From Pseudomonadota bacterium (GTDB lineage Bacteria; Pseudomonadota; Gammaproteobacteria; Burkholderiales; Sulfuricellaceae), in contig JAJYUW010000003.1 of the NCBI GenBank assembly GCA_021792335.1, forward strand, positions 11,721 to 55,866: a DNA stretch of 44,146 nucleotides, read 5' to 3'. The translations under genes and the position numbers were made by a program. Below the pieces are notes generated by a model that was not told where the DNA came from, searched no databases, and saw nothing but the letters and a program-made list of their open reading frames with translations. Below are positions 1 through 44,146 of this stretch, piece after piece (positions within the stretch are counted from its first letter, which is position 1; every line of letters begins with the position of its first letter).

Positions 1-1389
1 AACATTCCCGGGCGGCAAGACCTTTGCCTGCAGGCGGATGCTGCCGGCCTCCTGCCGGCAGTGGCGCCAGGCGTTGCGGCAGAGGTTCCACAGTACCTGA
101 TCGAAATGCTGCCGGTCGAAGCATGCAGTCAAGTCCTCTTCCACCCTCAGGACAACGGCTTCGGCAGGGATGTTCTCAGTCTGGCGGAAGCGATTCACGA
201 ATTGGTGCAACACCGTGCCCAGTTCTATCTTTGCCGGCACAGCGCGATCCCTGCGATTAAGCTGCAAAACATCCTGCACCATCCGGTCAAGCCGGTGTGC
301 ATTGTCGAGAATGATTTGCAGCAGCCGGACACGGGTTGCGTCCTGATCCGGTTCTTCCTGCAACAGTTGTGTTGCGTGGCTGATCGAGCTGAGCGGATTG
401 CGGATCTCGTGCGCGATATTGGCCGTCAGTCTGCCCAGTGCCGCCAGCTTCAGTTGCTGCGCACGTTCCTGCATCCGGCTTAAATCCTCCAGGAAGATCA
501 CCGCACCCAGCCCCTCATCCCCGCTGATCGCGGTAAAGCGGGCCTGGATCCGTTTTCCGGTAGCCGGCGCGACCAACTCAAAAAGATCGTTGCGTGGATT
601 TTCAAGCCACCGCCGCAGGCATTCGGACAATGCCGGCAAATAGTGGCCGAGCAGCGGCTTGTCCCAAATCGCCGGCGGCTTGCCCAGCAGCCGTTCCACC
701 TCGGCATTGCGCTGGCGGACTCTTCCCTGCTCGTCCACCACCAGCACGCCATCCGGCATATCCTGGATCACCAGTTGGTTGACCTGGGCCAGGTTGGCAA
801 GGTCGATGCTCTGTTTCTGCGCCAGGCGCTCGGTCGCCATCAGGCGTTTGGTCAGCACATAGGCCAAACCCGAGGTGGCGAAAAACCCCATGCTGGTTAG
901 ACCGGCCAGGATAAAGCCCCTGGCATCCCCATCCAGCAGAACGACCTGAAATGAATGTTCCAGCAGGAGGGCGATCGTGGCCAGCGCGGCAAGGAACATG
1001 GCGAGGCGTCCGCGGCTGAGCATGCCGGTCGCTGCCAGAGGCGCCAGCAACAGCAAACCGAGACCGCTGTAGATGCCGCCGCTGGCATGTATGAGCAAAG
1101 TAACGAACAGCACATCGGCGGCCACCTGGACGCTCAACAGTAGATTCAGGCGCGGCCAATGGACATCGATAGGCACGATCATCAGGCTTGCAAAAATGAC
1201 GTACCCCACGCTGACCGAGAAAAACAGCTTGGGATCGGATGCTCCGAAAGTATAGATGACCCCGAACATCGCATAGGAAACGGCAAAAGTGCCGGCGACG
1301 GTGAGGCGGAAAAGATTGAAATAGCGCAGCGAACGCCAGTATGCCTCGGGTTGGGACGTAGCCCGAACCTGCAGCAATCCGTTCAGCAT
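1..1389 (-). CDS. pilS: Two-component sensor histidine kinase, PilS/NtrB-like (C-terminus runs off the window)
   Basis: Minus-strand reading from ATG at 1389 (MLNGLLQV...) gives TM segments, a PAS-like region and ...LAALGRLTANIAHEIRNPLSSISHATQLL (H-box HEIRNPL). Open to the window edge, so absent from the complete-ORF track. Confidence 0.82.
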   Translation of the reverse strand, partial: MLNGLLQVRATSQPEAYWRSLRYFNLFRLTVAGTFAVSYAMFGVIYTFGASDPKLFFSVSVGYVIFASLMIVPIDVHWPRLNLLLSVQVAADVLFVTLLIHASGGIYSGLGLLLLAPLAATGMLSRGRLAMFLAALATIALLLEHSFQVVLLDGDARGFILAGLTSMGFFATSGLAYVLTKRLMATERLAQKQSIDLANLAQVNQLVIQDMPDGVLVVDEQGRVRQRNAEVERLLGKPPAIWDKPLLGHYLPALSECLRRWLENPRNDLFELVAPATGKRIQARFTAISGDEGLGAVIFLEDLSRMQERAQQLKLAALGRLTANIAHEIRNPLSSISHATQLLQEEPDQDATRVRLLQIILDNAHRLDRMVQDVLQLNRRDRAVPAKIELGTVLHQFVNRFRQTENIPAEAVVLRVEEDLTACFDRQHFDQVLWNLCRNAWRHCRQEAGSIRLQAKVLPPGNV

Positions 1390-1440
1390 TTGTGGCAAGG
1401 CAGAATCTCGCCGGGCATGGATTGCCGGCCGAGCGCAAGA

Positions 1441-1692
1441 TTACTTCTGGTGAAGTTGGCGATGCTCATTCGTGCAAAAAAATTCGCCGCCGCTCTTGTC
1501 CTCGGGTGATTTGGCCGAGGAGACAACGGCTTCGCTTCTCGGCAGATGCACGCCGCAATGGGCACAGCGCACCATGTCCTCGCCAGGCACATTTTTTGGC
1601 GCCTCATCCTGCCGGATACTGCGGCCATAGCTCTTGAGCAGCCGGTAGATAATCCAGGCGCCAAAGGCAAGAAGCAACAGCTTGATCAACAC
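1441..1692 (-). CDS. PP0621-family small protein (N-terminal TM, C-x2-C motif)
   Basis: MLIKLLLLAFGAWIIYRLLKSYGR...MVRCAHCGVHLPRSEAVVS...FFCTNEHR; sits directly upstream of the kinase on the same strand. Confidence 0.7.
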   Translation of the reverse strand: MLIKLLLLAFGAWIIYRLLKSYGRSIRQDEAPKNVPGEDMVRCAHCGVHLPRSEAVVSSAKSPEDKSGGEFFCTNEHRQLHQK

Positions 1693-1887
1693 CGCCCAGC
1701 CCCTGTAGAAACGAAAAAAACGGCACTTTGGACGCGGGAATACGCATTAAACCGAACTTCTCTTGACACGATACCCTAACTGTATAAAAAAAGTGGCGAT
1801 AGCCAGAGAAAGCAAGTGTACTGATTTGCGCACCGCGTGTCACCACCGCAAGCCGCCGATCTGCGTTCCGGCAAAATCCTGCAATCC

Positions 1888-2050
1888 TTACCGTTCCCGC
1901 CCCGCCTCATGAAACGCCTTCCGCACCGGCGAGAGCAGGTATTCCATCACCGTGCGCCGCCCGAGCAGGATCTCGGCTGAAGCCTGCATCCCTGCCCCGA
2001 GCTGGAAGCGCTCCCCGTCCGTCTCCAGGCGCATCGCCTTGACGCTTGAT
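1888..2050 (-). pseudogene. C-terminal remnant of an HlyD-type secretion periplasmic adaptor
   Basis: Reading frame ...METDGERFQLGAGMQASAEILLGRRTVMEYLLSPVRKAFHEAGRER* resembles HlyD-family C-termini; no N-terminal part present. Confidence 0.6.
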
Positions 2051-2227
2051 CTGGGTGTCGTGCACAGGATGTGCTCCCTCGACACCGGGATAGGCGAAAC
2101 GGCTGCCCGCGACGAAATCAATACGAATCGCCAATGCCTTCCGGGCCGCATCGAAATCAACACCCTGGACGTACCAGGGCTCGGCAATGCCCAGAGCGGC
2201 TTCAAACAGTTGGTTCTGCATCGTCAT
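2045..2227 (-). pseudogene. N-terminal remnant of an ISL3-family transposase
   Basis: MTMQNQLFEAALGIAEPWYVQGVDFDAARKALAIRIDFVAGSRFAYPGVEGAHPVHDTQIKR resembles ISL3 transposase N-termini, then switches to HlyD sequence. Confidence 0.6.
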
Positions 2228-2669
2228 ACTCTCACAAGAAACAGGGAATGCAATCATGTCTCATCAGCCGCCTGAAATGAAGCATTACCCACTCGAAATT
2301 CAAAAGAGGCAATAATTTACTGTTTGATAGGATGTGGCGGGGAGGCTCCGCTTTTGGGGGGAGAACGTATAGACGGATTCCGTGGCATCACGCCGGATGG
2401 CGGGATGATGGGCTGCGTGTAGCAGTGAAAGGTAACGGTTCGCAGGCTGGAGGAGTCCGGGAACTCCGGCAAGCAGCCCGAGCCCATCCTGAGCATGGCC
2501 GGAGGGCCCGACAGGAACGCTTCCCGATGATTTTCATCACGCTGTTAAACCGGGGTAAAGCGCTTACGAATAAGGCGGAAATCGTATCCGAATGGGGTTA
2601 TCTGAACTTCGGCGAAGCCGCCGATCGTTGCTGTAGACGAAAACGACCGGGAATCTCTGACTTTAAAAG

Positions 2670-2715
2670 TGGTCGGGGTGAGAGGATTCGAACCTCCGGC
2701 CTCTGCGTCCCGAAC
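2670..2715. repeat. Island attachment-site repeat (left): duplicated 3' half of tRNA-Pro
   Basis: 46 bp (tggtcggggtgagaggattcgaacctccggcctctgcgtcccgaac) identical to 22391-22436. Confidence 0.92.
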
Positions 2716-2821
2716 CCGTTCCAGAGCCTTTTGCCCACCGGTAAAAAAATTAATAATGCATAAAAATCAGGATATTATTATGCAGCAACGCGCAACAACA
2801 TGCAACTAGAAACAGTGTTTT

Positions 2822-2849
2822 TTGGCGCATTTGGCGCACGATTGGCGCA
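2822..2849. promoter_or_regulatory. Putative integrase arm-type sites (left end), three direct TTGGCGCA octamers
   Basis: TTGGCGCA at 2822-2829, 2831-2838 and 2842-2849; the 19-mer ttggcgcacgattggcgca (2831-2849) recurs at 22302-22320. Confidence 0.55.
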
Positions 2850-2942
2850 CAAATAACCTTTCATCTTCACTTTATCTGTCGGTATTTTACGTAACGATGG
2901 GTGATTTGCCTATACTCCTCTTTGGACTTTTCCACAGAGCGC

Positions 2943-3278
2943 ATGACCACCCTCTATCACCCCATCACAAAAGAGAAGGCAGCCGAAATTCTCTCTGTTT
3001 CCAAACGCACTATCGACAACTGGATTTCGGACGGCACCCTACCTGAACCGACGAACATCGGCCGCCGTGTTTATTGGCACCCAGCGACCTTTTTCGGCTG
3101 GCTTGACCAAAGGCTGGGTATTGCGCCAGTAACAAGCGACCCCTTGCCCCAAAGCAACCGTCCTCGCGGCCGCCCACGTACAACCCTGGAGCAGCCGCCC
3201 CAAAGGATGCACTGGTCACGGCAATTTGACCGTTTTCCCACTCATTCTGGTAAGGCGAACTTCCTTACCCGACCCTGA
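2943..3278 (+). CDS. AlpA/MerR-like helix-turn-helix protein (possible excisionase/regulator)
   Basis: MTTLYHPITKEKAAEILSVSKRTIDNWISDGTLPEPTNIGRRVYWHPATFFGWLDQRLG: HTH with AlpA-style wing; near the island left end. Confidence 0.7.
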   Translation: MTTLYHPITKEKAAEILSVSKRTIDNWISDGTLPEPTNIGRRVYWHPATFFGWLDQRLGIAPVTSDPLPQSNRPRGRPRTTLEQPPQRMHWSRQFDRFPTHSGKANFLTRP

Positions 3279-3765
3279 ACGGCCCTCCGGCGGTGGCGCT
3301 ATCAACACCCGTGGTTCTGGGCCGCCGCACCGGTAGCCATGGCGCTGATTACCTTTACTATGGCCATGCCCCCCCGGGAATCCAAGCCCATGATCAAACT
3401 GGCAATGATTTCGCCATGCCCCGTGCTCTTCGCAGGGATCTATTCGTAATGATATGAAAACAATAACAATTCTATCGAGAAGATGTCCCGCCATCTTGGC
3501 GCGGGGAGTTTGACTTAAGACAGATTCTTAGAAATCGGGTGATACAATATAAAGAAAAATGTGTAAGAATTTTTGGAAGATAGACTTCCTGCCGATAAGC
3601 AAGCAAAAATCGCGTGTCCGCACCTGCGAAAGACTGCGAGAGAAAGGTTTGGCGATGGCCTGTGTCTACGCGTCGCACCTCGTTCACGAGCGCAGACATC
3701 TGCAATACACCGCTTTTCCCCATTCGCCACTGGCGAGGTTCTCCAGTAGCCGGTAGAATCGCAGC

Positions 3766-4689
3766 ATGAAAAAAACAAACCCTCAGGTTGGCCATGCCTC
3801 CCACTTTTCAGGACATGAGACCTTTCCGCTCCGGCAAATGTGGCTAAAGAAGGCGTTTGATCAGGCCGGGTCGGATTGGACAGTCCCCAAATCGACCTTC
3901 ACCGACGCCGCCGCGATTTCCGAGTTCGGTGTCGGCAAGAACATGGTGGCGGCTATTCGCCATTGGGCTTTGGCATGCGATGTCCTGCACGACGATTTAC
4001 CCGGCGCCTACTCCGTGTCGCCGACCGCGATTTCGATTTTCACCAACGACGGATTGGATCCCTACTCCGAGAATCCCTCCACCGCTTGGTATGCCCATTG
4101 GTGGCTTGCCGGCCGTGGAAACCGCGCAACGACTTGGTTTTGGCTCTTTAACCACGTCACGATGCCAACGTTTTCACGCGACGAATTGGAAGCACCGTTG
4201 GCCGACTACGCCCGCCGCATAGAGCCCAAACGCAAGCTCTCGGCCTCCACGCTATCGCGTGACATCGAGACCTGCCTTCGCAGCTATGCCCCGCGATTAG
4301 TAGGCGGCTCGCCCGAGGACTTCGCCGAGCCGATGCTCGGGGAGCTCGGTCTCATCAGTGAGGAGCGCAAGGGACATTTCGCATTCCGGCGCGGCCCAAA
4401 GGCGACGCTGCACGACGCCATGTTCGCCTACGCCCTGCTCGACTATTGGGACAGGGCGTCTCCCGGCATCAGCTCAATGGCCTTCGAGACGATTGCCTAC
4501 GGTGAGGGGTCGCCGGGCCGTGTCTTCAAACTCGACGAGGACTCCGTCGCCGAGCGACTGTTCGCGCTCGACGAGCTTACCGGCGGAGTCCTTTCATGGA
4601 CCGACACCGCAGGCCTCAGGCAAGTCCACAGAAAGACATTTGAGAACGAGGGACTATCCTCACTGATGATTAAGAAGTCCTATGGCTGA
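3766..4689 (+). CDS. sspB: DUF4007 protein, SspB-like (PT modification nickase class)
   Basis: HASHFSGHETFPLRQMWLKKAFDQ... DUF4007-like N-terminus; first gene of an operon with an ATPase and a PAPS-reductase-like protein. Confidence 0.78.
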   Translation: MKKTNPQVGHASHFSGHETFPLRQMWLKKAFDQAGSDWTVPKSTFTDAAAISEFGVGKNMVAAIRHWALACDVLHDDLPGAYSVSPTAISIFTNDGLDPYSENPSTAWYAHWWLAGRGNRATTWFWLFNHVTMPTFSRDELEAPLADYARRIEPKRKLSASTLSRDIETCLRSYAPRLVGGSPEDFAEPMLGELGLISEERKGHFAFRRGPKATLHDAMFAYALLDYWDRASPGISSMAFETIAYGEGSPGRVFKLDEDSVAERLFALDELTGGVLSWTDTAGLRQVHRKTFENEGLSSLMIKKSYG

Positions 4690-7600
4690 GAGCCCAAACC
4701 CTATGCTTTCGGACATCGTCCGAATCTCACGCCATTACCAACGCTCGATTCGCATCGATGTCGACTTGGGGCGGCCGGACGCTTTGGAGGGATACATCTG
4801 TCATGGCACTGCCATGGCCGCTCTCGACAGCATGTCCAAGCAACTGCGCGACAGCAATCAACGCGCCTTCACATGGACCGGGCCATTCGGAGGCGGCAAG
4901 TCCTCCTTGGCTGTGGCACTTGCCTGTGCACTTGACCCTGACAAAAAACTGCGGGCCAAAGCACGCCAGATTTTGCCATTGGACCGCCTGCCCGCCTTTG
5001 AGAAGGCCCTACCCACCCGTCGCGGGTGGCTGACAGTTCCGGTGGTTGGCAAGCGGGCCAGTGTCGTTCAGGAGATACACAAGGCGCTGATCAAGGGGCT
5101 CGGATTGGCATCCGATTCACGCAAAGTTTCAGCCTCTTCCGTCATTGCCGAGCTGTGCTCCGCCGCCGAGGAAAACCACCTCGACGGAACTCTGCTAATC
5201 ATCGACGAGATGGGCAAGTTCCTAGAAGCCTCGGCATTGGGCTCAGGCGACGATGTCTATTTCTTCCAGGAGCTTGCGGAGGCTGCTGCGCGGGCCAAGG
5301 GAAAGGTTGTCGTCGTCGGCATCCTCCATCAGTCCTTTGGACAATACGCCGCCCGGCTTGGAATCGACACTCGCGACGACTGGTCGAAGATTCAGGGCCG
5401 CTATTCCGACATTCCGCTTGTCGCGGCAAGCGACGAAGTTGTAGAGCTAATTGGCAGGGCAATCGACGCAGATGAGAAACCACAATGGTCTCGCCAAGCG
5501 TCTGAGGCGATAGCCTCCTCGATAAGAACCCGCCGCCCCGCCGTTGGCGAGGGCTTTGCCCGCGCCCTTGACGTCTGCTGGCCGCTGCACCCTGCTATGG
5601 CAGCTCTGCTGGGCCCCATATCAAAGCGTCAGTTCGGCCAGAACGAACGCAGCACCTTCGGCTTTTTATCGTCGGTCGAGCCTTATGGCTTCCGCTCCTA
5701 TTTGCAATCGACACCGAAGATGGACGCTACTTGGTATAGGCCCTCCGACTATTGGGATTACCTGCGCGCCAACCTTGAGCCCGCGATTCTTTCCTCTCCC
5801 GACGGGCACAGATGGGCTCAGGCTGTGGAGGCTGTGGAGCGCGCTGAGGCCAAAACCGACGACCCGCTTCATGTCGGCCTCATAAAGAACATTGCGGTCA
5901 TCGATCTGTTTAGAAACGGGTCGGGACTAGCGGCTGAGTCGGATGTTCTGCGTGCTATCTCCGTCGGCAAGTCGCAGGAGGAAATCGACGCGGCTCTCGA
6001 GCAGCTCGCCAAGTGGCGGGTAACCCTGTTCAAGAAGCATACTGGATCTTGGTCGGTGTTCGAAGGAAGCGACTTCGACATCGACGCGGCGGTGGCCCAA
6101 GCCCGCGCGACTTTGCCGGGTGTCGATTTCAAGCTGCTGTCGAGTCTGTCCGACCTTTATCCGGTCATAGCCAAACGGCATTATCACGAGACGGGAACCT
6201 TCCGCTGGATGGATGTCGCCTTGTGCCGTGCGGAAGACGCCAAGCATGCTGCCGAGAACTTCAAGCCTCAAAAGGGTGAGTTCGGTTTGTTCCTCTTGGC
6301 TCTGCCAGGGAAGACAAAAAGCCTCAAAGCGGCCCTGCGCGAGTGCGGCGCCCATTCAAGGATGAAGCCTTGGCCTGTCGTCATAGGGGTTCCTCCCAAC
6401 CACGCCCGCATCGATGATCTCGGGGCTGAGCTGCTCTCGCTTCAATCCGTCCAGTCACGGCATGAGCTAGGCGGGGACCCGGTCGCGAGACGTGAGGTCC
6501 AAGCCAGGATATCGGCCGTTCGAGCCAATCTTGAGGAGCAGCTTGCCGCCGCTCTCTCGCGCGCGAGCTGGATGGCCGACGACGTAGAGATGCCTTCTGG
6601 CTCACATCTCTCGCAGCTTGCGTCAAGTTTGGCAGACAAGGTCTACTCTGATGCTCCCGGAATATGGAGCGAGCTGGTCAACCGCGACAGCCTATCAAGC
6701 AACAGCGTCAAGGCCCGCCGCGATCTGCTGTGGCGGATGCTCGCCAACGATGAGGAGGAGAACCTCGGCATAGCCGGGTATCCCGCCGAGCGAGGCCTCT
6801 ATGAGACGTTACTGGGAAGCACGGGCCTCCATCGTCAGGATTCAAATGGGGTCTGGCGGTTCATGCCGCCTGACTCCAAGAACGCTCCCGCGTTTCTGAA
6901 ACTTTGGCAGGCGACCCGGGATTTGTTCTCGGATTCCGAGGCCAGAATCAGTGTCGCCGATATTCACGATTTGTGGTCGGCACCCCCGCTTGGTTTGAGG
7001 ACCGGCGTGACACCGGTTATTCTCACGGCCTTCTTGCTCGCCCACAAGGGGAATGTCGCCGCCTACAAGGACGGGATGTTTGTCCCGCGCCTCACCGACG
7101 CCGACATCGACGAGTATCTCCAAGACGCCCGGCGTTTCTCGTTGCGCTGGGTGACCATAGACGAGGAGAAGACGAAAATCCTCTCAGGCATCTCAAAGAT
7201 TCTCAGCGAGGTCGGAGCCTCCTCCGCCGCAAAGGACCCCTTGGAAGCCGCTCGCGGACTTGTTGCTTTGGTTCTTGGATTGCCCGCATGGGTTCAGAGA
7301 ACAGGTTGCCTGAGCCCTGAAGCCCGTTCTGTACGCGACACGCTGCTCAAAGCAAGCGATCCCCACAAGGTATTGTTCGTCGATTTGGCGGCGGTCTTCG
7401 GCGGTGCCGACGGTAAGGAATATGTGAAAGCTCTGCGCGGTCCGGTTCGGGAACTCGCCGAAGCCTATGATGCGCTGCTGAAAAGAATCGAGTCGAGCAT
7501 GCTCGAAGCTCTGGACGCCCCGGCCGACGACTTGGAACGCTTGCAGGTGCGTGCCGAGGCCGTCGCAGGAGTAACCGGTGATCTGCGCCAAGACGCTTTC

Positions 7601-8014
7601 TCCGCCCGTCTTGCCAAGCACGACGGAGGCAGGGAGAGCGTTGAGGGAATTTTGAGCCTTGCCGCCAACAAGCCGCCACGCGACTGGAACGACCGCGACA
7701 TTGATTCCGCCCTGCTTGAAATCGCCCGCTTCGCCCTGCGCTTCCGCCAGTCCGAGGCGTTGGTCTCCGTGAGGGGACGCAAACCCACAAGCGAGGCCTT
7801 CGCCGTTGTGATCGGGGCCGGCCGCCAGACCCAGACGATTTCGCGTGAGTTCGACGTTCCAGACCGCCATCGCGCGAAGGTAGACAGCCTTGCCGCCGAA
7901 CTTGTTGAAAAGCTAAACGCGCAAGGGTTGAGAACCGACGTTCTGATGGCTGTTCTGGCGAAGACTGGGCTGCGACTGGCTCAGGACGAAACCCGGGAGA
8001 AGCCGCTTGGCTGA
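4682..8014 (+). CDS. sspC: Large P-loop ATPase, SspC-like
   Basis: Walker A TGPFGGGKSS, Walker B GTLLIIDEMGKF; 1110 aa; 8-nt overlap with the upstream gene. Confidence 0.78.
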   Translation: MAESPNPMLSDIVRISRHYQRSIRIDVDLGRPDALEGYICHGTAMAALDSMSKQLRDSNQRAFTWTGPFGGGKSSLAVALACALDPDKKLRAKARQILPLDRLPAFEKALPTRRGWLTVPVVGKRASVVQEIHKALIKGLGLASDSRKVSASSVIAELCSAAEENHLDGTLLIIDEMGKFLEASALGSGDDVYFFQELAEAAARAKGKVVVVGILHQSFGQYAARLGIDTRDDWSKIQGRYSDIPLVAASDEVVELIGRAIDADEKPQWSRQASEAIASSIRTRRPAVGEGFARALDVCWPLHPAMAALLGPISKRQFGQNERSTFGFLSSVEPYGFRSYLQSTPKMDATWYRPSDYWDYLRANLEPAILSSPDGHRWAQAVEAVERAEAKTDDPLHVGLIKNIAVIDLFRNGSGLAAESDVLRAISVGKSQEEIDAALEQLAKWRVTLFKKHTGSWSVFEGSDFDIDAAVAQARATLPGVDFKLLSSLSDLYPVIAKRHYHETGTFRWMDVALCRAEDAKHAAENFKPQKGEFGLFLLALPGKTKSLKAALRECGAHSRMKPWPVVIGVPPNHARIDDLGAELLSLQSVQSRHELGGDPVARREVQARISAVRANLEEQLAAALSRASWMADDVEMPSGSHLSQLASSLADKVYSDAPGIWSELVNRDSLSSNSVKARRDLLWRMLANDEEENLGIAGYPAERGLYETLLGSTGLHRQDSNGVWRFMPPDSKNAPAFLKLWQATRDLFSDSEARISVADIHDLWSAPPLGLRTGVTPVILTAFLLAHKGNVAAYKDGMFVPRLTDADIDEYLQDARRFSLRWVTIDEEKTKILSGISKILSEVGASSAAKDPLEAARGLVALVLGLPAWVQRTGCLSPEARSVRDTLLKASDPHKVLFVDLAAVFGGADGKEYVKALRGPVRELAEAYDALLKRIESSMLEALDAPADDLERLQVRAEAVAGVTGDLRQDAFSARLAKHDGGRESVEGILSLAANKPPRDWNDRDIDSALLEIARFALRFRQSEALVSVRGRKPTSEAFAVVIGAGRQTQTISREFDVPDRHRAKVDSLAAELVEKLNAQGLRTDVLMAVLAKTGLRLAQDETREKPLG

Positions 8015-8846
8015 GAAGCACGTCCTCGGCATTTCCGGTGGTCGCGACAGCGCGGCTCTAGCCGTGTTCATCCGACAAACCAGACCCGAGCTCGATGTCG
8101 ATTACTTCTTCACAGACACAGGCAAGGAGCTTCCGGAGGTCTACGAGTTCCTGGGCCGGTTGGAAGGTTTTCTAGGCAAGCCAATTGCCCGCTTGAACCC
8201 AAGGCGCGGCTTCGATTTCTGGCTCCGCGAATACAACCACTATCTGCCTTCTGCGCAAACCCGCTGGTGCACCCGCCAGTTGAAACTAGCACCGTTTGAG
8301 CAGTGGATTCGCCCGATGCTTGCCTCTGGCGACAAGGTCACGACCTATGTCGCCATTCGCGCCGACGAGGAGTATCGCGAAGGTTACAGCTCAAAGCACG
8401 AGAGGCTGATCGTCAGCCTTCCCTTCCGCGAGGCAGGCATCGACAAGCGCGGCGTGCTGGACATTCTTGACTCATCAGGTGTCGGCCTGCCGAAATACTA
8501 CGACTGGCGTTCACGCAGCGGATGCACATTCTGCTTCTTTCAGCAGAAGATCGAGTGGGTAAGGCTAAGGGAACGCCATCCGGAAGCCTATGAGGAGGCC
8601 AAGGGATACGAGAAAAGCGCCCTTGAGCATGGCTCTCCGTTCACATGGTCGCAGGGCGAACCCTTGAGTGACTTGGAAAAGCCAGAGCGCATCCAGCAAA
8701 TCATTGGGGATTACGAAAAACGCAAGCTGCGTGATCTAAAAAAACGTCCGGTGAATCCGCTACGCCCAATCGAAAACATCGTCGACATCGACGATCTATA
8801 TGGCGAAGACGAAGGCGGCGGCGCCTGCGTGGTTTGCCATAAATGA
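8007..8846 (+). CDS. sspD: PAPS-reductase/DndC-like ATP pyrophosphatase, SspD-like
   Basis: PP-loop ISGGRDSAAL, RWCTRQLK, SGCTFCFFQQK and terminal CVVCHK cysteines; TTG start overlapping sspC. Confidence 0.82.
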   Translation: MAEKHVLGISGGRDSAALAVFIRQTRPELDVDYFFTDTGKELPEVYEFLGRLEGFLGKPIARLNPRRGFDFWLREYNHYLPSAQTRWCTRQLKLAPFEQWIRPMLASGDKVTTYVAIRADEEYREGYSSKHERLIVSLPFREAGIDKRGVLDILDSSGVGLPKYYDWRSRSGCTFCFFQQKIEWVRLRERHPEAYEEAKGYEKSALEHGSPFTWSQGEPLSDLEKPERIQQIIGDYEKRKLRDLKKRPVNPLRPIENIVDIDDLYGEDEGGGACVVCHK

Positions 8847-8886
8847 CCGGAATCCGGCATTCAGATTTTGACGCCCTGATGGCCAC

Positions 8887-8924
8887 CAAGATTCTAATCT
8901 TGTACCTAGAAATGCATTTTGCAT
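8887..8924. promoter_or_regulatory. Candidate operator: two tandem palindromes upstream of the GIY-YIG/DndB-like genes
   Basis: CAAGATT-CT-AATCTTG (8887-8902) and ATGCA-TTT-TGCAT (8912-8924) in the 110-bp gap after sspD. Confidence 0.45.
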
Positions 8925-8956
8925 CTACAATTGCTCCATAATTAGGAGCCACAATA

Positions 8957-9478
8957 TTGGATCTCACGTCACTTATTGACTTCGCCGACGAAGCGGAGGC
9001 CGAAATCGGGAAGTATCGCGTTGAGTTGACCCTTTCACCAAGCAAGCTGGGCTTCAGCCCGTATTGCGTGCCTAATCTCACTTGGCAAAGCATTAAATAC
9101 GGAGAAGCTGAACTACATCTCGTTCCAGACGACAAACGAGGCATATATGCGTTCGCCATTTGCGAACCAAGCGCAGTGCTTCCACCACATGGTTACATTC
9201 TTTACATTGGGATAGCGGGAAGAAACTCTACGCGGTCTCTGCGTGATCGTTACAAAGATTATCTCAATGCAAAGAAGGTAATGAAGCGCGCTCGCATCGC
9301 TTACATGATTGGAACATGGCATAAAGTCCTGCGCTTCTTTTTCGTTCCCGTTGATGACGCGATGACGTCAGCCGATTTAGAGACACTAGAGAAGCAGCTT
9401 AATACGGCCCTCCTTCCTCCATTCTCCCAAGGCGACCTCGAAGCAGAAACTAAGATCAACCGAAGGGCATTCAAATGA
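8957..9478 (+). CDS. GIY-YIG nuclease-domain protein
   Basis: Literal motifs: ...DDKRGIYAFAICEPSAVLPPHGYILYIGIAGRNSTRSLRDRYKDYL...LEKQLNTALLPPF. TTG start preceded by AGGAG. Confidence 0.78.
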   Translation: MDLTSLIDFADEAEAEIGKYRVELTLSPSKLGFSPYCVPNLTWQSIKYGEAELHLVPDDKRGIYAFAICEPSAVLPPHGYILYIGIAGRNSTRSLRDRYKDYLNAKKVMKRARIAYMIGTWHKVLRFFFVPVDDAMTSADLETLEKQLNTALLPPFSQGDLEAETKINRRAFK

Positions 9479-10731
9479 CAAACACTGCCGGAAAACTTAC
9501 TCTGCCCGCGCTTCGCGGAATCATGGGCGATTGGGTTTATTACTCATGCCTGATGAATCTTGTAGAGCTGGGCAAGCGGGTTCACTATGCCCAAGATATC
9601 CATAAGAGCCAGCAACTGTCAGACTTGATTCAAAGGCAGTTGAAAAAAAGTAGAAGCGTCCAGATTGCCAGTTATTTGAAGACCCAACCAGAGCGCTTTT
9701 TCAATTCTCTTGTTATCGCGACATATGGCGGTCAGCCCAACTGGCGCGCGATATCCAGTGTCAGGTCCAAATCTGCAAATGATGATCTTGGCGCGCTAGA
9801 ACCAGAAACGCTAGAGTCAGTCGGATTTCTAACGCTGCGTGGAGATGAAAATCTCTTCGCGCTTGATGGGCAACACAGACTTGCTGGAATTAAGAAAGCT
9901 ATCTCGGATGGCTTGGACCAGGATCCGGTTGACGAGGTATCAGTGATATTCGTCGCGTACAAAGCCAATTCAAAGGGGCTTGAGCGAACTAGGCGGCTAT
10001 TCACAACGCTAAATAAGACAGCAAGGCCAGTTTCGAAAGGCGACATTATCGCGTTAGACGAAGATGACGTTATGGCGATCTGCGTAAGGCGGCTTATTGA
10101 AGAGACTGAACTCTTTTCTGGCAACAAAATAGCTTTCACAGCGAGCAACAACATGCCCTCTACCAATACGGAAAGCTTAACGACTATCGGTAATCTCTAC
10201 GACGTCTTGACGATTCTATTTACCGAAGTGCAGTCGGATTTGCGGAAACAAAGGAGCGAACTCCTGAAGGCTCGGCCAGAAGATGAAGACCTAGACAAGT
10301 ATTTCAAATTCGCACACAACTACTTTGTTCTCATGCGCAAGAGCTTCGCTGAAATCGACGAATTCTTTGCGGCGGACAACCCTGAGGTTGTTGTCAAGAA
10401 ATATCGTGGAAGTCATGGAGGAAAAGCGATCTTCAGGCCACTCGGACTCGAAATGTATACTCGCATTATTGCGCGACTGACGAAAGAGATGTCACGTGGT
10501 GAAGCGGTGAAGGTTGTAGCCAAACTTCCTCGAGATCTGACTGTTGCTCCATTTCTCGGCCTGATGTGGGATTCAAATAACAACACTATTAGCAATGCTC
10601 ATAAGGTCACATTGCGTGAAGTTCTCTTGTATATGACGGGCTACTCGAAGTATTCCGACGCCAATCTGCTTGGGCGGTATCGCAAGGAACTTGGCGACGA
10701 AAAAGCCGTATTGCCTAAAAAGGTAATTTAG
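9475..10731 (+). CDS. DGQHR-domain protein, DndB-like
   Basis: ENLFALDGQHRLAGIKKAI...RTRRLFTTLNKTARPVSKGDIIALDEDD; ATGA overlap with the GIY-YIG gene. Confidence 0.75.
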   Translation: MTNTAGKLTLPALRGIMGDWVYYSCLMNLVELGKRVHYAQDIHKSQQLSDLIQRQLKKSRSVQIASYLKTQPERFFNSLVIATYGGQPNWRAISSVRSKSANDDLGALEPETLESVGFLTLRGDENLFALDGQHRLAGIKKAISDGLDQDPVDEVSVIFVAYKANSKGLERTRRLFTTLNKTARPVSKGDIIALDEDDVMAICVRRLIEETELFSGNKIAFTASNNMPSTNTESLTTIGNLYDVLTILFTEVQSDLRKQRSELLKARPEDEDLDKYFKFAHNYFVLMRKSFAEIDEFFAADNPEVVVKKYRGSHGGKAIFRPLGLEMYTRIIARLTKEMSRGEAVKVVAKLPRDLTVAPFLGLMWDSNNNTISNAHKVTLREVLLYMTGYSKYSDANLLGRYRKELGDEKAVLPKKVI

Positions 10732-10767
10732 AAGAGGTCATGAACCTCTAAGTAGCGAAACTGCCCC

Positions 10768-12204
10768 CTAAATTTCCCGTTCCTTTTGAACAACAAGATC
10801 AGAAAAACGGGCAAGCAAATCGAGATTAAGTCGAAGCCTTGACTCAATCTGCGCGCGATCCCACCAGTCGGTCCAAGTCCCGCGACGAGCTAGAGCGACA
10901 AGGTGTTCTACAAGCGAATTAGCAGGCTGGGGGAACGCTACAAGGAAATAGCCTTCGGCGTCGTGGCGCTCGATGGTGTCCCGAATGTCGACCACTTTGG
11001 CCTTGCCCACTGAGGGCTGGTGTGCCTTTACCTGCACGACGATGCTCTTCAGTATCGCAGGTTCAGGGATACCATTCGATGCGGAGCCATCCAACCCGTG
11101 CCCAGAAGAAATTAGCCAACGCGCAATAAAGTCCCGCCCCCCATCGCGTTCACGAGTAGGGCCAGCTTGCCGAACCCAAGCCACGCCTTTTTCTCGCTCT
11201 AGGAGCGCGTAAACAAGGTCTTCAAAGCGTCCGCCGTCGATTCTTTCTGTCCACTCAAATGCATAGTCGACCGAGAATACGGCATTCTCAGCAGATCGTC
11301 GCACAAGAAACTTTGTCCGTTCCGTTTCGAATGAGCGGATGCCGCAATCTGCCGCAATAGCGACGATAGATTGCATCCCGACAAAGACGCAATGAGATTC
11401 AAGCGGTATGAGCGCTATGGCCTTATCAAGAGGGGCTGATCCCGCTCCTTTCCATGGCAGCGAGGATTCTGGCTCGATACTTCGCAGCAACCGCAGACCG
11501 CTAGAAATAGTCCGATGCGCGACAGCGTTCTTCAGCCCGCTTCCGACGATTGACACTCTTGATCGTCCACTCACACATACTGGATCGTAAGCTGCAAGTG
11601 CCACGCGGAACGCGGCAGCTCTTGCCGGAGGAAGAATTGCAACCGTAATGCCATTGGCGAGCGATTTGGCGTAATACCAGTCGGGACACTCACGAATCCC
11701 TGCCATGTCATCAAAGTCAGTAAAACTCCCACTGGAATTCAGAGCATCAACAAGCTCCTTGGCACCGTTAGTCCACCTAGCCTGTGGATACATGATGTCG
11801 CCCCACCCTACGACGTCATCTAGGGCGTGGAAAGCGAACGCCGTATGCGCAAGAATTTTCGCCTTAGGTGGATTTGGATCACTTAAATCGCCAACCTGAT
11901 CAAAGATCAGCCATCTAGCGTAGATCTCACCCGGTATAGGGACAAACCCAGCCTCATCCACCAGCCTCGTTGATGCCGCGCCATTGGCCCTTAAAACACA
12001 CGCCCAAAACAACGATAGCAGATCGTGTGCGTCGGTGCGCCCTCCGCAGCCGTCCATCTGGTATGAATTCGTTCGCAAATATCCAAATGTTATCGAACCC
12101 TGATCAGTCTGTTGCTCTGCCACTTTTAGCGGATAGTGGTCCTCCTGCGCACACGGCTGCTGCATCACATAAGTATGCAGGCGGGAGAACATTTTTTCCT
12201 TCAT
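10768..12204 (-). CDS. Restriction-endonuclease-like protein (C-terminal Mrr/PD-(D/E)XK-type domain)
   Basis: C-terminal ERIDGGRFEDLVYALLEREKGVAWVRQAGPTRERDGGRDFIARW...SIVVQVKAHQ (E...GGRD...QVK). ATG overlaps the sspH stop (ATGA); an alternative start at 12192 has a better SD (AAGGA). Confidence 0.68.
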   Translation of the reverse strand: MKEKMFSRLHTYVMQQPCAQEDHYPLKVAEQQTDQGSITFGYLRTNSYQMDGCGGRTDAHDLLSLFWACVLRANGAASTRLVDEAGFVPIPGEIYARWLIFDQVGDLSDPNPPKAKILAHTAFAFHALDDVVGWGDIMYPQARWTNGAKELVDALNSSGSFTDFDDMAGIRECPDWYYAKSLANGITVAILPPARAAAFRVALAAYDPVCVSGRSRVSIVGSGLKNAVAHRTISSGLRLLRSIEPESSLPWKGAGSAPLDKAIALIPLESHCVFVGMQSIVAIAADCGIRSFETERTKFLVRRSAENAVFSVDYAFEWTERIDGGRFEDLVYALLEREKGVAWVRQAGPTRERDGGRDFIARWLISSGHGLDGSASNGIPEPAILKSIVVQVKAHQPSVGKAKVVDIRDTIERHDAEGYFLVAFPQPANSLVEHLVALARRGTWTDWWDRAQIESRLRLNLDLLARFSDLVVQKEREI

Positions 12205-15200
12205 CCGGGGGGCAAAACTTCTGGCGCGCCATCTGAACGAATCGCCTCTACGGCTTGGGCGATGTCGTCGTCGCTGAGGAATGGAGCTTGGGCGAACACC
12301 AGTCCCTGCTCGCCATTCAACTTTGCGGCCAGGTGTCCCTTGCCTAGTAATAGCTCAGCTCCCGGTCGGTCGAGCGCGATCTTCGAAGTCGCCTCGCTAG
12401 CAACTTTCAGAATCAGACGGTTGCCAAGGTTCTCCCGCAGCTGCATCGGCATCACGTCCTTGTCCGGCCGCTGTGCTGCGAAAATCAGGTGGATGCCGGC
12501 GGCCCGCGCCTTGACGCCAAGCCTCTGGACAGCGGAGCTGACTGCGTTCTTGTAGGCGTCGTCGAACATCCAGTCAGCGAATTCGTCGTGTATTAGAAAT
12601 ACCATCGGCAGCCGGTTTTCAGGAGCTGATTTCGCGTTGTATGTCGGCAAGTCGCGAGCCCGCGTCTCAGAGAAGATCCGATACCTGTTCTCCATTTCCT
12701 CGACAAGGCTTGCCAGGATCTCGGCCGAGCGTTCCTTAGTCGTCACAATCTTCTCGCGCATGTGCGGAAGGTCTTCTAAGGCCGAGTAGTCGACACCCAT
12801 CTTGGGATCGATGAGTACCATCTGGGCGAGCTCCTTTGGATTGGTGGCCGCGATATCGAGAATCATGGCCTGGATGAGGACCGACTTTCCGCTGCCTGTC
12901 GTTCCGGCCACAAGCGAATGCGGGTCGTGGGCGGCCAATCCGCCGAATTCTCCGCCGAGGTTGAGATAGAGCAACGCTCCATTGATTTCCTGCACACCAA
13001 GCAAGATGGAGGTATTGATGCCGGCGGCGTTTCTGTTCAGGGTCCGCCTTGCCCACAAGCCCCAAAGCGAGACAGACTGCCTCTTGGAGCCGGCGATGGT
13101 GATGACGATCTCTCCCGGCTTTGGCTGGACGGTGACCAGGTTGATGGCATGCGTGGTCAATAGCTGCATGCGTTTGGCCTCGACGTCCTCGACGCGCAGG
13201 CGATCCGAACCTGCGAGCCTGACCAGACATCCGTTCGGCGTGAGCCGAGTCGCAAGTACCGCCGCTTGAAGCCCGTATCCGTTGAGGGCGGCTTTGAGCT
13301 TGCGCGTTGTCTCCTGCGCCCACTCCTCGCGCTCGTCGGTGGCGGCCGACAGTCCCGCCGTCTTTGACGCGACAAGGGTATTGAGGCTTGCGCCGAATGC
13401 GGTGGCCTCCGGCTGTGCATGCGCGCTGATTGGCGCTTCCAGTTCGGTGGCCGGCGCCTCGGAAGTCGGGGTGGCAGGCGGCATCACTTCCGTCGGCGCG
13501 ACATCCGCGGCAAGCGCGGGGCTTGTTGCAAGAAGCTCGATCATCGCACCCCAGGCGACACGCGGTGCAGGAAGTTGGGGCGTGGCGGAAAGCCAAGGCT
13601 GCGCGGGTCCGAGCTTTGAGCGGATTGTCGTCGGATCTTCCTTGCGGGCGTAGGACTCGACCAAAAGCCTGAGCTCGTTGCGCTCGAAAACCTCCTGCCA
13701 TGCTTGGATGCCGTCGGTGTCGTCGACCAGGTGCTGCTCGGAGGCCGAAGGCCCGGCGGGGTCTGTGGAATGGACGAAGACATGCGAATAGCCGCGCAGG
13801 GAGATTCCGGCTTCCCCGTCGCGCAGCTTCGCCCGCGCCCGCTCCAAGAGGCCCGAGCAACCGGGTGGGATGTCGGCATCGACGAGCAGGTCGGCAAGCC
13901 GCGAGAGCCAAACGTCGCGGTCGAGCCGACCGGGATCGCCGAACAAGGCTGCCCGAAAAGTAGAGAGCGTCGCCATCAACTGCGCCTTCGAGGAACGCCG
14001 GGCCTCAGCTGCTCCGTTGGCCGCGACATATTTTGACTCGATGACGGCCACATGTAGTATCGGCCCCTCCTCACCTTCCTCAACGCAAAGGCCCAGGATA
14101 TCGGCGATGCGGCTTTCCTTTTGCGCGAGCCAGTCTGCATAGTCGTCCAGGAGGAAGAAGACGCTGAAAGCCGCCCGTTTTCTGGAGCCTGATATGACCT
14201 TGAACTCCTCTTCGAGGAGATGACGGCTCATGACAAGCCCAATCATCTCCCCGGCCGAAATGCCGCGCTTTGCGGCCCGCAGAACGATGTCACCAGACAC
14301 CGACAGGGCGTCTTTCTTCATCCGGTCGGCCAGGGCCGAGAGTTCTTCGCCGGACAGTGGAAGGCCCAACTCGCCGAGCCTGCGCCTGGCGAGAACCCCA
14401 AGCAGCCGAAGTTCGGATGTGGAGCTGACGATGGTGTTGCGGCCGTTGGTGGAGGTCCTGCGGTAGCGGACTACCGTGACTCCGTTTGCTTGAAGTTGGC
14501 GCTTGTCCAAAAGCTCGTCGTAGGTGGCGACCCATTCGGCGAGGGCGTGCGCGTCGTCGAGGGTGGCCTTCAATGTCTCGTTTTGAAGCGAGATGCGCCG
14601 CGCCGGCAACAATTGCGTTCCGGCCGTGGCGTCGGTCTGCCGCACCACCGACGCGACAGCTCCGACATAGGCCCAGCCTGAGGCTGTCTGACGCGGGCAG
14701 GTCAGGAAGGTCGTGGATTTGAGCTCGTTCTCGCCTGACACGCTACGGTATGACCAACGTGACGGAGCATGCTCCAGAGTGGGCCGTTCGTTGGTCCAGT
14801 CGACTGGGATCCATTCCACCGCTGCGGTTCTCGAAACGACATCGTGGAGGAAGGCGACATCGAAGGCCCGGAATCCATCGCTTGCCCGAGGAGGCGTTGA
14901 AGAAGGCGGAGCAACCGAGATGCGAAGTTTCGACATGAAGTTCTGGCTCGTCTCGCTCACCACCGGCAAGTCCGGGTCATCGCCGGTCTTGGTGACAAGC
15001 TCAGCGTAGACGCGCCTGAGCTTTGCAGGGTCGCGGTGGCGCACAGAGACATTGCACTGGAAATCAGTCTCAGTCTGCATGCCCGACAGCTCGCGCACGA
15101 CCGCCAGCGGCAGCTCTGCAGCGTCTGCGTTGTAGAGAAGCACGCTCAGATTCGACGCCTCGTGTGGCTGCAATCCGATATACCGCTCCATCAACTCGCG

Positions 15201-17591
15201 CGCTTGCTTAGCAGCGGCGGCCGGATCGACATCGGTGAGGGAGTCGTCGGAGCCGCGCACTGGCCGCTCAAGCAGGCTGTATCCGTTGACGGTGCTGCTC
15301 TCGCAGACGAGGATCGGAGTTCCGCCCTTGTTGGCCGCCGCTATCTCCGGATAATACGGATGGGCGAGCTCCTCCGAAAACTCACGGAAGAAGATCCCCC
15401 TGTCGCCGAAGAGCACTTTCTTCCCGTTGAGGATGTGGGTCACAAGACCCGCGACGCGGCGGGTTTTCACCGCGAGGGCCTTCATGCGCTCGGGATGCCA
15501 GGGCGGGATGATCACCGACGGCTGCTCGCCTGAGACTTTCACCGTTCCGATGGACAGCACCTCGGCGACAAGCTCCGAGCGGCATATGTCACCGCGCGCG
15601 TGGATCGCCAGCGCGCGAAGCAGCGCAGCGAAGGAGTCGGCCTGCCGCAACACCGCCTCGCCATGGAGTCCCGTTTTTATGAAGTCTTCCAAGGCAAGGA
15701 TGTAGTCTTCCTCGAAGGTTTCCCATGAGGCCCGAAGCTCGGCGCGCTGCTCCTCGGAAATGCGTCCCTTGACGGCGAGATCGTCTATCCTGCGCTTAAT
15801 GTCGGCCCGCATGCTTTTCAGCTGCTTCGACTGCGGAACCAGTGAACCGGCGTCGTGCGAATAGGTGGCCTCCAAAGTGGCGGTGTCCAAAAGGGACACG
15901 CTCTGCACCCCACCCTTCTTGCTGACAAGGCGTCTTGGAACCTCTGTACAGCCCACGGAACCCTTCTCTTGGAGACGCCGCATGTCGTCGATCAGCGAAA
16001 GCCCTATGGAGTCAGGACGGTATAGCCACAGCAGCTGCGTCTTCTCCAGGATGGTCTCGTCTGCGCCCTTCTTTTCAACAAGGGAGACTTCAAACTTTAT
16101 CTGGACGGAATTTTTCGCAAGCGAGGTGCATGGCTTGAACTTGTCCTTGCGGATTTCCTTCTCGCGGACCAAAAAAGCGGGATGATCGAACAGTGGGTCG
16201 GGCAGGTTTCCCGCCCCCATCCGTTCGACGCGCCATTCGACGCGTCCGTTCATAAGCTCTTTGAGGCCGCGATACATCGCCGAGAAGAACGCCCCGACGT
16301 CCTGGTTGTGGCGCTCTCTCCAAACGGTGCGGCCTTTGGTGACGGTGAAACGCAGTACACGCTCGCCCTGCGGCTCCGCTGCCCCTGCCACAAGGTGGTG
16401 AGCGACGCTGGCAAAGCCGTCGAGGAAATCATGGCATTCGATGGGCTTGCCGAATACCACCTTTTCCCAACGTGCGTGCAGCTTCGTGTTTTTCTCTATG
16501 TAGCGGCGGTGGAGCTCGAAGAACACCTCATCATCATCGTTCCAGTCGGATCGCTTTTCCCGGGCGCGCAATCCTTCAAGGTGTTTGCGCCATTCGGCGT
16601 CGAGCACATCTGGGTCGTCGCAGTCGTGGTCGAAAAAATAGATGGTTGCGTCGGCTAGGCCCTGCTGGCGCTCACGGGGCTTGTCGAAGATGAGGTGGAC
16701 TCCGTCCTTTTCCCACTCAAGGGCCATGACCTCAGCGGAGGTCAGCTCGTCGCCTGGCTGCGCGTTGATGAACGCGAGAAGGACTTCCCTTGCGTGATCC
16801 TGTATAGCTTCGGCGTTCTCGTCGAGGCGCTGGCGCAGCTCCTCTGGATCAAGCGGCTGGCCGTTAGGCCGCATCTTGGAGAGAAGCGGGAAGCGGTTCG
16901 CGAAGAGTTTCTCGAACACCTTGCGCCAAGGCGCGACGGCCGCCCCATAGGTCTTGGAGCTTGAGAAAAACGATGTGTCGCGGGGCAGCCCGACATAAGG
17001 CAAAGCCCAGCCGATGGCGTCGCGAATCGGATGTCCATGGGCCGTGGTGGCCTCCCCGGCCAAAGCACAAAACTCTCCGAGCTGGTTGAGCGAGAGCTCC
17101 GAGGCGCCCATCAGGCCCCTGAGGGCGGCGCGAAAGACAGCCCGGTCCTCAGGCGTCGGGGCGATGCCGGCAACATGGCAGGTCGCCTCCACCCAGGACT
17201 CCTCGTGCGACCTGAACTCCTTGGCGCCCAATGCGGTCACATGCCCCAGCGTGTCCGCCAGATTGTGCTCGTTGCCGTTGGCGGTGAGCAGCGCCTCCTT
17301 GGTGGTGCCAGAGTTGCGAACCTCCCCTGCATTCATCTGTGTGAGGGCCTCAGGCGGAAGCCCCTCGTCCTTGACCAAGGGTTCTGGAATCTTCAAATCC
17401 ACCCGCGCGGCAAGGTCCGGGTTGTCGAGGATCTCGCGGACTATCGACGCTATCTGGGCAGGTGCAAGCTTGTCGAGACGAAACATGGCAGCGGAGTCAG
17501 GCAGCGAGCCGTCGCTTTGCCGTGAGTCGGCGAGGCGGCGCTGAAGGATGTCCGCGCCGACGCGGCCGATGATTCTATCTGTCCGCATCAT
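12201..17591 (-). CDS. sspH: FtsK/HerA-type ATPase, DptH/SspH-class restriction protein
   Basis: C-terminal LVAGTTGSGKSVLIQAMILD, VLIDPKMGVDY, MVFLIHDEFADWM, LIFAAQRP. Start at 17591 (ATGA overlap with sspG, upstream GGAGAGG) preferred to the track start at 17633. Confidence 0.75.
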   Translation of the reverse strand: MMRTDRIIGRVGADILQRRLADSRQSDGSLPDSAAMFRLDKLAPAQIASIVREILDNPDLAARVDLKIPEPLVKDEGLPPEALTQMNAGEVRNSGTTKEALLTANGNEHNLADTLGHVTALGAKEFRSHEESWVEATCHVAGIAPTPEDRAVFRAALRGLMGASELSLNQLGEFCALAGEATTAHGHPIRDAIGWALPYVGLPRDTSFFSSSKTYGAAVAPWRKVFEKLFANRFPLLSKMRPNGQPLDPEELRQRLDENAEAIQDHAREVLLAFINAQPGDELTSAEVMALEWEKDGVHLIFDKPRERQQGLADATIYFFDHDCDDPDVLDAEWRKHLEGLRAREKRSDWNDDDEVFFELHRRYIEKNTKLHARWEKVVFGKPIECHDFLDGFASVAHHLVAGAAEPQGERVLRFTVTKGRTVWRERHNQDVGAFFSAMYRGLKELMNGRVEWRVERMGAGNLPDPLFDHPAFLVREKEIRKDKFKPCTSLAKNSVQIKFEVSLVEKKGADETILEKTQLLWLYRPDSIGLSLIDDMRRLQEKGSVGCTEVPRRLVSKKGGVQSVSLLDTATLEATYSHDAGSLVPQSKQLKSMRADIKRRIDDLAVKGRISEEQRAELRASWETFEEDYILALEDFIKTGLHGEAVLRQADSFAALLRALAIHARGDICRSELVAEVLSIGTVKVSGEQPSVIIPPWHPERMKALAVKTRRVAGLVTHILNGKKVLFGDRGIFFREFSEELAHPYYPEIAAANKGGTPILVCESSTVNGYSLLERPVRGSDDSLTDVDPAAAAKQARELMERYIGLQPHEASNLSVLLYNADAAELPLAVVRELSGMQTETDFQCNVSVRHRDPAKLRRVYAELVTKTGDDPDLPVVSETSQNFMSKLRISVAPPSSTPPRASDGFRAFDVAFLHDVVSRTAAVEWIPVDWTNERPTLEHAPSRWSYRSVSGENELKSTTFLTCPRQTASGWAYVGAVASVVRQTDATAGTQLLPARRISLQNETLKATLDDAHALAEWVATYDELLDKRQLQANGVTVVRYRRTSTNGRNTIVSSTSELRLLGVLARRRLGELGLPLSGEELSALADRMKKDALSVSGDIVLRAAKRGISAGEMIGLVMSRHLLEEEFKVISGSRKRAAFSVFFLLDDYADWLAQKESRIADILGLCVEEGEEGPILHVAVIESKYVAANGAAEARRSSKAQLMATLSTFRAALFGDPGRLDRDVWLSRLADLLVDADIPPGCSGLLERARAKLRDGEAGISLRGYSHVFVHSTDPAGPSASEQHLVDDTDGIQAWQEVFERNELRLLVESYARKEDPTTIRSKLGPAQPWLSATPQLPAPRVAWGAMIELLATSPALAADVAPTEVMPPATPTSEAPATELEAPISAHAQPEATAFGASLNTLVASKTAGLSAATDEREEWAQETTRKLKAALNGYGLQAAVLATRLTPNGCLVRLAGSDRLRVEDVEAKRMQLLTTHAINLVTVQPKPGEIVITIAGSKRQSVSLWGLWARRTLNRNAAGINTSILLGVQEINGALLYLNLGGEFGGLAAHDPHSLVAGTTGSGKSVLIQAMILDIAATNPKELAQMVLIDPKMGVDYSALEDLPHMREKIVTTKERSAEILASLVEEMENRYRIFSETRARDLPTYNAKSAPENRLPMVFLIHDEFADWMFDDAYKNAVSSAVQRLGVKARAAGIHLIFAAQRPDKDVMPMQLRENLGNRLILKVASEATSKIALDRPGAELLLGKGHLAAKLNGEQGLVFAQAPFLSDDDIAQAVEAIRSDGAPEVLPPG

Positions 17592-19108
17592 ACCTCTCCC
17601 TTGGAGACGAACGGATTCTCGACAAAGGAGCACGAATCTGAGAGCCTTCTGACCAATCCAAGCCCGACAAGGCGGGTTTCAAGGTTTCCGCGGTTGTCGC
17701 TGAGAGCGTCCTGGTCTACTGTCTTGGCGCGCACCAAGTGGGCTCCTTCGGCATCGCCGATGACAAGGCCGTAGCGGGCACGGACCTCGTGGAGAAACTC
17801 GTCAAACTGCATGCGGTCCTCGACGATGGACACGACCAATGTCTTCAACAGGCGGTCGTTCGGCGCGTATCGGTTGCGCCTCGACAGTCGCCGGGAGCTC
17901 AGGCCTATTGAGCGCGACCAGGCTGCATGGATCTTCCCGAAATGGCCTTCGTGGCGGGTTTCCGCCTTGTCCGCAAGCATCCGGACAAGCTCGTCTCCTG
18001 TCATTTTCTCGTAGTCGGTCTCATCGTCGGTGTCCACAGGAGGCCACTGAAACCAAGCCCTCATCAAACAGAGGCGCTCGCCGTCAGGATCGTCGGTCTC
18101 GGCAGCTTTTGCCCATTCGTCGCAGAGCCTGATTTGCTCGACCGCAGCGCGCACGGCGCGAAGCGACAATGATTGGTTTGCCTGGTAGGAGTCGCCTGAG
18201 AGCGCCCTGACTTTGGTGCGCTCTCGGGAGACGATTTCGCACACGAGCTCCACTGGCTCAGCATCCCCGACTTGCGTCTTCGCTCGTTCCAAGAAATACA
18301 GGAGCATATTGAGGCCGGCGCTGGCGATCAGATGCTCCAGCGCGTCATATATGGGCATGTCCCGCGAGAGGATCGCAAGCCAGTCGTCACAGAGCCTGTC
18401 AAAGCGGGGGTTGGATGCCTGGGGGAGATATCCGACATCCTTGGCTTCGGAAAATTGCGGCTTTCCTTGCAAAGTCCTGGCAAGGCGGTTCATCGGGGCA
18501 GACACGTTAAAGAGCCGCCCGATAAGCTTTTCTCCAAGCTCCGATCCGCGCTCTGCCCGGCAAAGCATCAAATACAAGAGCTCTCCGGTGCGCCCAAAAA
18601 ACAGCCTGTCGTTGGAGGCTTTTCCACCGACGACCCTCAAATCCTCGTATAGGGCGTCCGGTCCGAAGGGGAAGACGAACTTTGAGCTCCAACGTTTGTT
18701 GCTGCGCGCTTCGAAGGCCGAAGAACGCAGCAGTTCGATGGCCTTGGCGAAATCGTCGAAGGAGAGAAACGCCCGGCGCAGGTATTCCATGTCGGCGTCG
18801 TCGATCTCGGTGGCGTCCAAGGCGAAACGGGTCTTCCACTCCCTCCACTTGTCCTCATCGGGCAAAGACTTCTCGCGAATCGACTCCACATATGGGTTGT
18901 TGAACAACAGCCCCCGCAGCTTCATCTGCCGCTGCGGCCGATAGCTCACCTGCTCGTTGGGCGCCGCCTTCAGCGGGTTGTCGGCGTTAGAACCGAGCAC
19001 CCCCAGAAATTCCAGAACCGTGAGATGTGGAAGCTGGGCGTCGTGGAGACGATGGCCCCAGATGTGCTCGTCGACCGCGTAGTCGACTCCGTCAATCTTT
19101 GGTCTCAC
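17588..19108 (-). CDS. sspG: DptG/SspG-class protein of the PT restriction module
   Basis: 506-aa ORF between F-like and H-like ATPases with 4-nt overlaps on both sides; assigned mainly by position. Confidence 0.6.
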   Translation of the reverse strand: MRPKIDGVDYAVDEHIWGHRLHDAQLPHLTVLEFLGVLGSNADNPLKAAPNEQVSYRPQRQMKLRGLLFNNPYVESIREKSLPDEDKWREWKTRFALDATEIDDADMEYLRRAFLSFDDFAKAIELLRSSAFEARSNKRWSSKFVFPFGPDALYEDLRVVGGKASNDRLFFGRTGELLYLMLCRAERGSELGEKLIGRLFNVSAPMNRLARTLQGKPQFSEAKDVGYLPQASNPRFDRLCDDWLAILSRDMPIYDALEHLIASAGLNMLLYFLERAKTQVGDAEPVELVCEIVSRERTKVRALSGDSYQANQSLSLRAVRAAVEQIRLCDEWAKAAETDDPDGERLCLMRAWFQWPPVDTDDETDYEKMTGDELVRMLADKAETRHEGHFGKIHAAWSRSIGLSSRRLSRRNRYAPNDRLLKTLVVSIVEDRMQFDEFLHEVRARYGLVIGDAEGAHLVRAKTVDQDALSDNRGNLETRLVGLGLVRRLSDSCSFVENPFVSKGEV

Positions 19109-21000
19109 GAGCCTGTCCTCACGGTGATGGGCCGCGAGAATCCGTGGCCGTTTTGCTCTATCTCGATGAAGTTGAGTGTCAGGGCTCCATTATCCTCACT
19201 GGGCTCCTCGTCGTCATGTGAGAGTCGCTCAATACGCAGCAGCTCGGCCTTGCGAAGCAGCTTCGCTTTGAAGGCGAGCATGTCCTCCAAGCACTCGTTC
19301 GAAAAGCTTCCCGGCAGCGCGCCTTCAGCGACCCGGCAGAGAAACTCGAAACGCACAGGGGAAAGGTTGAATGTCGTCGAACCGCCCTCTCCCTGCGCAA
19401 GCGACACGCCCAATGCCGGTCTCTCGGTCAGGGCGTCGATCTTGACGGACATGCCAACACCACCGACGCGACGTGCAGGAGCCTCGGTGTCGCAAAGGAC
19501 ACTGATCCTCGACTGGGTGAAGCCGCCGGAGCTCGCGACGAAAACCCTGTCGTTGTTCTCGATGAGAAGGCCGGTCATCACGCGATTGAGCCCCCGCACC
19601 ATGCGAGCCCGCACTGTCTCGTCGACTGGCTTGCGCTCAGCGAGCGCGGCGGACATGTTCAGGTAGTCGCCAGCGAAACGGAACGCCGTCATGTCCCAGA
19701 ACGGATAGTCGCGCTCGTCATCGGGCAAGGTAAAAAAAAGCCTGCGTCTTTGGGTCTCAAGGCGCGCGAGGAAATCTGCCGCGCCTCCGTCGATTCGGGC
19801 GATCTCTTCGCCTTCAAGATATCGCAGCTGCGCTGCCAGATAGGATGGGGTAGCGCCGTATGCGGAATCTGCTTTGACCAGCCTGTTGAATGCATCCAAA
19901 AGGTTGCCGTCGTCGGCGCCGTATACGAGCAAGCCGTCGGCCCCGTTGGATGTTTCCTCGCCGATGCCGAAGGTGGCAAGGGCCCGGAACACCTGATGGT
20001 CGTTCGCGCGCTTGCGCGGCAGGTTGACTCCGAAAACATTGTCGTAGATGGAACCGTTTTCAGTCTTTCCGGCTTCCTGGATCTTGGCCACATCGGCGCA
20101 AGACAAAAGACCCTCCCGTGCGTCCTTGTGGCCGAGGATCATGTTCGCCGTCAGAGCGAGCAGGTCACGCACGGGAAGGTGCCAGCCGTTGAGCCTTGCG
20201 ACTTCGACGAGATCGCCAAGGCGTCTCACGAAGCGTCCCCTATCAGTTGCGCCAAGCAGCCGTTCCCTGTTCTCGTATATTGGACACAGGCGCTCAGGAG
20301 AGCGCAGAGAACATTTGGCGCAGTTCTCCCATTCCGCGTGTCCCGCGACTGCAGAGAGAACCTCGTCGAGCGAATGCCTGCGTGCGGTCCGGCTCAAATC
20401 GAATATAGCAAGTCGCTCAGGCGCTTTGCTGGCAAGCAGGAAGGCGTCCTGTAAAGGTTTTCTGAGAGGATGGACCCGCCCCTGCCGCAGTCCGAGGTTC
20501 CGAAGGCGCTCCAAGATTTGGCCATGGTTGGCGGCCACGACCAGGAACTGCTTGTTCTCCTCGCCAAGGACTGAGCGTTCTAGTAATTCCAGAACTTCGT
20601 CGCTTTTGCGCTCGTCGCTGACTGCGCTGAGGTCTTTCACAAACACGGCGATGCGCCCGTCGGCCAGGGCCAGCGTTTTCACGGGAGCGGAGATAAGCCA
20701 TTCACAGGGGTCGCCACCAAGTGCTCCCCACAGGCTGCGGCAGTGGTAGGTCTTTCCATCCCCGGCGGTTCCCGCAATGAGAAGCGAACCGTGTGCACCC
20801 GATTCCACCCTTAGCCGCATTTCTTCAAGCTGTGGGCTATCAAGGGTTATCGGCTGAACCTTTGCCCGGCCAATGGCTCCGACGACATATTCGTCAAAAA
20901 GTGTGAGGTCGTTTGGCGTGGGGCCGTATGAGCGCAGAAAGCGCACCCACGCTCCGGCAGGGACGGCACCAGCATCTTGGCTGGAAGGAGTAGCACTCAT
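19105..21000 (-). CDS. sspF: DptF/SspF-class P-loop protein of the PT restriction module
   Basis: SLLIAGTAGDGKTYHCRSLWGALGG Walker A; conserved CAKCSLRSPERLCPIYENRERL. Start MSATPSSQ at 21000 preferred; track start is 21078. Confidence 0.68.
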   Translation of the reverse strand: MSATPSSQDAGAVPAGAWVRFLRSYGPTPNDLTLFDEYVVGAIGRAKVQPITLDSPQLEEMRLRVESGAHGSLLIAGTAGDGKTYHCRSLWGALGGDPCEWLISAPVKTLALADGRIAVFVKDLSAVSDERKSDEVLELLERSVLGEENKQFLVVAANHGQILERLRNLGLRQGRVHPLRKPLQDAFLLASKAPERLAIFDLSRTARRHSLDEVLSAVAGHAEWENCAKCSLRSPERLCPIYENRERLLGATDRGRFVRRLGDLVEVARLNGWHLPVRDLLALTANMILGHKDAREGLLSCADVAKIQEAGKTENGSIYDNVFGVNLPRKRANDHQVFRALATFGIGEETSNGADGLLVYGADDGNLLDAFNRLVKADSAYGATPSYLAAQLRYLEGEEIARIDGGAADFLARLETQRRRLFFTLPDDERDYPFWDMTAFRFAGDYLNMSAALAERKPVDETVRARMVRGLNRVMTGLLIENNDRVFVASSGGFTQSRISVLCDTEAPARRVGGVGMSVKIDALTERPALGVSLAQGEGGSTTFNLSPVRFEFLCRVAEGALPGSFSNECLEDMLAFKAKLLRKAELLRIERLSHDDEEPSEDNGALTLNFIEIEQNGHGFSRPITVRTGS

Positions 21001-21101
21001 CGGCAACATCCAATTCTTGTTATGAAGGAGGAAGCCTCCCCGGCTTGCTCGACTGTCCCTCCGTCCGCACGCCGTCAAACATTTGGCTGAGACAATGGCA
21101 T

Positions 21102-21107
21102 ATTATA
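21102..21107 (-). promoter_or_regulatory. Candidate -10 (TATAAT on the minus strand) for the sspFGH-endonuclease operon
   Basis: Perfect TATAAT ~100 bp upstream of the preferred sspF start; no strong -35 at 17 bp. Confidence 0.35.
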
Positions 21108-21335
21108 GCGCGATTTGGCAAAGATTTACTCTGGCATTGACATTAGGGAGACCGGCATGAAAAATCGAACTTTCGTACCCATTGCTTGAGCCGCAAATTC
21201 TATTGAGACGGCTATTTAGAGCTCTTTTACTGCTATTTTAAGGCATCCGAAGGCTCGTGAGATGAGCCACTGCATTTTGAATTTGGAGGATTCAGCCTTT
21301 GCCTGTTGCCGGAGTTGGCTGCGGATGGGAAGCGC

Positions 21336-21459
21336 CTAGTGTCGCGTCACGCATAATTTGTCGTATATATAGTGTTGAACTACAGCAATTTTTATCAATA
21401 AAATTATAGCGTTGCAATGTAACCTCATATCCGACATTTGAGGCGTGACGCGACACTAG
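21336..21459. mobile_element. 124-bp MITE-like element with 33-bp terminal inverted repeats
   Basis: Perfect 17-bp inverted repeat ctagtgtcgcgtcacgc / gcgtgacgcgacactag (21336-21352, 21443-21459), extending to 28/33 matches; the CTAG at both ends could be a target duplication. Confidence 0.6.
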
Positions 21460-21565
21460 CAGGCTTACAACATATCCAGAAGAGCGGACATCAAGCATGC
21501 CGAACATGTCCATCAGTCGCAGCAATTCGAGGATAATGGATAGGTGTCCATCGCTGCCTTTTTTG

Positions 21566-21905
21566 TAACTACTCAGGTACATGTCAGGCACATGGCACGC
21601 CTCGTGCTTTTAAGTTGGCATGGACGAACTTCCCGACCTTGCCCGACTGAGCGTTGCCGAGAAAGATGAACTGATTCGCGAGCTGTGGCCCTTGCGTGCG
21701 CTGGTTCGCGATCTGGCGGCACAAGTGACTGCACTTCAGGCAAAGGTCACGGAACTGGAAGCCCGACTGGCGCAGAACAGCCGCAATTCGAGCAAGCCAC
21801 CCTCCTCGGATGGGCTGAACAAGCCAAAGCCCAAGTCGCTGCGCAAAGCGGGGCAACACCCGAAGGGCGGTCAGAAGGGCCATGTCGGTCACACGCTCAA
21901 GAAGG
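21566..21905 (+). mobile_element. IS66-family remnant (left end and transposase N-terminus)
   Basis: [93 protein letters not shown] is typical of an IS66 TnpC N-terminus; it then breaks into unrelated sequence. Confidence 0.8.
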
Positions 21906-22198
21906 TGACCGACAGGTTCGCCTCGATGTGCAGCCGGGCCTGCTCGGCCTCTTCCCACGTGTCGAACGTGATGTGCTGGAGGGGCACCCCCTTCCGGCGC
22001 ACGCGCAGCTGGAAGGCAGTCTCGAGCTGGGCGAGCTTGGCCTTGATGCCCCGCGCGCTGAGGGCTGCGCAGTAGCGCTCTGCATCGGGCGATTGGGAAA
22101 AGCGAAAGCGTTTGTCGAGGTCCGGCTGAGTGCGGACCCGGACCAACCAGGGGGAACGGTTTTGGATGTTGCTGTTGACAGCGGACTTGGAAGACATA
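21900..22198 (-). pseudogene. Tyrosine-type site-specific integrase, truncated N-terminal fragment
   Basis: [99 protein letters not shown]; starts ~190 bp from the tRNA 3' end and is cut at the IS66 junction. Confidence 0.68.
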
Positions 22199-22301
22199 CG
22201 GTGCTCCTGATGGTAAGGAGTACCGTATAGGCGAGAAGCGGCGAAATTCGAAAAAAATATTTCGCGCGGCATGCTCTGGAAACTGGAGCATGCCCTGGAA
22301 A

Positions 22302-22343
22302 TTGGCGCACGATTGGCGCATAACCGTGTTTCTTATGCGCCAA
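22302..22343. promoter_or_regulatory. Putative integrase arm-type sites (right end)
   Basis: TTGGCGCA at 22302-22309 and 22313-22320 plus inverted TGCGCCAA at 22336-22343. Confidence 0.55.
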
Positions 22344-22390
22344 CGCCCCGCAATGCAAATCCTAACAGGCTGATTCGTATTGCTTAATTA

Positions 22391-22436
22391 TGGTCGGGGT
22401 GAGAGGATTCGAACCTCCGGCCTCTGCGTCCCGAAC
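22391..22436. repeat. Island attachment-site repeat (right), within tRNA-Pro
   Basis: 46 bp identical to 2670-2715. Confidence 0.92.
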
Positions 22437-22467
22437 GCAGCGCTCTACCAGGCTAAGCTACACCCCG
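22391..22467 (-). tRNA. tRNA-Pro (anticodon CGG), intact, with encoded CCA
   Basis: Minus strand CGGGGTGTAGCTTAGCCTGGTAGAGCGCTGCGTTCGGGACGCAGAGGCCGGAGGTTCGAATCCTCTCACCCCGACCA folds as a cloverleaf; anticodon loop TTCGGGA. Confidence 0.95.
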
Positions 22468-22519
22468 TTTTGACTTTTGCGGGCTTTCGCCTTGGGGCGA
22501 AATGCCTGCTTACACCATT

Positions 22520-23488
22520 TCAGTAACTTCGCGTGACGGCAAAGTCGGCCAATTGTAGCAAAGATTCCTTGTGTTTTGAATGCGGCAGGTGCGAAATGGC
22601 ATCGCACGCCACTTTAGCTTCTATTTTCGCCCGGGCTCTTGCGTAATCCAGTGCGCCGGTATCCCGGATTGCGGCCATTACCGCACCCAGTTCGCTCAAG
22701 CCCCCCTGCTCGATCGCTTTGCGGATCACCTCCGCCTGCTGCGTTGTGCCGTTCTTCATGGCGTAAATCAGGGGCAGCGTCGGCTTGCCTTCGGCGAGGT
22801 CGTCGCCGACATTTTTCCCGGTCTCGGCATGGTCGCCGGAATAGTCCAGCACGTCGTCGATCAACTGGAACGCCGTTCCCATCCGCATGCCGTAGATGGC
22901 CATGGCTTCCTCATCGGCAGCAGAGGCATTGCCCAGGATCGCGCCGAGACGGGTGGCGGCCTCGAACAGCTTGGCGGTTTTGTAGTGGATGACTTTGATA
23001 TAGCGCGCTTCGTCGATATCCGCATCGTTGCAGTTCAACAGTTGCAGCACTTCGCCCTCGGCGATGATGTTGGTGGCGTCCGCCAGCACTTCCATCACGC
23101 GCATGCTGCCTGCCCCGACCATCATCTGGAAGGCCCTGGAATAGAGAAAATCGCCCACCAGCACGCTGGCGGCATTGCCGAACAGGGCGTTGGCGGTGGC
23201 GTTGCCGCGCCGCAGGTTGGATTCGTCCACCACGTCGTCGTGCAGCAGGGTGGCAGTGTGGATGAACTCGACCACCGCCGCCAGCTCGTGATGATACTTG
23301 CCGGAATAGCCGAACGCGCCCGCGGACAGCAGTACCAGCGCGGGACGCAGGCGCTTGCCGCCGCTGTTGATGATATATTCGCTGATCTGGCGGATCAGCA
23401 CGACTTCGGAATAGAGGCGCTTGCGGATGACATCATCCACTTCCAGCATGTCCGGCTCGATAGGGCTTCGAATCGCTTCCAGTGACAC
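22520..23488 (-). CDS. ispB: Octaprenyl/polyprenyl diphosphate synthase
   Basis: GGKRLRPALVLLSAG, LLHDDVVDESNLRRG, QLIDDVLDYSGD; GTG start at 23488 preferred to the track start at 23737. Confidence 0.92.
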   Translation of the reverse strand: MSLEAIRSPIEPDMLEVDDVIRKRLYSEVVLIRQISEYIINSGGKRLRPALVLLSAGAFGYSGKYHHELAAVVEFIHTATLLHDDVVDESNLRRGNATANALFGNAASVLVGDFLYSRAFQMMVGAGSMRVMEVLADATNIIAEGEVLQLLNCNDADIDEARYIKVIHYKTAKLFEAATRLGAILGNASAADEEAMAIYGMRMGTAFQLIDDVLDYSGDHAETGKNVGDDLAEGKPTLPLIYAMKNGTTQQAEVIRKAIEQGGLSELGAVMAAIRDTGALDYARARAKIEAKVACDAISHLPHSKHKESLLQLADFAVTRSY

Positions 23489-23651
23489 AGAAAATCCAGC
23501 GTGATTGGGTGAAAAGGGGCAATGGTAGGAACGAGTACAGCCAAGTGTCAAGCCCGCCCCAGCCCGGCCCATGATTTCTAACAATATTTTGACCCGCGAA
23601 AAGGGTTCAGGTATAATCGCGTTCCTTTCTAAAGCAAGTGTGGAGCTTAAC

Positions 23652-23966
23652 ATGTATGCGGTCATAAAAACCGGCGGCAAGCAGTATCGCGTAGCCGCCG
23701 GCGAAAAATTGAAAATAGAACAGATACCGGCAGACATCGGCAGCGAAATCGTACTGGATCAGGTATTGATGATTGCAGACGACGGAGCGGTTACGGTGGG
23801 CACGCCTCTGGTAAGCGGTGCGACGATCAAGGCGACGGTGCTCACGCACGGTCGCGGCGAGAAGGTGCAGATTTTCAAAATGCGCCGCCGCAAGCACTAC
23901 CAGAAGCACCAGGGTCATCGTCAGAACTATACCGAGATCCGCATCGACGGCATCGCGGCGAAGTAA
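23652..23966 (+). CDS. rplU: 50S ribosomal protein L21
   Basis: [26 protein letters not shown]...[21 protein letters not shown]. Confidence 0.97.
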
Positions 23967-23978
23967 GGAGAATCAGCA

Positions 23979-24239
23979 ATGGCACATAAAAAAGCAGGCG
24001 GCAGTGTACGCAACGGCCGCGACTCTCATTCCAAGCGCCTGGGCGTGAAGCGCTACGGCGGCGAACTGGTTTCCGCCGGCAGCATCATTGTGCGCCAGCG
24101 CGGCACCCAGATGTACGCGGGCGACAACGTCGGCATGGGCAAGGATCACACCCTGTTCGCCAAGGTGACCGGCACGATCAGCTTCGCCGTCAAGGGCGCC
24201 GCCAGACACAAAGTGGTTACCATTACTCCGGCCGTCTGA
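23979..24239 (+). CDS. rpmA: 50S ribosomal protein L27
   Basis: [29 protein letters not shown]. Confidence 0.98.
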
Positions 24240-24263
24240 ACTCAGCCTAAGAGTAGATCACAG

Positions 24264-24289
24264 GCCCTATCGGACGATAGGGCTTTTTT
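24264..24289 (+). terminator. Rho-independent terminator after rpmA
   Basis: GCCCTAT-cggacg-ATAGGGC followed by a T run. Confidence 0.85.
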
Positions 24290-24295
24290 ATTTAG

Positions 24296-25369
<1,074 letters not shown>

Positions 25370-25455
25370 GCAGGGATGGGCGGCTTTATCGCCCAACTCG
25401 CAAAACCAATAATTGAATTCTCTGTGCCTCTGCGCCTCTGCGGTAAATTAACAAT

Positions 25456-26574
25456 ATGAATTCCGTTATCGAAAATTCCAAACGCCTGGTCGTGAAAGTC
25501 GGCAGCAGCCTGGTCACCAACAGCGGCGCCGGGCTCGATCATGCCGCGCTCGACAACTGGGCGGCGCAGATTGCCCAGCTCAAGTCCATGGGGCGTGAAG
25601 TGGTCCTGGTGTCCTCCGGCGCAATCGCCGAAGGGATGCAACGCCTCGGCTGGAAGAAGCGCCCGCGTGCCGTGCATGAGCTTCAGGCCGCTGCCGCGGT
25701 CGGCCAGATGGGGCTGGTGCAGGTCTATGAAACCTGCTTCCGCAAACATGGCTTGCACACCGCGCAGATACTGCTGACCCATGACGATCTGGCTGACCGC
25801 AAACGCTACCTGAATGCCCGTTCCACCCTGCGCACGCTGCTCCGGCTCAATACCATCCCCATCATCAACGAAAACGATACCGTCGTCACCGAGGAAATCC
25901 GCTTCGGCGACAACGACACCCTGGCCGCGCTGGTTACCAACCTGATCGACGCAGATGCGCTGGTGATTCTCACCGACCAGTCCGGCCTGTATTCCGCCGA
26001 TCCGCGCAAGGATCCCGGCGCCACGCTGGTGGCGGAAGCGCAGGCCGGCGATGCGGAACTGGAAAAAATCGCGGGCGGCGCCGGCAGCGATATCGGCAGC
26101 GGCGGCATGCTGACAAAGATCCTCGCCGCCAAGCGCGCTGCGCGCAGCGGAGCGCATACCGTCATCGCCTCCGGCCGCGAACATGACGTGCTGGTACGAC
26201 TGGCACGGGGTGAAGCGATCGGCACCCAGCTGCTCGCCGGAAAAATCAAGACCGTGGCACGCAAGCAGTGGCTGGCAGACCATCTGCAAGTCGGCGGCAA
26301 ACTCACGCTCGACGCCGGCGCCGTCAAGGTGCTGCGCAAGGAAGGCAAAAGCCTGCTGCCCATCGGCGTCACCGCGCTCGCCGGTGACTTCGAGCGCGGC
26401 GAAGTGGTCACCTGCCTGGACGAGCATGGCCAGGAAGTCGCCCGCGGCCTGGTCAACTACAGCGCACAGGAAACCGCAAAAATCCTGCGCCGGGCGAGTT
26501 CGGAAATCGAGTCCATCCTCGGCTACATCGACGAGCCGGAATTGATACACCGCGACAATCTGGTGCTGCTCTGA
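25456..26574 (+). CDS. proB: Glutamate 5-kinase
   Basis: [17 protein letters not shown]...[13 protein letters not shown]...[16 protein letters not shown] with C-terminal PUA domain. Confidence 0.96.
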
Positions 26575-26698
26575 ACCCAGATTATCCCTTCGCGTAGGCG
26601 CAAAGCGCCGCCTCATGGTTAATCTGGGTTGAAAAGCGGCACTCGCTTCCGAGCCGGGTGAACTATGCTGTAATCACCACCCGCACAGGAGAATCGCA

Positions 26699-27127
26699 AT
26701 GAAGAACAGCAATCTTCACCTGGCAGCAGTCCTTCTGCTCGCCGCCTCTACCACAGCAAGCGCAGCCCCGAATATCCAGGACGGCCTGTGGGAAATCACC
26801 ACCAGGACTGAAATGCAGGGCATGCCCATGGCCATGCCGACGGTGAAACACACAGCCTGCCTGAGCCAGAAGGACGCAGTGCCACAAAAGCCGGAAAAGG
26901 ATCAGAAGTGCACGATCACCAGCAACAAAATTGAAGGAAACACGGTGTCCTGGGGCATGGAGTGCCGCGACAAGGGGCAAGTGATCAGGAGCAGCGGCAA
27001 GGTAAGCTATTCCGGCAGCAGTTTCAGTGGCACCAGCCATACCACCATCGAACAGCCGGGCGAAGGAAAGATGCAGATGACCAATCAGATGAGCGGCAAG
27101 CGCATCGGCAACTGCAAACAGCCTTAA
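26699..27127 (+). CDS. DUF3617-family secreted protein
   Basis: Signal peptide, then NIQDGLWEITTRTEMQGMPM... Confidence 0.7.
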   Translation: MKNSNLHLAAVLLLAASTTASAAPNIQDGLWEITTRTEMQGMPMAMPTVKHTACLSQKDAVPQKPEKDQKCTITSNKIEGNTVSWGMECRDKGQVIRSSGKVSYSGSSFSGTSHTTIEQPGEGKMQMTNQMSGKRIGNCKQP

Positions 27128-27131
27128 AAGC

Positions 27132-27638
27132 TTAGCGGAACGGCCTGAACCCGCGTGTAAGCAGCTCCACCGCCTGCTGCGAATCTTTCACGATCAGGTC
27201 GCCAGGACAGAAGAAATCGTCATAAAGCACATGATGATGACGGTTGATATCCTGATAGCGGATCGGCTCCCACCTGGAAACGCGCGCCCTTGACCAGGAC
27301 CCTTCCTTGCGCCCGAACGCGTAAAGCTTCTTTTCCCGGGTAGCGCAGCGGATGCCCTCGAAGCTTACATTATCGGCGCCGGCAGGCGACTTGACGATCA
27401 TGGTGTAGCGCACCACGCCGTCCTCGCCAACGCTGATGGAAGCGGCATCGACGAAGAATTTGTTGTCGCTGGCGGCGCTCACGAACAGCGGCAGCAGATT
27501 CTCTTCCTTGGGGTAAGGCGGAAGCTTGGCCTCTATTTCTGTCCAGGATTTTTCCTCCTCGAACTGTCCCGGTTCGGCGGCGGAAGCCGCAAGGGGGAGA
27601 GCGAACAAAAGCAGTGCAAGAAATTTTTTCATGGGCAA
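27132..27638 (-). CDS. CNP1-like family secreted protein
   Basis: Signal peptide; EEEKSWTEIEAKLPPYPKEENLLPLFVSAASDNKFFVDAASISVGEDGVVRY. Confidence 0.7.
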   Translation of the reverse strand: MPMKKFLALLLFALPLAASAAEPGQFEEEKSWTEIEAKLPPYPKEENLLPLFVSAASDNKFFVDAASISVGEDGVVRYTMIVKSPAGADNVSFEGIRCATREKKLYAFGRKEGSWSRARVSRWEPIRYQDINRHHHVLYDDFFCPGDLIVKDSQQAVELLTRGFRPFR

Positions 27639-27714
27639 AAATCTGGTTTGCGGAAGACGAAATGATATACCGCCATAATCATGCCACGCGAAAAATTTTT
27701 GCCCGTTGTCCCTG

Positions 27715-28923
27715 CTATCTTTCGTACACGTGCTCGCGCGTCAGCGGATAGGATACAACGCCGCTCTCCTGGGGTTTGGCAGCAAGCACCTGGAACACGG
27801 ACAACCAGCCCCGCTCGAAGGCATACGCCGAACCGGCCATGTATATCCGCCAGATCCGGAAGCGGTCTTCTCCGACCATGCTCCTTGCCTCATCCTGCCT
27901 GGCTTCCAGGCGATCGACCCAGTGCCACAAAGTCTTCGCGTAATGGGGGCGCATGCATTCCACATCCCAGCACTCCAGCTTCTGCCGCGACATCTCCTCG
28001 GTCACCGCGGACACATGCGCAAGCTCGCCGCCGGGAAAGACATAGCGGTCGATGAAGTCGCCGATATCACTGCCCAGCTCGACACTGCCCACTGCCGCCA
28101 GGGTGATGCCGTGATTCAGTACCAGCCCGCCAGGATGCAGCAAGCGGTTGATTTTGCCGAAGTAGGCGGGCAAGTTTTTCCTGCCCACATGCTCGAACAT
28201 GCCAACGCTGGCGATTTTGTCGAACGGCTCGGTTTCCGGCAAATCGCGGTAATCCAGCAGCCGGACGCGGCAGCGCCCTTCCAGGCCGCGCGCCTGGATC
28301 TGGCCCTGGACATATTCGTACTGATTCCGGCTCAGGGTAATGCCCTCGGCACGCACGCCGTGGTGTTCCGCCGCCCAGAGCATCAACCCGCCCCAGCCGC
28401 AGCCGATATCGAGGAAGCGTTCGTTTTCCTTTAGGGCGAGCTTGCGGCAGATATGCTCCAGCTTCTGCTCCTGCGCCAGCTCCAGGCTGTCGTCGGGCCG
28501 GCGGAAATAGGCGCAGGAATACACCCGGCGCCGGTCCAGCCACAACGCATAGAACTCGTTCGAGACATCGTAATGGTAGCTGATTGCGTGGCGGTCGGCG
28601 GAGCGGGTATGCCGCAGCCAGTTCAGGGAAAAACCGTTTTTTTTGGCAATTCGGCTGGACGCTTTGCACAGGGATTCGCCCAGCCGGATGATTTCCCTGG
28701 CACCACCGGTCAGATCGATGTGCTGCTCGACATAATTGCGAGCGAACTTGCCCAGGGTGGGCCTGATCAGGGAAGACAAACCCTTGGCCGTGCGCACGCT
28801 GACGGTCACGCTCGGCGAATCGGACAGCCTCAGTGCCTTGCCATTCCAGAACTCGAAGTTGATCGGCAGGCTCTCGCGACGCAGGCGCCGCTCGACCTGC
28901 TTCAATATCCGACTTTGCAACAT
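27715..28923 (-). CDS. cfa: Cyclopropane-fatty-acyl-phospholipid synthase family methyltransferase
   Basis: AISYHYDVSNEFYALWLDRRRVYSCAYFRRPDDSLELAQEQKLEHICRKLAL...LDIGCGWGG. Confidence 0.9.
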   Translation of the reverse strand: MLQSRILKQVERRLRRESLPINFEFWNGKALRLSDSPSVTVSVRTAKGLSSLIRPTLGKFARNYVEQHIDLTGGAREIIRLGESLCKASSRIAKKNGFSLNWLRHTRSADRHAISYHYDVSNEFYALWLDRRRVYSCAYFRRPDDSLELAQEQKLEHICRKLALKENERFLDIGCGWGGLMLWAAEHHGVRAEGITLSRNQYEYVQGQIQARGLEGRCRVRLLDYRDLPETEPFDKIASVGMFEHVGRKNLPAYFGKINRLLHPGGLVLNHGITLAAVGSVELGSDIGDFIDRYVFPGGELAHVSAVTEEMSRQKLECWDVECMRPHYAKTLWHWVDRLEARQDEARSMVGEDRFRIWRIYMAGSAYAFERGWLSVFQVLAAKPQESGVVSYPLTREHVYER

Positions 28924-29003
28924 TTTCCTTCTCCTCGCGCCAGAACGATGCCTGCATGACAGGCAGGCATTATCAGCATAGACGATCCGGAAAGCGCTCG
29001 ATC

Positions 29004-29483
29004 TTACCCCGCTTTATTGAGATAGGCCGCCAATTCGTTCAGCGCCAGGCGATATACATCACGCTTGAATTCAATCACCGACTCCAATGGCACCCAGTAG
29101 TGGTGCCAGCGCCAGGCATCGAATTCGGGATGGGGCGAGGCACGCAACGACACATCGCTGTCGCGCCCGGTCAGACGGAGCAGAAACCAGATCTGTTTCT
29201 GACCCCTGTAGCTGCCGCGCCACTCCCGCCGCACCCAGTTCTGGGGCACATCGTAGCGTAGCCAGTCCTTGGTGCGGCCGAGTATCCTCACATGCTCAGG
29301 GTGCAACCCGACTTCTTCCTCCAACTCCCGAAACATTGCCTGTTCGGGAGACTCCCCGGCCTTGATGCCGCCTTGCGGAAACTGCCAGGAATGCTCTTTG
29401 ATGCGCTTGCCCCAGAAAACCTCATTTCTTGCATTGCTTAAAATGATGCCGACATTGGGGCGATAACCGTCCCGGTCTATCAT
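29004..29483 (-). CDS. rppH: RNA pyrophosphohydrolase (Nudix)
   Basis: [60 protein letters not shown]; start internal to the track ORF. Confidence 0.94.
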
Positions 29484-29646
29484 TTGCGAAACACCTCTAA
29501 TTCGATAAGTTGACGTAATTTTTTCACATTTCACCCGGCAATGAAAGCCAAACAGAAAACTTCCATGGCTTGACCCCTGTTTTTGGCGTGAAAAAATATT
29601 TAACTTAATGACATAAATATGCCACGCAAGTTCCATGCGGAGGCAA

Positions 29647-30435
29647 TTATATTAAAAGGCGCTTTTCCGTGTGAGCGTTGAGGTCATGCAGATTTTCCAC
29701 GAACTTGAGGAACTCCAGGCCGTATATCCGCTCCAGCTCCTTTGCCCGCTGGCGCAATCCATCCCAGCGCGGATTGCCGGGACTGCGCTTGAAACCCAGG
29801 ACAACGATATTGCCGTGTTTTTCCGTAGGCAGGCACAGTGTCAGGCCATTGAAACTGGTTTCGATGCGCTGCAAATACACGTCGAAATTCGGGTCGCTTC
29901 CCCACAGGTTGACGGCCAGCACGCCTCTGTCGCCCAGGGCGGCGGCGCAATCGTCATAGAAGCGCTGGGTGACCAGCGAATCGGCCAGGGAAACGCCATC
30001 GAAGCCGTCCAGCATCAACACATCGGCGCTGTCAGGGTGATCGGCCACATACTGACCGCCCTCGGCAATTTCCACTTCGAACCTTTCATCCTCGGCAGGC
30101 AGGTAAAAATAGGCGCGGGCAGCGGCAACCACCCGCGGGTTGAGCTCCACCGCCGTGATGCGGGCAGCCGGCAAGCGGTGATAAACAAATTTTGCCAGCG
30201 ACCCCCCGCCCAGGCCTATCATCAGAAAGCGGGCGGGCTCGGGATGGAACAGGAGGAAACTCATCATGCCGCGGGTATAGGCAAGCTCGAGCTCGTTGGG
30301 CGCGCTGATGCGCATCGAGCTCTGCACCGTCTTGCTGCCCAGGTGCAGCGACCGCACGCCGTCAAGCTCGCTCACATCCACCACATCACCGGCCTCTACC
30401 GCTTTGTGGATACGCCGCCGAGAGAAAAAACCCAT
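29647..30435 (-). CDS. Spermidine synthase-like methyltransferase
   Basis: [39 protein letters not shown]...VLMLDGFDG. Confidence 0.8.
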
Positions 30436-30541
30436 CTATATATTCCACCCCAAATAAATCTTTACATTATAACGTCCGGCCTGTCATCCAGCCCGTTTTC
30501 AAAGTAAAATTAGCCGCTTTGAAGATTTCGGACTCAAGATC

Positions 30542-32257
30542 ATGCGCGTATCCCAATTTTTCCTCTCCACCCTCAAGGAGGCTCCGGCCGAAGCGGAGCT
30601 GATCAGCCATAAGCTGATGCTGCGCGCCGGCCTGATAAAGCGCCTCGGCAGCGGCCTCTACACCTGGATGCCGCTGGGTCTCAAGGTATTGCGCAAGGTC
30701 GAGACGATCGTGCGCGAGGAAATGAACAGGAGCGGCGCGGTCGAACTGCTGATGCCGGCCGTGATTCCGGCAGAGCTGTGGCAGGAAACCGGGCGCTGGG
30801 ACGTGTTCGGGCCGCAGATGCTGAAGATCAGGGACCGCCATGAACGCGACTTCTGCTTCGGGCCGACCCACGAGGAAGTGGTCACCGACGTCGCCAGGCG
30901 CGAAATCAAGAGCTACCGCCAGCTGCCGGTGAACTTCTACCAGGTACAGACCAAGTTCCGCGACGAGATCCGCCCGCGCTTCGGGGTGATGCGCGCACGC
31001 GAATTCGTGATGAAGGATGCTTATTCCTTCCACGCCGACTACGCCAGCCTGGAGCAAACCTATTGGCAGATGCACGAGACCTATAGCCGCATTTTCACCC
31101 GGCTGGGATTGAAATTCCGCCCGGTGGCGGCGGATACCGGCGCGATCGGCGGCACCGGCTCGCATGAGTTTCATGTGCTGGCCGATTCGGGCGAGGACGC
31201 CATCGCCTTCTGCCCCGGCTCCGGCTTTGCCGCCAACGTCGAACTGGCGGAAGCAGTTAGCCCCGCAAATTCGCGCCCAGCGCCGGCAGAGGAAATGAAA
31301 AAAATCGCCACGCCCGGCAAGCACAGCATCGAGGAAGTGTGCGAATTCCTCAAGGTCGCGGCGGACAAAACCGTCAAGACCCTGCTTCTGGAGGGCCGCG
31401 ACGGCGGCGTGGTGGCGCTGCTCTTGCGCGGCGACCACCAGCTCAACGAGGTCAAGGCCGGCAAACTGATCCAGCTTGCCCAGCCGCCACGCTTCGCTTC
31501 CGACGCCCAGATACGCGCCGCGGCTGGCTGCAATGCCGGCTCGGTGGGCCCCGTCGGCTTGAAAGCAACCCTCATCGCCGACCGTGCCGTCGCCGTCATG
31601 AGTGACTTCGTCTGCGGCGCCAACGACAACGGCTACCACCTTACCGGCGTCAACTTCGGCCGCGATCTGCCTGAACTGAAGGAAGTGGTTGATATCCGCA
31701 ATGTGGTGGAAGGCGACCCCAGCCCCGACGGCAAAGGCACGCTGGAACTGTGCCGCGGCATCGAAGTTGGCCACATTTTCCAGCTGCGCACCAAGTATTC
31801 CGCAGCGATGAACGCCTCCTTCCTCGACGAACACGGCAAGGAGCAAGTCATGGAAATGGGCTGCTACGGCATCGGCGTGTCGCGCATCGTTGCCGCAGCC
31901 ATCGAGCAGGGCCACGACGAGCACGGCATCATCTTCCCGCTGGCGATGGCGCCGTTCCAGCTCGCCATGGTACCGATCGGCATCAACCGCAGTGCACTGG
32001 TAAAGGAAACCGTCGAAAAGCTCTACGCCGAACTGACGGCTGCCGGCATCGAGGTGCTGCTGGATGACCGCGACGAGCGCATCGGCGTCATGTTTGCCGA
32101 CATGGAATTGATTGGCATCCCGCACCGCATCGTGGTCGGCGAGCGCGGCCTGAAGGAAGGCAACATCGAATATCAGGGTCGCCGGGACGAGAAGGCCAGC
32201 ATTATTCCCTTGCAAAATGTAGTGGGCCACATAAAATCGGCGGTATGCGGAAAATAA
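30542..32257 (+). CDS. proS: Prolyl-tRNA synthetase
   Basis: [54 protein letters not shown]. Confidence 0.98.
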
Positions 32258-32973
32258 AAGATTATTTACCACGGATTAACACGGATTTTCATGGATTATC
32301 CGTGTTAATCCGTGTTAATCCGTGGCTAAAAAGCCTTTTCGCGATTTCCACCCTGCTGGCCGCTTCCTTCGCCCACGCTGGTGCTCAGGTTTACGAGCCC
32401 TTGAGCGCCAGTGTCCAGGCGGTGTTAAGCAAGAATGTCAGCGATACCGCCGCGCCGCGCCTGGCCTTCGCCTCGCAAACGGAGGCCTACAACTGGCTGG
32501 CGGACATGTCGCTGCGTCTGGAGAAGCGCATCCCGGACAAGGGCAGGCGCCTCGACTTCCTCAAGACCGTACACTACGAAGCCACCCGCGCCGGACTCGA
32601 TCCGCAGATGGTGCTGGGCTTGATCCAGGTGGAAAGCGGCTTCAAGAAATACGCTGTTTCCGGCGCCGGGGCGCGCGGCTACATGCAGGTGATGCCATTC
32701 TGGACCAGGCTGATCGGCAAGCCGGAGCAGAACCTGTTCCACATCCGCACCAATCTGCGCTACGGCTGCACCATCCTGCGCCACTACCTCGACATCGAAA
32801 AAGGCGATCTGTTCCGCGCCTTGGGGCGCTATAACGGCAGTCTGGGCAAGCCCGAGTACCCCAACCTGGTTGTGGCCGCCTGGCGCAACCGCTGGTCTTT
32901 GCCAGCAGGCAAGGTCGGGCAGGGCAACGGCGAAAAGAAAAGCCCGGCAGGGAAAAACAGCGCACCCAGCTAA
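32245..32973 (+). CDS. Lytic transglycosylase (SLT domain), N-terminus reading through a palindromic repeat
   Basis: [31 protein letters not shown]...[17 protein letters not shown]; true start uncertain. Confidence 0.88.
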
Positions 32974-33180
32974 CCGATGGGGAAATCGGCGATTTCATGA
33001 ACCTAAAAACGGCGTTTCAGCGCAGAGGACGCGGAGGACACCGAGGAAAATCAAGGAATTGGTAAGTTATGGCAAGTCACCCGCTGGCTGAGTACGTTGC
33101 ATTCCCTAACCATTTGAATTCCTTTGCGTCCTCTGCGTCCTCTGCGGTTCAATAGCTTTTTCCAGGATGAAACATCCCGG

Positions 33181-33948
33181 TTACGGCAGCGTCACGAGCG
33201 CCGGGGCGCCCGCCCGCAGGATGGCATCCCCGCTCGGGAAAGCAAAATCCACGCTGTAAATTGCCCCGTCCTTACCCCCGCTGCCAGCGGCAGGTTCCAG
33301 GCCGATATTTCTGACACTGCCGGCATATTTCTGTTTGGCGACGGTCACGCTGACCGCCTGCCCCGGCTTCAAGCGCCCGGCCTGCTCTTCCGTCAGGCCG
33401 GCCTGTGCCAGCATCTCTCCCGCCTTGGCCAGAACCAGCACAGGCTGGGGCTGGAGGCCGACCGCGACGTACTGGCCCGGCTCCACGAGCCGCGCCACCA
33501 CCACGGCGTCGAAAGGCGCACGCAGCGCGCTGTCCGCCAGATCTTTCTGCGCCCGCGCCAGTTGCGCCCGGGCGCCATCCCGTTGCGCCCCGGCGCGGGC
33601 GAAGCGCAGCTTGGCCTGGTCCAGCTCGGTCATGGCAATCACGGTGCGGTCGAAGAGCTCCTGGGTGCGCTTGAGATCCCGTTCGGCCTCAAGCAGTTCC
33701 TCGCTGTAGCGGGTCACTGCGGCACGAGCCTGCATTACCCCGGCCTCGTAAATGCCCGTATCCAGGGCGAGCAGCACTTGACCCTTCTTCACCCGGTCAC
33801 CGGTCTTCACGCCGACTGCGCGCACGATGCCGGATACCCGTGGCGATAGCTCCACCCGCTGAGACCATTTCAGCGTTGCGGCCACATCCGCTGCCATGAC
33901 AGTTGCCGCAACAGCCCACAAGACACCCGCCCATATCCATTTATTCAT
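33181..33948 (-). CDS. Efflux periplasmic adaptor (HlyD/RND MFP-type)
   Basis: ELSPRVSGIVRAVGVKTGDRVKKGQVLLALDTGIYEA...ALRAPFDAVVVARLVEPGQYV. Confidence 0.85.
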   Translation of the reverse strand: MNKWIWAGVLWAVAATVMAADVAATLKWSQRVELSPRVSGIVRAVGVKTGDRVKKGQVLLALDTGIYEAGVMQARAAVTRYSEELLEAERDLKRTQELFDRTVIAMTELDQAKLRFARAGAQRDGARAQLARAQKDLADSALRAPFDAVVVARLVEPGQYVAVGLQPQPVLVLAKAGEMLAQAGLTEEQAGRLKPGQAVSVTVAKQKYAGSVRNIGLEPAAGSGGKDGAIYSVDFAFPSGDAILRAGAPALVTLP

Positions 33949-35237
33949 TTCAGCACCCGTCCTTCTTCCTCCAGCGGTTTGCCCAGCAAAGCCTCCAGGC
34001 GCGCAAAAGCCAGCGCCAGCTGATACTCGGTTCTGCGCTCGCGCAGTTTTGCCTCCATCGTTGCCGCCATGGCATCACCCAGATTGGTCTTCAACTCCAC
34101 CTCATACTGTCCGCGTGCCCTGTCCAGAGCCAGGTCGCGATACTCGGCCTGTTTCCTGGCCGCCGTACGCACGCTGCCCTGCAATTGCCCCAGCTCCGAC
34201 CATACCTCAAGAAGCGTTTCGGCCAGGTCCATCCTGAGCTTGTCGGCCTCGGCCTGAAGCTTGTGAAACAAGGCCTGCTCCCGCGCCAGCTGCGCCGACA
34301 CGCGCCTGCCCTGGTATAGCGGCCAGGTCAGCACCACACCGGCACGCACATTGTCGCGGGTGGCCGTTTCCCGGCTGTAGCCAGCCGCTTCGATTTCGGC
34401 GTCCAGCATCGGGGAGTTATCGGCGCGCAGCGCTTGCATGCGCTGCCGCGCGGCATCGAGCAGCGCCAGCTGGGCGCGAATGCGGGGGTTGTGCTCCTGC
34501 ATCACGGGCAGCAAGGCTTCGTATTCCGGCAAGCTCCGGTTGTTGGTCGCGAGTTTCGGATCTTCCAGCTCTGCCGCCAGCTGGCCGGGCTGGTTCATGG
34601 CGCTGGCCAGTTGCGCACGGGCAAGACGGGCGCGCGCCTGGCTGGCGTTGCGCCTGACTGCTGATTCCCGGTAACGGTGTTCCAGCTCCGCTATGTCCAC
34701 CGCGGAAACCTGGCCGACCTCGGCGCGGTCGCGGGCGTTCTCGGCGCTGACATAGGCCACCGCCGTGAACTCGCTGTCCGAGGCAAGCTGCAAATCCGCC
34801 GCCAGCACATTGAAAAACCGCGCCATCACCTCGATCCGCCGCCGGTCACGCGCCGCCAGCAGCCCGTTCTCGCGCGCCTCCACCACCGCCTTGGCCGCCT
34901 GCTCGGACAAGGCGGTACGGCCGAAGTCGTAGAGGTTCTTGCGCGCATTGAGCTTGAGGGTATTGTCGGCAAGGCTGCTGTCCGGTCCGGTGGAGGGACG
35001 CGCACGGCGCAGTCCCGCTTCCAGGTTGACGGAGAGATCGCTGCGCGAGGCGGCCGCTTCCTGCTCGGCCAGTGCCATAGCCCGCTCGGCCTCGGCCAGC
35101 ACCAGGTCGGGATGCGCCGAGTCCACCGCGGCAAGCGCCTCGGCGAGCGTAAGGCGCTTGCCGGCAGGCGCAGCCAGACTATCGGGCATCAGCCAAACCA
35201 CTAATGCCAGAGCGACTCCGAATCGGGCAAGCATCAT
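33945..35237 (-). CDS. TolC-family outer-membrane factor
   Basis: LTLAEALAAVDSAHPDLVLAEAERAMA...GVVLTWPLYQGRRVSAQLAREQALF. Confidence 0.87.
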   Translation of the reverse strand: MMLARFGVALALVVWLMPDSLAAPAGKRLTLAEALAAVDSAHPDLVLAEAERAMALAEQEAAASRSDLSVNLEAGLRRARPSTGPDSSLADNTLKLNARKNLYDFGRTALSEQAAKAVVEARENGLLAARDRRRIEVMARFFNVLAADLQLASDSEFTAVAYVSAENARDRAEVGQVSAVDIAELEHRYRESAVRRNASQARARLARAQLASAMNQPGQLAAELEDPKLATNNRSLPEYEALLPVMQEHNPRIRAQLALLDAARQRMQALRADNSPMLDAEIEAAGYSRETATRDNVRAGVVLTWPLYQGRRVSAQLAREQALFHKLQAEADKLRMDLAETLLEVWSELGQLQGSVRTAARKQAEYRDLALDRARGQYEVELKTNLGDAMAATMEAKLRERRTEYQLALAFARLEALLGKPLEEEGRVLK

Positions 35238-35746
35238 TTCACGGCTTGCTGCCTGTACTTGGCAAAGGACATGGATTTCCAGGCACCCTCCACAACATAG
35301 CGGCCCAGCTGCATGAATTCGTTTGCGTCCCTGGCCGTACCGGTGAAGCGTGTCATCTGCCTGCCCTCTAGATCGTAAAAGGCGAATACCGGGGTGGCGC
35401 GCACCCGCTGCTCGGCGGAAAATTTCTTTTCGGTGGTCGCCTTGCCGGCAAAATCCACCAGGGCGTTGTCACCGTTTATGTCTATGCTAAAAATGGTAAA
35501 TTGCTGGCGGAAATAGTCCTGCACTTCCGGCTGGATGAGAATGGTTTCCTTCATGCGGTGGCAGAACGGGCAATCGTCTATTTCATACATCAGCAGGATG
35601 CCGGTTTTTCCCTCTTTGCGCGCCGCGGCGAGTTCCGCCTTGAAGTCGCCCAGGTTCTGGTCGAAAAAAAGCTGCGCATCGCGCGTTTCGGCCAGCCCGC
35701 TTCCCGCGAAAAGCAGCAGCAATACCATGATGAAGTGTTTCAACAT
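35234..35746 (-). CDS. Thioredoxin-fold protein (SoxW-like, CPFCHRM)
   Basis: GILLMYEIDDCPFCHRMKETILIQPEVQDYFRQQF; signal peptide. Confidence 0.82.
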   Translation of the reverse strand: MLKHFIMVLLLLFAGSGLAETRDAQLFFDQNLGDFKAELAAARKEGKTGILLMYEIDDCPFCHRMKETILIQPEVQDYFRQQFTIFSIDINGDNALVDFAGKATTEKKFSAEQRVRATPVFAFYDLEGRQMTRFTGTARDANEFMQLGRYVVEGAWKSMSFAKYRQQAVK

Positions 35747-35759
35747 GCAAGCCTCCTTG

Positions 35760-36215
35760 CTATTTGTTCCTGGCGATAAAGTTCTCCACCGCTTCCTTCG
35801 TCACCGAGCCCACGTTGTGCGCCACGATCTTGCCTTGCGGATTGAACAGATAGGTCGTCGGCAGGCCTTCCACGGGGCCGATCTGGGCCGCAATTTTGTC
35901 ATTGCCCAGCACCACGGGATAGGTAATCCGCCTGCTCCTGGCAAAATCGGTCACCAGCCCGGGGTTGCTGTATTCCATGGCGATCCCGATCACTGCCAGG
36001 TCCTTGCTCTTATGCTGGTCGTGCAGCGCGATCAGGTCTGGAATTTCAGCCAGGCAGGGCGGACACCAGGTTGCCCAGAAATTCACCAGCACCCACTTCC
36101 CCCGATAGTCGTCCAGGTTATGCTGCTTGCCCGCGATATCCTTGAAGGAAAAATTTTCCGCCATCGCGGCACTTGCAAAAAATATCATGCACAGTGCTAC
36201 TACTATGCGTCGCAT
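35760..36215 (-). CDS. TlpA/ResA-like periplasmic thioredoxin
   Basis: FSFKDIAGKQHNLDDYRGKWVLVNFWATWCPPCLAEIPDL. Confidence 0.88.
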   Translation of the reverse strand: MRRIVVALCMIFFASAAMAENFSFKDIAGKQHNLDDYRGKWVLVNFWATWCPPCLAEIPDLIALHDQHKSKDLAVIGIAMEYSNPGLVTDFARSRRITYPVVLGNDKIAAQIGPVEGLPTTYLFNPQGKIVAHNVGSVTKEAVENFIARNK

Positions 36216-36219
36216 CGAG

Positions 36220-36462
36220 TCAATCCTTTCCGTGTTTTGTTTCAGCCCGCTCCGCCCCGTGGCTTTCCGCCGCATGGGTAAAATAAAGCGCCAACCCGAT
36301 CGGGGCTATGCTGCTGCCGAGATAAAGCAGATCCAGCGGTGAATTCGTTTTCATTTTGAGGGCCTGTTCGAACAGGGTGACGACCAGTATCTTGGGCAGC
36401 ATACGCCAGAGCGCAGGATAGCCTTTTATCCGGAAACGTGCCAATGTACTCAGCACAGGCAT
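36220..36462 (-). CDS. Small hypothetical protein with possible TM segment
   Basis: MPVLSTLARFRIKGYPALWRMLPKILVVTLFEQALKMKTNSPLDLLYLGSSIAPIGLALYFTHAAESHGA; family not recognised. Confidence 0.4.
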   Translation of the reverse strand: MPVLSTLARFRIKGYPALWRMLPKILVVTLFEQALKMKTNSPLDLLYLGSSIAPIGLALYFTHAAESHGAERAETKHGKD

Positions 36463-36695
36463 CGCTGACAGCGCAAATCCCGTACAATAACTCAATTCTG
36501 CGCAAGCACAGGAGCACCCCGCAGAACGATGGATCAGCAGCACTTCTACCGCGGTAGCGCAAACGCCTCGATTCGCCTGCATTTCAACCTTGCCGCTTGG
36601 TCACGGCTATAAATGTTTATTTTACAAAAAAGCCGATTGTTTCTAAAATCCCCTTACCCAGCAAGAAAAATCGCAAATCACGGGGAATTCCTACT

Positions 36696-38255
36696 ATGCC
36701 GTTAACGCTGACCGTACCTGCGCTCAATCAGGTTGAAGACCTGACCGTCGAAACGCGTCCGAAATACCTGAAAGAATGGCTGGACACCCTGCCCCTGACC
36801 AATCTGCCCGAGGTCTCAGGTACCCTGAAAGATGAGCTCGGCGCGTTGAACCAGCAGAAAGTCGCGATGGAAACGCGTCTCAAACTGCTCGAATTATACC
36901 GTGATGTCATCCTCAAACTGCTGCCGGCCATGGAAGAACAGTTTGTCGCCGCGCGCCTGCCGCTGCCGGATAAAAACCGGCAGATGGCTGAGCGGGCACG
37001 TCAACTGCAGATCGAGTTGGCCAACGGCTACAAGATCATCCTGCTGGATTACCAGAATAAACGCATCACTTTCGGCACGGGGAAAATCCCGCAGATGGCA
37101 GCGCAACGCGCCATATCCGCTTTAAGCCGGATACTGGCCATCTGCTACCAGACTTATGCGCCGACACCCTCCGGCATCTGGTTCGAGATTCACCAGATTT
37201 TTCGCTTCGGCATCGAACAGGGAATCGTCACCGAATCCGTCGCGGACGGGGACGGGGAAAGCAGCATCGGCCTGATTTACAAGCAAACCCTGCTGCTCTC
37301 GCTGGCAAACCCTTACCACCTGAATCAGGGCGAAGTCGAACAAATTCTGGGTTACCTGGCCTTATTCGGCGATCTGGCGCAACTTCAGACTTTGGTACAA
37401 AGCGCCAATCCTGTCGGCTTGTTCCTGGTAAAAACCAACAGCGACAGCCCTCCCAAGAGCGCCCCGCAGAACCTCAACGAGGTCGACAATCGCAACGACA
37501 TACTGCTCAACACGCTGGAATTGGCGCACGCACTGCACCACCACCTCGAAAGGCTGAAAGCGGGGGAATCACTGAAAGCCCTGCGTCTTCCCGAAGCCGC
37601 AAAAGGCCCCGGCTACCAGAAGCTGCTGCAGCACCTGCTCAAGCACTGGTCGGCGGCCCCTAAACGCGTTTTCAACCGCACGCCAAACATTTCCAGCACC
37701 GAAGTATGCGTCGGGCTCCCGGCGCTGCACCATTTTTTAGGCGGGCGCAATGCCGGCAACGAAACCGGTCTCTCGTCAATCCAAACGGCCAAGGGCCCGA
37801 GATTTGCCTCCGACAAGTGGCTGGTCGTCAATGAAAGTGCTGGCGGCTTGTCACTGCGCGGATCTTCCGTGATCGTGGGACACATCCGTCCAGGCTGCGT
37901 CATTGGGCTGAAGGAAGCAGGCGGCAACGAATGGCGCATCGGCGCTGTGCGCTGGGCGAAGAGCGAAAAAGCCGACCATCTCGAAATCGGCACGCAGCTC
38001 CTGGCCCCCAAAGCCGATCCGGTCAGGGTCATGCCGTCCATCGCCGGTCCTGCGGAAACTTTCCAGGCGGCCCTGCTGCTGCCCGAAACCCCCCTGCTCA
38101 AGCAGCCGGAAACCCTGATTGCACCGCGCGGGACTTTCAGCCCGCAGCGCGAGTTGCTGCTTGAATTCGGCGGCGGCGCGACCCGGACCATCCGCGCCGT
38201 CAAGCTGGTAGAACAAGCCGCGGGTTTCGAACGTTTCGAGTTCAGCCGGAGCTAA
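36696..38255 (+). CDS. PilZ-like/regulatory cytoplasmic protein (function uncertain)
   Basis: Long ORF starting MPLTLTVPALNQVEDLTVETRPKYLKEWLDTLPLTN, C-terminal region PilZ-like in character. Confidence 0.6.
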   Translation: MPLTLTVPALNQVEDLTVETRPKYLKEWLDTLPLTNLPEVSGTLKDELGALNQQKVAMETRLKLLELYRDVILKLLPAMEEQFVAARLPLPDKNRQMAERARQLQIELANGYKIILLDYQNKRITFGTGKIPQMAAQRAISALSRILAICYQTYAPTPSGIWFEIHQIFRFGIEQGIVTESVADGDGESSIGLIYKQTLLLSLANPYHLNQGEVEQILGYLALFGDLAQLQTLVQSANPVGLFLVKTNSDSPPKSAPQNLNEVDNRNDILLNTLELAHALHHHLERLKAGESLKALRLPEAAKGPGYQKLLQHLLKHWSAAPKRVFNRTPNISSTEVCVGLPALHHFLGGRNAGNETGLSSIQTAKGPRFASDKWLVVNESAGGLSLRGSSVIVGHIRPGCVIGLKEAGGNEWRIGAVRWAKSEKADHLEIGTQLLAPKADPVRVMPSIAGPAETFQAALLLPETPLLKQPETLIAPRGTFSPQRELLLEFGGGATRTIRAVKLVEQAAGFERFEFSRS

Positions 38256-39466
38256 GTAATTGCAAATAAATCTTTCAGGGAAAGGCCCAATGCTTCATCG
38301 AGCCTCGCCATGAGGCCCGCCAATACAACGCCTTTCTGCTTGTTCCCTTCGCCCAGTACCGCACGTGCCTGATCGGGATCGAACACGAAAGCGCGGTAAA
38401 CATCGGCGATCCTGATCGCGTCCGCGCTCCGGAACAGCGTCCAGCCGCCGCCTTCCACACTGCCCACCCAAGCGCAAACAATCAGCCGGTCGAGAACGTC
38501 CTCGACATCATCCGGCCCCAACTCCGACTCAGCTTGCAAGCGCAGCAGGCTGACAGTGTCGCCGCTTTGCTGCGCCTTGCACAACGCCCGAAGAATGGAC
38601 AGTGCGGCGAAAAACTCCTGCCCGGCAACGGCCTCGCCCTGGCGGACAGTTCTACCCCAGCTAGGAAGCGCTGCGGTTATCACCGCACCGGACAGCACCA
38701 CCAGCCAGGAAAGATAAACCCAGATAAGAAATATGGGAACACTGGCGAAGGCCCCGTACACCAGAGTATAGGTGGGGAAATGCGTCACATAAAGCGTAAA
38801 TGCCTTCTTCATCAGTTCGAAGGCGAGCCCCGCCAGCAAGCCGCCGATCAAGGCGTGGCGCGGCGATACGGAGCGGCTTGGAACTATCATATAAAGCAGC
38901 GCGAAGGAAACGATGGTCAGTACTACCGGCACCATCTTCAGGGTAATGATACCGATCAGAGGGATGTCCTTCACCAGTCCCAGGGAAAGGCTCACCAGGT
39001 AGGACATCAGGGAAAGGCTGGCCCCGATCAGCAGCGGCCCGAGGGTCAGCGCCGCCCAGTAGATCAGGAAACGCTGAACCAGCGGGCGCTTGCGGCGCAC
39101 GCGCCAGATCACATTGAAGGCCTGGTCGATGGTGTGCATCAGCATGAACGCGGTCACGCCCAGCAGCACGATCCCCAACGCGGTGAGATTCGCCACCTTC
39201 TCGGAGAATTGCTGCATATACACCGAGATGATCTTGCCCGCCGAGATCGGAACAAAATTGCTCAGGATGAAGAGCTTGAGCTGGGTCATCAAGCTGGTGA
39301 ACACCGGAAACGCGGAAAACACCGTCAGGGCGATGGTGATGACAGGCACCAGCGCCAGCAGTGTCGTGTAGGTCAGGCTCGCGGCAAACTGGGTACTCCG
39401 GTCTTCCTTGAACCGCCGCTGCACGAAACGCAGAAAGGGGATGAGGTGAGAAAAGTTCTTGCGCAT
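38252..39466 (-). CDS. YihY/BrkB-family inner-membrane protein
   Basis: AASLTYTTLLALVPVITIALTVFSAFPVF...QAFNVIWRVRRKRPLVQRFLIYWAALTLGPLLIG. Confidence 0.92.
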   Translation of the reverse strand: MRKNFSHLIPFLRFVQRRFKEDRSTQFAASLTYTTLLALVPVITIALTVFSAFPVFTSLMTQLKLFILSNFVPISAGKIISVYMQQFSEKVANLTALGIVLLGVTAFMLMHTIDQAFNVIWRVRRKRPLVQRFLIYWAALTLGPLLIGASLSLMSYLVSLSLGLVKDIPLIGIITLKMVPVVLTIVSFALLYMIVPSRSVSPRHALIGGLLAGLAFELMKKAFTLYVTHFPTYTLVYGAFASVPIFLIWVYLSWLVVLSGAVITAALPSWGRTVRQGEAVAGQEFFAALSILRALCKAQQSGDTVSLLRLQAESELGPDDVEDVLDRLIVCAWVGSVEGGGWTLFRSADAIRIADVYRAFVFDPDQARAVLGEGNKQKGVVLAGLMARLDEALGLSLKDLFAIT

Positions 39467-39568
39467 GAATTACGTTATTATATTGGAAAAGGAGATATCC
39501 ACCATGCATGAAATACGCAATCAACGCCGCCCCGGCTCAACCAGCGTGCCGGCGGCAAAGGCCCTTCC

Positions 39569-40273
39569 ATGACATCACCCGCATCCGTCACGAAACAGGC
39601 GCGCAGGCTGCTGCGCGCAGAGCATACCGGCCTGCTCTCCACGCTCTCCCACAAACTCGGCGGCTACCCATTCGGCTCGGCGGTATCCTGCCTGACCGAT
39701 CATGAAGCCAGGCCGATGTTCCTGATCAGCCGGCTGGCGGAACATACGCTCAACATCGAACAGGATCCGCGCGCGAGCTTGCTGGTGCATGAGCAGTCGA
39801 ACGACGTCCAGGCCGGTGAGCGTCTCACCCTGGTGGGTGAAGCGGTGCGCATTGAAACCACGGCAATGCTCAAGGCACGCTACCTGCGCTTCTTCCCCAG
39901 TGCGGAGCAATATTTCGCGCTGGATTTCGGTTTTTACCGCCTCGAGCCCGTCACCCTGCGCTATATCGGCGGTTTCGGTGAAACGCGCTGGATCGCGCCC
40001 GGCGACATCCTGCCGCCGCAAAATTCCCTGGCACGGGAGGAAGAAGCATTTCTTGTCCGCTTCAATCGTGAACAGGCCGGGGACCTGCAATTCTTCTGCC
40101 GCACCTACTACGGCATGGGCACCGGTGACGCCGCCATGGTGGGAATCGACTGCGATGGTTTCGACATCCTGGCAGATGGCCAGCTGCTGCGTTTCGACTT
40201 TCCCGATACCGTCATCAATGCCGCGCAAGCCGGAGCGGTGCTGTCGAAAATGATGCAGGAAAATGTCGCGTGA
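39569..40273 (+). CDS. HugZ-like/pyridoxamine-5'-phosphate oxidase-fold protein
   Basis: LLRAEHTGLLSTLSHKLGGYPFGSAVSCLTDHEARPMFLISRLAEHTLNIEQDPRASLLV. Confidence 0.82.
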   Translation: MTSPASVTKQARRLLRAEHTGLLSTLSHKLGGYPFGSAVSCLTDHEARPMFLISRLAEHTLNIEQDPRASLLVHEQSNDVQAGERLTLVGEAVRIETTAMLKARYLRFFPSAEQYFALDFGFYRLEPVTLRYIGGFGETRWIAPGDILPPQNSLAREEEAFLVRFNREQAGDLQFFCRTYYGMGTGDAAMVGIDCDGFDILADGQLLRFDFPDTVINAAQAGAVLSKMMQENVA

Positions 40274-40377
40274 ACAGAACCGCAACACTCCACTATGGCA
40301 GCATCATCAGCCTGATCGCGCTCAGCCTGGTTTTTTTCCTCAGCGCCATTTTCTACGCACGGTTGAGCCGCGCATGA
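40270..40377 (+). CDS. 35-aa single-TM small protein
   Basis: GTG start overlapping the HugZ-like stop (GTGA): VNRTATLHYGSIISLIALSLVFFLSAIFYARLSRA*. Confidence 0.4.
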   Translation: MNRTATLHYGSIISLIALSLVFFLSAIFYARLSRA

Positions 40378-40410
40378 ACCTAAAAACCGCGGCTGGCAAA
40401 CTGCCAGCCC

Positions 40411-40514
40411 TTCGATACACCCGCTGCGCGGGCTACTCAGGGCGAACGGGGTATTCACCCGCTGGGTGAGAAGCCGTTCGTGGTGAGTAGCCTTGCGTAG
40501 CAAGGCGTATCGAA
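40411..40514. repeat. Intergenic inverted repeat (ttcgatac...gtatcgaa)
   Basis: Arms TTCGATAC (40411-40418) and GTATCGAA (40507-40514) around further internal palindromes. Confidence 0.6.
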
Positions 40515-40720
40515 CCATGAATGGCCTGCAACTGCCGAATTTAGGATGAATCAACCTAAAAAAAGCAATTCAGCCACGGATTAACACAGATATACACAGA
40601 TTATCAATGAGTTACCATTCTCATTCCAATCACCTTTTGGGTGAGGTGAAAATCCTCAATAACACCTTGTTTTATCTGTGTTAATCCGTGTTTATCTGTG
40701 GATAAAAGAGGTTTTAAGGA

Positions 40721-42256
40721 TCAAACCTGCGGATTCATCCGCTCCAGCTTCGCAGCCAGTTTGTTCAGGGCGTTGAGGTAAGCCTTGGCCGAGGCAATCA
40801 CGATATCGGTATCCGCCCCCTGGCCGTTGACGATGCGCCCGCCCTTGGACAGCCGCACCGTCACTTCGCCCTGGGCATCGGTGCCGCTGGTGATGTTGTT
40901 GACCGAGTAGAGTTGCAGCTCCGTGCCGCTCTTGACAATCGCCTCGATCGCCTTGAACGAGGCATCGACCGGACCGCCGCCATCGGCTTCCGCGCCTTTT
41001 TCCTTGCCGCCATCGCTGATGGTAACGCGGGCATGAGGCGTTTCGCCGGTTTCGGAACAAACCCTGAGCGCAACCAGCTTGAACTGCTCCTGCACCATCG
41101 CCTGCTCCTCGTCGCTTACCAGCGCATGGATATCCTCGTCGAAGATCTCGTGCTTCTTGTCGGCGAGATCCTTGAAGCGGGCAAAGGCGGCATTGAGGGC
41201 CTCTTCCGATTCGAGCTGGATGCCGAGCTCCACCAGGCGGCTGCGGAAGGCATTGCGGCCGGAATGCTTGCCCATCACCATCTTGTTCGCGCTCCAGCCA
41301 ACATCCTCGGCGCGCATGATCTCGTAGGTTTCGCGGTGCTTGAGCACGCCGTCCTGATGGATGCCGGACTCGTGGGCGAAGGCATTGGCGCCGACAATAG
41401 CCTTGTTGGGCTGCACCGCGAAGCCGGTAATGCCCGCCACCAGGCGGCTGGCCGGCACGATCTGGGTGGTGTCGATGCCGGTATCGCAGGGAAAAACGTC
41501 CTGGCGCGTACGCACCGCCATGACGATTTCTTCCAGCGCAGCGTTGCCTGCGCGCTCGCCCAGGCCGTTGATGGTGCACTCCACCTGGCGCGCGCCCGCC
41601 AGCACCGCCGCAAGGGAATTGGCCACCGCCAGCCCCAAATCGTTATGGCAGTGCACCGAGAAGATGGCTTTGTCGGAATTGGGAATGCGCTCGCGCAGGG
41701 TGGCGATGAGGCTGCCAAACTGCTGCGGCAGGTTGTAGCCGACGGTGTCGGGAATATTCAGGGTCGTGGCGCCGGCCTCGATCACCGCTTCCAGGATGCG
41801 GCACAGGAAATCGGTCTCGGAGCGTCCGGCGTCCTCGGGCGAGAACTCGACGTTGTCGGTCCATTTGCGCGCCCATTTCACCGCTTTAACCGCCTGTTCG
41901 ACCACCTGATCCGGGCTCATGCGCAGCTTCTTTTCCATGTGGATCGGGCTGGTGGCGATGAAGGTGTGGATGCGGCCGGAAACGGCCGGTTTGATCGCCT
42001 CGCCGGCGCGCTCGATGTCGCGCTCCAGCGCGCGCGCCAGCCCGCACACCGTGCTGTCCTTGACGCTGCTCGCGACCGCCTTGACCGACTCGAAATCGCC
42101 GTTGCTGGCTGCCGGAAAGCCGGCCTCGATCACATCCACGCGCATGCGCTCCAGTTGCCGCGCAATGCGCACCTTTTCTTCCTTGGTCATCGATGCGCCG
42201 GGGCTTTGCTCTCCGTCGCGCAAGGTGGTGTCAAATATGATCAGCTTGTCTGTCAT
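40721..42256 (-). CDS. leuA: 2-isopropylmalate synthase
   Basis: [51 protein letters not shown]. Confidence 0.98.
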
Positions 42257-42504
42257 GATGTGCTCCGCTTCAAGGTCTTGAATATGGCTACACCAACCGT
42301 AGAGTTTCCGGTTGTCGGGTGATGCTGGATTGTGGGGTGGAAGTTTTTAGCGCCAGCGGCGCAGCAGCAGGCCGGCCAACAGGATGTGGGCCGGATGGAG
42401 AACGAAGGATGCTTGGGATGCGAGACTCATGGTGTCGAATATAAATGGTTTTTTTTATGAGTGCAAGCGAAAAGCCTATCCACCCCGCTCCGCCTCACCG
42501 AGCC

Positions 42505-42579
42505 GTAGCCCGGATGCAGCGCAGCGGAATCCGGGGAACGTGGAAGCCCACGGACCTCACTTCGTTTCATCCGGGCTAC
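42505..42579. repeat. Intergenic inverted repeat gtagcccggatg...catccgggctac
   Basis: Perfect 12-bp arms 42505-42516 and 42568-42579; overlaps the 3' end of the pssA frame. Confidence 0.75.
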
Positions 42580-43381
42580 GCTTTCTCCGCCGAAGTACAC
42601 CCCACAACCAGTCCGCGTAGGCAGACAGTGCATACAGCGCGAAAAAGCCGAAGAGAACCCGCGGCGGGTCGGAAGAGATAAGGATAAAGGCCAGAACGAT
42701 CAGCAGGATAAAGATGAATGGCACGCTCTTGCGCAGGTTGATGTCCTTGCCGCTGTAATAGCGCAGATTGCTGACCATGGTCAGCCCGGCAAACAGCGTC
42801 ACGCCCCACACCAGCCAGCGGATCTCGCTGCCTCTCACTTGGTAGTCGTTCATGACCCACACCAGACCGGCCAGCAGCGCAGCCGCAGCGGGGCTGGGCA
42901 TGCCCTGAAAGAAGCGCTTGTCGACCACCGCCTCCAGCTGGGTGTTGAAACGCGCCAGGCGCAATGCCGCGCCCGCACAGTAAACGAAGGCAGCGATCCA
43001 GCCCAGCTTTCCCATGTCCTTGAGCGCCCAGACGTAGACGACAAGGGCGGGCGCCACACCAAAAGAGACCATGTCGGAAAGGGAGTCGTATTCCGCGCCG
43101 AATGCGCTCTGGGTGTGGGTGAGGCGTGCGACGCGGCCATCCAGGCCATCCATCACCATGGCAATAAAGATTGCCACCGCAGACTGCTCGAAGCGCCCGT
43201 TCATGGCCTGGACTATGGCGTAAAACCCGGCGAACAGCGCCGCGGTGGTAAACATGTTGGGCAGCAGATAAATGCCTCGGCGCCTCAGCCGGTTGTCCAG
43301 CAGGGGCTTATGACTGACGTGATCGAAATCTTCTTCATTCATCGCGCAGCTCCCCGATCTCAGCCCGTATTGAGCGGGCAC
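42557..43381 (-). CDS. pssA: CDP-diacylglycerol--serine O-phosphatidyltransferase
   Basis: [73 protein letters not shown]. Confidence 0.95.
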
Positions 43382-44016
43382 TCGGCCAGCACCGTTTCAC
43401 CGGCTCGCACCTTGTCCCCGATGGCAACCCGGATCTGGGCCGGCAAGGGCAGATACACGTCCAGGCGCGAGCCGAAGCGGATGAAGCCGTAGCGCTGACC
43501 GCGCTCCAGCCAGTCTCCCGGCTTGGCGTAGCACAGGATGCGGCGGGCGATCAGCCCCGCCACCTGCACGCAGGTCACATCCCAGCCGCCCTCGGTGCGC
43601 ATCCATAACGCGTTGCGCTCGTTTTCCGTCGAGGCCTTGTCGAAGTCGGCGTTGATGAATTTTCCCGGGGTGTACCAGATCTCCTCCACCACCCCATCCA
43701 CCGGGCTGCGGTTGGAGTGAACGTTGAACAGGTTCATGAAGATGCTGATCTTTTGCGCTTCACGGTTGAGGTATGGATCCTGCGCACGTTCCACCGCAAT
43801 CACCCTGCCATCCGCCGGCGCAATCACCAGATTCGGGCTTTCCGGCGCCAGCCGCGGCGGATCGCGGAAAAACTGCAGCACGAACAGGCTGATCAGCCAC
43901 AAGGGCAGCGCCCACAGCCAGCCGGCAAGAAACGTCGCCGCCAGGGAAATCGCGGCAGCAATAGCCAGGAAAGGCCAGCCCTCACGGGCGATGATCGGAT
44001 GAGGATATGTCTTCAA
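43360..44016 (-). CDS. psd: Phosphatidylserine decarboxylase (proenzyme)
   Basis: [49 protein letters not shown]. Confidence 0.94.
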
Positions 44017-44048
44017 TTTGGGCTCTTTTGAAAAACGAGTGGGTTAAG

Positions 44049-44144
44049 TTAAGCGGCATGAGGGTTGAGCCTGTGGAAATCGAGCTTGCCGGCGATGAGG
44101 AAGATCACCGTGCGCATTGTATTGATGTTGGCATAGCCACGGGC
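44049..44144 (-). CDS. C-terminal end of an ISL3-type transposase (truncated by window edge)
   Basis: Minus strand ARGYANINTMRTVIFLIAGKLDFHRLNPHAA*. Confidence 0.55.
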   Translation of the reverse strand, partial: ARGYANINTMRTVIFLIAGKLDFHRLNPHAA

Positions 44145-44146
44145 CC

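Follow-up and report, generated by a model that had tools for sequence, protein, structure and literature searches.

A DGQHR protein in an Ssp-type phosphorothioate island is distinct from DndB and forms one half of a constant pair with a GIY-YIG-type partner

The DGQHR protein encoded in the Ssp-type island of the 44,146-nucleotide stretch of DNA analysed here (the window) is not DndB, which it had initially been annotated as resembling, but one half of a pair whose other half is a GIY-YIG-type protein encoded directly upstream. We suggest that the two genes, denoted giy-dgqhr, encode a two-subunit nuclease/NTPase effector linked to phosphorothioate (PT) modification, which would be gated by PT and act on invading or unmodified DNA. 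We put the probability of this reading at roughly 45%.

Results and discussion

The host island

The features of the island are as follows.
2670-2715, left boundary of the island, a 46-bp repeat of the 3' end of tRNA-Pro
3730-3746, CTGG-N9-CCAG palindrome just upstream of sspB, conserved in Ssp loci whether or not they carry the pair
3766-4689, forward strand, SspB (DUF4007; Pfam, PADLOC)
4682-8014, forward strand, SspC ATPase (PADLOC)
8007-8846, forward strand, SspD, PAPS-reductase-like sulfurtransferase (family models, PADLOC)
8957-9478, forward strand, GIY-YIG-type nuclease-like partner (P0002), 173 aa, TTG start, stop overlapping the DGQHR start (ATGA)
9475-10731, forward strand, DGQHR (ParB/Srx-type) protein (P0001), 418 aa, ATG start, stop included
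10768-12204, reverse strand, Mrr-type restriction endonuclease, between the pair and sspH
12201-17633, reverse strand, SspH, FtsK/HerA-like translocase (Pfam, PADLOC)
17588-19108, reverse strand, SspG (PADLOC)
19105-21078, reverse strand, SspF (PADLOC)
22391-22467, reverse strand, tRNA-Pro gene, whose segment 22391-22436 forms the corresponding repeat at the right boundary

PADLOC identified SspB, SspC, SspD, SspF, SspG and SspH, the combination of sspBCD with a restriction module by which an Ssp system is recognized; no sspA is present among the annotated proteins of the window. With sspBCD on the forward strand and sspFGH on the reverse strand as its neighbours, the dgqhr gene does lie inside an Ssp-type locus, as first annotated. 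The island spans 2670-22436 and is bounded by the 46-bp tRNA-Pro duplication, and 11 other genomes of the same genus lack a close match to the DGQHR protein. We therefore regard the locus as a tRNA-associated genomic island. A further 19-bp repeat is found within it (2831-2849 and 22302-22320), and an excisionase-like HTH protein is encoded at 2901-3278, with no integrase among the annotated proteins. The slot between dgqhr and sspH varies, being occupied by the Mrr-type endonuclease in the window and by other genes in two related loci (L006, at 11622; L012, at 8949).

The DGQHR protein is not DndB

The open reading frame at 9475-10731 is intact and both peptides quoted in the initial annotation are present in it. 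Its product scores 115 bits against the DGQHR domain model TIGR03187 (cut-off 58.85) and 89.8 bits against Pfam PF14072 (cut-off 29.1), so the resemblance to DGQHR proteins has not arisen by chance and the original assignment to the DndB/DGQHR superfamily is confirmed. The motifs QR (53-54), DGQHR (131-135) and F176xxxN180 are kept, and Q53, DGQHR, F176 and N180 are invariant in the family; QR, DGQHR and FxxxN are the three motifs listed for the DGQHR/GmrS domain in the GmrSD study (PMC4619093). A Foldseek comparison of the structure model with PDB structures returned no match. This is the sole DGQHR gene found in the source genome, the assembly of which is 75% complete.

The more specific identification as DndB does not survive. 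The protein reaches 57 bits against the DndB equivalog model TIGR03233 (cut-off 328) and 30 bits against the DGQHR_dnd_1 model TIGR04172 (cut-off 450). In a tree of 59 sequences, comprising true DndBs, DpdBs, DGQHR_dnd_1 and other DGQHR proteins, 29 pair proteins lie on one side of a branch with support of 100/99 and no DndB is found among them, which answers in the negative the question, raised at annotation, of whether the protein branches with true DndB. Since the tree is rooted at its midpoint, we do not claim that this clade is the sister of DndB.

The pair and a true DndB occur together in at least five loci, namely those of Bordetella genomosp. 7 (L017), Silicimonas (L027), the sampled genome G051 (L081), Salmonella Infantis SARB27 (L100) and Rhizobium NXC14 (L103). 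Against TIGR03233 the pair-type relatives score 45-63 bits and the DndBs in the same loci 443-533 bits. The PT island of L081 holds three DGQHR families together: DndB, DGQHR_dnd_1 (454 bits) and the GIY-YIG-paired type. Because the pair type and DndB coexist in one locus, we consider the former to be a paralogue working alongside DndB rather than a DndB that has moved into Ssp. The connection between the Dnd and Ssp lineages proposed in the initial annotation thus holds insofar as the family also occurs in Dnd loci, but not as the recruitment of a Dnd regulator. The protein is not encoded with dndCDE; it follows sspD and the GIY-YIG-type gene, its constant partner, and the dnd loci that carry the pair have a dndB of their own.

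The pair type can be compared with known DGQHR families. DndB (TIGR03233; PF14072) and the pair type are both found in PT islands and share the DGQHR domain with 20 common invariant positions, including Q53, DGQHR and FxxxN. They differ in length (about 418 aa for the pair type, 365 for DndB), at 12 positions with fixed residue differences, and in their partner, which is a GIY-YIG-type protein and not dndCDE. The DndB cysteine column (C29 in Salmonella; PMC4507180) holds Met, Val or Ile in the pair family, and Cys in eight and Val in three of 11 DndBs. DGQHR_dnd_1 (TIGR04172, 'DNA phosphorothioation-associated DGQHR protein 1') is likewise an additional, non-DndB DGQHR protein of PT islands, but it lies on the opposite side of the tree from the protein of the window, and L081 encodes it side by side with DndB and a pair-type protein. 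DpdB (NF041060) likewise carries DGQ(Q/H)R and serves a DNA-modification system, but its clade is separate (starred on the tree) and the modification is a different one. Another genome of the genus to which the window belongs has a complete dndBCDE (L157, 8381-16651); next to it, together with a weak GIY-YIG match, lies a gene at 8616-10316 for a divergent DGQHR protein that resembles the pair type and scores 94 bits against its profile.

The partner is a GIY-YIG-type protein

Residue conservation and profile comparison give good support for placing the upstream partner in the GIY-YIG superfamily. An alignment of 23 homologues shows the pattern G-x-Y / Y-x-G / R / Y / E with no variation; Y64, Y83, R98, Y102 and E145 are invariant in all 23 sequences, and Y64, Y83, R98 and E145 correspond to the active-site residues of GIY-YIG enzymes. 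The family profile aligned with the UvrC GIY-YIG domain in hhalign with a probability of 71.8 (E = 3.5e-5; reversed control 0.1). Eight of the 23 family members matched Pfam GIY-YIG, with a best E value of 3.8e-6; the window's own protein (8957-9478) gave no Pfam match, GIY-YIG included. The C-terminal Asn of GIY-YIG domains is not conserved in the partner family.

The structure models of the two proteins are of moderate quality (pLDDT 77 and 72). Foldseek found nothing significant in the PDB for the partner model, the GIY-YIG enzyme R.Eco29KI recurring at E values of 0.57 and above (TM 0.36-0.39), and a profile search of PDB sequences gave no significant match. Fold claims for the pair therefore rest on motifs and profile comparison, and the GIY-YIG fold of the partner is putative.

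Distribution of the pair

A scan of species-representative genomes with the DGQHR protein yielded 27 loci, in Pseudomonadota, Poribacteria, Chloroflexota, Acidobacteriota and Rhodothermota; five further loci came from plasmids, a Salmonella ICE and one sampled genome. A GIY-YIG-type gene lies directly upstream of dgqhr in 32 of the 33 loci (window included), the exception being a MAG (L020), and the two reading frames overlap, stop codon of giy over start codon of dgqhr, in each of the 14 Ssp loci inspected.

PT modification genes (ssp or dnd) occur within the retrieved stretch in 26 of the 33 pair loci: ssp in the 17 loci of one subclade and in L102, dnd in the rest. Of the seven loci with no such genes nearby, six were searched genome-wide, and sspD or dndC is present elsewhere in four of them and was not detected in two. 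Counting whole genomes, PT modification genes accompany the pair in 30 of 32 tested; the two genomes in which they were not detected, both from Poribacteria, may be incomplete. In the Poribacteria loci L018-L024 and L028 the pair sits amid apparently metabolic genes, mostly distant from PT modification genes that are found elsewhere in several of these genomes. The Ssp-type pairs form a single subclade of 17 (also starred), and the modification type switches only twice on the tree. This suggests that the giy-dgqhr cassette may be adapted to the kind of PT system it accompanies.

The pair is accessory and is present in a minority of Ssp loci. Among 399 sampled genomes of the phylum, 11 have sspD, and only the window's own genome also has the pair; it is carried by 4 of 70 plasmid records with SspB. 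No relatives were found in the viral contigs or E. coli genomes searched. Its restriction neighbours are of three kinds: SspFGH (the window, L005, L006, L012 and L102), a helicase with a HATPase and a third gene (L008, L015, L016 and L101, and partly L003), and a helicase with a DndD-like ATPase (L002, L004, L011, L013 and L014). Since three different modules accompany it, the pair is not part of any single one, and the idea that it belongs to one restriction module was rejected. An extra gene encoding 239-260 aa (family 14) is found between sspC and sspD in L003 (6541-7323) and L008 (7840-8559), with relatives near other PT loci (L006, L026, L079 and L084). In a search of open-access main texts, neither the GIY-YIG/DGQHR pair nor its presence in Ssp loci was seen to be described.

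A putative two-subunit effector

Where genes for a putative DGQHR NTPase and a GIY-YIG-type nuclease overlap in PT islands, the simplest reading is a two-subunit effector that works by the logic of SspE, DndI and GmrSD. The constant pairing, the linkage to PT modification genes, the retained signatures and the occurrence beside several restriction modules also speak for it. The DGQHR protein would be the NTPase/sensor half of an accessory cassette and would form a complex with the nuclease encoded upstream. The PT state of the DNA would gate NTP hydrolysis, and this would switch the nuclease onto invading or unmodified DNA; the pair may thereby cleave DNA and serve against phages. The cassette would be a counterpart of SspE and DndI that is divided over two genes, comparable to the two-protein GmrS/GmrD, and would use GIY-YIG in place of HNH.

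These systems couple a ParB/Srx-type DGQ(Q/H)R NTPase to a nuclease (PMC11662687, PMC9646914, PMC4619093), and they are linked to PT or another modification, as the pair is. The arginine of the DGQQR motif of DndI is required for ATPase activity and phage resistance (PMC11662687), and in GmrSD a DGQQR NTPase is combined with a nuclease, either in one protein or in two (PMC4619093). The pair differs from SspE and DndI in having DGQHR instead of DUF262, a GIY-YIG-type protein instead of an HNH nickase, and two separate overlapping genes instead of a fused protein; its PT sensing is putative. The DUF262 NTPase fused to an HNH (DUF1524-type) domain that characterizes SspE and DndI gave no Pfam match in either protein of the pair. 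More tentatively, we speculate that the pair could read both Ssp (single-strand) and Dnd (double-strand) marks, with subclades tuned to each, and could be added to any PT module, whichever restriction operon is its neighbour.

Roles in modification or as a standalone effector

The position of the pair within the sspBCD gene string makes a role in modification the main rival. Here the GIY-YIG protein would nick or edit target sites and the DGQHR NTPase would set the frequency of sulfur insertion or repair. In 14 Ssp loci the pair follows sspD at a distance of 18-110 bp and shares its strand, and in Ssp loci it is joined to sspBCD and not to the restriction operon. The single Ssp-type subclade, with its two changes of modification type, fits such a role, as do the correlated distances of the pair and SspBCD (r = 0.58-0.70). 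However, SspB, SspC and SspD correlate among themselves at 0.93-0.98, above their correlation with the pair, and the pair is detached from sspD in L009, L014 and L102. Modification does not need the pair, since it is missing from most Ssp loci, that is, from the ten other genomes with sspD among the 399 and from 66 of the 70 plasmid records with SspB. We consider this role rather unlikely.

Less likely still is that the pair acts on its own, for suicide or as a back-up, and resides in PT defence islands without reading PT. A suicide back-up role has been proposed for URI (GIY-YIG) nucleases that border Dnd neighbourhoods (Rakesh et al., 2024; PMC10853773). Like the pair, they represent a GIY-YIG-type gene tied to PT modification; a constant DGQHR partner and an occurrence in Ssp loci, in contrast, are not described in the main text of that paper. 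The orphan-looking pairs in Poribacteria would also suit such an effector, and nucleotides or DNA may be what ParB/Srx proteins act on. Nevertheless, the pair is strongly linked to PT modification genes of both types, some of the Poribacteria carry sspD or dndC elsewhere, and no toxin-antitoxin-like arrangement is seen.

The sspB palindrome and transcriptional control

The initial annotation suggested the recruitment of a regulator; on that reading the protein would act as DndB does, repressing transcription of the ssp operon in an ATP-dependent way. The protein belongs to the same superfamily as DndB, and the promoter of Salmonella dndB contains two palindromes, TACG-N10-CGTA, to which DndB binds (PMC4507180). 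This box is not enriched in the window, where seven one-mismatch matches compare with 6.3 expected. The gap between sspD and giy (8847-8956; 110 bp in the window and 18-99 bp elsewhere) contains no convincing common palindrome across 14 loci, and promoter/terminator scans and searches for pair-specific palindromes upstream of giy gave nothing convincing above chance.

A different element, CTGG-N9-CCAG, is found near the sspB start in all 13 pair loci compared, against a maximum of 3 in shuffled sequences. It occurs in the window and near sspB in L002, L003, L005, L006, L008, L010-L016 and L101. In eight of the 13 pair loci a second copy lies 56-60 bp from the first, with TTGAC(C/T) and TA-rich boxes between them, and this frequent placement of one or two copies around -35/-10-like boxes in pair-carrying sspB promoters would be consistent with a repressor. 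However, the exact element is also present near the sspB start in 14 of 15 pair-less loci with a close SspB (L069, L070, L072, L141-L144 and L146-L152, but not L071). As for the genomes behind L069, L070 and L072, G249 and G235 are without a DGQHR/PF14072 gene and G171 has a sub-threshold 16-bit match. We accordingly assign the element to the sspBCD core and not to the DGQHR protein, and reject it as the operator of the latter. Both arms of the palindrome contain 5'-CCA-3', and the Ssp modification motif is reported as C-PS-CA (PMC9646914); sspB may be under autoregulation that depends on SspB or on whether this site carries PT. Given also the separate clade and the TIGR03233 score, the DndB already present in Dnd-type pair loci, and a constant GIY-YIG partner that a transcriptional role leaves unexplained, a repressor is the most improbable of the functions considered.

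Implications

Several pair proteins have been labelled automatically as 'DNA sulfur modification protein DndB'. Nothing supports the transcriptional function that this label implies, and reclassification would correct it. In one survey, 2,211 of 2,678 sspBCD loci had neither SspE nor SspFGH (PMC8092258), so more PT-linked effectors are to be expected. If the effector reading is true, giy-dgqhr would add a restriction effector of two subunits, so far undescribed, to those of PT islands, and as a compact nuclease/NTPase cassette common to Ssp and Dnd islands it offers a testable candidate.
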